Positions 1-64,000 of a DNA stretch of 64,000 nucleotides are shown here, one piece after another. How positions within the stretch are numbered: position 1 is the first letter of the stretch; the number at the start of each line of letters is the position of its first letter. Made by a program: the position numbers and the translations under genes. Source of the DNA: Rhodospirillaceae bacterium. GTDB taxonomy: Bacteria; Pseudomonadota; Alphaproteobacteria; MPNO01; UBA2964. The notes under the pieces were generated by a model. It searched no databases. It saw only the letters and a program-made list of their open reading frames with translations, and was not told the origin of the DNA. The DNA lies in assembly GCA_002720855.1 (NCBI GenBank), contig PBIN01000014.1, forward strand, positions 310,001 through 374,000. Direction: 5' to 3'.

Positions 1-1164
1 GGCACCGATAAACGCAGTAGTCAGCGCCAGAACGTCAAAAAGATTAAATCCGCGGAAGCGCTGGACAAATACACCGTGAAGATCACGACAAAACAGCCGA
101 CAGCACCTTTGCTTGGTTATGTTTTTGATCGGGTAATGATTACCAGTAAAGCATTGTTCGATAAGCACGGTTCTCGAAACGCCGATCGTAAACATCACCA
201 TGGTTACGGGCCTTATATGCTCAAGCGTCTCCGGACTGGTGAATCGGTAATCATCGAAAAGAATAAAAGATGGCCAGGCGTTAAGAAGGAATGGCCTGAT
301 GAAGTAATCTTCCGCATCATGCGTGAGCCTGAACAGCGTGTAACGGCATTGCTTAATGGCGAAATTCAGATTGCACAGTTCGTGCCGCCTCATCTGCTTG
401 ATAAAGTCCGCAAGTCAAAAAATGCGCGGATCGAGGAGATGGGTTCGGTTGAGTTGATGATGTTGTTGATGAATCCCGCCTTCAAGCCGTGGGACAATAT
501 TTTGCTGCGCAAAGCGGTCGCTCACGCCATTGATCGTGATTCGATCATCAAGAACGTTCTCAAAGGCGAAGCAATCAAGCTGAAAGGTCCTATCGGTCCA
601 TTACAGTTTGGCTATAGCAAGAACGTCAAACCAACCTATGAATACAATCCGGCGAAAGCTCGGGAGTTGGTAAAAAAGGCGGGCTATCCGAACGGAATCG
701 ATGTTGAGCTTTATACGCCTGTCGGACGTTATGTGAATGATAAGCAGGTCACGCAGGCAATGATTCCGATGTTGGCGGCTGTTGGCATTCGCGCCAAGCT
801 CAAAACACCGGAATGGTCGACGCTTTGGTCTAATGTCCGGAAAGGTAAGGTTCCTTTCTACTATATGGGCCGTGGCGGCATGGTCGATCCATCTGCCGCA
901 TTGTCGCAGTACTTTGAAACCGGTATCGCACCGCGTATCAAATTCTCAAGCAAGAAGGTCGATTCTTTGCTGCAGAAAGAACGCCAGACTTTCGATCTTG
1001 CGAAGCGTAAGAAGTACATGAACGACGCAATCAACGCCTTGATGGAAGAGGTGCCCGCGCATTTCCTGTGGCATCAGAAAATTCATTATGGTGTTGCAAA
1101 TAATGTCAATATCGCCATTCGTCCTGACAAACGGATTCATGGCTATGAGATTTCGGTGAAATAA
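1..1164 (+). CDS. ABC transporter substrate-binding protein, family 5 (partial, 5' end cut)
   Basis: This is the extracytoplasmic binding protein of a Dpp/Opp-type peptide (or related) importer. The frame is open from base 1, so the signal peptide and N-terminal lobe lie outside the window. About 387 codons remain of a family that is usually 500-540 residues. The run FKPWDNILLRKAVAHAIDR, followed by a glycine-rich GYPNG turn, is typical of the SBP_bac_5 second lobe (the segment where partially folded ligand-loop residues lead into the 'A..IDR' helix). The C-terminal region ends in a short basic tail before a strong terminator. No permease or ATPase gene follows, so any transporter partners must be upstream. 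The ligand cannot be read from the sequence. Confidence 0.85.
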   Translation, partial: GTDKRSSQRQNVKKIKSAEALDKYTVKITTKQPTAPLLGYVFDRVMITSKALFDKHGSRNADRKHHHGYGPYMLKRLRTGESVIIEKNKRWPGVKKEWPDEVIFRIMREPEQRVTALLNGEIQIAQFVPPHLLDKVRKSKNARIEEMGSVELMMLLMNPAFKPWDNILLRKAVAHAIDRDSIIKNVLKGEAIKLKGPIGPLQFGYSKNVKPTYEYNPAKARELVKKAGYPNGIDVELYTPVGRYVNDKQVTQAMIPMLAAVGIRAKLKTPEWSTLWSNVRKGKVPFYYMGRGGMVDPSAALSQYFETGIAPRIKFSSKKVDSLLQKERQTFDLAKRKKYMNDAINALMEEVPAHFLWHQKIHYGVANNVNIAIRPDKRIHGYEISVK

Positions 1165-1190
1165 CCGGAACGAAAAAGTAAAAATCAGAA

Positions 1191-1224
1191 CCCCGTCCGG
1201 GAAACCGGGCGGGGTTTTCATTTT
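1191..1224 (+). terminator. Rho-independent terminator after the binding-protein gene
   Basis: Ten-base arms CCCCGTCCGG (1191-1200) and CCGGGCGGGG (1205-1214) enclose a GAAA tetraloop and are followed by TTTTCATTTT. The only non-Watson-Crick pair is one T-G wobble. It lies 27 bases after the stop codon of the binding-protein gene and closes that transcription unit. Confidence 0.85.
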
Positions 1225-1255
1225 CCGGAATTTGTTTGATGCGTTTTGCCCCGAA

Positions 1256-2329
1256 CTACAGCAAGTCTTTCAAGAGAAAGACCTCGACAGGCTGGGCAAT
1301 CCCTTTTAGGGAGACCTCGCCTGCGGAAGCAGCATCAACGTCACTTTCAACTTCGCCATGGCACCGCCGGCTTATGAGGATTTCACCATCTTTTGCCTGA
1401 TCGCTGATGCGTGCCGCAAGATTGACCGCATTGCCGATCGGCGTGTAATCAAACCGGCCTTCGACGCCAATGACACCCATCGTCGCGTAACCGCTCGCAA
1501 TACCAACACCCAAACCGACATCTGCATCAAGTTTGCGCCAGGATTCGCAAAGCACATTAAACGAGGCTCTTAAGTCCAGCGCCAGTTTAACGGCCCGCAT
1601 GTCGGGATCGTCGCAGGGGATCGGGTCATTGAAAAACACCATGACACCATCGCCAGCACGATAGCCAATCGTTCCCTGATATTTGACGGTGAGTTTACCG
1701 ACTTCCTCGTGGAAACCGCGAAGGACAGACATTACATCTTCAGGTTCCATACTCTCTGTCATAGAGGTGAAACGCCTGATGTCGCAAAAAAGGCAGGCGA
1801 TGTAGCGCCGGTGACTTTCGAGTAGCGACTCTTTGTCTTCATCCGTAATGAGGTCAGCGACCTCACCGGGCAGGAACCGTTTGAGGCGTGCGAGCTTTTC
1901 GATCTCTTCAACTTGGTCATTGACCCTCCGTTCCAGCGAGTGATTCACGCTGGCAAGTTCAGCGGCTTGCGCCTGTACCTGCCGGTTAAGAAAGGCGAGG
2001 GACCGGTTTTGATTGAGGAAGGCTGCAACCAGCAGCAAAACATAGCCGGTTGCCAGAATGGCGTCGTGATAAAATCCATAAAGCGTACAAATGATGATGA
2101 GAAGCGCGGCAACACCAATAACCATCGGCAGCATTTCGCCATGCTGCTTTCTGTCGATGACAAGCGCGCCCACCGCGCCAGCAGCAAAGATCCACATAAT
2201 CGCGGCCTGTAAATTCGGATCAATATCGATAAAGGTGAGACCCAGTAAGGGAGCAAGAAACGTAAAAACTCGCTTTCCAGAAACAGAACACCAGCGATAC
2301 CAGCGCCCCCAAATAGGCGAGTAATCCAT
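1256..2329 (-). CDS. Class III adenylate/guanylate cyclase with membrane N-terminus (suspected frameshift upstream)
   Basis: This membrane-anchored cyclase would make cAMP or cGMP in the cytoplasm. The ATG-started frame gives 357 residues: hydrophobic segments over roughly residues 15-105, a coiled-coil linker (about 110-150), then the catalytic domain. The domain carries the first metal-binding Asp in FCDIRRFT and the second in YRAGDGVMVFF, plus the conserved TPIGNAVNLAARI near the end. The N-terminus looks damaged. A different frame opening with ATG at 2384 encodes a good membrane start (MTTLQVAPGNS, then LLAYLGALVSLVFCFWKASF) and would join this frame if one base were removed from the A5 run at 2264-2268 (plus strand). 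The annotated start lacks a clear Shine-Dalgarno sequence, which fits that view. The catalytic part is certain; the start is not. Confidence 0.85.
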   Translation of the reverse strand: MDYSPIWGRWYRWCSVSGKRVFTFLAPLLGLTFIDIDPNLQAAIMWIFAAGAVGALVIDRKQHGEMLPMVIGVAALLIIICTLYGFYHDAILATGYVLLLVAAFLNQNRSLAFLNRQVQAQAAELASVNHSLERRVNDQVEEIEKLARLKRFLPGEVADLITDEDKESLLESHRRYIACLFCDIRRFTSMTESMEPEDVMSVLRGFHEEVGKLTVKYQGTIGYRAGDGVMVFFNDPIPCDDPDMRAVKLALDLRASFNVLCESWRKLDADVGLGVGIASGYATMGVIGVEGRFDYTPIGNAVNLAARISDQAKDGEILISRRCHGEVESDVDAASAGEVSLKGIAQPVEVFLLKDLL

Positions 2330-2453
2330 ATCGAAATGATTTGGGGGGCATCGAGTTCCCCGGAGCAACTTGTAGTGTCGTCATCGGCCGTTTCTATATT
2401 TGAAAACAGATTCGCCGAATCCGCTCAACAGCGCAATGGAGATGTGAAATTGG

Positions 2454-3164
2454 TCAGGTGGAGAACTTGTAACGCCGAGTCACACCAAACACGATGAGTG
2501 CACCGGCGAATACTACCAGCGTTCCCGGCTCCGGTACGTTTACATCGAGAGACAAATTATCAAAACCGCCAGTATTGACGGACGGGAAACCGAACGTGCC
2601 ATTCGATGCAAAGATGCCGATTTCGACGGCAGCGGCGCCATTAGCGAGATCCAAACTGCCGCCGCCCAACGCGCTGAAGTCCGCACCCGTCAGGCCAAAT
2701 GCTGAGAAAGCTGTCCACCCCAGCCCGTTAACAGCAGCACCGAGCGATGAAATAAAGAAATTTCCGCTTTGACGTAAAATAACACCGAAGAGAACGCCGC
2801 CGGCAGCCGTACTGGGGTCGCTGATGGCAGCGTAGGAGACATCAATGCTGCCAAAGGCGCCATCCGCACCGGGGTTATAGATCATATCTGACCGGAAATG
2901 GCCGGAGATGATATTCGATGTGGTGCCGGTATTGATTTGATTGATCACCTGCCGGTACGCGCCCGGATTTCCGCCGGATAAGATCTGTGTGCCGCTAAAG
3001 GTGAAGGAGTCATTGGGCGTGGTGTCCAACGCTTCGACCGCCGACCAGTCGGCATCAATAAATTCGGTATCAGTATAGCTGATCACCATGCTTTGCGCGG
3101 GCGCAGAAATCAGACACGCCACAACAAGCGCACCAAAGCGCCGCGAATTTGAAAATAACGCCAT
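2454..3164 (-). CDS. PEP-CTERM sorting domain protein
   Basis: A secreted 236-residue protein expected to be processed by an exosortase. It has an N-terminal signal peptide (cleavage likely after APAQS, about residue 25), a low-complexity Gly/Ser/Asn-rich body, and a C-terminal sorting signal made of VPEPGTLVVF, a hydrophobic stretch and a basic TRRYK tail. The body matches no domain I recognise. It starts 11 bases after the stop of the preceding PEP-CTERM gene on the same strand, so the two are very likely co-transcribed from the sigma-54-type promoter near 4058. The exosortase itself is not in this window. Confidence 0.85.
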   Translation of the reverse strand: MALFSNSRRFGALVVACLISAPAQSMVISYTDTEFIDADWSAVEALDTTPNDSFTFSGTQILSGGNPGAYRQVINQINTGTTSNIISGHFRSDMIYNPGADGAFGSIDVSYAAISDPSTAAGGVLFGVILRQSGNFFISSLGAAVNGLGWTAFSAFGLTGADFSALGGGSLDLANGAAAVEIGIFASNGTFGFPSVNTGGFDNLSLDVNVPEPGTLVVFAGALIVFGVTRRYKFST

Positions 3165-3175
3165 GGGTAACGGTC

Positions 3176-3892
3176 TTAGCGGATTTTACGACGCCGTACC
3201 ACACCGATTCCGACGAGGCTGAGACCAAAGATCGCCAGCATGCCGGGTTCCGGAACAGCACCGCCCTGTGCGACACCGTCATCGATCAGTCCGGAAATCG
3301 CGAAAAATGTCAGCGAGGTCGTATTAGCTGGAGCCGATGCCGCAACCCAGGCTGAATTGGTTGCGTTGGGAAGCCCGGCAAATGTGAAGCAGCAGGAGCC
3401 AAGCTCGCCCGTGGCGAAAGCCGTTCCGTCAGCCTGGGTTCCCGTGAAGACTGAGCCGCCGGTATGGAGATCGCCATTTTCATTGCGGTTTATAAAGGCA
3501 TCGATGGTGCCATCCCACAAATCAGCATTGTTGTCGGCAATCTTGGTAGCGCCATCAAGCAGGTAAATTGGCACGCCTGTCTCGGTCAGAGGATTGGTAT
3601 TTGTATTTTCGCGAGCATCGACGGTTGTCGTTGACCCAACGGCCATCCATGTTGTGCCGAGCGCGGCAAGTGTCGCGTTGGCATTCGCGACAATTGTCAC
3701 GAAGGTGTTGTAATCTGCGATATTTGGCGACGTCGCATCAAACGTCAGGCTTGTCCGAAACATCAGCCGATACTGGTTACCAACGCCGAGGCCCGGATTG
3801 ACGATGGGGGCCGCTTGGACCGCGACTGTGCCGACCGCGACGAGGCAGAAAGCACAGGCCGCCGATAATGCCCGCAAATATGAGATTTTCAT
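3176..3892 (-). CDS. PEP-CTERM sorting domain protein
   Basis: A secreted 238-residue protein with a cleavable signal peptide (cleavage near VAVQA-AP) and a C-terminal exosortase signal: AVPEPGMLAIFG, a transmembrane stretch, then VVRRRKIR. The middle is rich in Thr, Asn and Ala and contains one CC pair (GSCCF). I recognise no catalytic motif. It is the first gene of a two-gene unit with the PEP-CTERM gene that follows at 3164. Upstream, a sigma-54-type promoter (4058-4071) and an activator-like box (4137-4157) are arranged as at three other PEP-CTERM loci here, so expression is probably tied to the exosortase regulon. Confidence 0.87.
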   Translation of the reverse strand: MKISYLRALSAACAFCLVAVGTVAVQAAPIVNPGLGVGNQYRLMFRTSLTFDATSPNIADYNTFVTIVANANATLAALGTTWMAVGSTTTVDARENTNTNPLTETGVPIYLLDGATKIADNNADLWDGTIDAFINRNENGDLHTGGSVFTGTQADGTAFATGELGSCCFTFAGLPNATNSAWVAASAPANTTSLTFFAISGLIDDGVAQGGAVPEPGMLAIFGLSLVGIGVVRRRKIR

Positions 3893-4057
3893 TGTTTCCC
3901 TCCGTTCCCCAGCTGCCGGCTATTTTTGTATTTTCCGGCGGGTAAATCCGACAATATCAACAGGCCGACTAACGTCTTTAAGTTGAACCTTGTCATTTTT
4001 ATTGCCCGACTCATTTAACCTATGGCCGAATACAACCATCACCTTACCATTAAAGAT

Positions 4058-4157
4058 GCAAAAAACATGCCGATTTTAAGGTACTATTAACTATCAAACA
4101 CTTGTTTGGTTAACGTTCGCTGCGAAGAGTCAATAATGTAAGAAATTCCGACAGTTA
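4058..4157 (-). promoter_or_regulatory. Sigma-54-type promoter plus upstream activator-like box (PEP-CTERM pair)
   Basis: On the minus strand GGCATGTTTTTTGC (4071 down to 4058) fits the GG-N10-GC -24/-12 rule. The box at 4137-4157 begins TGTAAGAAATTCCGACAG on the plus strand, and 65 bases separate the two. The same pair with the same spacing occurs upstream of three other PEP-CTERM genes here. The promoter sits about 165 bases before the start codon at 3892. The rest of the 386-base gap 3893-4278 shows no gene. Confidence 0.7.
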
Positions 4158-4278
4158 CCGCTATCGAAAAGCGGATAGAGAGCGGGGTTTGGGGAAATGA
4201 GTTTACACGTTATACAGGCATCCACCCCACACTCATTATTGAGCGCGGGGCAGTATATTCATGGCCGGTAAAAGTGTC

Positions 4279-4719
4279 CTATTTAGCGGAAGCAGGCCAC
4301 TCGAATTCGGGGCGTAACCCTTCATAAACCGGGCGGCCGTCATCGGGTGCTGCGGAGCCACCTGCCGGATCAAAAAACGCATGATAGGTCGCAGGCATGC
4401 TGTCAGCATCATGCCCCATCAGGTTGGGGACGATGACGCGTATTCGGGCTTCCTTGTCATCGAGCATGATCGGGGTGCCACAATCCGAGCAGGTACACAG
4501 TTCCAGCGGGCCATCCGGGTTGTTTGCGTTAAACGGCTGTCGGTCTATCCCGTCAAGATTATCGACCCCGAGATCAGTGTATTTGAAAAACACGACATGG
4601 GTTGATTCCTGGCCAGTTAGGCTTTTGCAAACCGAACAGTGGCAGCTGTGGTTGTCTATTGGGTCGTTGTCTGAATGGGTGTGAACGTGATCGCACCCGC
4701 CGGCATATTTGTGAGCCAT
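4279..4719 (-). CDS. GFA/CENP-V-type zinc protein
   Basis: A cytoplasmic zinc-binding protein of 146 residues, the usual length for the glutathione-dependent formaldehyde-activating enzyme (GFA) family. Cysteine clusters are visible as CHCSVCKSLTG (about residues 26-36) and CTCSDCGTPI (about 75-84). These are the family's structural and substrate-site zinc ligands. The N-terminus is unusually His/Asp-rich (DHVHTHSDNDPIDNH). True S-(hydroxymethyl)glutathione synthase activity is not demonstrated for most members, so the substrate is left open. It stands alone, reading away from the aldolase operon. Confidence 0.75.
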   Translation of the reverse strand: MAHKYAGGCDHVHTHSDNDPIDNHSCHCSVCKSLTGQESTHVVFFKYTDLGVDNLDGIDRQPFNANNPDGPLELCTCSDCGTPIMLDDKEARIRVIVPNLMGHDADSMPATYHAFFDPAGGSAAPDDGRPVYEGLRPEFEWPASAK

Positions 4720-4990
4720 GAGTCCCTCCCTCTTGTTAAAATTTTCATGATCGACCCGGCTTCTTCGTCTGGTGGTTTCGCAGTCGATCTAGGGCCACTT
4801 TAACTCAAATGACACAAAATTAGTGAGGTTTTTTGGATGAGGTTTAATACGGATTGTGTTTCCGGGTGAGATAGGTGCGCATTCAGCGGATGCGGTTGTT
4901 GGGTCCGTTTGTTGCGCACTCCGCATTTCCCCTGTTGCGCCAAATGCGCTAGCGTTCCGGTAACGTTTTTACAGACGGGAGGAAACGCTC

Positions 4991-5791
4991 ATGGCGACGA
5001 AAATGGGCGAGACGTTTGACGAGCTGGTCGAGGTGTCCGGCGTGCGCGAACGCTGCAGCGAAGAAGAATGGGAGACGCGGGTCAATCTCGCGGCCTGTTA
5101 CCGGCTTGTCTGGGAATATGGCTGGCATCACCTGAACCTGAACCATATTTCCGCGCGGGTGCCGGGGGATGAGGAGCACTTTCTGCTCAACCCTTACGGT
5201 CCGATGTATAACGAGGTCACGGCCAGCAATCTGGTGAAGGTCGATCTCGAAGGCAATGTGCTGGATGAGACGCCGTACAATATCAATCAGGCCGGTTACA
5301 CCATTCATAGTGCGGTGCATGGGGCGCGACCCGATGTGCAGTGTGTCTTGCATACCCATACGCCAGCGGGCATTGCGGTTTCGACCCTGAAGTGCGGGCT
5401 TTTACCGCTGCATCAGGAAGCGTTGCGGTTTTATGGCGGCACCAGCTATCACGATTATGAAGGGGTCGCACTTGATCTCGATGAGCGCGTACGGCTGGTA
5501 TCGAGCCTCGGCGACAACAAGGTGCTGATCCTTCGCAATCACGGGCTATTGACCTGCGGCCGCACGATCTCGGAGGCGTTCGTCCTGATGTATCATTTGG
5601 AGCGGTCTTGTCAGGCACAGATCATGGCGGGCGCGACCACCGAAGATAACAATATTCACGTAACCCCGCCGGAGGAGGTTCGCCAGCACGCCGCCGAGCA
5701 AACAACGCGCAATGGCCGGAACCCTGGCGAGTTGCGCTGGCCGGCCTTGGTGCGCTGGATGGATCGCATTGATCCCTCGTTCAGGAACTAG
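4991..5791 (+). CDS. Class II aldolase/adducin family protein
   Basis: A 266-residue zinc-dependent aldolase-like enzyme, first gene of a seven-gene operon. The metal-binding motif HTHTPAG (about residues 117-123) and a later His in RNHGLLTCG (about 181-189) are the family ligands. LNHISARVPG matches the usual N-terminal N-H-x-S-xR loop. Family members cleave sugar phosphates or act on other hydroxy-acids. A number of unphosphorylated relatives sit in catabolic operons, and the sequence alone does not fix the substrate. A GGGAGGAAA stretch just before the ATG serves as ribosome-binding site. The next gene begins 10 bases after the stop. Confidence 0.85.
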   Translation: MATKMGETFDELVEVSGVRERCSEEEWETRVNLAACYRLVWEYGWHHLNLNHISARVPGDEEHFLLNPYGPMYNEVTASNLVKVDLEGNVLDETPYNINQAGYTIHSAVHGARPDVQCVLHTHTPAGIAVSTLKCGLLPLHQEALRFYGGTSYHDYEGVALDLDERVRLVSSLGDNKVLILRNHGLLTCGRTISEAFVLMYHLERSCQAQIMAGATTEDNNIHVTPPEEVRQHAAEQTTRNGRNPGELRWPALVRWMDRIDPSFRN

Positions 5792-5801
5792 GGGAACCGT
5801 T

Positions 5802-6362
5802 ATGGCAGGTGAAGACTTTACGATGCGGGATCTTGCGCAGGCGGTGCAAGCTCAGATGGCACTCCATGGGAAAGACGCAGAGAAAATTCTTGAAGGTATT
5901 CGCGATCCGGTAGGAAAAATCCTCGCCAGCGATCTCAGTACGATTGGTGTGAAACGCGAAGGCAATCACATCGATGAGTCGCGCTACCTGTACTATGATG
6001 GTGAAATGTCGATTACTTTCGATCATTTGCCGGAAGGCAAGGATATTCCGCCGCACGATCATGGTATTTGGGAAATGCTGGCGATCTATAGCGGGCGGCT
6101 GCATCACACGGTCTATGATCGAAAAGACGATGGCAGCAAAGAAGGATATGCGGAGCTGGAGGCTATCGACGACCGGGTGCTGGAGCCCGGCGAGATTTCA
6201 ATGGTCGCCCCACCGGCGGAAATTCACAGCTTTACAGCGCTCACCGACGACACATGGTCGGTGACGATCGTTGGCGGAAAATACAAGTTGGACCGGCATT
6301 ATTACGATCCGGCGAAGAGTTCCTGTCGTATCGCCAACCCCAAAAAGCAAAAGGTGGTTTAG
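5802..6362 (+). CDS. Cupin-fold metalloprotein (cysteine-dioxygenase-like)
   Basis: A 186-residue single-domain cupin. PPHDHGIWEMLAIYSG (about residues 82-97) supplies the His-x-His pair and PPAEIHSF (about 139-146) the third His, the 3-His iron site of cysteine-dioxygenase-like thiol dioxygenases. The Arg and Cys-Tyr features of true cysteine dioxygenase are not evident, so calling it a thiol dioxygenase would be inference. An upstream in-frame ATG at 5712 lies inside the aldolase gene. I use 5802, which follows the aldolase stop after 10 bases with GGGGAACC just ahead. It is the second gene of the operon. Confidence 0.8.
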   Translation: MAGEDFTMRDLAQAVQAQMALHGKDAEKILEGIRDPVGKILASDLSTIGVKREGNHIDESRYLYYDGEMSITFDHLPEGKDIPPHDHGIWEMLAIYSGRLHHTVYDRKDDGSKEGYAELEAIDDRVLEPGEISMVAPPAEIHSFTALTDDTWSVTIVGGKYKLDRHYYDPAKSSCRIANPKKQKVV

Positions 6363-6368
6363 ACGACG

Positions 6369-6803
6369 ATGGCCCTTACCAAGGCGGATGTCGGGCGGCG
6401 GTTTTCGGGGCCCTCCAAAACTCTTACCGATGCGCATTTCCTCATGTATTCCGCGATTTCCGGCGATGTGCATCCCATCCATTACGACGTCGAATATGCC
6501 AAAAATACGCCGTTTGGTGCGCCGGTTGCGCATGGCTTGCTGCTCACCGGGTTGATGGCGCTCGGCAGTTCCGATGCGGGGGATGCGATGGATGGACTGG
6601 CGATGGTTGAGCAGGGCACGTCATATCGAAAGCCGGTTAAGGTCGGCGATACCGTTCATGCCGAATTTGAAATTGAGGACGTCTGGCAGGACACAGAGCG
6701 CAACTTTTGCCGGGTTAAGACGTTTCTGTTGAACCATGAAGGTGAAACTATGGCCGACGGTTTTCACGTCTATCGTATATTGTCCAAAGCTGGCGGCGAT
6801 TAA
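6369..6803 (+). CDS. MaoC-like (R)-enoyl-CoA hydratase
   Basis: A 144-residue hot-dog-fold hydratase of the MaoC/PhaJ type, acting on acyl-CoA thioesters in the cytoplasm. The catalytic loop is intact: SGDVHPIHYD (about residues 31-40) carries the Asp-x4-His dyad, followed by VAHGLLLTGLMA. The length is normal for a single-hot-dog member. It starts 6 bases after the cupin stop, and RidA starts immediately after its own stop, so translation is probably coupled. A second, degenerate MaoC-like protein lies two genes later; the two could form a heteromer. Confidence 0.85.
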   Translation: MALTKADVGRRFSGPSKTLTDAHFLMYSAISGDVHPIHYDVEYAKNTPFGAPVAHGLLLTGLMALGSSDAGDAMDGLAMVEQGTSYRKPVKVGDTVHAEFEIEDVWQDTERNFCRVKTFLLNHEGETMADGFHVYRILSKAGGD

Positions 6804-7214
6804 ATGGCGCAGAAACGCAAAGCGATATATGCGGGCGATAGCTGGCCGGAGAAATATACCTATGTGCCTGCATTGAGAGTTGGCAATACGGTCTGGTTGT
6901 CTGGCACGACAGGCACTGATGAGACCGGCAAGATTACCGCGCCCGGCGATATTGTCGAACAGACGCGTCAGATATTTCGCAAGTTTGAAGCTTTGCTGAA
7001 GCGGGAAGGTGGCACCTGCCAGAATATCGTCGAGACCAAGGACTTCATAACGACGACAGAGAATTACAAAGGCACAGCCGATGTCCGGCGCGAGTTTTTC
7101 AAAGGCAGCTATCCGACTTCGACGGGTGTTTTGGTCTCCGGGCTATTGCGCAAAGACGCATTGATCGAAATCTCTGCTGTTGCCGTTCTCGACGAAGAGC
7201 CCGATGACGACTGA
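6804..7214 (+). CDS. RidA/YjgF family protein lacking the deaminase arginine
   Basis: A 136-residue RidA-fold protein, a family of small trimers that often hydrolyse reactive enamines/imines. The fold signature is clear (GNTVWLSGTTGTD, then DIVEQTRQIFRKFEALL, then DALIEISAVAVLDE). In deaminating RidA proteins an Arg follows the 'PA' near the end; here the segment reads YPTSTGVLV with no Arg at that place, so the imine deaminase reaction is doubtful. It abuts the upstream MaoC gene and overlaps the next gene by 11 bases, so it is a fixed member of the operon. Confidence 0.85.
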   Translation: MAQKRKAIYAGDSWPEKYTYVPALRVGNTVWLSGTTGTDETGKITAPGDIVEQTRQIFRKFEALLKREGGTCQNIVETKDFITTTENYKGTADVRREFFKGSYPTSTGVLVSGLLRKDALIEISAVAVLDEEPDDD

Positions 7215-7659
7215 ACCGGTGCGCTTTTGGGAGGACTTCGCGGTCGGCGACCGTTATCCCACGTCGACCCGTACTATCACTGAAGACGATCTCGACAGGT
7301 TTTGCGAACTGGTTGGGTATGACGTCCCTTTGTTTCTCGACGACGATCAACCAGAAAACAAAACGTTCAAGGGGCGCATCTGTCCGAGCCATCTGATCAT
7401 GTCAGTTGCGACAGCGATGACTGGGCGTTTGTTCAGCGAAAGCCTGATCGGATTGCTGGGGCTCGAAAACGGCAAGTTTCTCGCACCAGTGTATCCGGGA
7501 GACTCACTTTCGACCGAGGTTGAGGTCCTTGAAAAACGCCCTACGTCAAAGCCGGAACGCGGAATCGTTGTTTTTCGCGATCATGTGCTTAACCAAAATG
7601 GCGTCGAGGTGTTTCAGGTGGACAAGATCACGCTCATTCGCTGCCGTGAGGCGAGTTGA
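7204..7659 (+). CDS. MaoC-like hot-dog protein with altered catalytic loop
   Basis: A 151-residue MaoC-type hot-dog protein. The start is taken as the ATG at 7204, inside the RidA gene; an earlier in-frame start at 7180 would add only RidA-overlapping residues. FWEDFAVGDRYPTSTRTIT is a standard opening. The loop that normally reads GDxNPLHxD is GYDVPLFLDD here, so the catalytic His is replaced by Phe. It may be a non-catalytic partner of the intact MaoC protein encoded at 6369 or may bind a different thioester. The gene overlaps the following ligase at its stop codon. Confidence 0.8.
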   Translation: MTTEPVRFWEDFAVGDRYPTSTRTITEDDLDRFCELVGYDVPLFLDDDQPENKTFKGRICPSHLIMSVATAMTGRLFSESLIGLLGLENGKFLAPVYPGDSLSTEVEVLEKRPTSKPERGIVVFRDHVLNQNGVEVFQVDKITLIRCREAS

Positions 7660-9029
7660 CGCGAATGGAAGACACTCAGCGCCTGCCTCTCGCAGACATC
7701 GAAAAAATTCAGAACGAAAAGCTGCGCTACATGCTATCGCTGTGCGCGCGTGGTTCGACATTCTATCAAATGCAGTGGCGTGACGCTGGTATTGATATCG
7801 CAGATATTCAAACCGTCGAAGATCTCGCGAAATTGCCTCTAACCCAAAAGCAGGAGCTGATGGAGGCACCCGAAGACTTTCGCCTCGATCTGCCAGACTT
7901 GCCACTGCATGAGCGCGCCTTATGGGAAGTGCTGTATACTACCGGCAGCACCGCCGATCCGGTGCCGCTCTATAGCAACACCTATGACTATCACGCCTAT
8001 CTGCATCAATCGCAGTGCGTTGCCGAGATATCGGGCATCCGCGAGACCGATATAATTGCAAACCTGTTTCCCCTAACGCCCGCGCCGATGGGCGCATTTG
8101 TGCGCTCGGCGGGCAATGCTTATGCGGCAGGGGCAACGATTTTTGCCGCCCTTCCGGGTGGAGCATTTGGTCCGTTCGATGTGCATCGATCACTGGATCA
8201 AGCGGTGGACCGCGTCGAGAAACACCGCGCGACAATATTGTGGGGCGTGCCGAGCTATATCAGGCGTTTGCTGATCCGCGCACTAGAACTCAAAGCTGAT
8301 CTTTCGTCGGTGCGGATGTGCGCGATTACCGGCGAGGCGACGTCGCCGGCGTTGCGCGAAGACATTCGACGGTGTCTGCGCGAAATGGGAGCCGAACAAC
8401 CCCTCATCTTTAATCGCTATGGTTCGACAGAGTTGGGGGCCTTCGCGCAATGTCAGGAGGAGGGCGATTGGCACAACCCCGCACCGGAGCTTCAATATCA
8501 CGAGATCGTCGATCCCGAGACCGGCCATCGTCTTCCCGATGGCGAGCGCGGCGCTCTTGCTGTGACGCATCTGGATAAACGGGGCACGGCACTGATCCGT
8601 TTTGTCGTCGGCGATATTGTATCCATTGATCGGTCGCCCTGTTCGCATTGTGGACGGACCAGCGAACGTATCGTAGGGCCGGTGGTGCGCACGAAAGATC
8701 TCATTAAAGTAAAAGGCATGTTGATCAATCCGGATGTCTTGCTAGATGTTCTTGAATCAATATCGTCAATTGCCGAGTTCCAGGTTGTGGTCCAGAACGA
8801 GAATAAAAACGATCCTTTATCGATGGATGAGATGCTGATCAGGGTTGCGCTGCATGAAAACGCGCCTGAACACATAGAAAAAGAAATCACGCAACAAACG
8901 CATAAAGCCGTGAATGTTACGCCCCGGGTTGAAGTGACTGCATTGGAAGAAATTTACTCCGCGGGCGAACAAACAAAAGCGGTGCGCTTCGTTGATCGCC
9001 GTGTTTCTGCAGACAACGCAATCCGTTAG
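7656..9029 (+). CDS. Phenylacetate-CoA ligase-like AMP-forming acid:CoA ligase
   Basis: A 457-residue adenylate-forming enzyme that would activate a carboxylic acid to its CoA thioester. YTTGSTADPVPLY (about residues 93-105) is the phosphate-binding loop, FNRYGSTELGAFAQC the YGxTE motif, and DLIKVKGMLINPDVLL the C-terminal hinge. The phenylacetate-CoA ligase type matches best on length and motifs, but the acid cannot be predicted. The start may be TTG at 7656 (overlapping the previous stop) or ATG at 7665; I keep the longer form. A Cys quartet CSHCGRTSERIVG near residue 328 resembles a zinc knuckle found in some relatives. Confidence 0.85.
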   Translation: MTRMEDTQRLPLADIEKIQNEKLRYMLSLCARGSTFYQMQWRDAGIDIADIQTVEDLAKLPLTQKQELMEAPEDFRLDLPDLPLHERALWEVLYTTGSTADPVPLYSNTYDYHAYLHQSQCVAEISGIRETDIIANLFPLTPAPMGAFVRSAGNAYAAGATIFAALPGGAFGPFDVHRSLDQAVDRVEKHRATILWGVPSYIRRLLIRALELKADLSSVRMCAITGEATSPALREDIRRCLREMGAEQPLIFNRYGSTELGAFAQCQEEGDWHNPAPELQYHEIVDPETGHRLPDGERGALAVTHLDKRGTALIRFVVGDIVSIDRSPCSHCGRTSERIVGPVVRTKDLIKVKGMLINPDVLLDVLESISSIAEFQVVVQNENKNDPLSMDEMLIRVALHENAPEHIEKEITQQTHKAVNVTPRVEVTALEEIYSAGEQTKAVRFVDRRVSADNAIR

Positions 9030-9031
9030 TC

Positions 9032-9778
9032 ATGGATGAACTGACCATAGCCAATATATTTAACCTCGCGCTGGCGACGGGCATAGGTGTCGCGGCGTTC
9101 AATGGAATGATCCATGGCTATACGGGGTTCGGCGGCGCTCTCCTGACGGTGCCGGTTCTCACGTTTCTATACGGACCAGTCGAAGCGATTGGCATGGTTG
9201 CCATAATCTCGATTTTTGGTGCCTCACATTTGGCATATGGCATCTACCGTCTGGCCGAATGGCGCAGTCTCATTCCGATCTGTTTGGGGATAGCACTTCT
9301 AACACCCGTTGGCGCATGGATTTTATTTCATATCGATGGAGAAATCGTCCGCCGGTCGATGGGCGGGTTTATTCTCGCATTTGCACTCATACTATTTAGC
9401 GGTTGGTCCTATCGAGGGCCACGCGGGTTGGTGCCTGGCGCCCTCGTAGGTGGTGTCGCGGGGTGCATAAATGGTCTAACCGGTATCGGTGGTCCTCCGC
9501 TCGCGCTTTATCAGCTTTCGGCGCCGCTGCCGGTGGAAGTACAGCGCGCCAATATTGTTGTGTGCATTATCTTCTTGATTATCACGATGTTCGCGGCCAT
9601 TGCCATCGGCGGCGGCTATTCTGCGTTGGTAATCGTTCGGGCGCTGATCATAACCCCCGCGTACATTTTTGGCGTTTGGGTTGGATCGCGTATTTTTGCG
9701 ATAGCGCCAAAGAGCTACTTCAAGAATATCGCTCTCCTGATTCTCATTGCGACCGGGCTCGCTGTTCTCGTCGCCTAA
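9032..9778 (+). CDS. TauE/SafE family membrane exporter
   Basis: A 248-residue inner-membrane protein with about eight hydrophobic helices, fitting the TauE/SafE (DUF81) family of anion, often sulfite or sulfoacetate, exporters. The N-terminal GMIHGYTGFGGALLTVPVL and the half-way GVAGCINGLTGIGGPPLAL are the two paired repeats of the family. It begins 2 bases after the ligase stop and ends the operon; the GST gene on the opposite strand ends 8 bases away. Because it closes a catabolic operon it may export a sulfonate or another by-product anion, but this is inference. Confidence 0.85.
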   Translation: MDELTIANIFNLALATGIGVAAFNGMIHGYTGFGGALLTVPVLTFLYGPVEAIGMVAIISIFGASHLAYGIYRLAEWRSLIPICLGIALLTPVGAWILFHIDGEIVRRSMGGFILAFALILFSGWSYRGPRGLVPGALVGGVAGCINGLTGIGGPPLALYQLSAPLPVEVQRANIVVCIIFLIITMFAAIAIGGGYSALVIVRALIITPAYIFGVWVGSRIFAIAPKSYFKNIALLILIATGLAVLVA

Positions 9779-9786
9779 TTTACTGT

Positions 9787-10410
9787 CTAGCTATAGACCC
9801 GCTGGCTGGCCGGGCGTTGTTTTAGTCGATCACGATAAGTCTGCAGCGTCGGAAAATCATCAAGCAATCCTGTGACCGTTGCCATAATACAACTATGGCC
9901 CACGACGATATCGGCACCGGAAAATTGGTCGCCCAGTAGATAGTCACGGTCGGCAAGTGCATCCGAAATAATCGTTGCTCTTTCAGCAAAGTCACGCCGG
10001 CCTTTTTCCGCGAGGTTAGGGTCGTGTTGGGCACCTGTCGGGCGCATAGCCTCCAATGGTCTCATGGTCTTGTCGAATACCAGCATGATCGCGGGGTCGA
10101 GCTCGCCAGCTGCAAAAAGACACCATTGATAGTATAGGGCGCGTTCCGGGCTGCCTGGTTTTGGAGCCAATGCTTTTTCGGGGTTCTCATCAATCAGCTG
10201 CAGTACAATGGCGATGGATTCGTACATCAAATAATCATTTGTCTTAAGTGCCGGCACAACGCCAAGTGGCTGGATGGAACGATAGGATTCAGTATTTTGC
10301 TCGCCTTGCATGAGATCGATGTTTTCAGCTTCAAAATCGATACCCAGCTCTTCAAGTGCCCATTTTGCACGGTTTGATCTGGTCGGCGGGAATTCGTACA
10401 GGAGTGTCAT
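9787..10410 (-). CDS. Glutathione S-transferase
   Basis: A 207-residue cytosolic GST with an N-terminal thioredoxin-like domain (YEFPPTRSNRAKWALEELGI, then MYESIAIVLQLID with the glutathione-binding ES pair) and a C-terminal helical domain (GDQFSGADIVVGH). The class and substrate are unclear. The track start at 10422 has an internal Met four codons later (10410); that ATG is preceded by GAGAACC, so the shorter form is preferred. The gene is convergent with the TauE gene. Its role may be detoxification. Confidence 0.85.
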   Translation of the reverse strand: MTLLYEFPPTRSNRAKWALEELGIDFEAENIDLMQGEQNTESYRSIQPLGVVPALKTNDYLMYESIAIVLQLIDENPEKALAPKPGSPERALYYQWCLFAAGELDPAIMLVFDKTMRPLEAMRPTGAQHDPNLAEKGRRDFAERATIISDALADRDYLLGDQFSGADIVVGHSCIMATVTGLLDDFPTLQTYRDRLKQRPASQRVYS

Positions 10411-10564
10411 GGCGGTTCTCATTCTACGGGACGATTTACCGCGTCAGCCTAAAGATTGGCCGTTATCGGGTCTAATAAACTTATAGAAATAACCACTGAA
10501 AAGATGTGTGCCAATTCACACAGTTATCGTTATGGTGCCGCCGAATTTATTCACTGGAGGTTCA

Positions 10565-11026
10565 ATGTTTGAGGTTGGCGACGTCGTCCGAAATGTGGCG
10601 GCCAATATCGTCGGTGAGATTGTCGAGATAGATGGGGAAACCGCCTATATCGAACAGGATAACGGAGCCGAAGTTGATTTCGCGATGTCGACTCTCGTGC
10701 TGGAGAGCGATTTTCAGGCACGCCATGGCGGCGGCGTCCGTGATGACGCTGGATCACACGCTTACGATGAAACCTACGAGGCCGTAATCGGGGATCTCTA
10801 TCCGGCAGTCATAGAACTAGGGCAACAGGCTCATGCCCAGGCGGAAACAGTTCCAGGCATAAAACCCAAGCAATGGGATGAGTTGAGCGCCCTGCAAAAA
10901 TTAAACGCGATCTCAGAGGTGACAAAAACACCGGTTAAGGCATGGATTGATGCGAGCAAGCCAGGCGCGAAGCCGTCTCTCGCGAAACTTCAATTGTCAG
11001 TATTGGCTGATTTCGGAAAAGGATAG
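10565..11026 (+). CDS. Hypothetical protein with a KOW/SH3-like N-terminus
   Basis: A 153-residue cytoplasmic protein of unknown function. The first 45 residues (MFEVGDVVRNVAANIVGEIV, then EIDGETAYIEQDNGAEVDFA) look like a small beta-barrel of the KOW or SH3 kind. The remainder is helical. The start at 10565 follows ACTGGAGGTTCA and is better than the upstream in-frame TTG-type start at 10508. An acidic 74-residue protein follows 4 bases after the stop, so they form a unit. No enzyme motif is visible. Confidence 0.7.
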   Translation: MFEVGDVVRNVAANIVGEIVEIDGETAYIEQDNGAEVDFAMSTLVLESDFQARHGGGVRDDAGSHAYDETYEAVIGDLYPAVIELGQQAHAQAETVPGIKPKQWDELSALQKLNAISEVTKTPVKAWIDASKPGAKPSLAKLQLSVLADFGKG

Positions 11027-11030
11027 GAAG

Positions 11031-11255
11031 ATGACGGACACGCACGGCGAAAGTGGAACAGTATTGGGCGCTGACGAAGTAGCGCTGGTAATTGATGCCG
11101 AAGGGGTGGCGACCCTGTGCCTGCCTGATTACGACGACGATGACGAAGTGCCCCGGCACACGCTGTTTCTCGTCGCACTGATGAACAAAATGCAGGACGA
11201 AGACTGGGTCGATGAGATTATATCTGAGATCGTGCCGGAGATTTCAGAGTCGTAA
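11031..11255 (+). CDS. Small acidic protein, unknown
   Basis: A 74-residue protein with a strongly acidic centre (DYDDDDEVPR) and an acidic C-terminal helix (EDWVDEIISEIVPE). It is encoded right after the KOW-like gene (GGATAGGAAG supplies the ribosome site), and the two may work together. I recognise no family. The composition suggests a soluble partner protein that binds a basic protein or metal, but that is only inference from charge. The gene is short but has a clean start, a ribosome-binding site and tight linkage. Confidence 0.55.
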   Translation: MTDTHGESGTVLGADEVALVIDAEGVATLCLPDYDDDDEVPRHTLFLVALMNKMQDEDWVDEIISEIVPEISES

Positions 11256-11284
11256 ATTCTTGTTTCCGTTTAAGGCCTGCGGAA

Positions 11285-12040
11285 CTAGGACGAACTGCGT
11301 TTGAAGATGCTTGGATAATTGCTGATTGTTTTCTGAACGGCCGCATGTAGCCTTTTTTGTAGTCGGAAGAATAAGAGCAGCTTTTGATCCTGAGGGTCTT
11401 TGTCGAATTTAATGTACTGGTCTTCCTGTTTTGCCACCTCCAGAATTGTACCGTCATAAATCAGGCCATTGGTAAAGCCTGGCATTTCATTTTGCATTCG
11501 CATCGGAAATTGATCAGCGGCGGCCTCATCTTTGAGTAAGATTCCGACGAAATCGTTCCAGCCATGAAATTGCTGATTGCCGATAAAAGATTCCAGAAGA
11601 ATGGTCCGGTAACCGCTGCGTCTTCCCCAATTTTGCAGGGCAACGCCGCTATCGGGGTAAAAACGCCAGCAATCAACAGGATATTTGTGGAATGTCCCAT
11701 TTGATGGAACGTTCAAATAAAACAAACCACCGGGTTTCAAAATGCGTAGGATATCGTTGAACAGTAGCCAGAAAAACTCCGAATGTTCGAAGCAGGACGA
11801 ACATACAACAACGTCGGCAGCTTCATCGTCAAAAGGCAGCGTGTATGGATCATCAAAAACCAGATCGACTCCTTTTCCTTCAACAAAGTCAATTCCGATA
11901 TAATCGTTGTTCGCGGGCGCAACCGATCGCAATGACCCATTAACGTCCTGTGCGCCAACATCGACGATGGTTTTGCCTTCGCTATCACTTAGATAGGTTT
12001 TGAAGAATTCTTCGCCTAAGAACATCGCTGTGTCATGCAT
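11285..12040 (-). CDS. Class I SAM-dependent methyltransferase
   Basis: A 251-residue methyltransferase of the Methyltransf_11 kind. TIVDVGAQDVNGSL (about residues 25-38) is motif I, a slightly unusual version; DYIGIDFVEGKGVD is motif II, and ADVVVCSSCFEHSEF the post-II loop. LRILKPGGLFYLNVPS is the classical motif III region. The longer 266-residue reading starts with TTG at 12085; the ATG at 12040 follows GGAAGGATTGACG and is the better start. The C-terminal third is specific to this protein and its substrate is not evident. It is a single gene. Confidence 0.75.
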   Translation of the reverse strand: MHDTAMFLGEEFFKTYLSDSEGKTIVDVGAQDVNGSLRSVAPANNDYIGIDFVEGKGVDLVFDDPYTLPFDDEAADVVVCSSCFEHSEFFWLLFNDILRILKPGGLFYLNVPSNGTFHKYPVDCWRFYPDSGVALQNWGRRSGYRTILLESFIGNQQFHGWNDFVGILLKDEAAADQFPMRMQNEMPGFTNGLIYDGTILEVAKQEDQYIKFDKDPQDQKLLLFFRLQKRLHAAVQKTISNYPSIFKRSSS

Positions 12041-12249
12041 CGTCAATCCTTCCCAAACCGGTAGCTGGCGGTTCTGCCAGCTCAAGCGTCATATCGCAGA
12101 TCACTCGCGATTGGAATAATTACTCGTAAATTAAGGGCGGAAACCCGGGGCTTAAATTTAGTGGCTAGTCCAAGTGGGGACGTTCAGTTTGTTGGTCATC
12201 CACTGTTTAAGATGAGCAGGAAAATTTCATTCAAGTCGACATTCAAAGG

Positions 12250-12708
12250 CTAATTCGAACATTTTTTCACGTTGTATGTGCCCGCTTTTATCTTCTCATT
12301 TATTCGACGAAGAATCTCGATGCGTGCCGTCGGGTCTTTGGACTCGTTGAAAGCGGCTTGATCCTTTTCGTTCATTAGGATTTCTACATAACCTTTTTCT
12401 TTCATGCAGCCTTTGATCCAAGCACGCTGCATTTCGTTCGCTGCCTTCCCATCTCTGATGCCTTTTGCTGCACCACTGATTGCGCCCTGCACGAAGCCAA
12501 CAAGAAGCGAACCGGTCCTGGGCGTGTAGACGTATGGTCCAGGACGGTGCGGGGCCCCAATATCCTTCGATTCGTTCCGACAAAATTCCAAGTCTTTTTC
12601 GTAACTTGCATAGGCTAGATTGTCTTTGACGTATACCGGACTCGCGCTGCAGCCAGCTATGACAACCGGCAGTATCATCAATAAGAGATTTCGAAAAATT
12701 CTTTGCAT
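12250..12708 (-). CDS. Putative lipoprotein
   Basis: A 152-residue predicted lipoprotein. The N-terminus MQRIFRNLLLMILPVVIAGC ends in a good lipobox (VIAGC), so Cys-20 is probably acylated and the protein anchored to a membrane. A central Gly/Ala stretch (VGFVQGAISGAAKGIRDGKA) looks like the 'glycine-zipper' motif of small envelope proteins. Cys residues at about 43, 100 and near the end could pair. I recognise no named family. Confidence 0.7.
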   Translation of the reverse strand: MQRIFRNLLLMILPVVIAGCSASPVYVKDNLAYASYEKDLEFCRNESKDIGAPHRPGPYVYTPRTGSLLVGFVQGAISGAAKGIRDGKAANEMQRAWIKGCMKEKGYVEILMNEKDQAAFNESKDPTARIEILRRINEKIKAGTYNVKKCSN

Positions 12709-12820
12709 CCATTAATACCAGAAATTACGCATTGGTTGAGTAATACTACCTGCTTTAGGGAGAATTGGTATATCCAGCTGCACCGAATCCGATTGAATTA
12801 ATAGGCTGACTCCGGAGGGT

Positions 12821-13519
12821 TTACGTTAATCGCGTACACCGCCGACGAACTACCGCAACGCCAATCAATCCCAGTATTAAGGCCGGAAATCCAAATGCTG
12901 GCGAAGAGACCGGCGGTGCATCGGCAATAGTCAGTGTGCTCGTATTAAAGGTCAGGGCTGTAATGTATTCCTCGCCGAAATCAACATCGACTACCTGGAG
13001 CGTCGCAGGATTGATGCCTCCGAAATTATTCGAATTTTGGATTATTCCCGTACCATCGGTATTTAGCTGCACAATTGGCGGATGATACCGCCCATTACCG
13101 ACCTCTCGGGCGTTAAACTCAAAAACAACACCAGTTCCCACTAACTCGGAGACTTGTAGTCCATCAGTAAGATCTGCGAACGCTGAGATCTCAAAGGACA
13201 TCGAGCTGCCCTGCGCATAAAAGTCAGTTCCAGTGATCGATCTGCTGAGATCAAATGCCGGAAAACCGGATGGTGTCGCCGCGAGAAACCCAAATACTCG
13301 ATAATCCACGCTATTGAGTGTCGGGTTGGTGTAGGTGGTACCGGCGGTGAGAGGCGCGTCAATGTCGATCGTAAAATTGAACGTTTGGCTATTGCTAAAG
13401 ATCGGCGTTAGACCAAAATCCGCTGCTTCGAAGTTGATCACAAAGGCCTGCGTCGTATTGAGGCTGAGGCAGCTACAGCATATTGCAATCGCAGTAAGAA
13501 ATTTTTGTTTTAGGCCCAT
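12821..13519 (-). CDS. Secreted protein with PEP-CTERM-like tail lacking the PEP motif
   Basis: A 232-residue secreted protein. The start at 13519 gives a normal signal peptide (MGLKQKFLTAIAICCSCLSL, cleavage near TTQA); an earlier TTG-type start at 13585 would add 22 residues. The C-terminus has the transmembrane stretch and triple Arg expected of an exosortase tail (SSPAFGFPALILGLIGVAVV, then RRR), but no PEP or SEP precedes it. It may be a decayed or variant sorting signal. The upstream region lacks the sigma-54-type pair seen at other loci. No body domain is recognised. Confidence 0.7.
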   Translation of the reverse strand: MGLKQKFLTAIAICCSCLSLNTTQAFVINFEAADFGLTPIFSNSQTFNFTIDIDAPLTAGTTYTNPTLNSVDYRVFGFLAATPSGFPAFDLSRSITGTDFYAQGSSMSFEISAFADLTDGLQVSELVGTGVVFEFNAREVGNGRYHPPIVQLNTDGTGIIQNSNNFGGINPATLQVVDVDFGEEYITALTFNTSTLTIADAPPVSSPAFGFPALILGLIGVAVVRRRCTRLT

Positions 13520-13596
13520 GGCGGACCTTATAATAAGGAAACAAGATGGGACCAATCCCGAAATTACCTTAATTTTGCGAAGCAAAGTTGCTGTAA

Positions 13597-14604
13597 TTAT
13601 CGTATGTTCAGAACCGATGTGCGGGCGGCGCCCATTACCCGGAAGGCTGTGCCACCGACAAATAGGCGGCGGAACAATTTCTTCCCGGAATCCGCAACTG
13701 CGACGACGGCAAATTTATTTCCGGCCTTGACGATTTCTTCGGTCGGATTTCCAACGCTGACAAGGACATCTTCAACATCGATATCTATTTTACCCAGCAT
13801 TTCGGTTGCTTTTTCGAGTACACGACCTGCCGTTCCGATATCGGATTTGCTCTGCGCAACACATAATAATGTTACCGGTCTGCCGCTATGTTTGGCCAAA
13901 ATGGCATCACGGCGCATCGCATCGAGGGAATGTTTTGTTCCGTCCGTGCAGATTAAATGGCCCTTACCGCGTCCTTCATCATTGGGACGCGCTACCATGA
14001 CCGAGCATGGCGCCAACATGGCGACTTTTTGGGTGACACTGGCGCTGAAGAATGCCCGCATCTCGCTATGCCAGTGGCTTGGTGCACCCATGATGATGAG
14101 GTTGTAGGGGCCAAGCTCGTATTGATCCAGTATACCGCTTGCGGCATCAGGGGCAGTCTTCAATTTCAGAACGATGGATCGCCCGTTCTCGTGACGATAT
14201 TCCACCTTATTGTCACCCAGAGGGTCGCCCCAAGAATCCGTATGACTTACAGAGGATGACCAGTGTGCAGAAATTTCATCCTCACCAGTAAGCGTATCCA
14301 AACCCTTTTTGAGATAGCGAATGCCCGGAAGTTCCAGCCCCCAGTCGAGCATGTTTTCGCGAGCGACACGAACCTGCAATCCGCCCGATCTCAATCCCTG
14401 ATCGATAGGGCGTACGTAGAGCAGAATGATATCGCATTCGCTGGAATGCCCGATCCGCGAGGCAAAGCGGAGACCTTCGTAGGACGCATCGGTGCCATCA
14501 ATGCATACGAGTATGCGAAACCGGTTGCGACGTATCGCCCGGATATCATCCTGGTCATCGCGAAAAGCGGTTTCATCCATTGGATTTGCGGATTTGATCG
14601 CCAT
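13597..14604 (-). CDS. Universal stress protein, tandem UspA domains
   Basis: A 335-residue cytoplasmic protein with two UspA-type halves. The N-terminal half has RILVCIDGTDASYEGLRFAS (about residues 30-49) and the ILLYVRP strand. The C-terminal half has HLICTDGTKHSLDAM, DAILAKHSGRPVTLLCVAQS and ends near KFAVVAVADSGKKLF. The ATP-binding glycine motif (GxxGhG) is not obvious. A shorter domain order is the usual case, though tandem forms are common. It starts 9 bases after the SLC13 transporter stop on the same strand, so the two probably form an operon in which the Usp protein supports transporter function. Confidence 0.8.
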   Translation of the reverse strand: MAIKSANPMDETAFRDDQDDIRAIRRNRFRILVCIDGTDASYEGLRFASRIGHSSECDIILLYVRPIDQGLRSGGLQVRVARENMLDWGLELPGIRYLKKGLDTLTGEDEISAHWSSSVSHTDSWGDPLGDNKVEYRHENGRSIVLKLKTAPDAASGILDQYELGPYNLIIMGAPSHWHSEMRAFFSASVTQKVAMLAPCSVMVARPNDEGRGKGHLICTDGTKHSLDAMRRDAILAKHSGRPVTLLCVAQSKSDIGTAGRVLEKATEMLGKIDIDVEDVLVSVGNPTEEIVKAGNKFAVVAVADSGKKLFRRLFVGGTAFRVMGAARTSVLNIR

Positions 14605-14613
14605 GGGACCTAT

Positions 14614-16155
14614 CTAACTCCCAAGAAACGGCCAATAGAAGGCGGCCGCAAATATCATCAGGATTGTCGACATGACAGCCATGCGCCAGCCGACGACCAG
14701 AAAGTCTGTCGTCTTGAGATAACCAGAAGCGTAAACAATGGTGCAGGCGGGCGTGCCGACGACCGTTAGATACGCAAAAGCGGAGGAGATTGCCGTAATA
14801 AAGCCGAGGATAATCGGGCTTTCCCCGGCGACGGTGGCCATATTCAACACGATAGGACCAAGAACCGCGACCGCGGCGCCGTTCGACATTGTGTTTGTCA
14901 CCAACGTTGTAAGTGCGGAAACTGCCGCCCAAAGCCCGACGCCACTTTCTGCGCCCAACGGTGTCATCATGCCCAGGAAGCTTTCGGCAACCCACTGAGC
15001 GGCACCAGTATCTTTCATCTGCACGCCAAGAGAAATCGCAGCGGCATAAAGCAGGACAACGCCCCAGTTGACGCCGGAATTGATTTCTTCCCAACGGACA
15101 AGCCCGGCGATCAGGAAAATCGCGGCACCCATGATCGCAATGGTACCGAGGCCAATATCACTGGAGAGGAAAACCCATCCCAGGAGGATCGACACGAAAA
15201 TAACGATCGCGAGCCAGTCAGCGGGTTTCATTGGGCCTTGTTCGACAATTTGCTGGCGCAGTTTAGCGACAGAGCGCGACAGCGTTTTGTACTCGGGTTT
15301 AAACGTCCAGGTCAGTATGAGTGTGACGAACGGCAGCTGGATCAGGAATATCGGATAGGCGTAGGCGATCCAGGTGACGTAATCGATCAGAAACTTTCGT
15401 GTTTCAGGATTTGTCGGATCAAAGAAAAATTCTTTCCAATAGCCAATCATGATGGCGTTTCTTGCGCCGCCGGACGGTGTGCCGATACCGGCGACCGAAC
15501 AACCATATGAAATCGAAAACAGCAGAACCGCCGCCAATCGCCTGACCTCCTTGGGGTCATCTGATGTCAGGCTGATAAGCGTGATACCTACAGGCAGCAT
15601 CATGGCGGCGACCGTGTGCTCTCCGACAAATGAAGCCAGCACGCCGGAGACCAGCGAAATGCCAAAACAGATGCGCGTCGTTTTGGTGCCGGTCATGCGT
15701 ACGATGAGCCAGGCGATGCGGATGTCGAGTTTCTGTTTGACCACCGCGACCGCCAACATGAGCGATCCCATGATAAACAGAACTGAATCGGTCATGAGGG
15801 TTTTTGCGACTGTCGTCGATTCCAGTCCGAGCAATAGGACCTGCCCGATGATGATTAACAAGGCAACAGTGGGTAGTGGCACAGGTTCCGTTACGAAAAG
15901 AATGACCGCAACCACCGACATCGTAAGGACAATCATCCCCTCGCGCGACAGACCTTCCGGTTGCGGCATCGTGAGCATCACAAGGCCGACCGCCATTGCT
16001 ATAAAGAACCAGCGTTTTTCCCAGAAATAATATAAATTGACTTGCGAGCTGAGCAGCCGCCAGCGCTGATATCCCTGTCGCCGGACTTTTGTCGACCACA
16101 GGTCACGCGGTTCATAGGATCGCAGGCTGTCGGTAACCAGACTTACGCCAGTCAC
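14614..16155 (-). CDS. SLC13/DASS family sodium:anion symporter
   Basis: A 513-residue inner-membrane transporter of the divalent-anion:Na+ symporter family (SLC13), which move dicarboxylates or sulfate. About eleven hydrophobic segments are visible. Sodium-site signatures are VGEHTVAAMMLPVGI in the N-half and ALTTLVTNTMSNGAAVAVLGP in the C-half, the two SNT/TNT-type repeats. The start is GTG at 16155 with an AGGA ribosome site 7 bases upstream. A universal stress gene follows. The substrate cannot be chosen between dicarboxylates, sulfate and others. A 60-residue cytoplasmic N-terminus rich in Arg precedes the first helix. Confidence 0.85.
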   Translation of the reverse strand: MTGVSLVTDSLRSYEPRDLWSTKVRRQGYQRWRLLSSQVNLYYFWEKRWFFIAMAVGLVMLTMPQPEGLSREGMIVLTMSVVAVILFVTEPVPLPTVALLIIIGQVLLLGLESTTVAKTLMTDSVLFIMGSLMLAVAVVKQKLDIRIAWLIVRMTGTKTTRICFGISLVSGVLASFVGEHTVAAMMLPVGITLISLTSDDPKEVRRLAAVLLFSISYGCSVAGIGTPSGGARNAIMIGYWKEFFFDPTNPETRKFLIDYVTWIAYAYPIFLIQLPFVTLILTWTFKPEYKTLSRSVAKLRQQIVEQGPMKPADWLAIVIFVSILLGWVFLSSDIGLGTIAIMGAAIFLIAGLVRWEEINSGVNWGVVLLYAAAISLGVQMKDTGAAQWVAESFLGMMTPLGAESGVGLWAAVSALTTLVTNTMSNGAAVAVLGPIVLNMATVAGESPIILGFITAISSAFAYLTVVGTPACTIVYASGYLKTTDFLVVGWRMAVMSTILMIFAAAFYWPFLGS

Positions 16156-16448
16156 ATCATTTCCTGCAAATTATCGCCGTTCTTAGATGTCCACATTGGA
16201 AAAATAAACTCAACTCGCCAGCGCTCGAAATGCCGATACTCTTATAGATTCCGTATCCTAACACGGAACAATATCATTCTCTTAACTTTCGTTGAGCGGA
16301 TAATCAAGTAACCCCGTCGGTTTGTCCTGTCAAACCGGTTTTTTGCACAAAATTGCAACCGCGAACCCCATGTTTAGTTCTCTCGCAAATTCAAATATGG
16401 TTTTGATTACTGTCGAGCCAAACTGCCCTCAACAATGCGAGAACTGAT
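16156..16448. other. Intergenic region between divergent genes
   Basis: This 293-base AT-rich gap separates the SLC13 gene (minus) and the LLM oxidoreductase (plus). It holds both promoters. I see no RNA gene, terminator or convincing operator. A partial match to the PEP-CTERM box occurs near 16310 but without a suitable -24/-12 partner, so it is not called. Confidence 0.5.
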
Positions 16449-17510
16449 ATGAAATTCGGTCTTTTCTACCTGCCGACCTACCTGCCGGATGGTGACCGGA
16501 ACATCCACACGCATATGCATAATATTGTTGAGCAGGTCGAGTATGCCGATCAGATTGGCATCGATTATGCCTGGATGGTCGAGCATCATTTTGTCCGGCA
16601 TGGCGGCTTCCTGTCTTCGAATTATGCCTTCCTGAGTTATTTGGCGGCGCGAACACAAAACATCAGACTGGGAACCGGTGCGACGGTGCTGCCCCTGAAT
16701 GATGCGGTGCGCGTCGCGGAGCAGGCAGCGACTCTTGATCAACTATCCAGAGGGCGGCTCGATTTTGGTGTCGGGCGGGGATTCATCCGCGATGAGTTTG
16801 AGGCGTTTGGTGTGCCGATGAAGGAAAGCCGCGAGCGTGTCGAGGAAGGCGTCGAGCTGGTACTCAAGGCGTGGGCCGGCGGGCCGCTGGAATTCGAAAG
16901 CAAGTTTCGGCCCAAAATGTCGGGCCTCAATGTTTTGCCAACGATTTATCAGAAACCGCACCCGCCCATCTGGAATGCCTGTCTGATGTCGCCTGAAAGT
17001 TTCGAGTGGACTGCACAGGAAGGCCACAATTTGCTCTACGTCGCCTATCACGTTGATCACGAGCTGGCGACAGAACGCATCGGCTGGTATCGCGATGCTC
17101 TCCCGAAACACGGGCGCAAGATCGAGGATCATGAGGTGTGCTGTGTCTATCACGCCTATTTTATGGAGAATGAAGACAACGCGCTGCTCGAAGCTACGGT
17201 CGATCAGGCGATGGGCGAGTATGGCGGTGCGGGCAAAGAGGCGGCGAGCAAGCCGCCCGACCCTGAGGCTTACAAAGGTTATGACCAGCGGGATAAAGGA
17301 ACACAGCAACTGACATTTGACCGGTACTTCCCCGGCCGCGTTGTCATGGGCGGGCCCGATCAGGTGGTTGAACGGCTGGAGGTGTTGCGCGATATCGGTA
17401 TCACCCAGGTCGCGTTCCTCGTTGATTTCGGATCGCTTTCGCAGGACCAGATCATGAAATCGCTGAAGATTTTTGGCGAGAAAATCTTGCCGCGCGTGCA
17501 GGATTTATAG
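16449..17510 (+). CDS. LLM-class flavin-dependent oxidoreductase
   Basis: A 353-residue luciferase-like (TIM-barrel) flavin monooxygenase that uses reduced FMN/F420-type flavin from a separate reductase. FGLFYLPTYLPDG opens the barrel, WMVEHHFVRHGGF gives the family HH pair, and LDFGVGRGFIRDEFEAFGVP is the phosphate-binding region. The closing GGPDQVVERLEVLRDIGITQ is standard. The substrate is not evident; members oxidise alkanesulfonates, long-chain aldehydes and other compounds. It stands alone and converges with a PEP-CTERM gene 6 bases after the stop. Confidence 0.85.
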   Translation: MKFGLFYLPTYLPDGDRNIHTHMHNIVEQVEYADQIGIDYAWMVEHHFVRHGGFLSSNYAFLSYLAARTQNIRLGTGATVLPLNDAVRVAEQAATLDQLSRGRLDFGVGRGFIRDEFEAFGVPMKESRERVEEGVELVLKAWAGGPLEFESKFRPKMSGLNVLPTIYQKPHPPIWNACLMSPESFEWTAQEGHNLLYVAYHVDHELATERIGWYRDALPKHGRKIEDHEVCCVYHAYFMENEDNALLEATVDQAMGEYGGAGKEAASKPPDPEAYKGYDQRDKGTQQLTFDRYFPGRVVMGGPDQVVERLEVLRDIGITQVAFLVDFGSLSQDQIMKSLKIFGEKILPRVQDL

Positions 17511-17516
17511 AGAGCC

Positions 17517-18182
17517 TCAGGCCGCCTTGCGCTGCCGCCGTGCGAAGCCAAGCGCCGCGATACCGAGGCCGAAAATAGCGAGTGATTCCGGTTCGGGAAC
17601 GCTGCTGGATTCGGTGCCAAACTCCAGCCTGTCGAACCCGCTATTGTCGGCGACGCTGCTGGTAAACGTTATTGTACTGAAGGCGGTGTCGCTGACGATG
17701 CCGACGAAGTACCTATTGTTACTAACGCTTCCATTGCCAACAAAGTTAAAGGCGCCGCCATCGATGCTAAATCCGAAGGATTGACCAGCACCGCTATCGA
17801 TATCGCTGATGTCGATACCAAAGGCGTTAATCCCGGTGCCAAAATCAAACTCCGTTTGAGTCATGGAGTTGGTTCTTAGGCTCAACGATCCATCCGTAAA
17901 AAAGGTTGGGCTATGCGAAAAATTGCTTCCGCCGGCATTAAGAGTGGCCGTAAACTCAGTAGGTCCCCCTATCGGGAAATTGATGGAAGGTGCGGCGGCA
18001 AAAGCGGTTTCAAAACTCTCAAGGGTTAACGGTCCACCGAAATAATTCTGAAAATCGGTTCTCGCTGAAGTCAGCGTTCCAGCACCTTGGCTGCCGATAA
18101 AAAATGTCGGCATCGCCATTGCATTTGTTGAAAACATGCAAACGAAAGCCAGGCTAGCGATTATTGATTTCAAATAAGTCAT
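17517..18182 (-). CDS. PEP-CTERM sorting domain protein
   Basis: A 221-residue secreted protein: signal peptide ending near TNAMA, a Gly/Ser/Thr/Asn-rich middle with the run GINAFGIDISDIDSG typical of many PEP-CTERM adhesion-like proteins, and a sorting tail SVPEPESLAIFG followed by a hydrophobic stretch and ARRQRK. The middle carries no recognised enzyme motif. It is a single gene, and its upstream gap (18183-18520) contains the sigma-54-type promoter and activator-like box shared with other loci, with a G-to-A change at the -24 position. Confidence 0.86.
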   Translation of the reverse strand: MTYLKSIIASLAFVCMFSTNAMAMPTFFIGSQGAGTLTSARTDFQNYFGGPLTLESFETAFAAAPSINFPIGGPTEFTATLNAGGSNFSHSPTFFTDGSLSLRTNSMTQTEFDFGTGINAFGIDISDIDSGAGQSFGFSIDGGAFNFVGNGSVSNNRYFVGIVSDTAFSTITFTSSVADNSGFDRLEFGTESSSVPEPESLAIFGLGIAALGFARRQRKAA

Positions 18183-18258
18183 CGCTCATTCTTTTAAGTT
18201 TAAAACCCGCTGACAGACAAAGTTAGTCGTTGGGATACACCCCTAAATATCAATTTAA

Positions 18259-18357
18259 GCAATTTTCATGTCGTTTTTTAAATGCATAACAAACCTGCGG
18301 GTTTGATGAAAATTTGTTTTGCTCAAATATCCGGACTGCAAAAGTTTCCGACGGTTT
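18259..18357 (-). promoter_or_regulatory. Sigma-54-type promoter plus activator-like box (PEP-CTERM gene at 18182)
   Basis: On the minus strand GACATGAAAATTGC (18272 down to 18259) fits the -24/-12 spacing with one G-to-A change. The box at 18337-18357 reads TGCAAAAGTTTCCGACGG on the plus strand and 64 bases separate them. The remaining part of the 338-base gap up to 18520 probably contains the promoter of the divergent ABC importer operon; no further element is clear. Confidence 0.6.
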
Positions 18358-18520
18358 TCCTGCCGTAGGGGTGCTGTACTGATTGCACGCCTAAATCGAA
18401 ATAACCAAAAATCCGCAGTTTACCACCCGGTGACTCCATGATTAAATCTCCGCTGTAACACATAAAAAAATCACGGCGCATCTAAGGATGTGTGTCCACA
18501 TTTAATGGGGAGGTTCGACT

Positions 18521-19567
18521 ATGAATACAGTTCGTTCGGTTTTGAAACACTTTGCGCGACGGTCTGTTGCTGGACTGTCGGCATTCGTCTTTGCAGTTAC
18601 AGCATTCGGGTTTATGACGCCTGCGAGTGATGCCGTTGCTGCGACCAAAGTTAAATACGCGGAAGTTGTAAGATCGGTTTTCTATCTTCCAAAGTATATT
18701 GCGATCGCGAATGGATATTTCGCCGAAAACGGAATTGAAGTTGACCTGACAACCGCCTGGGGTGGTGACAAGGGAACCTCGATGCTTTTGACAGGACGCG
18801 TGGACATTGTGTTGCAGGGTCCGGAGACGGCCGTCTATGTTGAGAACGGCGCGTCTCCCGAAAAAACAAAGATGTTCGCAGCGATTACCGCAACTGACGG
18901 ACTGTTTTTGATGTCCCGCAAAAAAATGGCGATGAAGGACTTCAAGTGGAGCATGATCAAAAATAAGACGGTCATGGGCTGGCGTCCGGGTTCCACACCG
19001 GGGCTCTTCCTGGAATATGCGATGAAGAAATATGGCATTTCGCCGAAGAAAGATGTCAACCACGTCACCAATATTGCGATACCCGCGAGAGTTGGTGCCT
19101 GGATTGCCAAGAAAGCCGACTACGCGGTTTTCTTTGAGCCGGACGTATCCCGGCTTTCGCGTGAAGGCCATGCCTTCCCGGTTGCATCGGTCGGTGGAGA
19201 GGTTGGCAAGGTAGACTACACGGTCTTTATGGCGACGGATTCCTATATCAAGAAGAATCCCAAGATCATCCAGGGTTGGACCAATGCAATCTACAAAGCC
19301 ATGCAATGGGTTCAAACCGCTGACGCCACGGATGCCGCCAAGAAAATTTCCAAGTGGTTTCCCAAGGTTAAAATTGAGGACATAGCCGCCTCGGTTAACC
19401 GGTATCGGAAATTCGGAATCTGGAAAACAGATCCGACCACCCATCCGAAAGCGATTTCCGCGTTACAGGATATCCTTGTCGAGGGCGGCGTTTTGAAAGC
19501 AAATAAACGCGTTGCTTACGATAAAGTTGTGACTACGCGTTTCTCGGAAAAAGCGAAAGGCAAGTAG
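18521..19567 (+). CDS. ABC transporter substrate-binding protein (NMT1/THI5-like, NitT/TauT type)
   Basis: A 348-residue periplasmic binding protein with an N-terminal signal region (hydrophobic LSAFVFAVTAFGF, cleavage near VAA-TK). KVKYAEVVRSVFYLPKYIA, then ANGYFAENGIEVDLTTAWGG, is the hallmark of the NMT1/THI5-like fold. Relatives bind nitrate, taurine, sulfonates, hydroxymethylpyrimidine or aromatic amides, so the ligand is unclear. Ribosome site GGGGAGGTT sits 7 bases before ATG. It is the first gene of a run with ATPase, permease, cysteine hydrolase and dehydrogenase, which hints that the imported molecule is an amide. Confidence 0.87.
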   Translation: MNTVRSVLKHFARRSVAGLSAFVFAVTAFGFMTPASDAVAATKVKYAEVVRSVFYLPKYIAIANGYFAENGIEVDLTTAWGGDKGTSMLLTGRVDIVLQGPETAVYVENGASPEKTKMFAAITATDGLFLMSRKKMAMKDFKWSMIKNKTVMGWRPGSTPGLFLEYAMKKYGISPKKDVNHVTNIAIPARVGAWIAKKADYAVFFEPDVSRLSREGHAFPVASVGGEVGKVDYTVFMATDSYIKKNPKIIQGWTNAIYKAMQWVQTADATDAAKKISKWFPKVKIEDIAASVNRYRKFGIWKTDPTTHPKAISALQDILVEGGVLKANKRVAYDKVVTTRFSEKAKGK

Positions 19568-19592
19568 CTGACGCAAAGTTCCGAGTAAAATC

Positions 19593-20384
19593 ATGGCAAC
19601 ACAAACACCGAAGGTCGAGCTTCGCGATATCGACCTTCGGTATTTCACACTCGAAGGCGAAACCGAAGCGCTTAGAGAGTTTTCTCTTTCGGTTTCGCCG
19701 GGCGAGTTCGTCGCGATCGTTGGGCAAAGCGGTTGTGGAAAAAGCACCCTGTTGTCTCTGGTAGCTGGCATTCTCGAGCCTACGGACGGCGATGTTCTGG
19801 TAAACGGCGCACCGGTCGAAGGGCCGTCGCCGCTCTGCGGCTATATGCTGCAACAGGACCACCTCTTTGAATGGCGCTCCATTTTGGACAATGTCGTTTT
19901 GGGTGCAGAAATTCAGGGTCTTAATCGTGGCGACGCGATAGAACGCGCTAAAACTTTGCTGCGTGGATATGGGCTTGGCGAGTTCATGGATCATTTTCCC
20001 CATCAGCTTTCGGGGGGCATGCGCCAAAGGGCGGCGTTGGCCCGTACTCTTTGCACCGATCCGGAAATTCTCCTTCTCGATGAGCCCTTCTCGGCACTGG
20101 ATTTTCAAACGCGGCTGGCATTGTCGGACGAGGTATCCGAAATCCTGCGTCGCGAGGGTAAGACCGTTATTCTGGTTACGCACGATATTTCGGAAGCCGT
20201 CAGCATGGCTGACAAGGTTATTGTCATGACCAAGCGGCCGGGCAGGGTGAAAGCCGTTCATGATATCGTTTTTAAGGAAACGGAAAATGGACGGCCGCGT
20301 CCTTTTGAAGCGCGGTCTCTAGAAGAATTCAGAAATTATTTTGACCAGATTTGGAGCGAGCTGGATATCCATGTCGGAAACTGA
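19593..20384 (+). CDS. ABC transporter ATP-binding protein (NitT/TauT type)
   Basis: A 263-residue ATPase that energises the importer. Walker A GQSGCGKST (about residues 50-58), Q-loop near LQQDHLFEW, signature LSGGMRQRAAL, Walker B ILLLDEPFSALD and the H-loop VTHDI are all intact. The C-terminal 50 residues form the extra helix seen in this subfamily. It follows the binding protein after 25 bases and overlaps the permease gene by 14 bases. Together with those two genes it makes a complete transporter. Confidence 0.92.
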   Translation: MATQTPKVELRDIDLRYFTLEGETEALREFSLSVSPGEFVAIVGQSGCGKSTLLSLVAGILEPTDGDVLVNGAPVEGPSPLCGYMLQQDHLFEWRSILDNVVLGAEIQGLNRGDAIERAKTLLRGYGLGEFMDHFPHQLSGGMRQRAALARTLCTDPEILLLDEPFSALDFQTRLALSDEVSEILRREGKTVILVTHDISEAVSMADKVIVMTKRPGRVKAVHDIVFKETENGRPRPFEARSLEEFRNYFDQIWSELDIHVGN

Positions 20385-21237
20385 TCAAGAGCAGAACTCG
20401 ACGGACGATCAGGCAGCCGTCGAAGCGGTTGATCCGTCTAGCCCGAGCCCAATGTATCAGAGCTTTCTGCGCCGGGTTCGCAGCCGCCGCAAACTCATTC
20501 TTCTTACCCAGTTTATTCTCGTCGGATTATTTTTTGCGCTTTGGGAAATTGCGCCGAGGTATCATTGGGTCAATCCCGTTTTGACAAGTTATCCCTCTGC
20601 TATTTGGGCAACATTCCTCGAACTGCTCGCAGATACAGATAATAATATCATGACCCATACCTGGGTCACCGTTCAGGAAACCATCGTCGGTTTTACGTTG
20701 TCGATGATATTGGGAGTGGGTACGGCCATTCTCTTATGGTGGTGGGATTTCCTGTACCGGGTTGTTGACCCGTTCATGGTGGTTGCCAACGCATTGCCCA
20801 AGATCGCGCTTGTGCCGATTTTTTACATTTGGCTGGGCGATGTCGCCTCTATCTACGCGATGGCTGTCGCAATTGCGGTCTTCATCACCATCCTTATGGT
20901 CTATAGCGGTTTCCGAGAAACTGATCCCAACAAAGTCAAACTTGTCCGCACACTGGGTGCTAACAAGCATCAGATTTTACGAAAAGTCGTCCTGCCTTCG
21001 AATGTGCCGGTGATGGTCGCCGCGCTTAAAATCAATGTCGGTCTTGCTTTGGTCGGCGTCATTGTCGGCGAGTTCCAGGCGGCAAAGGCGGGTTTAGGGC
21101 ATCTGATCATCTATGGCAGCCAGGTCTTTCAGATGACACTTGTCATGACGTCGATATCGATGCTCGCTATAATTTCGACGATTATGTACCTGGCCATAAT
21201 GTATTTGGAAAATACTGTAATGCGGCATCACAGCTAG
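20371..21237 (+). CDS. ABC transporter permease (NitT/TauT type)
   Basis: A 288-residue inner-membrane permease of the BPD_transp_1 family with about six helices. The EAA-type loop appears as FRETDPNKVKLVRTLGANKH and then LRKVVLPSNVPVMVAAL. The first 45 residues are a charged, cytoplasmic N-terminal extension. I use the ATG at 20371, inside the ATPase gene; the longer reading from 20341 overlaps it even more and adds no conserved residues. Translation is probably coupled to the ATPase. It completes the importer, and a hydrolase gene follows after 37 bases. Confidence 0.9.
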   Translation: MSETDQEQNSTDDQAAVEAVDPSSPSPMYQSFLRRVRSRRKLILLTQFILVGLFFALWEIAPRYHWVNPVLTSYPSAIWATFLELLADTDNNIMTHTWVTVQETIVGFTLSMILGVGTAILLWWWDFLYRVVDPFMVVANALPKIALVPIFYIWLGDVASIYAMAVAIAVFITILMVYSGFRETDPNKVKLVRTLGANKHQILRKVVLPSNVPVMVAALKINVGLALVGVIVGEFQAAKAGLGHLIIYGSQVFQMTLVMTSISMLAIISTIMYLAIMYLENTVMRHHS

Positions 21238-21274
21238 TGATGCGCTGGCGCTGTCTACCGAGAAGGAGTCGACG

Positions 21275-21976
21275 ATGCATAAAATTGAAATTCCCGACCA
21301 CGTAAAAGAAAGAGTAATCACGCGTCAGGGCAAGCTGCACGCTATTGAATCATTGGAGCCCGAAAAAACGGCACTGATTGTAGTCGATATGCAAAACTAT
21401 TTCATGGCGGAGGGGCAGATGGGTTGCTGTGCGGATGCACGCGACATCGTGCCTAACGTAAATTGCATTGCAGGGGCGATGCGGGATGCCGGTGGTCATG
21501 TCGTCTGGATCCAGAACGATGCGCCTGAGGAAACTCTGGAGAGCTGGGCTAATCTGCACGCGATGTACTCGGATGAGAACCGGAAAACCCGTATGGCAGG
21601 ACTCGCATCCGGTTCGGAGGGCTATGCGCTGTGGGGAGATCTCGACGTGAGGCCGGAGGACATGCACACGGTTAAAACGCGCTATAGCGCGTTTATAAGA
21701 GGTGCGTCAGATATTGAGTCACAATTACAGGAACGCGGCGTAGACACGATTATTGTCACTGGCGTTGCGACCAACGTGTGCTGCGAATCCACGGCGCGCG
21801 ATGCAATGATGTTGGGCTATCGTACAATCATGGTTGCCGATGCCAATGCGGCGCCAACGGATGCCGAACATAATGCGGCGCTCGCCGGCTTTATGCTGTT
21901 TTTCGGCGATGTCCAGTATTCGGACGAAGTTATCGAAAAACTGCAAAAATCAGTTCCTCTCGCTCAGGCGAGTTAA
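21275..21976 (+). CDS. Isochorismatase-family cysteine hydrolase
   Basis: A 233-residue cysteine hydrolase of the isochorismatase-like superfamily, which cleaves amides (nicotinamide, N-carbamoyl, biuret-type) or isochorismate. The triad is visible: Asp in ALIVVDMQNYF (about residue 35), Lys in VKTRYSAF (about 130) and the nucleophile in GVATNVCCESTARDA (about residue 167). A cis-peptide V-A follows the usual G-x-x-T-N pattern. An AAGGAG ribosome site lies 6 bases before the ATG. Position in the importer operon suggests it hydrolyses the imported molecule. Biuret or carbamoyl-type substrates are plausible, unproved guesses. Confidence 0.85.
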   Translation: MHKIEIPDHVKERVITRQGKLHAIESLEPEKTALIVVDMQNYFMAEGQMGCCADARDIVPNVNCIAGAMRDAGGHVVWIQNDAPEETLESWANLHAMYSDENRKTRMAGLASGSEGYALWGDLDVRPEDMHTVKTRYSAFIRGASDIESQLQERGVDTIIVTGVATNVCCESTARDAMMLGYRTIMVADANAAPTDAEHNAALAGFMLFFGDVQYSDEVIEKLQKSVPLAQAS

Positions 21977-22047
21977 GAAAACCGTTCGTTCGAGCGTTTG
22001 GTCATGACGCCCGAGCACTGCACAACATTAAATTAGGGAGACGGAGT

Positions 22048-22935
22048 ATGGAAACGTTAGGTTTCATCGGTACCGGCGGCATGGGCAAAGGCATGGCTGC
22101 TAACTTGATGAAGGCGGGCTACACGCTGGTTGTAAATGATCTCAATCGTGAGCAGGCTAAAGTGCTCGAAGAGCAGGGCGCGACATTCGCTGACTCGCCA
22201 AAAGCCGTCGCTGAATCCTGCGATATCGTACTCTCCATGCTGCCCAACAATGACGCAGCGACGGCGGTCGCGCTCGGCCCGGGCGGTCTGGCCGAGGCAA
22301 CAAGCGGCGCAAAGCTATGGGTCGAGTTTAGCAGTATCGACAAACAAACTATCGTCGCGGCCAGCGATGAACTTGCCAAGTCAGGTTGGGCTGTCGTTGA
22401 TGTCGGGACGGGCGGCGTCGAAGAGGTTGCGGCAGCTGGTGAGCTGGCGCTGTGGGTGTCGGGCTCTGAGGATCTTTTCGAGCAGCTTCAGCCAATGTTT
22501 GAGCCCATGTCGAAATCGGTTTTGCATGTCGGCGAGCTCGGCAACGCCAAACTCGTCAAGAACGCAATGGCAATGTTCGCAGCTGTGCTCCATATGAGCC
22601 TCATCGAAATCTGTAACTGGCTTGGTAAGGGCGGCATGGACAAAGCTACCATTCAAAGCATCGTCGCCAGCTCTCAGCAGGATTCAGTGGCGACCCGGAA
22701 CATCATGGAAAAAGTCGTGAGTGGGAATTACAAGCCACGCAAATCCTGGATGCCCAAGGATGTCGCGTTTGGATTGGATGTCGCGCGTCAGATGGAAGTG
22801 CCGATGCCGTTTGTCGGACTGGCCTATCAGATGTTCGCGATTGCTCAAGCGACCGGTCATGACGGTTGGGAAGCGACGGGTATCGCCTGCAATCTCTATG
22901 ATGTGCTCAACGGCATCGAGCCCAAGTCAGGCTGA
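22048..22935 (+). CDS. NAD(P)-dependent beta-hydroxyacid dehydrogenase (HIBADH family)
   Basis: A 295-residue oxidoreductase of the 3-hydroxyisobutyrate/tartronate-semialdehyde family. LGFIGTGGMGKGMAANLMKAG is the N-terminal dinucleotide fold and GNAKLVKNAMAM supplies the catalytic Lys (about residue 171). The GxGGxxxA-type substrate loop appears as VGTGGVEEVAAAGELAL. Family members reduce or oxidise short hydroxy-acids and semialdehydes. It is probably the last gene of the importer operon (71 bases after the hydrolase; GGGAGACGGAGT precedes ATG). A tartronate-semialdehyde reductase role would link to the glycerate kinase at 47362, but that is inference. Confidence 0.87.
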   Translation: METLGFIGTGGMGKGMAANLMKAGYTLVVNDLNREQAKVLEEQGATFADSPKAVAESCDIVLSMLPNNDAATAVALGPGGLAEATSGAKLWVEFSSIDKQTIVAASDELAKSGWAVVDVGTGGVEEVAAAGELALWVSGSEDLFEQLQPMFEPMSKSVLHVGELGNAKLVKNAMAMFAAVLHMSLIEICNWLGKGGMDKATIQSIVASSQQDSVATRNIMEKVVSGNYKPRKSWMPKDVAFGLDVARQMEVPMPFVGLAYQMFAIAQATGHDGWEATGIACNLYDVLNGIEPKSG

Positions 22936-22978
22936 GATATTTGTCGGCTTTGATCGGATTTGTAATTGAAGGTGACTG

Positions 22979-23941
22979 CTAGCCGGTGAACCATCGCGGC
23001 TCCTGACCCGCAGGAACGGCGACAAGATTTTCCTGACCGGCAATATCTTCGGTCGTGTCGGCTGGTTTGAGGTCAATAGTGTTTTCCGCACCGCTCCCTT
23101 GATGCAGGCTGTAAAGGTCATACCCATAGGTCTTTAAGAGTTCGCCGGCTCCGCCACTATTGCTGCCACGACTTTCGAAAATTATGAGTGGCTGGTGCTG
23201 TTTGAGTATTTGCTCGCCTCTGCGGAAAACTGCGCACTCGTGATCTTCCACATCGACTTTTAATAGGTCAGGCGGTGCAAATAGTACATCGTCGAGTTTC
23301 TTCGCCTCCCCCTCGACAATCTCCTGCTTCGCGGTCTCATCTTCTGCCACAACTTTAGTCAGATGTGTTGCCTCGCTAGCAGTCATGAAAACGGACCCCG
23401 TATGATCAGAGAGGCCGCAGTCCGCAATTTCTACGCTTTTGAGATCCAAGGCCTTGACCATATTTTTCAAGGCCGTATTCATGACATTGGTCAATTCAAA
23501 GGCATGAATTTTACCGTTGAAATCAGGGTGCGTCACAGCAAGCAAAGTGAAGTAACCGCAGTTCGCGCCCACGTCATAAAATGACTGTGCCTTTGGCAAC
23601 ATCGATTCGAGAAACATTGTTTCGATTGGCTCATACCCGCCAAACTTTTCCCGGCTGATCAACGCCATATAGGCAGATTGATGAGCGTCAAATTCGAACT
23701 TTCTATATGTTCCGTCGGACATCCGAATTGTGAAGATGCCCCGGGCCGGAACATTCAGCCAGCCATGAAATATCTCATCACCGGCTTTGCCGAGTTTCTT
23801 TTTCAGAGCCTCCATGCCTCGCGGTTTTCGCGAAGGGTCATGCAGTTTGAGGCCAGGTAAAAATGGTATGCTGATTTCTTCAATGAAACGCCGCGGCTGA
23901 ACCGCAATGGAATATTCTTTATTGTTCTTTGCTGAATCCAA
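22979..23941 (-). CDS. FkbM family methyltransferase
   Basis: A 320-residue SAM-dependent methyltransferase of the FkbM type. SFYDVGANCGYFTLLAVTHP (about residues 115-134) is the SAM motif I, followed by KIHAFELTNVMNTALKNMV and a conserved acidic site near LLKVDVEDHECAVF. FkbM proteins methylate sugars or polyketides, often on extracellular glycans, but the target here is unknown. It stands in a monocistronic position, convergent with the dehydrogenase gene 43 bases away. Confidence 0.82.
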   Translation of the reverse strand: MDSAKNNKEYSIAVQPRRFIEEISIPFLPGLKLHDPSRKPRGMEALKKKLGKAGDEIFHGWLNVPARGIFTIRMSDGTYRKFEFDAHQSAYMALISREKFGGYEPIETMFLESMLPKAQSFYDVGANCGYFTLLAVTHPDFNGKIHAFELTNVMNTALKNMVKALDLKSVEIADCGLSDHTGSVFMTASEATHLTKVVAEDETAKQEIVEGEAKKLDDVLFAPPDLLKVDVEDHECAVFRRGEQILKQHQPLIIFESRGSNSGGAGELLKTYGYDLYSLHQGSGAENTIDLKPADTTEDIAGQENLVAVPAGQEPRWFTG

Positions 23942-23977
23942 TTCCTGACGCCTCTACTTGCGAATTCGAGTACCTGA

Positions 23978-25060
23978 CTAGGGATGCACGTCCTGGGTAA
24001 ACCATTCGGTGGGCAGTTCGTGGCCGATACCCCGTGCCGATGCCTCCTGGAAAGCCTTATGGGCGACTGCGGCGAACTGGAGCCCCTGACCGACATTATT
24101 AACGAAAACTGTCGTCTGTTCGTTGTTCTGCCGCCCCTGCGTGGCGCCGGTCAGGAGTTGTGTCAGTTCCCCCAGGCGTTCCCAGAAAGGCTCATCCCTC
24201 TTAAACCACCAGCCATCAGTTCCCTCAGGTGTTTCAACAGAAGGCAGTTTGTAGAGCTGTGGGCGGGTGGTCGCCGGGTTCTTGGAAAATAAGAACGCCA
24301 TATCAGCAGAATCGAGAAAGGCTTCATCGACTTCCTGGACTTTTACGGCACTTAAATGCACACCCGGCTTCAGCCATTCAGCTTGGTGTACGGGCGACAT
24401 GGAATTGGTTCCGGCAGCAACAATGTCAGCCCCTGATACGGCTTCTTCCGCCGACTCCACAGGGACGAGCTTGGCGTCGACGCGATTTGCGAGTTCACGG
24501 CAAAATTTTTCTCTGTTCTCTGGGTTGGGGCTAAACACGCGGACTTCCTTGATCGGGCGAACCGCACAATGGGACATGAGTTGCCCACCGGCCTGCCATC
24601 CTGTGCCCAAAAGCGCCATTACTTCAGAATCTTCGCGGGCAAGATAGCGCGCTCCTAAACCATTCGCGGCACCCACACGCATTCTGGAAATATACCCGTC
24701 TGGGCAAATCATGATCGGGGCACCGGTCTCCATGCTGAAAAGAAGCATCAAACCATTCCAACGCCCGTCGGCCGAGGCAAGGCGGTCCCGCCGTATATTT
24801 CCCGCCACTTCGGGCCATATCAGCACGTCACTGTTTATCCGCAGAGCGGCAACACCGGCGGCTGGCCACAGACCGCTCATGGATTTCAGACCATAGACAC
24901 CATCCGTCTCGCCAAACTTTGTGGGTGCCAGGGTATCGACTCTCGGACTGTTGATTGCCTCATCCGCCTCAACCGCAAGCTGGCAGGCCTCGACACAATC
25001 GAGGGCCATCTCCATGGTAAGAATTTGATCGATTTCTTCATTGCTGAGGATCAATGTCAT
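23978..25060 (-). CDS. Ornithine cyclodeaminase/mu-crystallin family protein
   Basis: A 360-residue NAD(P)-binding protein of the ornithine cyclodeaminase/mu-crystallin fold. The Rossmann motif is LLGTGWQAGGQLMS (about residues 149-162); the active-site region contains SRMRVGAANGLGARYLA. Family members reduce imines (ketimine reductase, alanine dehydrogenase) or cyclise ornithine. The substrate cannot be decided, as the catalytic Asp/Lys set differs between subfamilies. It is separate from the FkbM gene by 36 bases on the same strand. Confidence 0.82.
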   Translation of the reverse strand: MTLILSNEEIDQILTMEMALDCVEACQLAVEADEAINSPRVDTLAPTKFGETDGVYGLKSMSGLWPAAGVAALRINSDVLIWPEVAGNIRRDRLASADGRWNGLMLLFSMETGAPIMICPDGYISRMRVGAANGLGARYLAREDSEVMALLGTGWQAGGQLMSHCAVRPIKEVRVFSPNPENREKFCRELANRVDAKLVPVESAEEAVSGADIVAAGTNSMSPVHQAEWLKPGVHLSAVKVQEVDEAFLDSADMAFLFSKNPATTRPQLYKLPSVETPEGTDGWWFKRDEPFWERLGELTQLLTGATQGRQNNEQTTVFVNNVGQGLQFAAVAHKAFQEASARGIGHELPTEWFTQDVHP

Positions 25061-25215
25061 CGCGGTGCCTCCCAGTGCAGTTGCCTTGGTTAGACTACCG
25101 TGATGCGCGGCGATCTAAAAATGGCGATTTGTGATTGGTAATCAAAAATCTGATTTTCGCGTGCTGGCCCGTGGCGACCGATTGCCATTGTTCTATCTCA
25201 AATCAGCGAGGTGGA

Positions 25216-26202
25216 CTATCTGCTCCCCGCATTCTGTCCAATGTCTGCCTGTCCCGGCGCCGCGATGGTCAGGGCGCGATCAGTTATCGGGGTGATGCCC
25301 ATACGCGGTGGCAGGTTGGCCGGCAATTTAACGTTCCAAATGAGCCCCAAGGCGGCCAGGAATTTTACGAAATACCAGCCGGGATCGATCTGTCCGGGAT
25401 AAAGGCCATGGCAGGCGGAACCCGGAAAGGCATGATGATTGTTGTGCCAGCTTTCTCCCATTGTAAAAATTGCCAGAATGGGGACATTAAACCCTTGGAC
25501 ACCCGCCTCATCGACGACCCAGTCCTGTCCTCCCTTTGAATGAGCGACATAGGATATATACCAGTGCAATGTCGTGCAGGCGGTAACGCGAACAAATATG
25601 CCCCAAACGACCCAGGGCATGCCGCCCAAATAAAAGACAATTGCCGCTATCGGAATCTGATGCAGCATCCAGCTTCGGTCGAGAAATTTATAAAACCAGT
25701 CATCGCTAATCCCGGGCCCCGGATTGAACGTCGGTGGGTTCTTCAGGATAAGTTTGCAGTGCAAATACAGAAGGCCGTCCCGCCACAGGGAATATTCGTG
25801 CCGAAAGAGCGGGTGACATTCTTTGTGGCGCTGAGCCCAGTCGCGGCTGTCATGTAGGCGGATGGTCCAAAGCGGGCCGCCCATGCCGACGGCTATTCCA
25901 AACCACACCAGAACACGTTCCAGCCACAAGGAACATTCAAAGGTCCGATGTATCAGACGGCGATGAAATCCCACGGAATGGCCAAAACACAACGTTATCG
26001 CCGACAATAATAGAAATACGGCGACGGCTCCCCAACTAAAGTAAATCGGCGCGAGCACCAGCGCGCCTATAAGCATCGTTGCATTCCATATGGATCGGAG
26101 TGGATCCCAGACGACGTCTCCTTCAACCGGACTAGCGTTTTCGAGATTTTTCAATGAATTTACCTGGTAAGGGTCCGAAACATTTTGTGTCGCCTTATTC
26201 AT
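25216..26202 (-). CDS. Fatty acid desaturase (acyl-CoA/acyl-lipid type)
   Basis: A 328-residue integral-membrane di-iron desaturase. The three histidine boxes are visible: HSVGFHRRLIH (about residues 74-84), HDSRDWAQRHKECH (about 117-130) and SWHNNHHAFPG (about 250-260). Four hydrophobic stretches surround them (for example LVLAPIYFSWGAVAVFLLLS). The box order fits stearoyl-CoA-type delta-9 desaturases, which introduce double bases into membrane lipids. It overlaps the stop of the upstream GbsR-like regulator gene by 8 bases, so regulator and desaturase are co-expressed. Confidence 0.87.
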   Translation of the reverse strand: MNKATQNVSDPYQVNSLKNLENASPVEGDVVWDPLRSIWNATMLIGALVLAPIYFSWGAVAVFLLLSAITLCFGHSVGFHRRLIHRTFECSLWLERVLVWFGIAVGMGGPLWTIRLHDSRDWAQRHKECHPLFRHEYSLWRDGLLYLHCKLILKNPPTFNPGPGISDDWFYKFLDRSWMLHQIPIAAIVFYLGGMPWVVWGIFVRVTACTTLHWYISYVAHSKGGQDWVVDEAGVQGFNVPILAIFTMGESWHNNHHAFPGSACHGLYPGQIDPGWYFVKFLAALGLIWNVKLPANLPPRMGITPITDRALTIAAPGQADIGQNAGSR

Positions 26203-26743
26203 TGGTGGCTCTCCGTGCGCTACCGAAAGTTTGATCGAGTATCCGCGCCGCCCGTCCTGTCACACTGACAAATTTCCCCAAGAATTTTGGCGGGATGCGT
26301 TGCATTTGCGCATCAAGCGATGCCAAGTCTTCGACAAGACGAAGCATCTTTTCAATCTGACGGGTTGAGTTCGGTTTCTTCGGGTTTTGCTTGGCCGCTG
26401 CATGACATGCCTGCAAAGTATCAAGAGCATCGGGCAGTTCCCGCCGTCGGCGTTCTTCCAGGCCCTTGACCAGTAATTCCCAGGGGTCTGTATCCGTCCG
26501 CCACTTTGATCTTCCGACCGGTTCTATCAAATGGTAGTCGACCAAGAATGCCAATGCCGATTTCATTTGTTTTGCATTTAATTCCAGCTCCGCGCTGAGA
26601 TCTTTTTCGGAAGACGATTCCGCCAAGAGGTAAAGGAGAGCATGAACCCGGCAGGCATTCTTGGGTAACCCCCAGCGTTTACCCAGGTCTCCGACATAGT
26701 CGGCAAAGGCTCGATTAGCGGATAGTTCGTCGATTTCCGTCAT
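26195..26743 (-). CDS. GbsR/MarR-type winged-helix transcriptional regulator
   Basis: A 182-residue putative repressor. DYVGDLGKRWGLPKNACRVH then ALLYLLAES is the GbsR family opening; KDLSAELELNAKQMKSALAF makes the recognition helix, followed by a wing (VGRSKW). Coiled-coil-forming helices lie in the C-terminal half. GbsR relatives respond to choline or other small molecules; here the regulator sits in front of a desaturase and may sense lipid precursors. Its 8-base overlap with the desaturase start supports joint control. A palindrome upstream at 26834-26855 could be the operator. Confidence 0.75.
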   Translation of the reverse strand: MTEIDELSANRAFADYVGDLGKRWGLPKNACRVHALLYLLAESSSEKDLSAELELNAKQMKSALAFLVDYHLIEPVGRSKWRTDTDPWELLVKGLEERRRRELPDALDTLQACHAAAKQNPKKPNSTRQIEKMLRLVEDLASLDAQMQRIPPKFLGKFVSVTGRAARILDQTFGSARRATNE

Positions 26744-26833
26744 CGTTTTAGCTCCCTCACTGCTCTTATGTTTTTCCGTACTCCTTCAGCGCCGGTGCGT
26801 CTGACCCCAGCACTTTGATTTCATATTTATAGT

Positions 26834-26855
26834 TATTTTCCTAATAAGGAAAATA
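26834..26855. promoter_or_regulatory. Candidate operator palindrome upstream of the GbsR-like gene
   Basis: Eight-base arms TATTTTCC (26834-26841) and GGAAAATA (26848-26855) flank a 6-base spacer, a perfect inverted repeat 91 bases before the regulator start. Its size suits a dimeric winged-helix protein. No protein-binding evidence exists, so the assignment rests on position and symmetry. Confidence 0.5.
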
Positions 26856-26950
26856 GGTAAATGCAAGTAAAATTTTAGCGTGTTCCATTCCATGCCGCCA
26901 AAATGAGATGTGTACTACACCAAATGGAGAGCTGGCCCGATTAGGTCTGG

Positions 26951-26978
26951 AAAAACGACGGCAGGGAGGTCGTCGTTT
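26951..26978 (-). terminator. Terminator after the LamG PEP-CTERM gene
   Basis: On the minus strand AAACGACG and CGTCGTTT arms (26978-26971 and 26960-26953) with a 10-base loop are followed by a T5 run. It sits 20 bases after the stop codon at 26998 and ends that transcript before the regulator promoter. Confidence 0.75.
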
Positions 26979-26997
26979 CTGAGGAAATGTTGGTGGC

Positions 26998-27729
26998 TTA
27001 AGAGGCTTTTCGGCGCCGCATATAGCCGAGTCCGGCTAGTCCAAAACCGAACACGAGAAGCGCACCCGGTTCCGAGACCTGCGCCAAAGCCTGAACTTCG
27101 CTCTCGGTCAGGACGCCGTCATAAATCCGGATGTTATCCAGATTGCCGTGGAAAAATTCACCGATGGCGCCGAACTGAGAGCCAAATCGGGTGTCGGTCC
27201 CAGCGCCAGTCATGCTGAGTTGCGCCGCATCACTGAAAATCAAAATACCGTCGAGATAAAGATTTGTGCCGAGAGCACCCGACGTCAACGCATAGGAATG
27301 GAAGCCGCCATCAGTGGGAAAGGAAACCCCAATGCCGCCAAATTGGTCCGTTACCCTGATATTGCCGTTCGCATGTTCGCCGATATAAAACCCCGGTCCG
27401 CTGGTAACGCCCTGTGAAATCAACTCTCTAAAGCCGGTTTGTGTGGAAAGCTGCTGTGCATCCAATGTGACTGAAAACGCATTAAGTCCTGACGGGATAA
27501 GCTTGCCACCGATCTGCGCGTAATCATTCACGCCATCGAGGCTGAGAACACCGCCGGAGATGGTCGCTCCGTTCTCCAGTGTTCCATGAACGCCACCAAC
27601 GGAATCCGTAACGCCGGGTCCGCTGAACGTATATTCATGGAGTAGAACCGCGGCATTTGCGACAGATGCCATGCTGATCGCCGCAACGCCCACGAACAGG
27701 CTTAAGTTAAGTGATTTAAGGATTTTCAT
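26998..27729 (-). CDS. LamG-domain PEP-CTERM protein
   Basis: A 243-residue secreted protein with a signal peptide (MKILKSLNLSLFVGVAAISM, cleavage near VANA), a LamG/concanavalin-like jelly roll (ALTSGALGTNLYLDGILIF, then NLDNIRIYDGVLTESEVQAL) and a C-terminal exosortase signal with SEP (VSEPGALLVFG, then YMRRRKAS). LamG folds bind glycans, so it may stick to the matrix. Internal start ATG at 27729 is preferred to the one at 27756, which lacks a signal-peptide-like start. A similar but not identical LamG PEP-CTERM protein is encoded at 48671. The sigma-54-type pair lies just upstream. Confidence 0.87.
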   Translation of the reverse strand: MKILKSLNLSLFVGVAAISMASVANAAVLLHEYTFSGPGVTDSVGGVHGTLENGATISGGVLSLDGVNDYAQIGGKLIPSGLNAFSVTLDAQQLSTQTGFRELISQGVTSGPGFYIGEHANGNIRVTDQFGGIGVSFPTDGGFHSYALTSGALGTNLYLDGILIFSDAAQLSMTGAGTDTRFGSQFGAIGEFFHGNLDNIRIYDGVLTESEVQALAQVSEPGALLVFGFGLAGLGYMRRRKAS

Positions 27730-27780
27730 CGAATTTAAGACCGACTTCCCCAACAAAACGCTTATTTTCCAGTTATTTAT

Positions 27781-27879
27781 GCAAAAATTATGCCGTTTTC
27801 GAGATTCCGTGTAATATCAACCAGTTACGGCGTTTTCAATCAGACAAAACGCCAAAATTGTAAGAATTTCCGACGGTTA
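27781..27879 (-). promoter_or_regulatory. Sigma-54-type promoter plus activator-like box (LamG PEP-CTERM gene)
   Basis: On the minus strand GGCATAATTTTTGC (27794 down to 27781) is a perfect GG-N10-GC promoter. The box at 27859-27879 reads TGTAAGAATTTCCGACGG on the plus strand, differing from the box at 4137 by only two bases. The distance between promoter and box is 64 bases. The transcription unit starts about 50 bases before ATG. Confidence 0.72.
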
Positions 27880-27964
27880 AGCGCACAAAATCAACGCCTT
27901 GTATTGGAAGCGAAACTTTGATCGCGGTGACAACTTTTTCTGGATTGTAATGAAGACGTTGCCG

Positions 27965-28303
27965 CTAGGCAGGGTCGTCGAGGGGAATGTAATCGTGCTG
28001 TCCAACGGCCTGTATGAGCAGGAATTTCGTTCCCTCGTCCGTAGCTGGCTCTACAAAATGTCCGACGCCCGCAGGAGCGGTATAGCGCTCCCCCGGCTTC
28101 AGTGAAATTTCCGCATCCTCGCTGTCGGTTCGAATGGTCATTTTCCCGGTCATGCACAGAAACGTATCATCGACATTCGAATGTTTGTGCCACGGTATCG
28201 TTTGCCCTGCTGTTAACAGCAGCGTATGGACGCGAACATCGCGTGTTTCGACGATCATTTCTCTTTCAGACACGTCATAAGTATGGGCCAGAGCGTGGGT
28301 CAT
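27965..28303 (-). CDS. Cupin domain protein
   Basis: A 112-residue single-domain cupin. Motif 1 is recognisable as PWHKHSNVDDTFLCMTGKMT (about residues 37-56) with the His pair; motif 2 is PGERYTAPAGVGHFVE with one His. The fold can bind a metal, but no specific substrate is suggested. It reads in the same direction as the nitroreductase gene 115 bases upstream and the LamG gene downstream; the latter has its own promoter. Confidence 0.8.
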   Translation of the reverse strand: MTHALAHTYDVSEREMIVETRDVRVHTLLLTAGQTIPWHKHSNVDDTFLCMTGKMTIRTDSEDAEISLKPGERYTAPAGVGHFVEPATDEGTKFLLIQAVGQHDYIPLDDPA

Positions 28304-28417
28304 TTTAATTCAACGAATAAGCTGTCCGGTTCCAATCCAGTATAGCGGATTAAGTGGGGAATGTGTGAGCCGCCGGAACGGGCAGGCCGCTTGAAGACTG
28401 TAACGATTAATATCGAC

Positions 28418-29251
28418 CTAATCCAAATCAAAGCCGTGGCTTTTGAGAAAGGCTTTGAACTCGGGTCGTTCGGGTTTGCCGAGCTGGCGTGAGATATGTT
28501 CCGACCAGCCATAGAACTCGGCGACGCCCCATAGATCGGTCCGCGTCTGGCGCTCGTCCGGGATCGGGAAGATATTGTGGCGGGTCTGATCGTATCCGTC
28601 GATTTCCGCTTCAAGATTGCTGTCGTCATAGCGATCGCGATGTACCACGATCGATTGCGGTAGGCGCTGATTGACGTAGCCGGGCGCTTCCGGCCAGCCC
28701 GCCATGACACCGGCGATGGGAAATACGCCATCCGGTATTTCGAGTATTTCGGAAACCTCGCCAATATTATCGCGCAGGCTGCTCAGCGGTGCCGTGCCAA
28801 GCCCGGCGGCTTCTGCGCCGGTAACGAAATAGCCCATGGCTAATGCTGCATCGACGGTCGCGTTGAGAAACGTATCCATATTGTTGTTAACGTGCGGCCG
28901 GTCGCGAAAACCGCCAACGCGTTGATTGCGTCGCATGTCGGCACAAAAAACCAGCAATAAAGGTTTGCTTTCAAGGCCCGGCGTGCGGGGGCACCAGGGG
29001 GCGAGACGGTCGCGGATGTCCTGATCCTTGACGACGATGATCGAATATTGTTGCAGGTTGGATTTGCTTGGCGCCGATTGTGCACAGGCGATGAGAACCT
29101 CGATCAAATCGTCAGGCACTTCCTCATCCTTATAGGCACGGATCGACCGCCGGGTAAGCAGTGCCTCAATCGCAGTATCCGCCTCGCTGTCATCACCGAT
29201 GCCGGTGTCTTTGCCGTAGCGCTCGGTCAGCAGTTCCTTCAACGTCGCCAT
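28418..29251 (-). CDS. Nitroreductase family protein
   Basis: A 277-residue FMN-dependent oxidoreductase. AIEALLTRRSIRAYKDEEVP (about residues 27-46) is the FMN-binding opening of the family and CAQSAPSKSNLQQYSIIVV follows it; near the end PIAGVMAGWPE provides the usual glycine turn. Related proteins reduce nitro groups, quinones or enones. It begins 6 bases after the stop of the gene at 29258 on the same strand, so they form a small operon. The divergent neighbour is a Rieske oxygenase, consistent with aromatic metabolism. Confidence 0.85.
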   Translation of the reverse strand: MATLKELLTERYGKDTGIGDDSEADTAIEALLTRRSIRAYKDEEVPDDLIEVLIACAQSAPSKSNLQQYSIIVVKDQDIRDRLAPWCPRTPGLESKPLLLVFCADMRRNQRVGGFRDRPHVNNNMDTFLNATVDAALAMGYFVTGAEAAGLGTAPLSSLRDNIGEVSEILEIPDGVFPIAGVMAGWPEAPGYVNQRLPQSIVVHRDRYDDSNLEAEIDGYDQTRHNIFPIPDERQTRTDLWGVAEFYGWSEHISRQLGKPERPEFKAFLKSHGFDLD

Positions 29252-29257
29252 ATACGG

Positions 29258-29629
29258 TCAGCTTTCCTCTTGCGCCTTGTCGAGAATATCCTGCGGCGTT
29301 TCGGTAACGATTTCGGCATAGATCGGCACAAACGGGCCGCTATCGACCAGCTTCACAAACTCCGGTGCCATGTTGACCATCTCGACGCGGATTTCCTTGT
29401 GGATTTCGATATCGCGCCATTCGCCGATCAGATAGAAATGATCCTCATCCTCAACGTCGCGGCACAGCACACCGTCTTTGACCTGCGCATCCGATTTGTG
29501 CATCGGATTGTCGTCGCCATAATCGAATTCGTTAAACAGCCGGATGAACTCGTCACCTGTCCCCGGCTTTACCCGGAAATCATAGACGTGAAAGAAATTA
29601 CCCATCTTGGCCAGCGGTTCGAGTGCCAT
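29258..29629 (-). CDS. Antibiotic-biosynthesis-monooxygenase (ABM) superfamily-like protein
   Basis: A 123-residue small alpha/beta protein resembling the dimeric ABM/stress-response fold: VYDFRVKPGTGDEFIRLFNE, then EDHFYLIGEWRDIEIHKE. Such proteins oxidise aromatic substrates without cofactors or act as heme or quinone chaperones. The start at 29629 is preceded by AGGGAGGACAACC, a strong ribosome site, and is better than the upstream start at 29689. It is followed 6 bases later by the nitroreductase, and diverges from the Rieske oxygenase genes. Confidence 0.65.
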   Translation of the reverse strand: MALEPLAKMGNFFHVYDFRVKPGTGDEFIRLFNEFDYGDDNPMHKSDAQVKDGVLCRDVEDEDHFYLIGEWRDIEIHKEIRVEMVNMAPEFVKLVDSGPFVPIYAEIVTETPQDILDKAQEES

Positions 29630-29774
29630 GGTTGTCCTCCCTGTTAGAATTCTTGGGGAAACGGTACCCCTCCAGGCAAGGGCGATCAATGTGTGGTCTC
29701 AAGGCTATGCTTGTTTAGGGCACCAATCCTTCGCTACACTGCAAGCACGCTCGGAAGCGGGAGGACCGATCTGA

Positions 29775-31049
29775 ATGCCTGACACACCTTTTATAGAGGA
29801 TGGCGGGAACGGCGGCGCGATTGATGAATTGCGCTGGCCGAATGACGACCTGACCCGTATTCCCGACTGGATCTACACATCAAACGAAATATTTGACCGC
29901 GAGCGCGAACGTATTTTCTTTGGTGAAAACTGGAGTTTTGTTGCGCTGGAAGCGGAAATTCCCGACCCCGGCAGCTTCAAACGCTCTTATGTCGGCGATT
30001 TGCCGGTTGTCGTATCGCGCGACGAAGATGGCGAGGTCCATGTTTTTGAGAACCGCTGCGCGCATCGTGGCGTTGAGTTTTGCCGTGATCTGAGAGGCAA
30101 GGTCGATAACTTCACCTGTCCCTATCATCAATGGATGTATGATCTGAAGGGCAATCTGATGGCGGTACCTTTTCGGCGCGGCGATCGCGGCCAGGGCGGC
30201 ATGCCAAAGGATTTCAAGCTGGGAGATTACAATCCGAAACATCTCAATGTCACGATCCGGCATGGTGTGGTGTTCGCCTCTTTCTCCGATACCGTTGGCT
30301 CGTTCGAAGACTATCTCGGGCCTGAAAATACCGAGCAGTTCGATGTTGTCTTTAAGGATCGCAAGCTCAAAATTCTCGGCTATTACAAGAACCGGCTGCA
30401 GGGTAACTGGAAGCTCTATCACGAGAATCTCAAGGACCCGTACCACGCGACATTGCTGCATGTGTATCTCGCAACCTTTCGGCTGATGGTAGCCGGTCAG
30501 AAATCCGCGATGATCTGCGATGAGTCGGGCCGTCATTCGACGATGGCCTCGGCCAAAGACGATAATATGGAGATCGGTGAGGAAACCGCGAGCCAGATGA
30601 AGTCCGCCTTCCGTGAAGGCATGGAGCTTAACGATCCCGAATTCCTTGATTACGTGCGCGAGTTCGATAGCCCGTGGACGGTGACGATGCAGATCATCTG
30701 GCCCAATCTCGTCGTACAGCGCGAGCTCAATACGCTGGGTATTCGCCACATCGTGCCGCGCGGGCCGCATGCGCTCGATATGTATTGGACCATGTTCGGC
30801 TATGATGACGATACACCGGAGCTCGAACGGCACCGTATGAAGCAGGGCAATCTGATGGGCCCTAGCGGGTATCTCGGTGTCGACGACAATGAAGCCATCA
30901 AGTTCCTGCAGGATGGGTTCAAACATTCCTACAGCGATGAAGGTGTCGTAAAGCTGGAGCCTGACAATGAAGGCAGCACGGAGACACTGATTTCCGAAGC
31001 CTCGGTCCGCGCGCTTTACCGGCATTATCGCGAGGTTATGGAAATTTAA
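29775..31049 (+). CDS. Aromatic ring-hydroxylating dioxygenase, alpha subunit
   Basis: A 424-residue Rieske non-haem iron oxygenase that would attack an aromatic ring. The Rieske cluster motif CAHRGVEFC then CPYHQW (about residues 95-121) has the two Cys and two His, and ENLKDPYHATLLH (about 219-231) carries the catalytic iron His pair and bridging Asp. Its length is normal. The substrate is not given by the sequence. A GGGAGGACC site lies 9 bases before ATG. The beta-subunit gene follows after 2 bases. Ferredoxin and reductase partners are not encoded next to it. Confidence 0.9.
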   Translation: MPDTPFIEDGGNGGAIDELRWPNDDLTRIPDWIYTSNEIFDRERERIFFGENWSFVALEAEIPDPGSFKRSYVGDLPVVVSRDEDGEVHVFENRCAHRGVEFCRDLRGKVDNFTCPYHQWMYDLKGNLMAVPFRRGDRGQGGMPKDFKLGDYNPKHLNVTIRHGVVFASFSDTVGSFEDYLGPENTEQFDVVFKDRKLKILGYYKNRLQGNWKLYHENLKDPYHATLLHVYLATFRLMVAGQKSAMICDESGRHSTMASAKDDNMEIGEETASQMKSAFREGMELNDPEFLDYVREFDSPWTVTMQIIWPNLVVQRELNTLGIRHIVPRGPHALDMYWTMFGYDDDTPELERHRMKQGNLMGPSGYLGVDDNEAIKFLQDGFKHSYSDEGVVKLEPDNEGSTETLISEASVRALYRHYREVMEI

Positions 31050-31051
31050 AA

Positions 31052-31567
31052 ATGGCGTCTTCCAACCCCGCGGCCACCAACCTGTCGCCGGACGAAGCCC
31101 GTGCGCTGCGTTTCGAAATCGAAGAATTCAATACCGAATATGCCCGGATTCTGGATGAGCAGGATATCGATGCCTGGCCGGATTTTTTTACGGCGGATGG
31201 GTTTTACCGCGTTACCGCCAAGGAAAATTTCGATGACGATCTGCCGGTTGGGCTGGTGTGGTGCGATGGCCGGCCGATGATGAAGGACCGTGCCGCGGCG
31301 GTAAAAACCACTATGGTGCACGCACCGCGCTATTTGCGGCACTACAACAGCAATGTCCGCGTCACCGGGGTCGATGCCGATGGAACCATCAATTCCGAGT
31401 CCAACTATCTCGTCGTGGAGACGTTGATGGAGGAAGAAACCCGTATCTTTCAGGCGGGTCTTTACATCGATCAGTTTGTCCGCGATGACGGTGTTTTACG
31501 GCTCAAGGCCCGCGATTGCGTCTATGACAGCCTGCTGATCCCCAATGACATGGTCTATCCGGTTTAA
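31052..31567 (+). CDS. Aromatic ring-hydroxylating dioxygenase, beta subunit
   Basis: A 171-residue protein of the ring-hydroxylating beta-subunit (NTF2-like) fold, which helps build the alpha3-beta3 hexamer. EIEEFNTEYARILDEQDIDA then WPDFFTADGFYRVTAKEN is typical. The gene begins 2 bases after the alpha stop, so the subunits are made together. The next gene is the decayed PEP-CTERM gene after a 97-base gap, unrelated in function. Confidence 0.87.
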   Translation: MASSNPAATNLSPDEARALRFEIEEFNTEYARILDEQDIDAWPDFFTADGFYRVTAKENFDDDLPVGLVWCDGRPMMKDRAAAVKTTMVHAPRYLRHYNSNVRVTGVDADGTINSESNYLVVETLMEEETRIFQAGLYIDQFVRDDGVLRLKARDCVYDSLLIPNDMVYPV

Positions 31568-31664
31568 GTATCTAATTTTACTGATATTTTGGTTGAATCC
31601 TTAGGGTCTTTTTGACAAAATCCCGCCGGGTTGGCATTGGAAGTTGAGATAATATAGAGGTGCG

Positions 31665-33613
31665 GTGCATGCCGCGCGGGGGCCAAGAGTGAATACCAGC
31701 CTGGAGTCCAGTTCTCCTCGCAAGAACAGTTTGCGTGTTCGACTCGCCATGACAACGGCGCTGGCGGGTATTCTGTTCAGCTATGGCGGGCGCCAGGTCT
31801 ACGCAGGAACATGTACCGGCGGCGGCGGTATCTATTCCTGTTCCGGCGCTGCTAATCCCGTCACCGATGTCACGCAGATGCTCAATTCTGGCGGCCCACT
31901 GACGGTAACGACCACCGCTGGATTCGGGATCGACACCACAGCTGGTGTTTTCACCAACGCGATTGAGCTTACCGGAAGCAGTGGAATATCGTTCACTGAC
32001 AACAATTCTGCTGCCATTTCTGGAAGCGGCTACGGAATATACGCTCTCAACTCTGGAACAGGATCGATCGCGATAACGACCACCGGGACGGTAACCGGAA
32101 CAGGTACTTTCGCTATCTATGCGGATAATTCGGCCACAGGCAGTCTGGCGATTAACGCCCATAAAATTTCGGGTCTCCGCGGAATTTATGCTGACAACAG
32201 CGGGACAGGGACGACCAATGTAAACGTCACCGGGACCGTTAATACGACTGACTTCGGTATTTACGTCGATAACAGCAATACAAGCGGCGATATTACGATC
32301 TCAACAGGCGCGATAACGTCGGGCGACGATTCAATCGGTGTCGATCATCGGGGCGGCACCGCCAACATTACGGTGACCGGGTCAATCAATTCCGGCAATC
32401 ACGGCATATATGTCGATCAGGGCAGCACGGCCGGCGACCTGACGATTTCCACCCAGGCAGTAACGGCAGCAGACGATTACGGCATTCGCGTCGATAGTGC
32501 AGCTTCTGCGGTAAACATAACCGCGACCGGAACGGTTTCCGCGGATTTTGCGGCGATCTCGGTTGATACCCGGTCAACGAATTCGTCTGCTATTACGATC
32601 AATGCTGCATCTGCCACCGGTTCGGAATATGGCGTTTATATCCGACAAGACGGTACCGGAGATGTCGCGGTAACCGCGACCGGCGCCGTTTCTGGAGGCA
32701 CGGCAGGCATTTATGCCATGATGGACAGTACCGCTACCGGGACTGTGTCGGTAACAGTGAGTGGCTCCGTTTCCTCCAGTAGCGGCAATGGTATCCATAT
32801 TGATCAGGACGCCGGATATTCAAATACGCAGACGATTAATCTGAATTCCGGTGCGGCGGTAAGCGGGAACAATGCTGCAATTCTCACTACCAACGGCAAC
32901 GCAACGGTTACCGTTAATAGCGGTGCCAGCGTGACGGGCGGTATCCAGCTCGGAGCCAATAACGATCACATTATTTTCGATGGTGGTGATTTTTCGGCCG
33001 TCACCCTGCTTGACGGCGGTGATGACGCTTCTTCAGCCGATGGCCAGATCGATACCCTGACCTTCCGAAACGTCTCGGGATCCGTGGCAGGCAATATTAT
33101 TCAAAATATGGAACGTACTGTCGTCGATGCCGGCGCAAAAATGTCAATAACCGGCACTGTAACCACTGAAAAACTCTCGGTCAGCAATGGCGGTGAGCTC
33201 GGCGGTAGTCTGACCCTGAATGGCGATTTGATTGTCGATACCGGCGTGCTCAAGATTGCTGCGGGGGACATAATCAACGTATCGGGGCTCCTTGAAATTG
33301 GCGCCGGCGCGACAGTCGAATTTGATTTCGACAGCTTTGCCCCGGACCGATCGATGTTGCCAGCTTCTTTACCGGTACCGCTCCGAACTTTCTCGCAGGG
33401 TTTCTCAGTACCAATTTCCTGCTGATCACTGAAAATGCAGGATCGGTCGGTCAACTGCTTGAATTTGGTTTTGGCGGCGACAGCGTGTTTCTTACGGCGC
33501 AGCTTGAAGGCGGCGGCGGTGGATCACCGGTTTCAGAACCGGCAGGGGCGCTCGTGCTTGGCGCATGACTGTTGGGTGTCGCCGGGCTCCGGCGGCGTCG
33601 GCGCCGGAATTAG
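31665..33613 (+). pseudogene. PEP-CTERM beta-helix surface protein, disrupted by a frameshift and an in-frame stop
   Basis: A large secreted beta-helix protein with a signal region (MTTALAGILFSYGGRQVYA) and many imperfect repeats rich in Gly, Thr, Ser and Ile (for example YGIYALNSGTGSIAITTTG, then GTVTGTG). The intact frame covers 586 residues and ends at 33425, but near 33348-33353 (CGATCGAT) a frame change would restore SFFTGTAPNFLAGFL and the C-terminal sorting signal VSEPAGALVLGA, followed by an in-frame TGA (33566-33568), then LLGVAGLRRRRRRN and TAG at 33613. So two lesions separate the exosortase tail from the body. The protein, if made, would lack its tail. Sequencing error remains possible. 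Confidence 0.75.
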
Positions 33614-33623
33614 ACGCCAGGCT

Positions 33624-34835
33624 TTATCCGAGATAATCCGCGATCATATAGGCGAACACCTTGGCCGTGTCTCGCGTGCGGTCAACTGAGGAACAGTCAT
33701 CGTCCGTATGGGCGAACCTATCTTCGCCGCTGCCGTAGTTGGCACACGGTATTCCGACATGATTGAGATAGCCCTGATCGAACGCGGTCGTGGTGTAAAA
33801 AGTCTCAGGTGGTTCGCCGAGCATCTCTTCTGCGGCATTGCAGACCGCCTGTACGATGGGCGAATCCATATCCACCAATGACGGATACATAAAAGGCCCT
33901 TCCTTCATCTCGACCTGCCATTTCATGCCGCTCGGCGGGTCTTCCATGCCATCGACCTGCATCACAATCTTGCGGATGTCTTCCCATTTTTCATGCGGGT
34001 CATCGCCCGGCAGCAGGCGACGATCGAGAGTGATCTCACATTCGCCCTGGATGGTGTGGGTGGAATCGGGGAAGCTTCGGATGTGATTGACCGCGAACGT
34101 CGGCTTGCCAAGCGCCGGATGCTCACCGGTCAGTTCGAGCTGGTCCTCAAGCCGGTCGATGATTTCGCGGGCGCCGGTGATGGCGTTGCAGGCACGGTGT
34201 GGCGCGCTCGAATGGCCGGGGACGCCTTTGACGGTCACGAAAGTGTCGATGCGCCCGCGATTGCCGAGCGTCAATTTCAGGCTTGTGCCGCCAAGGATCG
34301 CCATGTCGGCGCGGACGCCTTCCCCCTCGACAACGCTGGTGATGGCGTCGTGGCGTCCGGTTTCCCCTGATACGCAACACAGGAAGACCAGCTGCCCGTT
34401 GATGGGGAGGTCAGAAGCGATCATCGTCTCCATCGCGTGCAGCATGGCGGCCATCGTGCCTTTCTGTTCGCTGGCGCCTTTGCCGAGCACCACCTCACCC
34501 GGCAGGTCGTACTGGGCACCGTCGGCTACATCACCGTCATAGGCGTTTTTCATCGTCGATTGCGGCTGGTTCATGGCGTTACTGATAAACATCAGCGATT
34601 TGCCGGTTGTGTTCTCGCCATATGTTGCGATCAGGTTGTCCATGCCATCGTAACGGATGTCGGAGATTCCCATTTCACGCAGGCGGGGCTCGACAGCTGT
34701 TCGGATAAACTCGGCGAGCAGAGGTTCAGCCTCGAACTTGTCGGTCTGTGGACTTGGCACTTTGACGAGCTCCACCAGAATGTCCTTAACCCGGTCCGTC
34801 GAAATAGCGTTTTCAATGGTTTCTTTGATGCCCAT
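33624..34835 (-). CDS. M20-family peptidase homologue with altered metal-site residues
   Basis: A 403-residue protein of the M20 (carboxypeptidase/ArgE/DapE) fold with two domains: catalytic part at both ends and a central dimerisation domain (KGVPGHSSAPHRACNAITGA). The usual metal ligands are largely replaced: the GHxD loop reads SNAMNQP, the ADMKG loop reads ASEQKG, the DEE site reads SGET, and the EPT site reads GGTS. The final His (RFAHTDDD) remains. Several close relatives are annotated as hydrolases, but this one may be inactive or use different chemistry. The gene stands alone, in opposition to the methyltransferase at 35023. Confidence 0.8.
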   Translation of the reverse strand: MGIKETIENAISTDRVKDILVELVKVPSPQTDKFEAEPLLAEFIRTAVEPRLREMGISDIRYDGMDNLIATYGENTTGKSLMFISNAMNQPQSTMKNAYDGDVADGAQYDLPGEVVLGKGASEQKGTMAAMLHAMETMIASDLPINGQLVFLCCVSGETGRHDAITSVVEGEGVRADMAILGGTSLKLTLGNRGRIDTFVTVKGVPGHSSAPHRACNAITGAREIIDRLEDQLELTGEHPALGKPTFAVNHIRSFPDSTHTIQGECEITLDRRLLPGDDPHEKWEDIRKIVMQVDGMEDPPSGMKWQVEMKEGPFMYPSLVDMDSPIVQAVCNAAEEMLGEPPETFYTTTAFDQGYLNHVGIPCANYGSGEDRFAHTDDDCSSVDRTRDTAKVFAYMIADYLG

Positions 34836-35022
34836 GCCAAATTTTCTCCCCCAGAATTACGTTTAGATGGTGCCTATTATAGCCTAACGACAGTGCGACC
34901 TCATCCGTCACGCCAACCGGCGATTCTATTGCGTTTTCTTAACGAATGATTAATCCGACATTCTCACAATAGAAGAGATTGGAACCGGTGTAGAGGTGCG
35001 CCGGTGATTGCGGAGATTTGCC

Positions 35023-35985
35023 GTGGGTTTATCGGTATCCAAAAAATCGTCTGGCGGCGGAACATCGTTTAAGGCGCGATTTGCCGCATGGTGGCACGGT
35101 ACCGAGGTGCGCGAGTCGCTCGAAGAGGCCGAGCCAGACTTTGACGATGGAGAATATGAGGAGGTCGAACTCGGAGCCGACGGAGCGCCAGAGGCAGATA
35201 CAGCCGCCGCATCGCCCGATTCCTGGTCTGAGGCCAAATGTGAAATTGCCAAGGGTTTATGGACGCCAGGTTTTATCTCTCCCGGAGGCTCAGAATATGT
35301 AGAGGAACTCGTTGCTGGTTGCGAATTGAGTTCCGATGAAACCATGCTCGAGGTTGGGCTCGGTATGGGCGGCACAACAACCACGGTCATTGGTAAATTT
35401 GGCAATTATGTCACGGGTTACGAGAAGGACGAAAACCTCGCTGCTGAAGCCAAGAAAACGGCGGTTGAATACGATATGGATGAAAAACTCGATATCGTGA
35501 AGCAGGAATTTGATCTCGCAAAGGTTAAGACCAACTATTTCCGTGCCGCATTGATGCGGGAAGTTCTTTACACGATGGTGGATAAGGAAATCGTCGTCGG
35601 CAAGATTTGCGATTCTCTCAAAGAGGGAGAATCCTTTCTTATCATGACTGATTTTCTCTTTGATGAAGGGACGCAGTCCGAGGATCTGGAGGCGTGGAAG
35701 GAAACGCAGCCGAAGCCCGTCCATCCCTGGACTGCTGACGCCCTAAAATCCTGCCTGGAGGATCACGGCGTTTTGGCTCGTATAATAGAGGATGAAAGCG
35801 ATCGGTACTCGGGAATGGTCCGGAGCGCCTGGGCGAATTATTTAAATGAAATCAAGGGGCAGACAGTCAGTGAGGATTTCGGACGCCAATTGGTGCATGA
35901 AGCGCAATACTGGTTGCTATTGACGGCTGCTCTGGACTCCGGAGGCCTGAAATACTATCGCGTTGAGGGCATTAAATCGTCATAG
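35023..35985 (+). CDS. SAM-dependent methyltransferase
   Basis: A 320-residue methyltransferase. The SAM site is MLEVGLGMGGTTTTVIGKF (about residues 109-127), with GYEKDENLAAEAKKTA after it. The first 85 residues are a charged, Glu/Asp-rich extension, which is unusual for the family. The start is taken as GTG at 35023, preceded by GGAG at a spacing of 7; TTG at 35008 is an alternative. Its relation to phosphoethanolamine or fatty-acid methyltransferases is weak. It stands alone, between the divergent M20 gene and rpmJ. Confidence 0.75.
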   Translation: MGLSVSKKSSGGGTSFKARFAAWWHGTEVRESLEEAEPDFDDGEYEEVELGADGAPEADTAAASPDSWSEAKCEIAKGLWTPGFISPGGSEYVEELVAGCELSSDETMLEVGLGMGGTTTTVIGKFGNYVTGYEKDENLAAEAKKTAVEYDMDEKLDIVKQEFDLAKVKTNYFRAALMREVLYTMVDKEIVVGKICDSLKEGESFLIMTDFLFDEGTQSEDLEAWKETQPKPVHPWTADALKSCLEDHGVLARIIEDESDRYSGMVRSAWANYLNEIKGQTVSEDFGRQLVHEAQYWLLLTAALDSGGLKYYRVEGIKSS

Positions 35986-36004
35986 AGACCAACGTCGCAC
36001 CGCG

Positions 36005-36033
36005 TTGACAAAGCGGTCGCTGCTCACTATGTT
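36005..36033 (+). promoter_or_regulatory. Sigma-70-type promoter of rpmJ
   Basis: TTGACA (36005-36010) and TATGTT (36028-36033) are separated by 17 bases, close to the housekeeping consensus. The promoter is 37 bases upstream of the rpmJ ATG and 20 bases after the methyltransferase stop. Confidence 0.75.
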
Positions 36034-36069
36034 CTCGCCTCCGCAGCAAAATGTGCAGAAAGTAGTCCG

Positions 36070-36195
36070 ATGAAGGTCGCAAACTCGCTTAAAACATTAA
36101 AGTCACGCGATAAGAATTGCCGCGTTATTCGCCGCAAAGGCCGTGTATACGTTATCAATAAGCAAAACCCGCGGTTTAAGGCGCGTCAGGGTTAG
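36070..36195 (+). CDS. rpmJ: 50S ribosomal protein L36
   Basis: A 41-residue ribosomal protein. [17 protein letters not shown], then [19 protein letters not shown] and KARQG match the short L36 found in alphaproteobacteria, with basic residues throughout. The zinc-binding Cys set of the standard L36 is absent, as in the alternative (zinc-independent) form. It is monocistronic: a near-consensus promoter at 36005 and a terminator at 36219 bracket it. It joins the large ribosomal subunit. Confidence 0.92.
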
Positions 36196-36218
36196 TTTGC
36201 CCCCAACGGATTTTTGCG

Positions 36219-36244
36219 AACCGCGCCCGTGGCGCGGTTTTTTT
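36219..36244 (+). terminator. Rho-independent terminator of rpmJ
   Basis: Nine-base arms AACCGCGCC (36219-36227) and GGCGCGGTT (36231-36239) with a three-base loop are followed by a T7 run. It lies 24 bases after the rpmJ stop. Confidence 0.87.
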
Positions 36245-36345
36245 GTGCCCTCAAATGTAAGTTGATGGGTTGCGCTTGCCCTCTATGCGACCAGTATTGT
36301 TTACTTTGTGATACAGATGCCTTGATCGAATAGGGCCTTGATTTC

Positions 36346-37833
36346 ATGGAAATGCCGGAACCGGATGCGGCCATAATTGCGAGACGGGCCGCTATTGTTG
36401 AAGAGCTTAGAAGAATAGTGCCGGCGGAGTCGGTAATTGCCGAGGAAGAAGGGCTGCGTGCCTACGAGTGCGACGGGCTGACTGCTTACCGGCAATTGCC
36501 GCTGATCGTCGTATTGCCAGAATCCACGCAGCAGATTTCCCGAATTTTGAAATATTGTCATGAGGCCAATGTAAAGATCGTCCCGAGGGGTGCAGGTACA
36601 TCATTATCAGGCGGCGCTTTACCCTTGGCTGATGCGATCACGCTGGGGCTCGGCAAACTGAACCAGATTCTCGAAATTGATTACAGTAACCGATGTGTTG
36701 TCACACAGCCGGGTGTTACGAACTTGGCCATATCGCAGGCTGTGGATGGTGATGGCTTTTATTATGCGCCTGATCCCTCCAGTCAGATCGCCTGTACGAT
36801 CGGCGGAAATGTTGCTGAAAATTCCGGTGGGGTTCACTGTCTGAAATACGGGCTGACGACCAATAACCTTCTCGGGCTCGAAATCGTATTGATGGATGGT
36901 GAAGTCATTCGGCTAGGCGGCAAACACCTTGATTCCGGCGGCTATGACCTGATGGGTATCATAACCGGATCAGAAGGACTCCTCGGTGTTATCACGGAAA
37001 TTACAGTTCGTATTCTTGCCAAACCGCCCGCTGCAAGGGCTCTGTTGATTGGGTTCGATACCAGCGAAGAAGCGGGGAGCTGCGTGGCAGCGATCATCGC
37101 AGCAGGAATTATACCCGGCGGCATGGAAATGATGGACCGCAAGGCGATTCATGCCGTCGAGGATTTCGTTCATGCAGGATATCCGCTTGATGTCGAAGCG
37201 ATATTGATCGTCGAACTCGACGGTCCTGACGAAGAGGTCGAGTATTTGACCGGAAAAGTCGAACAAATTGCTCGGGAAACCGGTGCCCGTCTGGTACGCG
37301 CCAGCCAGAGCGAAGATGAGCGGCAACTGTTTTGGGCAGGCCGCAAGGCGGCGTTTCCTGCAGTAGGCAGAATTTCACCTGATTACTACTGTATGGACGG
37401 CACAATCCCCCGTCACAAATTGCCTGAAGTCCTGAAACGTATGTCGGAGGCTTCCGAGCGCTACGGACTTGGCGTTGCCAACGTGTTTCATGCTGGAGAT
37501 GGAAATTTGCACCCGCTTATTCTGTATGATGCGAACGTGCCGGGTGACTTGGAAAAAGCCGAGGAATTTGGCGCCGAAATTCTTACTTTATGTGTCGAGG
37601 TTGGCGGTGTGTTGACAGGCGAGCACGGCGTTGGCGTTGAGAAGCGTGATCTAATGGAAACCATGTTCACCGAGATCGATCTCAAGCAACAGCAACGCGT
37701 TAAATGTGCCTTTGATCCAGCACAACTCCTGAATCCGGGTAAGGTCTTTCCGACATTGCATCGCTGCGCGGAATTGGGGCGCGTTCATATTCAAAGCGGT
37801 GAAATGCGGTTTCCGGATTTACCCAGATTTTGA
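36346..37833 (+). CDS. glcD: Glycolate oxidase subunit GlcD (FAD-linked oxidase)
   Basis: A 495-residue FAD-binding oxidase, the catalytic subunit that turns glycolate into glyoxylate. IVPRGAGTSLSGGALPLADA (about residues 76-95) is the FAD loop, GLTTNNLLGLEIVLMDG (about 168-184) the second flavin motif, and LHRCAELGRVHIQSG closes the protein. The length is standard. It is the first gene of a glcDEF operon: glcE starts at the stop (TGATG overlap). D-lactate or related 2-hydroxy acids are possible alternative substrates, since the subfamily is broad. Confidence 0.9.
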   Translation: MEMPEPDAAIIARRAAIVEELRRIVPAESVIAEEEGLRAYECDGLTAYRQLPLIVVLPESTQQISRILKYCHEANVKIVPRGAGTSLSGGALPLADAITLGLGKLNQILEIDYSNRCVVTQPGVTNLAISQAVDGDGFYYAPDPSSQIACTIGGNVAENSGGVHCLKYGLTTNNLLGLEIVLMDGEVIRLGGKHLDSGGYDLMGIITGSEGLLGVITEITVRILAKPPAARALLIGFDTSEEAGSCVAAIIAAGIIPGGMEMMDRKAIHAVEDFVHAGYPLDVEAILIVELDGPDEEVEYLTGKVEQIARETGARLVRASQSEDERQLFWAGRKAAFPAVGRISPDYYCMDGTIPRHKLPEVLKRMSEASERYGLGVANVFHAGDGNLHPLILYDANVPGDLEKAEEFGAEILTLCVEVGGVLTGEHGVGVEKRDLMETMFTEIDLKQQQRVKCAFDPAQLLNPGKVFPTLHRCAELGRVHIQSGEMRFPDLPRF

Positions 37834-39071
37834 TGTCTTCTCCGCTGGAACCAGGAACTGATATCGAACTCGCTACGATGATTGGCGATGCTCTAGCCGA
37901 TCACGAGTCACTGGAAATTTTTGGTGGCGGTTCCAAGAGGTCGCTGGGCCAACCGCTAGAAGTCGACCGGGAGATATCTCTGGCCGGGCTTTCCGGAATT
38001 ACACTGTATGAGCCCGAGGAACTTGTATTGTCGGCGCGCGCCGGAACACCGCTAACAGAGATTCAGGAATGTTTGGCGGAGAAGGGGCAAGAGCTTGCTT
38101 TTGAACCACCGGATTGGCGAGCGCTTTTGGGAACAACCGGCGAACAAACAATCGGTGGCATAGTTGCTACCAATTTAGCCGGACCACGCAGAATTCGAGC
38201 CGGCGCACCGCGGGATCATCTGCTCGGCGTGTCCCTGGTGACGGGAAGGGCCGAGACCGTAAAAACGGGAGGTCGCGTTGTTAAAAATGTTACCGGATAT
38301 GATCTCTGCAAGTTGGTCGCGGGATCATATGGAACGCTTGGTATCGCAACTGATTTAACCGTCAAAGTGCTTCCCGCCGGAGAAAAAACCCGAACGGTTC
38401 TCGTTAGCGGTCTAGATGCCAAGGACGCCGTAAAGGCCTTGAATCTTGCGCTTTCCAGTCCGCACGATGTTTCCGCCGCTGCATATGTACCCGGCGTTCT
38501 GACAGGCTGCTCGAGCGTGTCCTATGTTTCTGGCGCTGGTGCCGCGCTAGCTGCCGTTCGTATTGAAGGACCGGGTCCATCAGTCGAAGCGCGTTGTCTG
38601 GCGTTAAGAGACATCCTGAGTGGATATGGCGCGATTGAGGAATTACATTTTCATAATTCAAGCCGGTTTTGGAAGGAGATCGCCGATGTTTCCCCGTTCT
38701 TTGACACCCATGATGTTGTTTGGCGTGTTTCAGTTCCGCCATCCATTGCCGCCAGTACAGTTCAAAGAATCCAAGAGGAAATCGATGCTGATTTCTATTT
38801 TGATTGGGGCGGTGGATTAATTTGGATCGGTCTCAAAAGCCAGCCCGCTGACGGCGGTGCTTCGGTCGTGCGCGGTGCATTTGAAATTGGTGATGGACAT
38901 GCGACTCTTGTTCGCGCCCACTCAGAATTGCGTTCGACTCTCCCGGTTTTTCAACCTCAAACAAAGCCTGTGAAGGCTTTGAGCCAACGAATTAAACGGG
39001 CATTTGATCCTGGGAGTATTTTAAATCCGGGCCGGATGAGCCTTTCTTTGGAAGCGGCAAATGCGAACTAG
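37833..39071 (+). CDS. glcE: Glycolate oxidase subunit GlcE (FAD-binding)
   Basis: A 412-residue FAD-binding oxidase subunit. GGIVATNLAGPRRIRAGAPR and TGGRVVKNVTGYDLCKLVAG, followed by SYGTLGIATDLTVKVLP, are the FAD-binding region typical of GlcE. The ATG at 37833 shares bases with the glcD stop. The gene overlaps glcF by 11 bases. It combines with GlcD and GlcF to form the membrane-associated glycolate oxidase complex, passing electrons to the respiratory chain. Confidence 0.88.
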   Translation: MSSPLEPGTDIELATMIGDALADHESLEIFGGGSKRSLGQPLEVDREISLAGLSGITLYEPEELVLSARAGTPLTEIQECLAEKGQELAFEPPDWRALLGTTGEQTIGGIVATNLAGPRRIRAGAPRDHLLGVSLVTGRAETVKTGGRVVKNVTGYDLCKLVAGSYGTLGIATDLTVKVLPAGEKTRTVLVSGLDAKDAVKALNLALSSPHDVSAAAYVPGVLTGCSSVSYVSGAGAALAAVRIEGPGPSVEARCLALRDILSGYGAIEELHFHNSSRFWKEIADVSPFFDTHDVVWRVSVPPSIAASTVQRIQEEIDADFYFDWGGGLIWIGLKSQPADGGASVVRGAFEIGDGHATLVRAHSELRSTLPVFQPQTKPVKALSQRIKRAFDPGSILNPGRMSLSLEAANAN

Positions 39072-40380
39072 TTTTTCGATCGCTCAGCTCAACGATCCGG
39101 AAATCGCTGACGCCAACGAGATATTGCGGTCTTGCGTTCACTGCGGATTTTGCACCGCCACCTGTCCGACTTACGCCTTGTTGGGAGACGAGCTGGATAG
39201 TCCCCGCGGCCGCATATACCTCATAAAAGACATGTTGGAACACGATAGAGCCGCATCCGAAACAGATGTCCAACACATCGACCGCTGCCTTTCCTGTCTC
39301 TCGTGTATGACAACTTGCCCATCAGGTGTGAACTATATGCATCTGGTGGATCACGCCCGCCGTCACATAGAGAATACCTACCGGCGAAAATTCCTTGACC
39401 GCATATTGCGATTTTTTCTCGGTCGGGTTCTGCCCAACAGCAGGTTATTTAATATCGCGCAGTTCGTCGGAATGTTTGTTCGGCCAGTCGCAAGAATCCT
39501 GCCCGGCAAGCTCCGTGTAATGGTGAATTTGGCAAAAACGCGAAATATACCAAATAAAGTAGTGACCCCAATTAAGAAATCATCGGATGGTGACATAAAA
39601 TTTCACGTCACACTACTGACAGGGTGTGTTCAGGACGGTATCGATCCTGCAATAAATCAGGCGACGGTTCGACTCCTCACCAGACTTGGGTGTGACGTTG
39701 AAATACGTCAGGACGTTGGGTGTTGCGGTTCCCTGAACCACCACCTCGGTCAGGAGGGTCGCGCGCTTGATCTGATGAAATCTAATGTTACAGCCTGGTC
39801 CAGGAGCGATCAGGAAAAGAAACTGGATGCCATTGTTGTCAACGCATCGGGTTGCGGAACAACGCTAAAGGATTATGGCTTTATCCTGCGCAATGATCCC
39901 GCCTATGCCGAAGACGCCGAACGGATATCTAACCTCTCTTGCGACATTACAGAATTTTTGTCGCGAACCGGTTTCAGTTCGCATCTATCGAAAACAAAGG
40001 AATTGCGAGTTGCCTATCAGTCTCCCTGTTCCATGCAGCATGGACAAAAAATTAACCAACAACCGTTAGCATTATTACGCGAGTGCGGATTTGATGTCGT
40101 CGAACCTGCCGACAGTCATTTGTGCTGCGGATCGGCGGGAACTTTTAATGTCTTGCAAAATGAGTTAGCCGACAAATTGCGGGATAAAAAAATAGCATCA
40201 CTGTCAGCGCTTTCGCCTGATATAATTGCCAGCGGAAATATAGGTTGTATGACGCAACTCGATACGGCGGGAAAACAAGATATGCCATGTCCGATCGTAC
40301 ATACAGTAGAACTCATCGACTGGGCTACCGGCGGTCCAATGCCATCTGTCTTGCAAGGAAACGAAAGTAAGTTTCAATGA
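39061..40380 (+). CDS. glcF: Glycolate oxidase iron-sulfur subunit GlcF
   Basis: A 439-residue protein with two [4Fe-4S] clusters near the N-terminus, CVHCGFCTATCPTY (about residues 22-35) and CLSCLSCMTTCPSG (about 76-89), and two CCG domains, seen as GCCGSLNHHLGQ and LCCGSAGTFNVLQ. It transfers electrons from the FAD subunits. It overlaps glcE by 11 bases and the next gene by 4 (ATGA), so all four genes of the run are coupled. Confidence 0.9.
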   Translation: MRTSFSIAQLNDPEIADANEILRSCVHCGFCTATCPTYALLGDELDSPRGRIYLIKDMLEHDRAASETDVQHIDRCLSCLSCMTTCPSGVNYMHLVDHARRHIENTYRRKFLDRILRFFLGRVLPNSRLFNIAQFVGMFVRPVARILPGKLRVMVNLAKTRNIPNKVVTPIKKSSDGDIKFHVTLLTGCVQDGIDPAINQATVRLLTRLGCDVEIRQDVGCCGSLNHHLGQEGRALDLMKSNVTAWSRSDQEKKLDAIVVNASGCGTTLKDYGFILRNDPAYAEDAERISNLSCDITEFLSRTGFSSHLSKTKELRVAYQSPCSMQHGQKINQQPLALLRECGFDVVEPADSHLCCGSAGTFNVLQNELADKLRDKKIASLSALSPDIIASGNIGCMTQLDTAGKQDMPCPIVHTVELIDWATGGPMPSVLQGNESKFQ

Positions 40381-40931
40381 AAGATGTACTTGCGTGGATG
40401 TCTGGTGAGGCAAAATTATCTTTTAAGGTGCCGATTTCAGGAGGTCAGAATGACCCACGTCTGAAACCGCTCTTTATTGCCCTAAAATCGACATCGGATT
40501 CAGAGGAAGCGGCACAGATTGAAGCAGGAATTTGGGCGCTTTGGGGTTTGTCGGGTGACGAGGAAATCGACCAGCTGATGACGATCGGCATTGGGGCAAT
40601 GGGTGCTAGCGACGGTGAAACAGCATTGACCGCGTTCAATGAAATTACCACGCGTGCTCCCGATTATGCAGAAGGGTGGAATAAACGGGCGACATTATTT
40701 TATCTGGCGGGCGAGCATGAACTATCTATTGCCGATATAAAAAAGACCCTGGATCTGGAACCACGGCATTTCGGAGCGCTGTCGGGGTTGGGGCTCGTTT
40801 ATATGGCACTGGGTGAAGAACGTAAGGCTCTGGACGCGTTCGAACAGGCGTTAGAGATTCATCCGCATATGGAAGGTGCTGATACCCACATTCGTGAATT
40901 ACGCGATATTGTTAAAGGACGCGGTGCGTAG
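40377..40931 (+). CDS. TPR-repeat protein of the glc operon
   Basis: A 184-residue cytoplasmic protein with three to four tetratricopeptide units in its C-terminal two thirds: TALTAFNEITTRAPDYAEGW, then LSIADIKKTLDLEPRHFGAL and ERKALDAFEQALEIHPHMEG. The N-terminal half is helical with no repeats. It overlaps glcF by 4 bases, so it is likely to be a partner or assembly factor of the glycolate oxidase complex. Its small size and lack of a signal peptide fit a protein scaffold. It ends 6 bases before the convergent PEP-CTERM gene. Confidence 0.75.
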   Translation: MKDVLAWMSGEAKLSFKVPISGGQNDPRLKPLFIALKSTSDSEEAAQIEAGIWALWGLSGDEEIDQLMTIGIGAMGASDGETALTAFNEITTRAPDYAEGWNKRATLFYLAGEHELSIADIKKTLDLEPRHFGALSGLGLVYMALGEERKALDAFEQALEIHPHMEGADTHIRELRDIVKGRGA

Positions 40932-40937
40932 AAGCTA

Positions 40938-43900
40938 TCAGTGAATAGCCCGGCGGCGGCGGCGCAAGCCTACGAGAACGCCGAGACTTCCCAAAAATAC
41001 CAGCATGGTTTCCGGCTCGGATACCCCAGGAGCGGGGACATCCGCTTGCGTGACTTCAATCCAAAGGCTGTCGCCGATAAACAGCTGATTAAAGGCAAGT
41101 CCCGTAAGATTGGTCGTCAGCGTATCAAAGAATCCGCTGAGGAAGCTATGCCCACTCTCCAACCTTACAACCTCAAACTGGTCGCCGACATTGAGGGTTG
41201 AGGCAAAGCCCTGATCGGCAACGACATCCAGACTGCCAGAGAGGTCAGCGTCACCGTTCAGTATGTTCAGGAGATCGTGCCCGACACCAACAACAGCGCC
41301 AAAAAGCTCGAATTCAAAGCTGGCAGCACTCCCTTGAAAATAGTCGCCATCCATAATTGTCAAAATACCAGGAGAGTTCCCGACCGCGAGCGTACCGCCG
41401 GTATTATTCAAGGCGTGTGACCCGTTACCATTGAAATCAACGGTGCCACTGCCGCCAAACCGGCCGCCTTGCAGCTGTACCGAGCTGTTGCTTGCGGCGG
41501 TTGTCATGATGCCGTTGATCGTTACTTGGCCGCCGGTCTGGATAAAGTTTGTGCCCAGCGTGACGTCAAGGCGGCTGCCTGACTGCACATCGATAAGGCC
41601 GCCTGCCTGCTCAAACTCGTCGTTAGCGGCGCTAATATCAAAACCGGCTGCCCCTGATGCCCGAAGTGTGCCGTGATTCACGAATTTCAGCGCGCCGCCA
41701 TCGATGAGAATGGCATTATTTGTCTGATTGGCGTCTATCGTTCCAAAGTTCTCCATCCCGCCGGTGTTGCCACCAATTTGTCCCGCACCACTGATCGTTT
41801 GGTTCGCGCCAATTGTCAGCGTATCCGCGCCAGTATCATTTCGAATTCGATTTTGAAAATTATCTGACATTATGATGGAACCTGAACCGCTTAACGTTTG
41901 TGTACCGACGAACTCGAGGTCGGTGGCACCTCCGGCCGAGTTCATCTCAATTGTCCCGTCATTGACGAATCCATTTTGAAACCGCCAATCGTGGGAGTTT
42001 GCGCTGACTATTTTGGAGCCGGCAGTGAGACGAACATTGTCGAGGGTCGCACCTATTGTAGTTTGATTGGTCCGAATCTCAGCCGTTCCAACCGTCGTGA
42101 GGTCGCCGCCAACAAGGACAGACTGGTTACTTAGGAAGGTTAAATTGGAACCGTTGAGTGCCTCTATTGTCGTGTTATTGGTAAAGGTGCCGGCGCCAAA
42201 AGAAATGCCGCCGGTTCCTTCTGCGCGCAGGATGTTATTTTGTGTAAAGCCCAACGCACCCGGGTCCAGATGCAAATTAATGGTGCCCTGCTGGCGAATC
42301 TCTCCGTTATTGACCGTTCCGCCGACATTGAGGCCTATCTGCCCTGCACCCCGGATTACCTGGTTCGCGCCAATCGTCAATGTATCTGCTGCATCGTCCA
42401 CGAAAATTCTATTTTGGCTGCTATCAGACATCACGACTTCACCACTGCCACCCAAGGTTTGTGTTCCAACAAACTCAAGGTCCGTCGCGCCCCCAGCCGA
42501 GTTCATGCTGACGGTGCCGTCATTGACAAAGCCGTTCTGAAAACGCCAATCCTGGGAAATCGCGCTGACCATATTGGATCCGGCCGTGAGACGCACATTG
42601 TCCAGCAATGCACCCGTCGAGGTTTGTGTGGTCCTAATTTCGGCTGTTCCAATGGTCGTGAGGTCTCCTCCGACAATCGTCGTAAGACTACTCGTGATAG
42701 TAAGGTTGGAATCGGCCAACGCTTCTATTGTCGTGTTATTGGTAAAGGTGCCGGCGCCAAATGAAATGCCGCCAGTTCCTTCTGCGCGCAGGATGTTATT
42801 TTGTGTAAAGCCCAACGCACCCGGATCCAGATGTAAATTAACGGTGCCTTGCTGACGGATCGTCCCATTGTTGATGGTGCCTCCGAGATTAAGGCCTATT
42901 TGCCCGGCGCCCCGGATGACCTGGTTCGCCCCAATCGTCAGTGTATCTGCCGCATCGTCCGCGAAAATTCTATTCTGGTTACTATCGGACATCACGATTT
43001 CGCCGTTTCCGCTCAATGTTTGTGTTCCGATAAATTCCAGGTCCGTTGAACCGCCCGCTGAATTCATGCTGATAGTACCGTCATTGACAAAACCATTCTG
43101 GAAACGCCAGTCATGGGAATTACCGCTAACCAAATTTGATCCAGATGTCAGTCGAACGTTATCCAGCAGCGCGCCGGCGGTCGTTAAGTTAGTTCTGATT
43201 TCGCCTGTTCCCGCTGTCGTCAAATCGCCGCCGACAATAGTAGCGTTTGTACTGTTCATCGTGAGGTTTGAACCGGTCGATACACTGATCGATGTATTAT
43301 TTGTAAAGGTGCCGTCCGAAAGTAAAATCCCGCCGGCCCCGGTTGCTTGCATCGTACCGTTATTGACAAAGCCCGCCGAATTATCGGGATTGATGTGTAG
43401 ATTGGTGACACCTTCCTGGATTATCGTACCGTTATTAACAAACCCGCCAACAGCTGCCAGAATTTGACCAGCGCCACGGATGGTATGAGTGGCGCTGTTA
43501 GTAATTATATCCGCCGCCGCATCGGCGATGATCCTGTTCTGATCACTGTCGGTCATTTTGAGGGTACCGGACCCAGAGATCGTCTGGGTCCCGACGAATC
43601 TTACATCCGTTGCGCCACCCGCTGAATTGAGTTCCCAGGTACCTTCGTTGGTAATCCCGTTAAATATTCTGAGATCATGACTGTTATTCTGAACCAGCTT
43701 TGAACCGCTTGTTAATGTGACGCCGTCCAGCTGAGCACCGGTCGATGTAGTGTTTGTTCTAAATTCGCCCGTACCGGTGGTTGTAAGATTTCCTCCCACA
43801 ATCTTGACGCCGGTATCGTTAAAAGTGACGTGTGAACCGTTGGCTGCTTCAATCGTGCTGTTGTTGGTGTAATCCGCACCATTGAGAAAAAGGCCACCCG

Positions 43901-44576
43901 AACCTTCAGCTCTTAAAACGTTGTTGTTGACGAAATTCCCTGTTGAATCGGGGTCAATAAAAAGTGCGGTTGTGCCCTGCTGAATAATCGAACCGCTATT
44001 GACGATACCACCTGAATTGAACCCTATCTGCCCGGCACCCTGAATCGTGTGGCCCAGCCCGTTGGTCAGGATATTCCCGGCCCCATTAATGAAAACCCGA
44101 TTTTGATTGCTATCGCTCAGCGTGAGAGTACCGGTGCCGGATATCGAGCCTCCGGCGGAAAAGACTAGATCGGTCGCTCCGCCGAGGGAGTTCATATTGA
44201 TTGCGCCGTTGTTGGTCAGCGTACCGTTGACCAATGCAAGGTCGTTGGAGTTGATAAAATTGAGTGTGTCGTTGGAGGAGACGTTCAGAGAGTCGATCGT
44301 AACACTGGTATTGAGATCAACGACTGAATTTCCCGCACCGCCATTGTCGATCTGTACGCTGAACGTATCGCCGCCAACATTATTTGGAAAAGTTGCGGTA
44401 GCTGGTGCTGCACTAAAGCTCCAATTTGCCGGATTACCAACACCGCTATCCCAACTGTCATTGTTACCAGAGGTCCAGGTCGCCGTAATCGGCGCCGCCA
44501 TCAACGATGTACTTGCGGAAAGACAAATCAAGAGCGCGGTTACGGATGCGCCGGTCCTAAGAAGCCGTTTGTTCAT
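40938..44576 (-). CDS. Large repetitive PEP-CTERM surface protein
   Basis: A 1,212-residue secreted protein with a signal peptide (cleavage near SLMAA), five copies of a ~187-residue unit, a Gly/Asn-rich linker and an exosortase tail (VSEPETMLVFLG, then LRRRRRAIH). Each unit contains NSAGGATDLEFVGTQTL, SDxxQNRI, ADTLTIGANQ, IRGAGQIG and GTGGISFGAGTFTN-type segments; copies three to five are nearly identical. The proteins form beta-helical rods and may act as an adhesin or matrix fibre. The gene has no sigma-54-type pair in the 76 bases before it, unlike other PEP-CTERM genes here. Confidence 0.88.
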   Translation of the reverse strand: MNKRLLRTGASVTALLICLSASTSLMAAPITATWTSGNNDSWDSGVGNPANWSFSAAPATATFPNNVGGDTFSVQIDNGGAGNSVVDLNTSVTIDSLNVSSNDTLNFINSNDLALVNGTLTNNGAINMNSLGGATDLVFSAGGSISGTGTLTLSDSNQNRVFINGAGNILTNGLGHTIQGAGQIGFNSGGIVNSGSIIQQGTTALFIDPDSTGNFVNNNVLRAEGSGGLFLNGADYTNNSTIEAANGSHVTFNDTGVKIVGGNLTTTGTGEFRTNTTSTGAQLDGVTLTSGSKLVQNNSHDLRIFNGITNEGTWELNSAGGATDVRFVGTQTISGSGTLKMTDSDQNRIIADAAADIITNSATHTIRGAGQILAAVGGFVNNGTIIQEGVTNLHINPDNSAGFVNNGTMQATGAGGILLSDGTFTNNTSISVSTGSNLTMNSTNATIVGGDLTTAGTGEIRTNLTTAGALLDNVRLTSGSNLVSGNSHDWRFQNGFVNDGTISMNSAGGSTDLEFIGTQTLSGNGEIVMSDSNQNRIFADDAADTLTIGANQVIRGAGQIGLNLGGTINNGTIRQQGTVNLHLDPGALGFTQNNILRAEGTGGISFGAGTFTNNTTIEALADSNLTITSSLTTIVGGDLTTIGTAEIRTTQTSTGALLDNVRLTAGSNMVSAISQDWRFQNGFVNDGTVSMNSAGGATDLEFVGTQTLGGSGEVVMSDSSQNRIFVDDAADTLTIGANQVIRGAGQIGLNVGGTVNNGEIRQQGTINLHLDPGALGFTQNNILRAEGTGGISFGAGTFTNNTTIEALNGSNLTFLSNQSVLVGGDLTTVGTAEIRTNQTTIGATLDNVRLTAGSKIVSANSHDWRFQNGFVNDGTIEMNSAGGATDLEFVGTQTLSGSGSIIMSDNFQNRIRNDTGADTLTIGANQTISGAGQIGGNTGGMENFGTIDANQTNNAILIDGGALKFVNHGTLRASGAAGFDISAANDEFEQAGGLIDVQSGSRLDVTLGTNFIQTGGQVTINGIMTTAASNSSVQLQGGRFGGSGTVDFNGNGSHALNNTGGTLAVGNSPGILTIMDGDYFQGSAASFEFELFGAVVGVGHDLLNILNGDADLSGSLDVVADQGFASTLNVGDQFEVVRLESGHSFLSGFFDTLTTNLTGLAFNQLFIGDSLWIEVTQADVPAPGVSEPETMLVFLGSLGVLVGLRRRRRAIH
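41898..44150 (-). repeat. Five tandem coding repeats, unit about 561 bases
   Basis: The segment TCTATTGTCGTGTTATTGG recurs at 42163 and 42724, i.e. 561 bases (187 codons) apart. The two most similar copies (around 41900-42500 and 42460-43060) are almost identical in DNA, while copies one and two (43400-44150) diverge more. Sequence-identical units suggest recent duplication or gene conversion and may vary in number between strains. Confidence 0.8.
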
Positions 44577-44652
44577 TTAACGCCTGATCCCCTCAGACAG
44601 TCTTGTGAACGACTTCCCCTAAGCCCTCGTAAATCTTATACAGATCAAAATG

Positions 44653-46071
44653 TTAGCGTTCAACCCAGGCGATGCGGAGGACATTCGTCGCGCCCGGCGT
44701 GCCGAAGGGAACCCCGGCAGTGATGACGACGCTTTCTGAAGGTGCGGCAAAGTTGAAGTCCTTCGCAATCTGGCAGGCTCGTCCGACCATGCTCGAAAAA
44801 TCGCTGACATCTTCCGCGATAACACATTGCACGCCCCAGGCGACCGCCAGTCTGCGCGCGGTCGGTAATTTCTCTGTAAGGCATAAAATTGGAACTTCGG
44901 GTCGTTCGCGGGCAGCTCGGTATGTTGTCGAGCCTGATGTCGTGTAGGTAACAATTGCCGCAGAGGAAATGGTATGTGCGACCTGCCGTGCTGCTGCCGT
45001 AATTGCGTCGGGCGCGTTAGCTTCGGGGTCGCTATGTTCTGTTTCGATACGGTTCCAAAATTCCGGATCAAGTTCCACACGATGGATGATACGGTCCATC
45101 ATTTCGACAGCCTCAAGCGGATGTTGGCCGGCAGCGGTTTCCGCTGACAGCATTACAGCGTCGGCTCCGTCATAGATAGCGGTAGCGACATCGGATGCCT
45201 CGGCGCGCGTTGGAGTTGGCGAGTCGATCATGGATTCTAGCATCTGCGTTGCGACCACTACCGGTTTCCCCTGCTGCCGGCATTCGCGGATGATCCGCTT
45301 TTGCAGGCTTGGCACATCCTCGGGCGGAAGTTCCACACCCAAATCGCCCCGTGCCACCATAATTGCGTCCGACATTGTAATGATCTGGTCGAGATGCTCG
45401 ATGGCGCTTGGTTTTTCGAGTTTTGATAAGACCCCTGCGCGCCCGGCGATGATTTTGCGAGCCTCCGCAATGTCGTCAGGGCGTTGGACGAAACTCAATC
45501 CGATAAAGTCGACGCCGTGATCGAGAGCAAAATTAAGGTCGTCCCGATCCTTTTCGCCCAATGAGGAAATTGGCAAAACGGCATTCGGGACATTAACACC
45601 TTTATGGTTCGAAACCTGCCCGCCTGTAATAACCTCTGCTTCGGCGAAATCTTCTCCTGCATTAATGACTTTCAACCGTAGCTTTCCATCATCGATTAGA
45701 AGCTCGGTTCCTGCTGCCAGGGCGGCAAAGACTTCGGGGTGTGGTAGGGAAACTCTTTTCGCATCGCCTGGTTTGGTGTCGAGATCCAGGCGCAACGTCG
45801 CACCGACATCTAGTTCCACTGCACCATCGGCGAATTCGCCAACGCGCAATTTGGGTCCTTGCAGATCGGTGAGAATACCAATGGGGCGGCCGGTTTCTAT
45901 TTCGAGTTTTCTAATGGTGGAAATTTTTGCAGCGTGGTTGTCATGGGTGCCATGGCTGAAATTCAGCCGAAACACATCGGCCCCTGCATCAAACAGGGTG
46001 CGGATCATATCTGGCGTATCGCTGGAAGGCCCAAGTGTCGCCACGATTTTTGCTTGTCTGTATCGGCGCAT
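44653..46071 (-). CDS. pyk: Pyruvate kinase
   Basis: A 472-residue glycolytic enzyme turning PEP and ADP into pyruvate and ATP. AKIVATLGPSSDTPDMIRTL opens the protein; VFRLNFSHG, MVARGDLGVELPPEDVPSLQ and ATQMLESMIDSPTPTRAEAS are the family motifs for phosphate, magnesium/PEP and hinge sites. The ORF extends upstream to 46134, but the ATG at 46071 is used: it gives the usual start MRRYRQAKIVAT and lies 22 bases downstream of the glycerate-kinase stop. With the kinase it forms a carbon-entry operon. Confidence 0.93.
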   Translation of the reverse strand: MRRYRQAKIVATLGPSSDTPDMIRTLFDAGADVFRLNFSHGTHDNHAAKISTIRKLEIETGRPIGILTDLQGPKLRVGEFADGAVELDVGATLRLDLDTKPGDAKRVSLPHPEVFAALAAGTELLIDDGKLRLKVINAGEDFAEAEVITGGQVSNHKGVNVPNAVLPISSLGEKDRDDLNFALDHGVDFIGLSFVQRPDDIAEARKIIAGRAGVLSKLEKPSAIEHLDQIITMSDAIMVARGDLGVELPPEDVPSLQKRIIRECRQQGKPVVVATQMLESMIDSPTPTRAEASDVATAIYDGADAVMLSAETAAGQHPLEAVEMMDRIIHRVELDPEFWNRIETEHSDPEANAPDAITAAARQVAHTISSAAIVTYTTSGSTTYRAARERPEVPILCLTEKLPTARRLAVAWGVQCVIAEDVSDFSSMVGRACQIAKDFNFAAPSESVVITAGVPFGTPGATNVLRIAWVER

Positions 46072-46093
46072 GGAATCCTTATAGATCAGGGTG

Positions 46094-47362
46094 TCAGTAG
46101 GCGCCAGCGCATATCGCGATAGCCCGGAAGTCATTTACATTCGTCAGCGTGGGCCCTGTTTCAATTGTATGACCGAGCATCTCAAATAGGGTCGCGCTAC
46201 GATGAGCGGTTAGCAAACCTGTGGGGTCCAGACCCATTTCAATTGCGCCGGAAACGCTATAGGGCGTTAAGATCGCCCCGGCGTTGCGACTGTTCCCGTC
46301 GATGCCGTCTGTATCCGCTGACAGTGCCCAAATTTTTGGATCGCGGTTGAGAGCCAATCCCAGCGCGAGAAGATATTCACTATTCGGGCCGCCATCGCCA
46401 TTCGATCCGCCCAACGTGACCGTGACCTCACCGCCTGAGAGTAAAACCAGGGGGCGGGATTCTGCATTTCTGAAACGTGCTGCTTCGAGCGCTTGCCGGG
46501 CATGTTCGTCGGCAACGTCCTTAGCCTCCCCTTCGATGTCGTCTCCGAGGGTGACGGCTTCCCACCCTTGGCGTTCGGCCTCTGCTTTGGCCGCGTTTAA
46601 GACGTCGCTGGAGCGGGCGACAATTGAAACGGTGTCTAACTCGAACGCGTCCTTATGCAAAAATGACGTCGTGTTTTTTGATAATACGGTCCGAACATTC
46701 TCTGGGATATCGATATTGTAGCGATCCAGAATATCGGAAACTGGTTCGCTCGCCGTTGGCGGCAGTGTTGGTCCCGAGGCAACTATGGCTGGATTGTCTC
46801 CGGCAACATCCGAGACGATTAGTGTTGCGACCCGCGCGGGGCGTGCTGCGTTTGCAAGGCGCCCCCCTTTTATCGCTGATAATGCGCAGCGCACCGTATT
46901 GATCTCCGCGATAGGGGCGCCGGATCGTAGGAAAGCCTGGTTTATTGTCTGCTTTTCTTCGAGTGTGATCCCGGCTGCCGGGAGAGTGAGAAGCGCTGAG
47001 CCGCCCCCTGACAGTAGCGCGACAACAAGATCGTCCGCAGTCAGGTGGGAAACCATGTCAAGAATGCGCCGGGCGGCTTCCTCTCCCGCTTCGTCGGGTA
47101 CTGGATGCCTAGCCTCCAAGATCTCGATCGATTTGCATTCAACCGCATGACCGTAAGGGACAACGACGGCACCCGAGAATTCACCCGCCCAGTGGGATTC
47201 GAACGTCAGCGCCATTGCTGCCGCCGCCTTGCCGGCGCCTACAACAACTGTTTTGCCTTTTGGCGGTTTGGGCAAATGAGTCGTTAAACATTGTTCTGCG
47301 GAAACCGCACCAATTGCGGTATCAAAGAGGTGCCTCAAAAATTTGTCTGGCTGTTCGGTCAT
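46094..47362 (-). CDS. gckA: Glycerate 2-kinase (MOFRL family)
   Basis: A 422-residue enzyme of the MOFRL/glycerate-2-kinase family (also called TtuD), which turns D-glycerate plus ATP into 2-phosphoglycerate. VVGAGKAAAAMALTFESHW, VALLSGGGSALLTLPAAGIT and, near the end, LSGGEVTVTLGGSNGDGGPN are the glycine-rich family motifs. The start used is the ATG at 47362; the reading to 47530 extends through a divergent gene and lacks support. Pyruvate kinase follows after 22 bases. Together with glcDEF it fits assimilation of glycolate via glycerate. Confidence 0.88.
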   Translation of the reverse strand: MTEQPDKFLRHLFDTAIGAVSAEQCLTTHLPKPPKGKTVVVGAGKAAAAMALTFESHWAGEFSGAVVVPYGHAVECKSIEILEARHPVPDEAGEEAARRILDMVSHLTADDLVVALLSGGGSALLTLPAAGITLEEKQTINQAFLRSGAPIAEINTVRCALSAIKGGRLANAARPARVATLIVSDVAGDNPAIVASGPTLPPTASEPVSDILDRYNIDIPENVRTVLSKNTTSFLHKDAFELDTVSIVARSSDVLNAAKAEAERQGWEAVTLGDDIEGEAKDVADEHARQALEAARFRNAESRPLVLLSGGEVTVTLGGSNGDGGPNSEYLLALGLALNRDPKIWALSADTDGIDGNSRNAGAILTPYSVSGAIEMGLDPTGLLTAHRSATLFEMLGHTIETGPTLTNVNDFRAIAICAGAY

Positions 47363-47432
47363 TGAGCCATTAGACCTTAGCGCCACAGATCGTGCAAAGG
47401 ACCATAAGGTAATCAATGGCAGGGAGGGTAAT

Positions 47433-47684
47433 TTGGACGTCTTCACACAAGGAACCCGTTCTTTTGCTGCTCTCCGCTGGTTCGGCACGATTACCGGTGT
47501 GGCTGGGGCGCTGGTCCTGGCCCTCAACATCCCGATAAGCGGCTGGGGTTGGGTCCTTTTTGGATTTTCTTCGCTTTGCTGGACAATTGCTGGCGCTGTT
47601 ATGCGTGACTACAGTCTCGTTGTGCTGCAAGTGGCTTTTTTAATCGTTGATTTAATCGGAATCTGGCGGTGGCTTATAGTATAA
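47433..47684 (+). CDS. Small membrane protein
   Basis: An 83-residue protein with about three hydrophobic helices (TGVAGALVLALNIPISGWGW, VLFGFSSLCWTIAGAVM, then VVLQVAFLIVDLIGIWRWL). The start is TTG at 47433, preceded 5 bases earlier by AGGGAGGG, which is better than the track start at 47343 inside the divergent kinase promoter. The arrangement is reminiscent of small PnuC/YgjV-like transporters or membrane modulators; no function can be given. Confidence 0.65.
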   Translation: MDVFTQGTRSFAALRWFGTITGVAGALVLALNIPISGWGWVLFGFSSLCWTIAGAVMRDYSLVVLQVAFLIVDLIGIWRWLIV

Positions 47685-47829
47685 AATATAAAGTAGTGAC
47701 CCTTATTATTCTATATACACCGATTACCGGTTAAAAGGGGTGGATTTTACGGCGCGAGCAACCCACGTTAGGTTATCAGCAGAAATAGATTCTAGATGTC
47801 CATGTGGGCAGCGAGAGAAGGAGTAAAAA

Positions 47830-48147
47830 ATGGCTGAAATTGATAAGCAAACCCAGATCGAGCTTGAAGCCGCAGCGTTTCGAACGCTGACCGCGCATCT
47901 TCTCAAGCGCAACGATGTTCAGAATATCGATATCATGAATTTGGCGGGGTTTTGCCGGAACTGCCTCAGTAAATGGTATCTGGCAGCGGCTGAGGAAAAG
48001 GGCCTCGACATCACCATGGATGATGCGCGCGAGAAAGTTTACGGCATGACCTATGACGAGTGGAAAGACAAATACCAAAAGGACGCCACACCTGAACAAC
48101 AGGAAGCATTCAAAAAGGTAATGGCCGACCCCAACTTGACGAGTTGA
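47830..48147 (+). CDS. DUF1244 family protein
   Basis: A 105-residue protein of the DUF1244 family, common in alphaproteobacteria and gammaproteobacteria. The hallmark FRTLTAHLLKRNDVQNIDIM, then LAGFCRNCLSKWY and VYGMTYDEWKDKYQ, is clear. The two Cys (CRNC) may bind a metal. Function is unknown. AGAAGGAG lies just before the ATG. The gapR gene follows after 123 bases on the same strand. Confidence 0.85.
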   Translation: MAEIDKQTQIELEAAAFRTLTAHLLKRNDVQNIDIMNLAGFCRNCLSKWYLAAAEEKGLDITMDDAREKVYGMTYDEWKDKYQKDATPEQQEAFKKVMADPNLTS

Positions 48148-48171
48148 CGCTATCGGTCGGGCGTTTCCGTT

Positions 48172-48180
48172 TTATCCACA
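48172..48180 (+). promoter_or_regulatory. Perfect DnaA-box match between DUF1244 and gapR
   Basis: TTATCCACA is an exact match to the strict DnaA box. It is a single copy in the gapR upstream region. A lone 9-mer may occur by chance, but its position before a chromosome-organisation gene makes DnaA-linked control plausible. Confidence 0.4.
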
Positions 48181-48270
48181 ACTTCTTTTCTGAACACCGA
48201 CTCATTTGATTCCCGATTCGGAAGGCTCTTCCTATGCTCGTTTTGCAACGACAGATAAAGGGAGACAAAA

Positions 48271-48576
48271 ATGTCGGACGGCACGGGTAACATTGCACGC
48301 GAGCATCTGCGTGCTTTCATTGAGCGTATCGAACGCCTTGAGGAAGAAAAGGCGACGCTTATGGAAGATATCCGTGAAGTTTATGCCGAGGCCAAGGGCA
48401 CGGGTTTCGATCCTAAAATTATGCGACAGGTCGTGCGGATCCGAAAAATGGAACCTGATCAGAGGCAGGAACAAGAATATGTTTTAGATACCTACCTCTC
48501 CGCCCTTGGCATGCTTGAACAGTCGGGTGCTGCCGATCCTGTTGCAGCAGGGACACAACACGCGGCGGCGGAATAA
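48271..48576 (+). CDS. gapR: GapR family DNA-binding protein (DUF2312)
   Basis: A 101-residue protein of the GapR/DUF2312 family, which binds overtwisted DNA ahead of replication and transcription in Caulobacter and helps gyrase and topoisomerase [22 protein letters not shown], then [20 protein letters not shown] and RQVVRIRKM cover the core family region; the C-terminus is longer than the core and Ala-rich. The ribosome-binding site AAAGGGAGA sits 8 bases before ATG. A DnaA box upstream is noted separately. Confidence 0.9.
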
Positions 48577-48670
48577 AATCTCTGAGAGTTTTCTGGACCT
48601 AAGGTCGAGAAAACTGTATTACTTTTCGCGGGTTGGTATCTTTGGCGTTGTGTTGAAAAGAGATACCGGA

Positions 48671-49492
48671 ATGTCGCGTAAATTCAGTTTTGATTTTCTG
48701 AAACCAGTAACAGTCGCAAAGGCCGCAATTGGTGCTTTGCTTGCGCTATCGGTTGCGCCCGGTGCAAATGCTGCATTGATCGCCCATTATTCTTTCGACG
48801 GCACTCTCACGACAGATGATAGCGGCAATGGCCATACGCTAATCGCAGGCGGAGGCGGTCCAACGCAGGTTGGTGGCCAATTTGGTAATGCGGCTAGTTT
48901 CGCCGGAGGATCGTTCTTTTATAACGCTGATTCCGCATTCAACCTGTCCACTGGAAATTTTGCGATTTCGCTCTGGTATCAAGCTGTGCAATCTTCATTT
49001 TCTCCGATGGTTGGCAAGAATACATCGACAGGGAACTTGGGCTATTCTCTTCACCATACGACCAATATTACAGGTGATTTAAATGATGGTGGTGGTGGTT
49101 TCGTTTCAACCGCAGCCCCTGCCGATGACGAATCTGTCTTCCATCATGTTGTCTACCAAAAAATTGGTTCCACCCTGGAGCTATATCTGGACGGCGTTCT
49201 CGCTTCGACGATAGGCGGTGCCTCTGGTGCCGATACCGGCAATGCCTTCGCCATCGGTACCCGCAATATTTCGAGTACCGGGGTAGAAAATAGCGGTGGT
49301 GCATCGCAAAAAATGAACGGGCTGCTGGATGAAATATATGTCTTCGACAATGCGTTGAACACGACCGAAATTTCTAACCTGCATCAATATAACAGTCTTG
49401 ACGCGCCGGCAGTTTCGGAACCCACCGGTTTGGCGATCTTTGGTTTGGGCATTCTCGGGCTTGGATATCTAAGACGGCGCAGACAAAGCTAA
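48671..49492 (+). CDS. LamG-domain PEP-CTERM protein
   Basis: A 273-residue secreted protein. The start at 48671 (MSRKFSFDFLKPVTVAKAAI, then GALLALSVAPGANA) gives a proper signal peptide; the longer reading from 48506 overlaps gapR and lacks a ribosome site. A LamG jelly roll (IAHYSFDGTLTTDDSGNGH, then LYLDGVLASTIGG and MNGLLDEIYVFDNALNTTEI) leads into VSEPTGLAIFG and the YLRRRRQS tail. Glycan binding is likely by family. The sigma-54-type pair is not found upstream. A strong terminator follows. Confidence 0.87.
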   Translation: MSRKFSFDFLKPVTVAKAAIGALLALSVAPGANAALIAHYSFDGTLTTDDSGNGHTLIAGGGGPTQVGGQFGNAASFAGGSFFYNADSAFNLSTGNFAISLWYQAVQSSFSPMVGKNTSTGNLGYSLHHTTNITGDLNDGGGGFVSTAAPADDESVFHHVVYQKIGSTLELYLDGVLASTIGGASGADTGNAFAIGTRNISSTGVENSGGASQKMNGLLDEIYVFDNALNTTEISNLHQYNSLDAPAVSEPTGLAIFGLGILGLGYLRRRRQS

Positions 49493-49515
49493 GACACGTT
49501 TCGGTGCGAATGATC

Positions 49516-49540
49516 AGGCGGCTTTTTAGCCGCCTTTTTT
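49516..49540 (+). terminator. Rho-independent terminator after the LamG PEP-CTERM gene
   Basis: Seven-base arms AGGCGGC (49516-49522) and GCCGCCT (49529-49535) with a 6-base loop precede a T6 run. It also sits at the end of the convergent GST gene at 49539. Confidence 0.85.
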
Positions 49541-50414
49541 ATTCCGCCGCTGCGAGTTTATCCGCCGTTTTGGTCTCAAAGTCCGAGGCATCGTGACGCT
49601 CCGGCAGCTGTTCATGCGCTTCGCCGCCACGTATTTTGTTGACCATGCGGCCGCGCTTCACGGTTTCGCGGGCGTCAATCTCTTTCGCCCAGCGCATGCC
49701 ATTTGTATAGGACTCCGCATCTATGAATTCCGCGGCATCATATTGCCGGTTGAGCAGCACGCCGCCATACCATGGCCAGATTGCGATGTCGGCAATCGTA
49801 TATTCATCGCCACAGATGAACTGGTTCTCCGCCAGTTGCCGTTCAAGCACATCCAACTGGCGTTTGGTTTCCATGGTGAACCGGTCGATCGCATATTCGA
49901 TTTTGACGGGAGCGTAGTGATAAAAGTGACCAAACCCACCGCCGAGATAGGGTGCGCTGCCCATTTGCCACATCAGCCATGAAAGCAGTTCCGCGCGATT
50001 AGCCGGATCCTTTGGCATGAGAGCGCCAAACTTTTCGGCGAGATACAGCAGGATCGCACCGGATTCGAATACCCGCGTCGGCGGGTTGGTGCTGTGATCC
50101 ATCAGGGCCGGTATTTTTGAGTTGGGGTTCACATCGACAAAGCCGCTTCCGAACTGATCGCCTTTGCCTATCTTGATGAGCCAGGCATCGTATTCCGCGC
50201 CTTCGTGTCCCATCGCGAGAAGCTCTTCGAGCATGATCGTGACCTTGACGCCATTGGGCGTGCCGAGCGAATAGAGCTGTAAGGGATGTTTGCCTATCGG
50301 GAGTTCTTTTTCATGGGTCGGCCCTGCAATCGGCCGGTTGATAGAAGCGAACGGGCCATCATCATCGTTTTCCCATTTCCAGACTTTCGGTGGTTCGTAA
50401 CTTGCTTCAGACAT
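49539..50414 (-). CDS. yghU: YghU-type glutathione transferase
   Basis: A 291-residue GST of the YghU (nu-class) type, which binds two glutathione molecules and reduces disulfide bonds or organic peroxides. LYSLGTPNGVKVTIMLEELL (about residues 48-67) carries the TPN glutathione-binding motif, and KIPALMDHS follows. The extended N-terminus and helical C-terminus are typical. The ATG at 50414, preceded by GGAGCTAGAACAA, is preferred to 50429. It converges with the LamG gene at a shared terminator. Confidence 0.87.
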   Translation of the reverse strand: MSEASYEPPKVWKWENDDDGPFASINRPIAGPTHEKELPIGKHPLQLYSLGTPNGVKVTIMLEELLAMGHEGAEYDAWLIKIGKGDQFGSGFVDVNPNSKIPALMDHSTNPPTRVFESGAILLYLAEKFGALMPKDPANRAELLSWLMWQMGSAPYLGGGFGHFYHYAPVKIEYAIDRFTMETKRQLDVLERQLAENQFICGDEYTIADIAIWPWYGGVLLNRQYDAAEFIDAESYTNGMRWAKEIDARETVKRGRMVNKIRGGEAHEQLPERHDASDFETKTADKLAAAE

Positions 50415-50542
50415 TTGTTCTAGCTCCATCTATATGGTGCTGCTGTCCCCTCATGGTCATCACCTCTGTTGCGTAACCATATAAGGATCGACGGCAAAAA
50501 TGGAAGTGGAGTCAGGAAATTCCATTCCCGAAACCCCCGATC

Positions 50543-50911
50543 TCAATCAACCCAGCCGACGAGCAGGAAAGTTGCGTTTTCGCTTCCTTGCACCTGGGTT
50601 AGATGCCCTTTGCTGTCCTGATCGTTTAAAAGAAGAAAATTCCCCGGTTCCACATCAATGACGTCGCCATCACTGACGCTAATGGTGGCTTTTCCACCGA
50701 GCACGACCGCCAATTGTTTGCGGGGCGTGGGGTGAAAATCCTCATCCCAGCCGGGCGGTGCCGAGAGGAACAGGCTGGATGTAGAGGCTGTTTCCTTGGA
50801 GATGTTAATCGGCTGCGATGGCGGGGCGAAGTCGTGGAGCTCCATTTCAATTTCTGTGCGGCGAAAATGGGTTTCGCCATCAGCGTCGGCGTATATCTCT
50901 AGCAACTCCAT
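50543..50911 (-). CDS. Cupin domain protein
   Basis: A 122-residue protein of the cupin fold. The His residues that would form the metal site are sparse: one in EDFHPTPRKQ and one in GHLTQV, so metal binding is uncertain. PPGWDEDFHPTPRKQLAVVL precedes the beta-barrel core GKATISVSDGDVIDVEPGNF. No function is evident. The gene is a single one, between the GST and DHDPS-family genes on the same strand. Confidence 0.72.
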   Translation of the reverse strand: MELLEIYADADGETHFRRTEIEMELHDFAPPSQPINISKETASTSSLFLSAPPGWDEDFHPTPRKQLAVVLGGKATISVSDGDVIDVEPGNFLLLNDQDSKGHLTQVQGSENATFLLVGWVD

Positions 50912-51049
50912 CCATTCCTCCGATGTTCGGTAATTCTATCTGACAAAAGTGCCGAATTTCCACGGCGCAGCCACGCCATAAATCTCGCAAAACGATTGTA
51001 ACGTTACCGCCGTGACTGTTTCAGCCGCAGCGGTTAGATCTGAGAATGC

Positions 51050-51994
51050 TTAAGCCGCGAGCGACGTTTCGGTAGCACCAATGCCCGCTGATTCCAGAGC
51101 CGCGATAATTTCCTTATCAGCACCTTCTTCCAGGTCCCGCAAAGGCGACCGGATGGTGGCGTGATCCAGAATTCCGCGATGCACCAGCCCGATCTTGAGC
51201 GCCGGCGTGGCTTCCATGTGCGAGCCGCGATGATAAACACATTTGGTGACCGGCAGCAGGCGATTATGAATTTCCTTCGCCTTTGCGTAATCCTGCGCCT
51301 TCCCGGCATTGATCAGCTCTACCAGGGCCTCCGGTGCAAGACTGCCATAGCCGACCAGCGCACCATCGACATCGAACATGGTGTGCAGAAGATATTCGTC
51401 GTGGCAGGTCAGGATTTGCAGGTCCGGACGTTCGCGGCGAAGCACCGGAATTTCCGTATCCCAGCGGCGCATGTTGCGGACGCCGTTCTTGGTCGCGATC
51501 ACACCGGGCTGAGCCGCAATTTCAAGCTGGGTGTCAAGATTGAAAGTCGCCTTGGTGACATCGGGATACTGGAACAGGATGCACTGCAAACCGGATTCTT
51601 CATAAACCGCCTTGTAACGCTCCTGCGGCGCACCCTGCTGATAGCCAAAGCGCAGCCAGCCATGCGAAGGATATACCAGCGCGCCGACGGCGCCAGCATC
51701 GGCTGCGAGCTTGGCTTCTTCCGCGGCAACTTTTGTGCCTTCACGGGTGATGCCCGCGACAATAGCGACCTTGTCGCCTGCCGCTTCCACATAGGTGCGG
51801 ATGAGCGCGACCTGCTCTTCCGAGGTCAGAAACGTGCCTTCGCCAGCATGTCCAAGAATGACCAGGCTCTTAACACCATCAACCGAGGCGAGCCAGCGCG
51901 CAACACGGGCATTGGCTTCATGATCGACGGCACCGTCCTTGGTGAAGGCGGTAATCGGAGCGGGGTTCAGGCCACGTAGATCGAGCGGAGTCAT
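51050..51994 (-). CDS. Dihydrodipicolinate synthase family protein
   Basis: A 314-residue (beta/alpha)8 aldolase of the DHDPS/N-acetylneuraminate-lyase family that uses a Schiff-base Lys. GVIATKNGVRNMRRWDT holds the Lys (about residue 166), and the Tyr in LQCILFQYPDVT (about residue 138) lies before it. GEGTFLTSEEQVALIRTYVE is the conserved pyruvate-binding segment. Its substrate, a keto acid plus aldehyde, cannot be deduced. The true lysine-biosynthesis DapA is normally separate, so a catabolic role is more likely. The start at 51994 has a poor ribosome site. Confidence 0.85.
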   Translation of the reverse strand: MTPLDLRGLNPAPITAFTKDGAVDHEANARVARWLASVDGVKSLVILGHAGEGTFLTSEEQVALIRTYVEAAGDKVAIVAGITREGTKVAAEEAKLAADAGAVGALVYPSHGWLRFGYQQGAPQERYKAVYEESGLQCILFQYPDVTKATFNLDTQLEIAAQPGVIATKNGVRNMRRWDTEIPVLRRERPDLQILTCHDEYLLHTMFDVDGALVGYGSLAPEALVELINAGKAQDYAKAKEIHNRLLPVTKCVYHRGSHMEATPALKIGLVHRGILDHATIRSPLRDLEEGADKEIIAALESAGIGATETSLAA

Positions 51995-52063
51995 GATAAT
52001 TTCCTTAGTCAGATGTCATTGACGGCGAAAGTCCCATATCACGCGAAAAATGACAACTCCAAG

Positions 52064-52163
52064 CCACTGTCGGTAGATTTTACAGCTGTTACGGAATATC
52101 TAGAGTGAATTACAACTAAGTAATTGAAAAGAAACGGCATTATCAATTTGGCGTAAATCTTGC
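52064..52163 (+). promoter_or_regulatory. Sigma-54-type promoter plus activator-like box (PEP-CTERM gene at 52224)
   Basis: The box at 52064-52084 carries CTGTCGGTAGATTTTACA (reverse-strand form of the TGTAA...CCGACAG pattern), and TTGGCGTAAATCTTGCTT at 52149-52166 fits GG-N10-GC. The gap between them is 65 bases. The arrangement equals that at the three other loci, in mirror orientation because the gene is on the plus strand. Start codon lies 60 bases after the -12. Confidence 0.7.
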
Positions 52164-52223
52164 TTGAAAGTTAACAAGAGGAAGCAATTTTAATACGGAC
52201 CTAAAGGTCTGAGTGCCTAGAAG

Positions 52224-52961
52224 ATGAAAAAAGCCTTAGTTACAAGCTGTATCGCACTGCTTATGTCGGGATCGGCAAATGCGGGGACGATTTTCTCGCA
52301 GAGTCTGACAGGTGCCGGGCTTCTCAGCGATGGCAATGTCACGACGTATGAGAGCCCCGTGCTGAATGGCAGCCGGCTCGATTATACCAGCCGCTCGGTA
52401 TCGCAAGGAGCCTTGCTGCGCTGGGATATTCTTGGCGCGTCCAGCTATAACGATCTGACCGTCAACGTTCAGGTAAACCATGATGTGCTGAATGCCGGTG
52501 ACAATGACCTCTATTTTGCACTCAGCGATGGTGTGAATTTCGTTGCGGCTTCAAGGGTCGATAACGGCGGCGGCGGCATATTTCTCTATGACGGCGCTGT
52601 TAATGCGACGCCAACCCCGACCCCTGCCTTTGACGGTTTTATCAACGCCTTGTCGTCGCTTGGTCCGGCCAATCCGCCGGTGGATTTCAGCGTGCTTTTG
52701 CCGTCGGGCGGTGCGGACGCGACCTTGTTGTCAGCATCCGAAGGGGCGGCGACATCCGGCAGTTTCGCCTACGATCGGGGTCTCAACACGAATAACGGAT
52801 TGCAGCTCTATCTCTTTGGCGACGGTATATCTGAAGATTACGGCATCAACTCGATCACGGTTTCTGTGGATGAGGCTGATGTCAGCGAACCCGGCGCCTT
52901 AGCCGTATTCGGGCTTGGCCTGTTTGCGCTGGGATATATACGCCGCCGACGTTCGGTCTGA
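52224..52961 (+). CDS. PEP-CTERM sorting domain protein
   Basis: A 245-residue secreted protein with a signal peptide (MKKALVTSCIALLMSGSANA) and an exosortase tail VSEPGALAVFG, then YIRRRRSV. The body is rich in Asn, Gly, Leu, Val and Asp and includes DYTSRSVSQGALLRWDI and NDLTVNVQVNHD-type segments; it is not a recognised domain. The sigma-54-type pair upstream places it in the same regulon as three other loci in the window. The gene ends immediately before the convergent PPOX gene. Confidence 0.86.
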   Translation: MKKALVTSCIALLMSGSANAGTIFSQSLTGAGLLSDGNVTTYESPVLNGSRLDYTSRSVSQGALLRWDILGASSYNDLTVNVQVNHDVLNAGDNDLYFALSDGVNFVAASRVDNGGGGIFLYDGAVNATPTPTPAFDGFINALSSLGPANPPVDFSVLLPSGGADATLLSASEGAATSGSFAYDRGLNTNNGLQLYLFGDGISEDYGINSITVSVDEADVSEPGALAVFGLGLFALGYIRRRRSV

Positions 52962-53414
52962 CTAGTCGTTTACGCCGTATCTCCGGAGATAGGTTTCACG
53001 CAGTTTTTCCTCGGTCACGCTTGGATTGTCGTAGGCCGGTGAGAGTATTGGCGCGACAGCGCTGAGCTTAATCAGCACGGCATCATGAACTGTCGTTGAC
53101 GACCCAAGTTCCTGGAGAATTGTTTCGTTAAATTCTTCATAGAGCGCATCGCCTGGCGAATGCACTGTCGCCGTACCGGTGAAGCGATAGCCGCGACGCG
53201 AGAACACATCGATACAGTTGATCTCGGTCTTGGGGTCGCGCTGTAAATTTTCGATTGTTCCCGGCGATGCCAGATTGGCGAAGATCAGCGAATTGTCGTC
53301 ATAGGGTCGTAATGTACTCTTGGGCGAGAGGTTCGGACTGCCGTCCTCATTGACCGTGGCAACGAAACTCAAATTGGCCTGTTTGATTATCGCCTTCATG
53401 TCGTCGTCGAGCAT
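52962..53414 (-). CDS. Pyridoxamine 5'-phosphate oxidase family protein
   Basis: A 150-residue FMN-binding split-barrel protein. FVATVNEDGSPNLSPKSTLR (about residues 17-36) is the FMN-binding opening of PPOX-like proteins and IENLQRDPKTEINCIDVF lies mid-way. This subset is larger than the pure pyridoxine-biosynthesis enzyme and often acts on F420, heme or stress flavins. No active-site pair for pyridoxal phosphate was recognised. It converges with the PEP-CTERM gene and is divergent from the Rieske pseudogene. Confidence 0.8.
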   Translation of the reverse strand: MLDDDMKAIIKQANLSFVATVNEDGSPNLSPKSTLRPYDDNSLIFANLASPGTIENLQRDPKTEINCIDVFSRRGYRFTGTATVHSPGDALYEEFNETILQELGSSTTVHDAVLIKLSAVAPILSPAYDNPSVTEEKLRETYLRRYGVND

Positions 53415-53572
53415 CGCGACTGTTCTCCTGAAACTATTGAGTGGGTTTGTGAAGCGGAATTGTAAACGGTCTGGGGCACAGAGTCAGGCGAGAAAGCTGT
53501 TTATGTCGATATCTCCCTATAGTAATTTTGTAGCAGGTGTCGGCATTTTGCGGAAAGGTCATAGAGCCTTCA

Positions 53573-54175
53573 ATGCAAGACGAAGAGAGCAGACGAAAGT
53601 TTCTGGTATATGCCACCTCGGCAATGGGAGTCGCAGGGCTGGGTGCCGCCGTTTGGACGCTTGCCAGCAGTTTGAAACCGGGTGCGGACACCCTAAACGC
53701 TGGCGAAAAGACTGTCGTCAAAATCGATGACATCCCAGAAGGAAAGTGGCGCATGGTTCGTTGGAACTGGTAGCCCATAATCATTCATCATCGAACGCCG
53801 GAGCAAACAGAACTGGCAAGCTCAATGGCATTAAAGACACCGTATCCTGAAGCAGAAAATTTGCGAACACACGACCCATCCTGGTTTGTCGGAATCTTTT
53901 ACTGCACGCGGAGAGTTGGTACGAGCCAAAACGGCTGCATACTTAACCGGAACTTTCTGACAGAACATAACGGTAGTCCCACATGGATTTGTCTATGTTG
54001 CGCGACGCATTACGACCTGTCCGGACGCATGGTCATAGGACTTTCTCGCCGAAATCTTGATTTGCCCCCTTACGCATTTTATGGAGACGACAAACTCGTC
54101 CTTAGCAGGTATTTGTCGGCACCAAATTTGGTTAAGCCAGGCGTTATTCCGGTAGAAGAATTGATTAACAGCTAA
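53573..54175 (+). pseudogene. Degenerate Rieske iron-sulfur subunit (PetA-like), amber stop and lost ligands
   Basis: This resembles the cytochrome bc1 Rieske protein: MQDEESRRKFLVYATSAMG, then the twin helix-like LGAAVWTLASSLKPGADTL, then RWNW, PIIIHHRTPEQ, THYDLSGRM and LDLPPYAFYGDDKLVLSRY. A TAG stop (53771-53773) sits where Lys usually follows 'RWRG', and the frame continues without change to 54175. Both His ligands are lost: CTHLGC is CTRRVGTSQNGC and CPCHGSHYD is CLCCATHYD. No cytochrome b or c1 gene is beside it. It is a decayed duplicate, or the stop may be an assembly error, but the ligand changes are separate evidence. Confidence 0.75.
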
Positions 54176-54316
54176 CAGGAATAAAACGACGCAGACATCA
54201 CGCGTGTTACTGATAATGTGCTATCAGGGGTCGGACGAAAAACCTGTTCGTAGTACCAGCGATGTCTCATTGCGTGTCGCTCGACGACCCGGTTGTTTAT
54301 CATTAGAAAGCGCACC

Positions 54317-55531
54317 GTGACCCGTACCCAAATCGAATTTGCGTTTCTCAATATCGGGCACTTTTTCGATCATCTGTTCATGCTGGTCTTCGCCACCGCA
54401 GCGGCGCTCATCCTGACCCGCGAATGGGGTATGAGCTACGCCGAGCTGATCCCTTATGCGACGCCGGGATTTGTTGCTTTTGCAGCCTGTTCAATTCCCG
54501 CGGGCTGGCTTGCCGATAAATGGAGCCGCAAGGGCATGATGGCGATTTTTTTTATCGGCATTGGCGCAAGTTCAGCGCTGACGGCACTGGCACAATCGCC
54601 CCTTCAAATCGCCTTCGGTTTATTTGCGATTGGTGTGTTTGCCGCAATCTATCACCCTGTCGGTTTGTCGATGGTGGTGCAGGGGCGCGAGAAAACCGGC
54701 GTCCCGCTGGCGGTAAACGGTGTATTTGGCAATCTTGGTGTTGCCAGTGCGGCCCTCATTACGGGCTTTCTGATCGACACAACCGGCTGGCAATCGGCGT
54801 TTATCGCGCCCGGTATTTTTTCCATTGCCATTGGGCTTGCTTATGTTGCGTTTCTGTATTCGGAACGAAATACCTCTGTAACCGCTGCTGCAGCGGGCCC
54901 GAAAAAATCCAGCCCAACGGAACAGAAAGACCTGCCCCGGGCGGTTTTGATCCGGTTGTTTTCGATCATCATATTCTCGACCGCCGTCGGCGGTTTGATC
55001 TTTCAGAGCACAACCTTCGCGTTGCCCGAGGTTTTTGATGAGCGTTTGAAGGATTTGGCCGGCAGCGCGACCCAGGTTGGTTGGTATGCGTTTTTAGTCT
55101 TCACGATTGCCGCATTTGCCCAGCTGGCCGTTGGGTACTTTGTCGATCACCAATCAATCCGAACTGTCTTTGCGGTTGTGGCAGCGCTTCAGATGATCTT
55201 TCTCGCAGGCATGATCCATCTGACAGGTGTGGCAGCCCTTTTCGTATCAGTTGCCTTTATGCTCGCGGTGTTTGGGCAGATCCCGATCAACGATGTGCTG
55301 ATCGCTCGTGCGACAAAGCCCGAGTATCGCAGCCGGGTCTATTCGCTGCGTTATATCGTGGCCTTTACCGTGTCGGCATCGGCGGTGCCGGTGATTGCCT
55401 GGATTCACGGCGGATGGGGTTTCTCTGTCCTGTTCATAGTGCTCGCGGCGGGCGCGGCGGCGATACTGGTATCGGTATTGATGTTGCCGCGATCAGCATC
55501 GTTTATTCGGACGCCATCCATTGTGGGTTAA
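54317..55531 (+). CDS. MFS transporter
   Basis: A 404-residue major facilitator with twelve helices. GWLADKWSRKGMMAIFFIGI is the loop 2-3 signature and GLSMVVQGREKTGVPLAVNG the fifth helix region; the C-half has AFAQLAVGYFVDHQSIRT. The start is taken as GTG at 54317 with AGAAAG six bases before; TTG at 54293 is an alternative. The substrate is unknown. The LLM gene at 55655 follows 123 bases downstream on the same strand, and the two could be linked functionally. Confidence 0.85.
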   Translation: MTRTQIEFAFLNIGHFFDHLFMLVFATAAALILTREWGMSYAELIPYATPGFVAFAACSIPAGWLADKWSRKGMMAIFFIGIGASSALTALAQSPLQIAFGLFAIGVFAAIYHPVGLSMVVQGREKTGVPLAVNGVFGNLGVASAALITGFLIDTTGWQSAFIAPGIFSIAIGLAYVAFLYSERNTSVTAAAAGPKKSSPTEQKDLPRAVLIRLFSIIIFSTAVGGLIFQSTTFALPEVFDERLKDLAGSATQVGWYAFLVFTIAAFAQLAVGYFVDHQSIRTVFAVVAALQMIFLAGMIHLTGVAALFVSVAFMLAVFGQIPINDVLIARATKPEYRSRVYSLRYIVAFTVSASAVPVIAWIHGGWGFSVLFIVLAAGAAAILVSVLMLPRSASFIRTPSIVG

Positions 55532-55654
55532 AGGCATATCGGTGGCACAAAGATTGGTGGATTTTTTGTAATTCACCCTTTTTTGGCCCCTCCTGTGCCG
55601 AATGACACGTATGTGATATCTCTTTGTATCGTCCTGTAATTTCTGGAAAATTCG

Positions 55655-56776
55655 ATGAGCGGTGATCGCTACCAAATGTATAACAACAACCCCTTCAAGC
55701 TGGGGTTGTTCGGGGCGAACTGTTCGTCGGGGCGAGCGATCAACAAGCTGCCTGAACGGTGGCTCGCCGATTGGGATAGCTGCGAGAAAATGGCGCAACT
55801 TGCCGATGAAGGCGGTATGGATTTCATCCTGCCCATCGGTCGCTGGAAAGGCTATGGCGGTGAGACCGATTTTCAAGGGACGACATTCGAGACCATTACC
55901 TGGGCGACTGGTCTTTTAGCCCGTACCAAAAAAATTACCATTTTTGGGACGGTGCATGCGCCGCTCTTCAACCCGATGGTCGCCGCCAAGCAAATGGTGA
56001 CAGCGGATCATGTCGGGCGGGGTCGTTTTGGGTTGAATATCGTTGTTGGCTGGAATGAGCCTGAATTTCGGATGTCAGGGATTCAGCAACGAGAGCATGG
56101 CGACCGCTATGAATATGCGGAGGAATGGATCTCGGTCATCAAGAAAATGTGGAACGAAGAAGAACCGTTCGATTTTGACGAAGAGTTTCTGCATTTAGAG
56201 AATGTTGTTGCAAAACCCAAACTCCATGCCGATTCATCGCCCTTGATAATAAATGCTGGTCAGTCGGAAACCGGGCGCGCCTTTGCCATGCGTCACTGCC
56301 ACGCCTTTTTTACGAATTTTCGTGAAGCCGATGTCAAAAAATCCGCTGACTTTGTTGCGAAGTTTAAAGCGGATGCGAAAGAACTGGGCCGCGATGTTAA
56401 TGTCTATACGCAGGGCCATGTTGTTTGCCGCCCGACCCGCAAGGAAGCTGAGGAATACTTCCATTACCTGACGACTGAGGCTGTTGATTTTGAAGCGATC
56501 GACGGTGTTCTTGAACTCAAGAATATCACCCGCGAGAATACACCGGATTATGACGAATATGTGCGCCAGCTCCCGCCGAAGAATGTCGGCTACCCGATTA
56601 TAGGCTCGCCGGATGATGTCACCGAAAAATTCGCCAAAATGCATGCCGCCGGGCTTTCCGGAATTGCTTTCTCCTTAGTCAATTATGTTGACGAGTTGCC
56701 GATGATTACGGAGGAAGTCATTCCGCGCTTGAGAAATCTTGGTCTCAAAACACCGCCGTTACAATCCGCTGAATAA
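55655..56776 (+). CDS. LLM-class flavin-dependent oxidoreductase
   Basis: A 373-residue luciferase-like TIM-barrel monooxygenase. FKLGLFGANCSSGRAINKLP is the N-terminal strand region, MDFILPIGRWKGYGG is close to alkanesulfonate and pyrimidine oxygenases, and DHVGRGRFGLNIVVGWNEPE is the flavin-phosphate site. It fits the SsuD/RutA-type subfamily better than the LLM gene at 16449. The substrate could be a sulfonate, pyrimidine or a related cyclic compound; this is inference. Downstream, a stretch of about 250 bases separates it from trhO. Confidence 0.87.
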   Translation: MSGDRYQMYNNNPFKLGLFGANCSSGRAINKLPERWLADWDSCEKMAQLADEGGMDFILPIGRWKGYGGETDFQGTTFETITWATGLLARTKKITIFGTVHAPLFNPMVAAKQMVTADHVGRGRFGLNIVVGWNEPEFRMSGIQQREHGDRYEYAEEWISVIKKMWNEEEPFDFDEEFLHLENVVAKPKLHADSSPLIINAGQSETGRAFAMRHCHAFFTNFREADVKKSADFVAKFKADAKELGRDVNVYTQGHVVCRPTRKEAEEYFHYLTTEAVDFEAIDGVLELKNITRENTPDYDEYVRQLPPKNVGYPIIGSPDDVTEKFAKMHAAGLSGIAFSLVNYVDELPMITEEVIPRLRNLGLKTPPLQSAE

Positions 56777-57027
56777 GGCATTTCGATTTGACCGGGTCTT
56801 ACTCTCCAGTTGTGACCCAATGTCGTTCGGCGAGATAAAAGGCGTCCAGCTCATCCGGACGATCGTCACCCAGCAGGTTCTGGCTAACGTCATATTGGCG
56901 CGTGGCATCGCAAACGTGCTGACTGAATATCGTTAGTTCGGTAAGTTCCCGCCAGGTCGCACCGGAACCCTATTAACCTGCAGCAGTGCTTGTGGCATAT
57001 TTTGCTGAGGACTACAGATACGAACAA

Positions 57028-57966
57028 ATGAGTGACACCCAAGAAAATCAGTTCGTGATACTGGCGATGTACCACTTCGTACGGCTCGACGATATCGAGG
57101 AGATCAAGCCGCCGCTGCTGGAATTATGCGTCGAAAGCGACCTCATCGGCACGATCCTTCTGGCGCAGGAGGGGCTGAACGGAACCGTTGCAGGACCGCG
57201 TGCGGGGATCGACAAACTATTGTCGCACTTGCAGTCTGATCCGCGCTTTGACGGCTTGACGCACAAATTTTCCTATACTGACAATCCGCCCTTTAAGAGG
57301 ATGAAGGTCAAGCTCAAGCGTGAGATCGTCTCAATGGGCATCCCCGATACCGATCCCAACGCGATTTGTGGCGAACGGGTTGATGCAAGGCGTTGGAACG
57401 AGCTGCTGAAGGACCCCGAAGTGCTGACCATCGACACGCGCAATGCCTATGAGGTTGATATTGGTACTTTTGAGAATGCGATTTCGCCGGGCACCGAAAC
57501 CTTCCGTGACTTTCCAGATTATGTGGATGCCAATCTCGATCCGGCGAAACATCCCAAGGTTGCGATGTTTTGCACGGGCGGCATCCGCTGTGAAAAGGCG
57601 ACGAACTATCTCAAGAAGCGTGGCTTCAAAGACGTCTTTCATCTCGATGGTGGTATCCTGAAATATCTGGAAACAGTGGAGCCCGATGAAAGCCTTTGGC
57701 AGGGGGAGTGTTTTGTATTCGATGATCGCGTGGCGGTGGATGAAAACCTCGCGCGCGGCTCCTATACGCAATGCAGTGCCTGCCGCCGGCCATTGTCGGA
57801 TGAGGACCGTGCCTCAGCGCAGTTCGAGGAAGGGGTTTCCTGTCCGCACTGTTTTGGCACAAAGAGCAAAAAAAAGATCGAAGGACTCAAGCAACGACAG
57901 CGGCAATATGAATTGGCGGAAGAACGTGCGGCAAAAGCCTTAGTTGGCGCTGAGGAGCCAGAATAG
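57028..57966 (+). CDS. trhO: tRNA uridine 5-hydroxylase TrhO (rhodanese family)
   Basis: A 312-residue rhodanese-fold enzyme of the TrhO/YceA type, which hydroxylates U34 in tRNA and feeds xo5U synthesis. GTILLAQEGLNGTVAGPRAG (about residues 38-57) is the N-terminal domain, and MFCTGGIRCEKATNYLKKRG (about 178-197) carries the active-site Cys loop. The C-terminal part has a two-pair Cys motif (CSACRRPLS, CPHCFG). The start is the ATG at 57028; the longer reading begins with an unlikely TTG at 56986. A GST-like gene follows after 3 bases. Confidence 0.88.
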   Translation: MSDTQENQFVILAMYHFVRLDDIEEIKPPLLELCVESDLIGTILLAQEGLNGTVAGPRAGIDKLLSHLQSDPRFDGLTHKFSYTDNPPFKRMKVKLKREIVSMGIPDTDPNAICGERVDARRWNELLKDPEVLTIDTRNAYEVDIGTFENAISPGTETFRDFPDYVDANLDPAKHPKVAMFCTGGIRCEKATNYLKKRGFKDVFHLDGGILKYLETVEPDESLWQGECFVFDDRVAVDENLARGSYTQCSACRRPLSDEDRASAQFEEGVSCPHCFGTKSKKKIEGLKQRQRQYELAEERAAKALVGAEEPE

Positions 57967-57969
57967 GCC

Positions 57970-58632
57970 ATGACGGATTATCCCGTTCTATACTCCTTCC
58001 GCCGCTGTCCTTATGCGATGCGCGCGCGTATGGCGCTGATGAAATCAGGCACGGTTTGCGAATTGCGCGAAGTTGTCCTGCGCGACAAGCCATCTGAGAT
58101 GATTGAGTTGTCGGCAAAAGGCACCGTGCCGGTGCTGCAATTGCAGGGCGGTGAGATTCTGGACGAAAGCCTGGATGTCATGCGCTGGGCGCTAGCGGCC
58201 AATGATCCTGATAGCTGGCTCGAAGCCAACGCTGATCTCGACGCGTTGCTCGATCAGCTGGACGGGGAATTCAAGGACAATCTGGACCGCTATAAATATT
58301 TTGTTCGTTTTCCCGAACACTCGCAAAGTTATTACCGGGAACAGGGCGAGAAATTTCTGGCCGAACTGGAAAACCGACTGGCTGCGAATGAGGGTAAAGG
58401 GCTAAGCGCGCCGCGAACGACATTCGCTGATATCGCGGTGTTTCCGTTTGTCCGGCAGTTCGCCTTTGTCGATAAGGCGTGGTTTGATGTTGCGCCTTAC
58501 ACGCTATTACGGGCCTGGTTCAATCGTCATCTTGAAGGCGATTTGTTTTTATCGGTCATGAAAAAATATCCCGCATGGAAGACGGGCGATGACATTACGC
58601 TGTTTGGTGCGGCCGACTCGAAACCTCAATAG
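57970..58632 (+). CDS. Glutathione S-transferase-like protein (CPYA type)
   Basis: A 220-residue protein with a glutaredoxin-like N-terminal domain carrying SFRRCPYAMRARMALMKSG (CPYA at about residues 13-16), the classic glutathione-binding TVPVLQ cis-Pro and ILDES, and a helical C-terminal GST domain. It resembles glutaredoxin-2-like and YfcF/YfcG-like enzymes. It starts 3 bases after trhO and is probably co-translated with it, hinting at a redox link in tRNA modification or an unlinked stress role. Confidence 0.85.
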   Translation: MTDYPVLYSFRRCPYAMRARMALMKSGTVCELREVVLRDKPSEMIELSAKGTVPVLQLQGGEILDESLDVMRWALAANDPDSWLEANADLDALLDQLDGEFKDNLDRYKYFVRFPEHSQSYYREQGEKFLAELENRLAANEGKGLSAPRTTFADIAVFPFVRQFAFVDKAWFDVAPYTLLRAWFNRHLEGDLFLSVMKKYPAWKTGDDITLFGAADSKPQ

Positions 58633-58678
58633 CGCCAAAATACCGGCATGTTTGATTCTTAATTTATGCTGCGTGAAA

Positions 58679-59509
58679 TTAGGGCAGAGGCGTTATATCG
58701 ATGACAAAGGGGCCGCTTTCGATCTGCAAAGTTGGGCCGGCGTTGCCAATCAGTGTCATGCCTGTTGTTACGCGGAAACTGATATCCATGCCTGTGGTAG
58801 CGTTTACTATCGACACTGGTGTCCCAAAGGTTTGGACACCAAATAGCCGTTGAACGCCCGCTGCTGCGGTGGCGAGTTGGTCCGCTGCTGTCATGAAATG
58901 GCCTGTGACCGTAGATGTTCCGCTACTCGTTGTGGATGTTGCAGAGGCTACTGCAGAAAAACCGGCGCCACCGTCGAAATCAGTCAGCGGAATTTGAAGC
59001 GTTCCGGCGGCCGGCGCAACGCCTGCACATGTTGCGGAGGTTCCGCCCGAGGTGGAGCCGGTAATCGTTGCACAGAATTGTCCATTCCCACCGGCGTCAC
59101 CGGTGATTGCCACACCAAAATCTACGACTGCCTGGATGTCGAATGAGGCATCCATCCGGATGTATCCATGCGTGTAACTACCATTGGGCGGTCTGGTAAA
59201 TGTGCCAGAAAGTGTCGAGGTAGATGTTGGCGTTACATTAACCAGCGCACCAGAGCTATTGGAAAACGTCGTGAAACAGCTCGACAGGACTGGGGAGCTT
59301 GCAGCCGTAGGTGCTGTTGGCGCAGATGTACATAGGCCCAATTCATAGATTCGTATCTGATAGAAATCAGGTTGTCCCCAACACGCCGCACCGGTGGGAA
59401 ATGTTGTAGTGGTGCCGGTAACGGTGCAGGAAGGTAGATTTTGAGCGTTCGCCGGAGATGGAGCGAAACACGCAGCAAATAATAAAATGAATATTGCAGC
59501 TATGCGCAC
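58679..59509 (-). CDS. Secreted protein, partner of the inverse autotransporter-like gene
   Basis: A 276-residue secreted protein with signal peptide MRIAAIFILLFAACFAPSPA (cleavage near ANA). The mature part is Ser/Thr/Gly/Ala-rich with several Cys that could pair. YIRMDASFDIQAVVDFGVAI, followed by an FCATITG segment, resembles beta-sandwich surface proteins. I recognise no family. It starts 11 bases after the stop of the upstream barrel gene on the same strand, so they are most likely one operon: barrel first, then a secreted substrate. Nothing else similar is in the window. Confidence 0.65.
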   Translation of the reverse strand: MRIAAIFILLFAACFAPSPANAQNLPSCTVTGTTTTFPTGAACWGQPDFYQIRIYELGLCTSAPTAPTAASSPVLSSCFTTFSNSSGALVNVTPTSTSTLSGTFTRPPNGSYTHGYIRMDASFDIQAVVDFGVAITGDAGGNGQFCATITGSTSGGTSATCAGVAPAAGTLQIPLTDFDGGAGFSAVASATSTTSSGTSTVTGHFMTAADQLATAAAGVQRLFGVQTFGTPVSIVNATTGMDISFRVTTGMTLIGNAGPTLQIESGPFVIDITPLP

Positions 59510-59520
59510 TGGTTCAGCTC

Positions 59521-60474
59521 CTAAAAACCGCTTGCCGTAACTGAGAAATTGCCTAGCACGCGCCGTTCCTTTCGAATCAGGTTTTCTCGACGAACTTTGT
59601 CATATTTATGCGGTGACATGCTCGCAAGCTGATAAGCGTGCTTCGTAAAAAAGGGCCGCTTCCGTTTAGGTCCGAGTACCAAATCGACGAGGTTGACACG
59701 AACAGCGAAGAAATTTTCGTTGTTGGAGTCCTCATAGTGTCGCCGCCCCAACTCCAAAATTATTCCTCTATAAAACTCACCCTCAAAGGAATAGCTGATC
59801 GCACTTTCGCTAAAGTCACCGGTTTGGCCCGTCCACTCAATAATTTTTCCGTAGAGTTTTGTGCGCGGCATGTAAGGCAAGGGCATGCCCAGTTCAATGT
59901 CGTAACCATCCAGTGCGCGTTCTTCAAAACCGTCAGCACCAACTTTCCATCCACTCATAGCCCAGTAATAGTTAAAATTGATTTCGCCGACTGTTGTCCG
60001 GATTTCTGTACCAACGCTCGTGCGACTATGGTTGTAGGGCCATTCATAATCGAAAAAACTATTGACCCCGAGGAGAAGTTTTTCGTCAAAAACCAGTCGA
60101 CGATATCCCATGCCAATATTCGTTGTCGTCTTTGATCCAAATCGGGAAACACTGCCCTGAGTGAAAAACAGATCATTGATTTCCGATCTTTCAAATAGAG
60201 GGACGAGAAATAGAGCGCTCCCTATTGGAGACAGGTCGTCACTTAACCGTAATCTTATTTCGGCTGTCGGCACAAAGGTACGGAACCACTCTTCGGTAAA
60301 CCACGACCCAGCATCGGCGAAACTGTTTACTCCGCTTGCAAGGGCTTGCGTGCTGTCTCCCGTCTGTGCGGCCTGCAGTATTTCCTTAGGCTTAATTTTT
60401 GAAAGAATGGAGTCCTGGGCGGTCTCGGCAGGTACACTGGTTGTCAGGAATGCGAGACAAAACCCAAAACCCAA
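59521..60474 (-). CDS. Inverse-autotransporter (intimin/invasin-type) beta-barrel protein
   Basis: A 317-residue outer-membrane barrel resembling the intimin/invasin beta-domain. WFRTFVPTAEIRLRLSDDLS, GSVSRFGSKTTTNIGMGYRR and LLGVNSFFDYEWPYNHSRTS are typical barrel-strand segments, and VGTEIRTTVGEINFNYYWAM follows. No passenger (Ig-like) domain follows the barrel, so it ends unusually early. The start given is a TTG at 60474 inside a (TTTTGGG)x3 repeat and has no ribosome site. An ATG at 60535 would give a better signal peptide if one repeat unit were absent. The gene may therefore be phase-off in this sequence. Confidence 0.75.
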   Translation of the reverse strand: MGFGFCLAFLTTSVPAETAQDSILSKIKPKEILQAAQTGDSTQALASGVNSFADAGSWFTEEWFRTFVPTAEIRLRLSDDLSPIGSALFLVPLFERSEINDLFFTQGSVSRFGSKTTTNIGMGYRRLVFDEKLLLGVNSFFDYEWPYNHSRTSVGTEIRTTVGEINFNYYWAMSGWKVGADGFEERALDGYDIELGMPLPYMPRTKLYGKIIEWTGQTGDFSESAISYSFEGEFYRGIILELGRRHYEDSNNENFFAVRVNLVDLVLGPKRKRPFFTKHAYQLASMSPHKYDKVRRENLIRKERRVLGNFSVTASGF

Positions 60475-60483
60475 AACCCAAAA
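60459..60483. repeat. Heptanucleotide tandem repeat (AAAACCC)x3.6 in the barrel signal peptide
   Basis: On the plus strand AAAACCC occurs at 60459, 60466 and 60473, followed by AAAA. Each unit is 7 bases (not a multiple of 3), so a change of one unit shifts the reading frame. Copy number decides whether ATG at 60535 is in frame with the barrel: two or five units would be in frame, three is not. Confidence 0.85.
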
Positions 60484-60664
60484 TTTTGGATGTTTTCAGG
60501 AAATTTTTCGACCGTCCCAGCACACCATAACCCATTAGATTTAATTGATTTTAAGTGATTCAGGCATCTTTTTAGCAACTGATGGATTCTCAGTCAAATT
60601 ACGGGTCAGAGAAAGGTCAAACCCTCCCGCTGGGTCGTCCTAAGGCCTTTAAAAGTTTTTATCC

Positions 60665-61360
60665 CTAGAATTTTTCCACCCAAGGCCGAAGTTCAATCTC
60701 CCAGGCCCAGCTGTCACGCGGCTGACGCCAGAAACTGTAATAGGTATCGGCGATGCTATCGGGGTTCAGGAATCCGTCTTCTCCGCGGTCGCCGCGGGCT
60801 TCCGCTGGCTGTTTAATTCCGCCATCGATGACAAAATGAGCAACATGAATATTCTGAGGATGTAGTTCACGGGCGAGGCTCTGTGCCAAACCGCGCAGCC
60901 CAAACTTGCCCATCGCGAATGACGAGGAATTCGGATAGCCCTTAACGCCTGCCGAAGCACCTGTCAGGAATATTGCACCATTGCCACGGGCGACCATCTG
61001 CTTTGCCGCCTGTTGAGCAACAAGAAAGCCGCCATAGCAGCTGATCTTGATCGCCGTCAGCACCGCTTCGGGATCGATATCCGTGACGGGGCCGCGCACA
61101 CGATTAGAGGCGTTGTATACCGCGATATCAGGTTCACCGAGGTCAGCCGAAACCGCGCCAAACAAATCGGCAACGCTTGACGGGTCGATGGCATCACACG
61201 AATAGGCCGTGGCGCCGGTTTCAGCGACCAGCTCATCGAGCTTGTCTGTCCTGCGTGCAGCGAGCGCGACCTTGACACCTTCTGAGGCAAATCGTCGGGC
61301 AAGTGAGGCACTTAAACCGGGTCCTGCGCCTACGATTAATGCTGTTTCTCCTTCAGCCAT
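60665..61360 (-). CDS. SDR family oxidoreductase-like protein
   Basis: A 231-residue short-chain dehydrogenase/reductase fold. ALIVGAGPGLSASLARRFAS (about residues 7-26) is the dinucleotide site, and FLTGASAGVKGYPNSSSFAM precedes GKFGLRGLAQSLAREL. The catalytic Tyr of YxxxK is Phe here (FAMGK), so classical reduction is doubtful, although the Ser (GAS) and Lys remain. The gene reads in the same direction as the BON lipoprotein and ligase genes upstream but is 24 bases after them. Confidence 0.8.
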   Translation of the reverse strand: MAEGETALIVGAGPGLSASLARRFASEGVKVALAARRTDKLDELVAETGATAYSCDAIDPSSVADLFGAVSADLGEPDIAVYNASNRVRGPVTDIDPEAVLTAIKISCYGGFLVAQQAAKQMVARGNGAIFLTGASAGVKGYPNSSSFAMGKFGLRGLAQSLARELHPQNIHVAHFVIDGGIKQPAEARGDRGEDGFLNPDSIADTYYSFWRQPRDSWAWEIELRPWVEKF

Positions 61361-61384
61361 AAATTTAACCCTTGTTAATTTCTA

Positions 61385-61969
61385 CTATTTTGCCAGCGGC
61401 CGCACTTCGATGTAGTGCACAACGTTGGTGACATGTTTCGTGCGCTTGGCGATCTGCAAGACTTTCCCCAACTCATTATGGGTCAATGCACGGCCGATCA
61501 GATAAACTTCAGCGTTTACCACGCGCGTTTGATAGTTCGCCGAGTTGATACCTTTTTCGGTAAGAAGCTGTGACGTAATTTTGGTTTTGATCCAGGTATC
61601 GTTGGCCGTGTTCTTGAACCCGCCGGCATCGGTGACCTGTACGTTATTGTAAATCGTTCGAACGCCCGGAATTCCTTTGGCCAGTGTAGAAATGCGCCGC
61701 CGATTGAAATCAGATTTGACGGCACCTGTCAGCATTACGCGGCCTTCATAGACATTGGTTCTGAGGTCAAAAAACAAATCGTGATTCTTGCCGTCAAAAA
61801 AGCGTTTATTGATGTCTAGCCTGATTTCGGTATCGGTCGCGACCTGCTTCAGTTTGCGGTCTTCGACTGCGGCGCAACCCTGCATTGCCGTTACCGTGAT
61901 CAAAAGAGCTGTGGCCGAAACAAATCTTGAAATAGGCGACATTTTTCGAGTTGTAGAATTAACGTCCAT
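61385..61969 (-). CDS. BON-domain lipoprotein
   Basis: A 194-residue periplasmic or outer-membrane lipoprotein. ALLITVTAMQGCA is the lipobox (Cys at about residue 31). Two BON domains follow: DTEIRLDINKRFFDGKNHDL, then VYEGRVMLTGAVKSDFNRRR, and later IKTKITSQLLTEKGINSANY. BON proteins bind phospholipid and keep the envelope stable, like OsmY/DolP. The start at 61969 is preceded by GGAGGCGCTTT and overlaps the acyl-CoA ligase stop by 11 bases. The longer start at 62002 is weaker. Confidence 0.83.
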   Translation of the reverse strand: MDVNSTTRKMSPISRFVSATALLITVTAMQGCAAVEDRKLKQVATDTEIRLDINKRFFDGKNHDLFFDLRTNVYEGRVMLTGAVKSDFNRRRISTLAKGIPGVRTIYNNVQVTDAGGFKNTANDTWIKTKITSQLLTEKGINSANYQTRVVNAEVYLIGRALTHNELGKVLQIAKRTKHVTNVVHYIEVRPLAK

Positions 61970-63749
61970 AAAGCGCCTCCAATGTTTCACCGTATTTTTC
62001 ACGGATAATATGTCTTCGTATTTTTAAAGTTGGTGTCATCATCCCATTATCAATGGTGAAGGCTTCGGCGGTCAGGGTAAAGCGTCGGACTTTCTCTATC
62101 ACAGAAAGGTCACCGCTAACCCGGTCTACCGCGTCACTGATCAATGATTTGAAATTGGGATCTTCGATCACCGCGTCAAGAGCCTTACTATCGAAGCCTT
62201 GCTCCTTCGCCCATGCCGCAGCGAAATCTGCATCCGGTACGATAAGGGCGACCAGATGAGGACGTTTATCGCCGTAGACCATGGCCTGCCCGATCTCGCT
62301 CTGGGAGGTGAGCATGCCCTCAATGCGTTGTGGTGCAATATTGTCGCCGCCGGAATTGACGATGATATCTTTCTTCCGGTCGGTGATCCTGAGGTGCCCG
62401 TCGGGATCAAACTCGCCGATATCACCAGTATGCAGCCAGCCATCTTTGACGGCCTCCGCCGTTGCGTCGGGGTTATTCCAGTATCCCTGCATGACGAGTT
62501 CACCACGAACAACAATCTCGCCATCGTCGGCTATACGGCATTCCACGTCTTGCATCGGTACGCCAACGGTTTCGATCCGGTTATGCGAGGGCGGATTACA
62601 GCTGATCACCGGAGCGCTTTCCGTCTGCCCATAGCCCTGCAGCAAACGGACGCCCAGAGCGGTGAAGAAAATACCGATGTCATAATTGAGAGGGGCACCG
62701 CCGGAGATCAACGCCTTGAGCCTTCCCCCAAAACGACCCTTCACCTTGGCGCGGACCAGCTTGGTCATGAGCGCATTCTGAATGCGTTCACCCAAAGACA
62801 GGCTCGAGGGATCTTCATACTCTTTACGGCCAAGCGCGACGGTTTTCTCAAACAGTTTTTCCGATAGTCCACCTGCCTGTTTGACGCCGCGACGTATCCG
62901 GTCATGCATTACCTCATAAAGCCGTGGGACAGCGGTCATCAGTGTCGGGTGAACCTCCGCCATATTCTGCGCCAGCTTGTCGATCCCCTCGGCGTAATAG
63001 ATTTGTGCGCCGATCATGATCGGGAAGAACTGTCCGGCGGTGTGTTCGTATGAATGGGAAAGTGGCAGGAAAGAGAGGAATACCTCGTCATCGAGCCCCA
63101 TTTCCTTGAGCATTTCCGTCGAGCCTGTGCAATTGCACAAGATCGCACCGTGACTCAGCATCACACCCTTCGGAGTGCCGCCGGTGCCTGAGGTATAAAT
63201 CAAGCACGCTGTCGAACCTCGATCGAGATCGCGTGCTGCTGCTTCCAGCGCCGCTGTATCGCCGCCCTGCGCAGCAATAACGCTTTCCCAAAGATGGGTC
63301 GGTATTCCTGATGTTTGGTCATCGGCGATGGCTTCCATCGTGATAGCACATTTTACGCCGCCCGCATTCTTTGCTGCCGGCAGAACTTTTTCCGCCAATT
63401 CAGCCGTTGAGACAATAACTGCGCTTGCCCCTGAGTCGCTTAGGACATGTTGATGATCGGCCACGCCATTCGTGATGTATGCCGGAACCGTAATGCCGCC
63501 AGCTGCCATGATCGCAAGATCGGCGATGGGCCATTCCGGGCGGCTTTCGGAAATCAGCCCAACCCGGTCTCCGGTTTCAATGCCAAGACCTTTGAGCGCT
63601 GAAGCGAGCGCCGAGACCTGTGACGCGGCGGCGGCCCAGCTGACCGATTTCCAATCGCCATCCTGTTTGCACCACAAAAATGGTGCGTCGCCTTTCTGGG
63701 TCGCTTGGTCATAAAAAAGGGCGACTAAATTCTTTGTTTCTTCGGTCAT
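61959..63749 (-). CDS. Long-chain fatty acid-CoA ligase (AMP-forming)
   Basis: A 596-residue AMP-forming ligase that converts long-chain fatty acids to acyl-CoA. The phosphate loop CLIYTSGTGGTPKGVMLSHG (about residues 181-200), the GYGQTESAPVISCNPPSHN motif, and the hinge ITDRKKDIIVNSGGDNIAPQ are intact. Its length and motif set match FadD15-type ligases. It reads into the BON lipoprotein gene (11-base overlap), suggesting an envelope-lipid context. The divergent gene at 63897 has its own promoter. Confidence 0.92.
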   Translation of the reverse strand: MTEETKNLVALFYDQATQKGDAPFLWCKQDGDWKSVSWAAAASQVSALASALKGLGIETGDRVGLISESRPEWPIADLAIMAAGGITVPAYITNGVADHQHVLSDSGASAVIVSTAELAEKVLPAAKNAGGVKCAITMEAIADDQTSGIPTHLWESVIAAQGGDTAALEAAARDLDRGSTACLIYTSGTGGTPKGVMLSHGAILCNCTGSTEMLKEMGLDDEVFLSFLPLSHSYEHTAGQFFPIMIGAQIYYAEGIDKLAQNMAEVHPTLMTAVPRLYEVMHDRIRRGVKQAGGLSEKLFEKTVALGRKEYEDPSSLSLGERIQNALMTKLVRAKVKGRFGGRLKALISGGAPLNYDIGIFFTALGVRLLQGYGQTESAPVISCNPPSHNRIETVGVPMQDVECRIADDGEIVVRGELVMQGYWNNPDATAEAVKDGWLHTGDIGEFDPDGHLRITDRKKDIIVNSGGDNIAPQRIEGMLTSQSEIGQAMVYGDKRPHLVALIVPDADFAAAWAKEQGFDSKALDAVIEDPNFKSLISDAVDRVSGDLSVIEKVRRFTLTAEAFTIDNGMMTPTLKIRRHIIREKYGETLEALYGR

Positions 63750-63896
63750 GGCGTTCGGGCCTTGATTTGTTCCTGCTGAGTACCTCTCAACTATACAGAG
63801 AATCGGGAACGGATTTTAGTCTTGAGGTATGTATCAGCTTGACCTCTGTAATTGCCCTTCCTACCGTCACAACGACAACAGATATTGGAGGCCGCC

Positions 63897-64000
63897 ATGA
63901 GCAGATACATGTTACTTCATATTGGGTTCGAAATGCCGACGCCGGAAATTATGGCGGCATGGAACAAGTGGTTTGAAGACGTTGCTGACCGAGCCGTTGA
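63897..64000 (+). CDS. Small protein, YCII-like, 3' end cut
   Basis: Only the first 34 codons are in the window: MSRYMLLHIGFEMPTPEIMA, then AWNKWFEDVADRAV. The ribosome site TGGAGGCC lies 6 bases before the ATG. The opening resembles DGPF/YCII-type stress-response proteins (RYMLLH, then MAAWNKWF), a small alpha/beta fold of unclear role. The fragment is too short for certainty. Confidence 0.55.
   Translation, partial: MSRYMLLHIGFEMPTPEIMAAWNKWFEDVADRAV

Follow-up and report, generated by a model that had tools for sequence, protein, structure and literature searches.

Split or double hot-dog MaoC hydratases, such as the mesaconyl-CoA/beta-methylmalyl-CoA hydratase (8HGN) and HadAB, combine one catalytic unit with one that has no Asp/His dyad, and ChsH1-ChsH2 is a further hydratase of the split or double type. 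Members of the TauE family transport varied anions, and we know of no member of the PRK07044 subfamily of adducin-type class II proteins whose function has been tested. Among cupins, the small-molecule thiol dioxygenases are defined by a Ser-His-Tyr (SHY) motif (PMC10966181), and the canonical cupin glutamate is replaced by Cys93 in CDO and by Gly in MDO (PMC4019311). Known dioxygenases of rings and enols are also found among cupins with 3-His and 3-His-1-Glu sites (PMC4019311). The pathway of the mercaptosuccinate dioxygenase Msdo ends in succinate and sulfite, and sulfite export by TauE has been discussed for a strain of this kind (PMC5373536).

Relatives of these proteins are encoded together by seven contiguous, co-directional ORFs on the + strand at positions 4991-9778 of the 64,000-nt stretch of DNA analysed here, the window ( Table 1 ). 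The intergenic gaps, as annotated, are 10, 6, 0, -11, -4 and 2 bases. All ORFs and gap values of the seven-gene operon described in the first-pass annotation were recovered, and its family assignments agree with the Pfam matches of Table 1 (PF01575 for two proteins; the cupin nearest to PF07847). Judging from the sequence, the ATG at 7665 is more likely to be the lig start than the TTG at 7656, since several orthologues have M[ED]STQxLPL as their N-terminus, and the maoC2-lig gap would therefore be +5 rather than -4. A literature search for this gene combination found no paper; the operon is a new combination of known families.

Table 1. Genes of the operon and neighbouring genes in the window.
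Gene	Position	Strand	Product	Details
	1..1164	+	SBP_bac_5 solute-binding protein, C-terminal part	begins left of window
ald	4991..5791	+	class II aldolase/adducin-type metalloprotein, PRK07044 subfamily	PF00596 180 bits
cup	5802..6362	+	thiol-dioxygenase-fold cupin	3 His + 1 Glu (H85, H87, E91, H142); SHY motif absent
maoC1	6369..6803	+	hot-dog protein	Asp33/His38 kept; PF01575 65.1 bits
rid	6804..7214	+	RidA-like protein	without Arg105 of imine deaminases; PF01042 79.1 bits
maoC2	7204..7659	+	hot-dog protein	Tyr39/Phe44 instead of Asp/His dyad; PF01575 38.2 bits
lig	7656..9029	+	PaaK-like acyl-CoA ligase	PF00501 + PF14535; probable start ATG 7665
tau	9032..9778	+	TauE/SafE-family anion permease	PF01925 98.5 bits, cut-off 32.6
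	28418..29251	-	nitroreductase-family protein	19 kb from operon
	29258..29689	-	small protein, ABM-like by eye	no Pfam/NCBIfam match
	29775..31049	+	Rieske oxygenase alpha subunit, AndAc-like	NF041684 420 bits, cut-off 750; PF00355, PF00848
	31052..31567	+	Rieske oxygenase beta subunit, AndAd-like	NF041685 134 bits, cut-off 230

The intact seven-gene order occurs in seven genomes of the genus (this one, G289, G290, G291, G293, G294 and G295) and in a further metagenome-assembled record (L076). Because the order recurs intact in other genomes and all seven genes are under purifying selection (dN/dS of about 0.04-0.18 in comparisons with unsaturated dS), the arrangement is not due to chance. Flanking genes differ between the loci carrying the operon, and the unit is therefore these seven genes. 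The earlier view of an uncharacterised, catabolic-looking operon with a CoA ligase is thus supported by an order kept beyond this strain, up to the limit of the genus: no operon outside it was recovered by searches with the cupin in 289 genomes of the class, with maoC2 in 27 genomes of the order and with lig in 61 relatives, nor did one turn up when 84,980 species genomes were scanned for the cupin by pattern, a method that distant copies can escape. Within the genus, no copy was found in a ninth, incomplete genome, and an eighth (G210) keeps ald and cup, has fully lost rid and maoC2, and lacks most of maoC1 and half of lig. These losses may mean that the parts need not form one obligate pathway, or the G210 copy may simply be decaying.

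The best reading of the operon, because its PaaK-like ligase is intact and is accompanied by a MaoC pair, is that of a module degrading one carboxylic acid via CoA thioesters, a tentative proposal to which we give a little less than an even chance. Lig belongs to the ANL acyl-CoA ligase superfamily, its adenylation motifs (TTGST, YGSTE, RFVVGD) and C-terminal Lys being intact and conserved. It falls below the cut-offs both of the PaaK model TIGR02155 (107.3 bits; cut-off 646.3) and of its top NCBIfam model, the flexirubin-biosynthesis ligase FlxY (177.7 bits; cut-off 520), and in several loci its relatives with 37-41% identity are neighbours of genes for amidohydrolase and OYE-like proteins. 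The D33/H38 dyad of MaoC1 is invariant and aligns to the PaaZ C-terminal domain, while MaoC2 has Y39/F44 at these positions, a difference found in every genome; MaoC1 matches HadB and MaoC2 matches 8HGN. On the strength of these residues and motifs, MaoC1 is probably an (R)-enoyl-CoA hydratase subunit and MaoC2 probably its structural partner, and both MaoC1 and Lig look fully active. The canonical paa pathway was rejected as a candidate, given the PaaK score far below the cut-off and the absence of other paa genes from the operon. Counting against degradation are the lack, within the operon, of genes for acyl-CoA dehydrogenase, 3-hydroxyacyl-CoA dehydrogenase and thiolase, the low identity of Lig to E. 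coli PaaK (25%), the partial loss in G210 and the occurrence of the neighbouring genes without the operon.

In the degradation proposed, the ligase would activate an acid that contains a ring or is bulky in some other way, yielding the CoA thioester, and catalytic MaoC1 with dyad-less MaoC2 would make up a hydratase of the split double-hot-dog type, with an enoyl-CoA intermediate as its substrate. The 3-His-1-Glu cupin would catalyse a step that needs O2 but is not the usual thiol dioxygenation, the adducin-type protein, which has no counterpart of the FucA glutamate, would cleave a C-C bond or decarboxylate by means of the metal bound by its His residues, the Arg-less Rid protein would handle an intermediate, and the permease would move an organic or inorganic anion. 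An FAD hydroxylase and an Ldh_2 dehydrogenase encoded upstream, perhaps with a Rieske oxygenase, may supply the substrate.

Three of the proteins (Ald, Rid and MaoC2) lack the catalytic residues of the families after which they are named. Ald falls in the PRK07044 subfamily (NF005451, 354.8 bits; cut-off 207) and keeps the metal ligands, the His residues of its HTH and NHG motifs aligning with H92, H94 and H155 of E. coli FucA, and the catalytic Glu73 of FucA is replaced by Gly in the genus sequences compared. Methionine salvage, which likewise employs a class II aldolase and a cupin (MtnB and ARD), was discarded, with 45 bits versus 137 for the MtnB model. Rid scores 62.1 against TIGR00004 (cut-off 106.25) and, as in all operon Rid proteins compared, Ser occupies the position of E. 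coli RidA Arg105, on which ground an ordinary RidA deaminase was rejected. Tau is a PF01925 member and has only short, doubtful matches in the PDB, to designed repeat proteins; membership of the TauE family fixes neither substrate nor transport direction.

Cup has the fold of a thiol dioxygenase. Its AlphaFold model (pLDDT 88.3) is nearest to Msdo 8VNI (Z 17.7), followed by MDO, CDO, PCO and ADO, and Msdo is also its closest solved relative by sequence (E 5.8e-10). The Foldseek and VIA-align lists hold nearly exclusively thiol dioxygenases, with auxin-binding protein and ergothioneine dioxygenase last, although the absence of other cupins from these lists excludes nothing. H85, H87 and H142 are invariant in 22 aligned sequences, and the initial label of a 3-His cupin holds in this respect but is incomplete, since Glu91 also stands at the canonical cupin position in all 22. 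The SHY motif is missing from 22/22, the site reading DTWSVTIVGGKY in the operon cupin, with neither His nor Tyr at the motif positions. A Pfam search gave no match to PF05995 (CDO_I) and a score just under the cut-off for PF07847 (26.5; cut-off 27). In contrast, a CDO_I paralogue from the same genome (L122) passes PF05995 (34.3) and has a SIHVY motif and Gly at the Glu91 position, where six paralogues of this genome carry Gly, Ala or Thr; one paralogous cupin adjoins UbiD and VanA-type Rieske genes.

These features bear on organosulfur catabolism, in which the cupin would oxidise a thiol acid to a sulfinate, Lig would form a sulfinyl-acyl-CoA, and the sulfite released would be exported by TauE. 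Kinship with Msdo, the sulfite-yielding Msdo pathway with the export discussed for it, and the tandem TauD-family genes and second TauE-like gene left of the window agree with such a route. The cupin had accordingly been read as a sign of a sulfur substrate; that link is weakened because the protein, for all its fold, lacks the SHY motif and keeps the canonical Glu where CDO has Cys93 and MDO has Gly. As the operon also has no desulfinase or acyl-CoA dehydrogenase and TauE-family anions are varied, we consider organosulfur catabolism unlikely. Fold similarity alone could here point to the wrong chemistry, and this cupin subfamily could readily be annotated as thiol dioxygenase.

The conserved neighbours point to ring compounds at least as much as to sulfur. 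In every locus of the genus that was examined, a gene for an FAD_binding_3 hydroxylase of aromatic type lies near the operon, as does one for an Ldh_2 dehydrogenase wherever the flank is long enough, both just upstream, and an SBP_bac_5 gene is near it in 6 of 9 loci. In G293 and G295 a nitroreductase-family gene and the AndAc-like Rieske gene closely follow the operon; the Rieske genes, which the ABM-like small gene adjoins wherever they were examined, are separated from it by 19 kb in the window and by about 27 kb in G294. Because of the hydroxylase, dehydrogenase and Rieske enzyme nearby, a ring-containing acid is favoured as substrate over an organosulfur one, the former being possible, if somewhat short of evenly balanced, and the latter doubtful. 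The argument is toned down since both the pair of hydroxylase and Ldh_2 genes and the group of nitroreductase, ABM-like and Rieske genes occur without the operon in related genera, and an inherited arrangement of genes may account for their closeness.

A specific form of the degradation reading, the breakdown of amino- or hydroxybenzoate via CoA thioesters, would unite the AndAc-like Rieske enzyme and the FAD hydroxylase in one pathway, with the cupin opening the ring and Rid handling an enamine or imine. The AndAc/AndAd models (anthranilate dioxygenase) are the top NCBIfam matches of the Rieske pair, which is close to the operon in G293 and G295, and the ring and enol dioxygenases among cupins provide precedent; however, both subunits fall far under the cut-offs and outside AndAc/AndAd membership, the Rieske group is also found without the operon, Rid has no Arg105, and the cupin fold groups with thiol dioxygenases and not with ring-cleaving monocupins, making this form improbable. 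Least probable is a non-catabolic role in a small biosynthetic or detoxifying pathway making or modifying an acyl-CoA product exported by the TauE-type permease, which would suit FlxY as best-scoring Lig model, three altered active sites and a genus-restricted distribution, but not the catabolic types of the neighbours, the seemingly fully active MaoC1 and Lig, or the immediate surroundings of the operon, which showed neither a carrier protein nor a ketosynthase nor any other assembly-line gene.

Returning to degradation, a bolder and rather unlikely version holds that the cupin represents an oxygenase family joining the thiol-dioxygenase fold to a canonical 3-His-1-Glu site. Together with the split MaoC hydratase and an adducin-type protein that lacks the catalytic Glu, it would form a new route of CoA-dependent ring degradation, so far encountered in this marine genus alone, the cupin subfamily having spread also to other alphaproteobacterial gene clusters. 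If the operon works in the manner proposed, uncultivated marine alphaproteobacteria would have an unrecognised route of organic-acid use, and PRK07044 adducin-type proteins and the cupin subfamily would gain their first functions.

Compared with known systems, the operon cupin shares the N-terminal-helix fold and 3-His site of CDO/MDO and of Msdo from Variovorax paradoxus B4, and with Msdo the segment VYxRxDDGSxxGxxxLE; unlike CDO and MDO it has the invariant Glu and no SHY motif, and its neighbourhood differs from that of Msdo, whose genes adjoin rhodanese-domain and cystathionine beta-lyase genes (PMC5373536). Ald has the HTH...H metal site of adducin-type class II proteins (PRK07044; 3OCR; the distant NovR 9RYG and TqaM) and differs from FucA in its Gly, and Rid shares the PF01042 fold family with the RidA/RutC imine deaminases, RutC being the best solved match, and differs in its Ser. 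With PaaK and the paa pathway the operon has in common the ANL-ligase motifs, the AMP-binding_C_2 domain and MaoC hydratase domains, MaoC2 resembling the PaaZ C-terminal domain (57.7 bits), whereas the PaaABCDE epoxidase is absent. Like the split hot-dog hydratases, it encodes one catalytic and one dyad-less unit, but here rid separates the two genes, whose pairing is predicted from the genes.

The seven genes, encoding a class II aldolase/adducin-type protein (ald), a thiol-dioxygenase-fold cupin (cup), two MaoC proteins (maoC1, maoC2) separated by a RidA-like protein (rid), a PaaK-like acyl-CoA ligase (lig) and a TauE/SafE-family permease (tau), are a real unit, under selection and confined to the genus. 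Their positions and gaps were confirmed in the sequence as the first-pass annotation gave them, with lig most likely starting at ATG 7665, since several orthologues begin there. The order is shared beyond the source strain, being identical in seven of the nine genus genomes sampled (window included) and one more metagenome-assembled record, the TMED123 bin L076 with Flavobacteriales in its title, has it as well, with a slightly short tau frame near the contig end. Intact copies are always contiguous, with gap lengths that differ between genomes, and their immediate flanks vary (divergent GFA gene, GST, pirin-like, PEP-CTERM-like and transposase-like genes, several recognised by eye). In genus member G210 a deletion runs from maoC1 into lig and the tau frame is broken; ald and cup are intact (95% and 91% identity, respectively). 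No copy was found in the incomplete genome G292, nor beyond the genus in the searches made. For all seven genes, dN/dS against the window was about 0.04-0.18 in comparisons with unsaturated dS. Named relatives of the host genome are alphaproteobacterial metagenome-assembled genomes, several marine by name.

The operon most likely degrades an organic acid, perhaps a ring-containing one, by a CoA-dependent pathway whose every step we infer. The ligase retains the ANL motifs and the C-terminal Lys, at 25% identity to PaaK, and in several loci its relatives (37-41%) have amidohydrolase and OYE-like genes as neighbours. In every genome maoC1 has the Asp/His dyad and maoC2 has Tyr/Phe in its place, a pattern suggesting that the two would form a split double-hot-dog hydratase with one type of working site. 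The aldolase scores above the cut-off for subfamily PRK07044 and, aligned with E. coli FucA, retains the three metal-binding His, with catalytic Glu73 replaced by Gly. Its distant solved relatives include TqaM and NovR, the latter described as a 3-His non-heme-iron oxygenase performing oxidative decarboxylations (PMC13111500); because this relative uses O2, an O2-dependent role is possible for ald. Ser at the Arg105 position rules out rid as an ordinary imine deaminase. The permease is a TauE/SafE member, of which the sequence fixes neither the substrate nor the direction of transport.

The surroundings resemble a ring-compound catabolic region. All genus loci examined have an FAD_binding_3 hydroxylase gene no more than about 11 kb from the operon. 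Wherever the flank is long enough, this gene is adjoined by Ldh_2 dehydrogenase and alpha/beta hydrolase genes, and 6 of 9 loci have an SBP_bac_5 protein nearby. In G293 and G295 the operon is closely followed by genes for a nitroreductase, for a small ABM-like protein and for a Rieske pair like AndAc/AndAd (anthranilate dioxygenase subunits); this group is about 15-27 kb away in G290, G210 and G294, and lies at 28418-31567 in the window. Farther left in the host genome are tandem TauD/TfdA, UbiD-like, molybdopterin oxidase-like and second TauE-like genes (partly by eye). Neither the Rieske group nor the hydroxylase-Ldh_2 pair is exclusive to operon-bearing genomes: related genera have both without it, so the link is suggestive only.

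Features in and around the operon and its relatives
Feature	Location	Remark
Source sequence	G000:C14:310001-374000	genome size 3.58 Mb
Degraded operon copy, G210	OX638326.1:1487012-1503569 (L069/L070)	maoC1 residue 33 joined to ligase residue 223
Two small ORFs	window 10532-11255	orthologues of S170 and S75 in L096; downstream of operon in most genus members
Secreted proteins	window 2454-3892, 12821-13585, 40938-44576	PEP-CTERM-like or very long repeat-type, by eye
Nitroreductase/ABM-like/Rieske group	window 28418-31567	
Four tandem TauD/TfdA-family dioxygenase genes	L093:9211-12700	left of window; adjoin ornithine-cyclodeaminase-like gene
Amidohydrolase, PaaK-like ligase, OYE-like reductase cluster, found in two order families	L062:6541-11961 (G291); L060:4496-9465 (G311)	ligase 37-39% to lig; acyl-CoA-dehydrogenase-like gene additionally in L062

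Relatives of cup (40-74% identity) occur without the other six genes. An uncharacterised cluster conserved in seven alphaproteobacterial genomes (L083-L086, L089-L091) and on plasmid p3 of Azospirillum brasilense (L126) joins such a cupin to amidohydrolase, SDR, ThuA-like and TauD/TfdA dioxygenase genes and, in most copies, to sugar-isomerase-like and ABC transporter genes. A TauD/TfdA-like gene also lies near the 74% relative (L075), and this family was the only cupin partner found recurring across contexts. The host genome encodes six further thiol-dioxygenase-type cupins (L117-L120, L122, L123), of which L123 adjoins UbiD decarboxylase and VanA-type Rieske genes, L119 two TauD-like genes, and L117 follows a purH-like gene.

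The first-pass annotation, right about the operon, had suggested an organosulfur or other heteroatom substrate from the cupin and TauE; we consider a sulfur substrate unlikely, as its main support, cup, departs from small-molecule thiol dioxygenases at two defining points. The "thiol-dioxygenase-like" label holds insofar as mercaptosuccinate dioxygenase is the closest match in sequence and in fold (Z 17.7, rmsd 3.2, 174 residues; model pLDDT 88.3). However, the SHY motif of small-molecule thiol dioxygenases (PMC10966181) is absent, the corresponding segment, DTWSVTIVGG, having neither His nor Tyr. In addition, Glu91, a putative metal ligand, is invariant in 22 of 22 aligned sequences and occupies the position equivalent to Cys93 of CDO, which stands in for the usual cupin glutamate (PMC4019311). 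As a same-genome control, paralogue L122 exceeds the Pfam CDO_I cut-off and has SIHVY and a Gly at the Glu91 position. Judged from these residues, cup is probably not a small-molecule thiol dioxygenase: it shares the fold of those enzymes but differs from them in two defining features, the SHY motif and Glu91.

Follow-up and report, generated by a model that had tools for sequence, protein, structure and literature searches.

A conserved M20-fold protein family with altered active-site residues and a possible new mode of catalysis

Proteins of the kind described here are labelled by annotation pipelines as 'M20/M25/M40 family metallo-hydrolase', a name that asserts a chemistry for which half of the machinery is missing, and the question raised by the locus is what such a protein may still do. 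The gene lies in a stretch of 64,000 nucleotides (the window) from the genome of a Rhodospirillaceae bacterium, contig PBIN01000014.1, in which a first-pass annotation made from the letters alone had reported an M20-fold protein with altered motifs. The open reading frame, its coordinates and the motifs quoted were all as read in the sequence:

33624..34835, minus strand: coding sequence of the M20-fold protein (P0001), 403 aa, from the list of open reading frames, Pfam and AlphaFold2

Membership of P0001 in the M20 superfamily is beyond chance at the level of profiles, with matches to PF07687 at E 4.5e-17 (62.4 bits, cut-off 21) and PF01546 at E 9.1e-13 (49 bits, cut-off 24.6). The AlphaFold2 model, with a 64-row family alignment as input, has a mean pLDDT of 96.9 and a pTM of 0.92, the nearest solved fold is that of DapE 7uoi (Foldseek E 4.3e-30), and the two superpose with Z 39.5 and rmsd 2.5 over 368 residues, the catalytic and lid/dimer domains both being covered (model 1-403). 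Further close folds are those of other DapE and ArgE chains and of 5-nitroanthranilate aminohydrolase (5k8m, Z 37.0). The M20-type fold proposed earlier is thus borne out by Pfam, by the model and by DapE. Among the best 25 of 32 NCBIfam matches no model was above its cut-off; the top one, matched over the whole length of P0001, was the YgeY family of E. coli (NF009555/TIGR03526) with 143.1 bits vs a cut-off of 321, whilst the DapE-ArgE model TIGR01910 gave 122.6 bits, under its cut-off of 217.6.

In H. influenzae DapE the metal ligands are H67, D100, E135, E163 and H349, D69 orients H67 and E134 is the acid-base catalyst, the general base whose loss abolishes activity; the oxyanion is stabilised by H194, a residue of the partner subunit, and the alpha-carboxylate of the substrate is bound by R258 and N245 (available excerpts of PMC13058870). 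H349 is assigned to the second metal site in the available excerpt of PMC4320195, where the corresponding ArgE residues are given too. A profile alignment of P0001 to DapE structure 3ic1, with the roles taken from Table 2 of PMC13058870, places the residues as follows:

34563..34580, minus strand: NAMNQP, residues 86-91, in the place of GHxD, with N86 for the site-1 ligand H67 and M88 for D69, which orients it (alignment)
34461..34469, minus strand: E123 Q124 K125, the bridging ligand position, with E123 for D100 and SEQKG for ADMKG, a conservative Asp-to-Glu change (alignment)
34350..34367, minus strand: G157 E158 T G R161 H162, with G157 for the general base E134 and the ligand E135, the last Glu of DEE, retained as E158 in the SGE of the window (alignment)
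34284..34289, minus strand: G183 T184, in the place of EPT, with G183 for its Glu, the site-1 ligand E163 (alignment)
34212..34214, minus strand: H208, retained, equivalent to DapE H194, the oxyanion His of the partner subunit (role from the excerpts of PMC13058870)
34056..34058, minus strand: H260, in the place of DapE N245 (alignment)
34017..34019, minus strand: R273, retained, equivalent to DapE R258, which binds the alpha-carboxylate of the substrate (role from the excerpts of PMC13058870)
33777..33779, minus strand: D353 of AFDQG / ALDAG (conservation, 83 rows)
33708..33710, minus strand: H376, retained, equivalent to the site-2 ligand H349 (conservation, 83 rows)

In DapE numbering H67 and E163 make up metal site 1, and D100 at the bridging position and E135 go with H349 to site 2. 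Set against the five ligands H, D, E, E, H of a dinuclear M20 enzyme, P0001 has N86, E123, E158, G183 and H376, which does not make up the set; DapE and ArgE (M20A) share its fold over the whole length, yet by this alignment P0001 has lost metal site 1 and the general base, with site 2 remaining in a form in which Asp has become Glu. In all ten canonical M20 comparators the MAFFT alignment has the ordinary residues at the mapped positions, and His at 260 is found in 0 of the 10. A pairwise phmmer alignment is shifted by one residue at GHxD, with A87 against the His, whereas the profile alignment and MAFFT pair N86 with H67, and the His and Asp of GHxD are absent from P0001 under either. The first-pass claim that most metal ligands are replaced therefore stands for GHxD, the general base and EPT, but not for E158, which is kept, nor for E123, which is conservative; the claim that only the last His is kept fails, as the profile alignment retains E158 and shows the conservative E123 beside H376.

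These replacements are not peculiar to one protein. A family scan of genome contigs gave matches in 144 stretches; a relative is encoded in 82 of these, 80 of them were retained, and two near-identical plasmid copies (Roseivivax, Roseovarius) were added to give 82 loci, or 83 rows with the window. Two of the motifs were used in the scan, thus conservation of those motifs is partly built into the following counts: E123, Q124, G157, E158 and H208 are present in 83/83 rows, A87 and M88 (one gap) and also K125 in 82, H260 and R273 (two gaps each) and G183 in 81, D353 in 80 and H376 in 79, the other four being gaps. Position 86 is Y in 51 rows, N in 17, H in 13 and F in one, with one gap. In loci found by the first search motif alone GE stands at 157-158 in 18/18, and E123-Q124 is present in 26/26 of those found by the second alone. 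The 64-row alignment (A2), from which 19 of the 82 loci were left out as truncated or near-identical, has 30 invariant columns with 8 of the 10 mapped catalytic positions among them, and outside the two search motifs 5 of 7 catalytic positions are invariant (hypergeometric p 1e-5, which is descriptive only as the rows share descent). Apart from stray rows the family lacks the general base and the EPT Glu, the GHxD Asp is missing from all, and the replacements of P0001 recur in relatives as distant as ~30% identity. An alignment of homologues had been named in the first pass as a check, and the replacements do prove to be conserved, as the counts for G157 and M88 illustrate; with the base, the EPT Glu and the GHxD Asp lost family-wide and a confident fold model, the earlier suggestion that the protein is stable but lacks the canonical two-zinc site is supported.

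The family marks A87-M88, E123-Q124-K125, G157-E158, H260, D353 and H376 are all present in P0001, and the signature can be written [N/Y/H]-A-M-[N/T]; G-x-G-x-x-E-Q-K; [S/A]-G-E-T-G-[R/K]-H-D; G-[T/N]; H-T-[I/V]; D-x-G; H. A regular expression applied to residues 60-140 picked out a canonical GHxD in 2 of 80 proteins (L093, L107), a match that was discarded, the aligned site reading YAMTH in both. His at position 86 is found in L047, L048, L050-L059 and L079, mostly titled Betaproteobacteria or kin, where the EPT Glu and the base are still absent.

It could be supposed that other residues stand in for the lost ligands, for example H/Q90 for H67 and an Asp after GT for E163, which would leave an ordinary two-metal M20 hydrolase. 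Position 90 is His in 32/64 rows and Gln in 20/64, an Asp or Glu lies within 179-188 in 17/64, and His is found at 86 in 8/64 rows of A2 (13/83 in the full set). P0001 itself, however, has N86, Q90 and zero acids at 179-188, none of the candidates is conserved in the family, and such an enzyme is very improbable.

A pseudogene or sequence artefact is barely credible, as nothing was found in its favour and the open reading frame is intact, with zero stops, in relatives at 84-93% identity. The dN/dS of 0.026-0.090 (15 pairs from six near relatives, and rough, with dS > 1 in 13/15) therefore shows that the P0001 gene is under purifying selection and, being well under 1, rules out its decay.

The descent of the family was followed with a quick maximum-likelihood tree of 79 rows, these being 64 of the family, 5 of a side branch (branch C) and 10 canonical M20s. 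The family and branch C form one clade apart from the 10 canonical M20s (SH-aLRT 99), which places P0001, as judged from these alignments, in an M20 subfamily of single origin. The nearest canonical rows are YgeY and a Pararhizobium M20 (SH-aLRT 86), the exact sister being unsure because several canonical rows are long-branched. Record titles of family rows name Alpha-, Beta- and Deltaproteobacteria, Binatota, Bacillota, Actinomycetota and one archaeal MAG, many rows being MAGs for which single odd taxon titles are unreliable. Profile A2 at E 1e-70 matches the window's own genome alone among 299 sampled genomes of the phylum, therefore the family is uncommon across the phylum as a whole, and P0001 at 1e-30 matches 23/61 genomes (its own included), 5 of these through branch C.

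Branch C (L025-L029, from genomes of the window's order) reads YTPVQH, GQNK and EGRSS-H, the last His is absent, and the three remaining ligand places hold Q, R and a gap, with H208, H260 and D353 kept. This pattern suggests that the metal may be dispensable, and it is because of branch C that a metal-free site becomes more likely, one in which H208, H260, D353 and E123/E158 would form an acid-base site that reuses old ligands for hydrolysis, isomerisation or elimination. The loss of site 1 and of the base, the Asp-to-Glu change at the bridging position, the new and invariant H260 and the retention of H208, H260 and D353 in branch C after all three remaining ligands have gone are consistent with such an enzyme, which is unlikely but deserves serious weight. 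Against it, the main family does not vary at E123, E158 and H376, and the simplest explanation is that these residues are still binding something; branch C, for its part, has a very long branch (2.87) and its function may differ. The neighbours of branch C genes resemble TRAP transporter genes (gene maps L121-L123, named by eye).

The genes around the family bear on what it may act upon. Two sets of genes flank the M20 gene in the window and in its closest relatives:

36346..40380, plus strand: glycolate-oxidase-type glcDEF neighbour genes (GlcD models; they adjoin the M20 gene in near relatives; context only)
29775..31567, plus strand: Rieske oxygenase alpha and beta, AndAc/AndAd-like under the equivalog cut-off (context, shallow clade only)

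The Rieske genes were discounted as a pointer to function, their co-occurrence being confined to the shallow clade of the window. Between them and the M20 gene is a repetitive, autotransporter-passenger-like open reading frame without a Pfam match (window 31665-33425), at the place of which the relatives L033, L034 and L036 carry a TauE-type gene instead.

Across the wider family the loci were compared with a control set of 40 M20 loci, taken from the genomes that hold 25 of the family loci. Of these 39 were used, L155 being left out as its contig is equal in length to that of L077, and the control M20s are high-scoring PF01546 matches (roughly 91-175 bits). A stretch of 100 bases, L126, was left out of the analysis. 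An XDH-type Mo-hydroxylase large subunit is found in 16/82 family loci, a DHODH-like reductase in 12/82 and an Amidohydro_1 protein of the guanine deaminase/SsnA kind in 18/82, each vs 0/39 controls. Any one of the three is found in 33/82 vs 0/39, with a Fisher p of 1.8e-7 that is only indicative given shared descent, queries taken from family loci and the choice of the 25 genomes after the gene maps; within those 25 family loci the figure is 18/25, and it is the full set of 82 that should be relied on. Acyl-CoA ligase (24/82 vs 3/39), PIG3-type oxidoreductase (19/82 vs 2/39) and TRAP transporters (18/82 vs 3/39) follow the same order, NMT1-type transporters are found in 10/82 family loci, and TctC receptors do not differ (17/82 vs 6/39). 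On the tree 9 changes are required for XDH (11/63 rows) and 10 for Amidohydro_1 (12/63 rows), therefore the association of these markers is not a single event. A URC-type pyrimidine set is encoded near the family member in L077 (15276-18475) and L080; it consists of a URC1-like protein of the GTP cyclohydrolase II kind, DUF1688 and uracil phosphoribosyltransferase. The family loci thus often look, from their gene content, like clusters for the breakdown of N-containing ring compounds; the gene map of the window's own neighbourhood shows no XDH, DHODH-like or Amidohydro_1 gene.

Such neighbourhoods weigh on whether P0001 is an enzyme at all. It may be a pseudoenzyme, either a binding protein or a subunit without activity that pairs with a canonical M20 enzyme, and the loss of the general base and half of the ligands fits with this, as do further M20 genes in some loci (L030 6041-7165, L077 1860-4441). 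A pseudoenzyme need not retain its whole pocket, yet 8 of the 10 mapped catalytic positions are invariant; the window is without a second Pfam M20 gene that could be the partner, the genome's five other M20 matches lying outside it, and the relatives sit in catabolic clusters, all of which leaves a pseudoenzyme rather unlikely. In the first pass a binding protein, a regulator and an enzyme with new chemistry were put forward together, and the invariant pocket, the dN/dS and the catabolic clusters of the relatives shift the balance to the last. It is probable that P0001 is active as an enzyme, with its chemistry changed, rather than a peptidase in decay. L045 (9923-12734) and L077 (9004-12652) each have a pair of adjacent family members from different branches, which could stand for two steps in a single pathway or form a mixed dimer.

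Known systems offer some guide to that chemistry. The bridging motif SDQ of YgeY, the nearest named relative, resembles the SEQ of P0001, but YgeY has the full set H, D, D, EE, E, H, unlike P0001, and is 24-28% identical to proteins of the family loci. In reductive urate breakdown YgeY acts on the ureido compound albizziin, removing the ureido group (as described in the excerpts of PMC12507026). The C. difficile form of the pathway employs UacX, a DHO_dh enzyme, together with Xdh and SsnA, and several family loci have a similar gene content. The E. coli proteins YgeX, YgeW, YqeA and YgfK have zero matches at 1e-15 in the 82 loci and the window, HyuA matches 3 loci and SsnA 8 at only 24-31% identity, and the family loci were accordingly rejected as reductive urate clusters proper. 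A second M20-fold enzyme, 5-nitroanthranilate aminohydrolase (5k8m/n/o/p), acts on an N-bearing aromatic and uses a single labile metal; it resembles P0001 in fold and profile (profile E 5.2e-8, ~20% identity). Glutaminyl cyclase (M28-like), of related fold, binds a single zinc through Asp, Glu and His, the pattern of ligands kept in P0001, but retains its general-base Glu. In the excerpts available PMC10306065 mentions only the nitroanthranilate aminohydrolase step, and the pseudo-metallopeptidase review PMC11266112 was not found to include M20. A search of the literature on M20 pseudoenzymes, on 5-nitroanthranilate aminohydrolase and on this gene cluster, with subscription papers mostly outside its scope, gave no description of the family.

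The most likely reading of P0001 is a C-N hydrolase of N-heterocycle catabolism that works with one metal or none. Of its forms the one favoured here, at a little short of an even chance, is an active dimeric enzyme with one metal at E123, E158 and H376, residues that could hold one still. The subfamily has given up metal site 1 and with it the general base, but has kept the carboxylates and His of site 2 and gained a new His, H260, in the substrate pocket. The second site would then hold the metal, H208 and H260, which the assumed dimer geometry would bring in from the partner subunit, may serve in oxyanion binding or proton transfer, and R273 may bind a carboxylate of the substrate. The bond cut, without E134, would be a C-N bond of an amide, a ureido group or an opened ring, in substrates from the catabolism of N-containing ring compounds, and one-metal C-N hydrolysis fits both the action of YgeY on albizziin and the type of cluster. 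Against the one-metal enzyme, metal binding at the second site may be weak once site 1 is gone, the base E134 is lost with no evident replacement, branch C has lost the ligands, and 49 of the 82 family loci, as well as the window, are without any of the three ring-catabolism markers.

A wider scheme, in which an M20 branch moved from two metals to one and then, in branch C, to none, with catalytic His residues reaching across the dimer and C-N cleavage in undescribed N-heterocycle pathways, is less likely than not. If true, it would offer a natural series for the study of a metallohydrolase giving up its metals. The family also marks clusters that resemble uncharacterised N-heterocycle catabolism, makes it testable whether the M20 fold works with one metal or none, and is an M20-fold variant with a possible new mode of catalysis.

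Elsewhere in the window an inverse autotransporter beta-domain protein is encoded at 59521-60474 (PF11924, 118.7 bits), next to an unmatched open reading frame of 276 aa at 58679-59509. Many proteins of the window (at 2454, 3176, 12821, 17517, 26998, 40938, 48506 and 52224) end in a PEP-CTERM-like sorting signal, which suggests an exosortase system.
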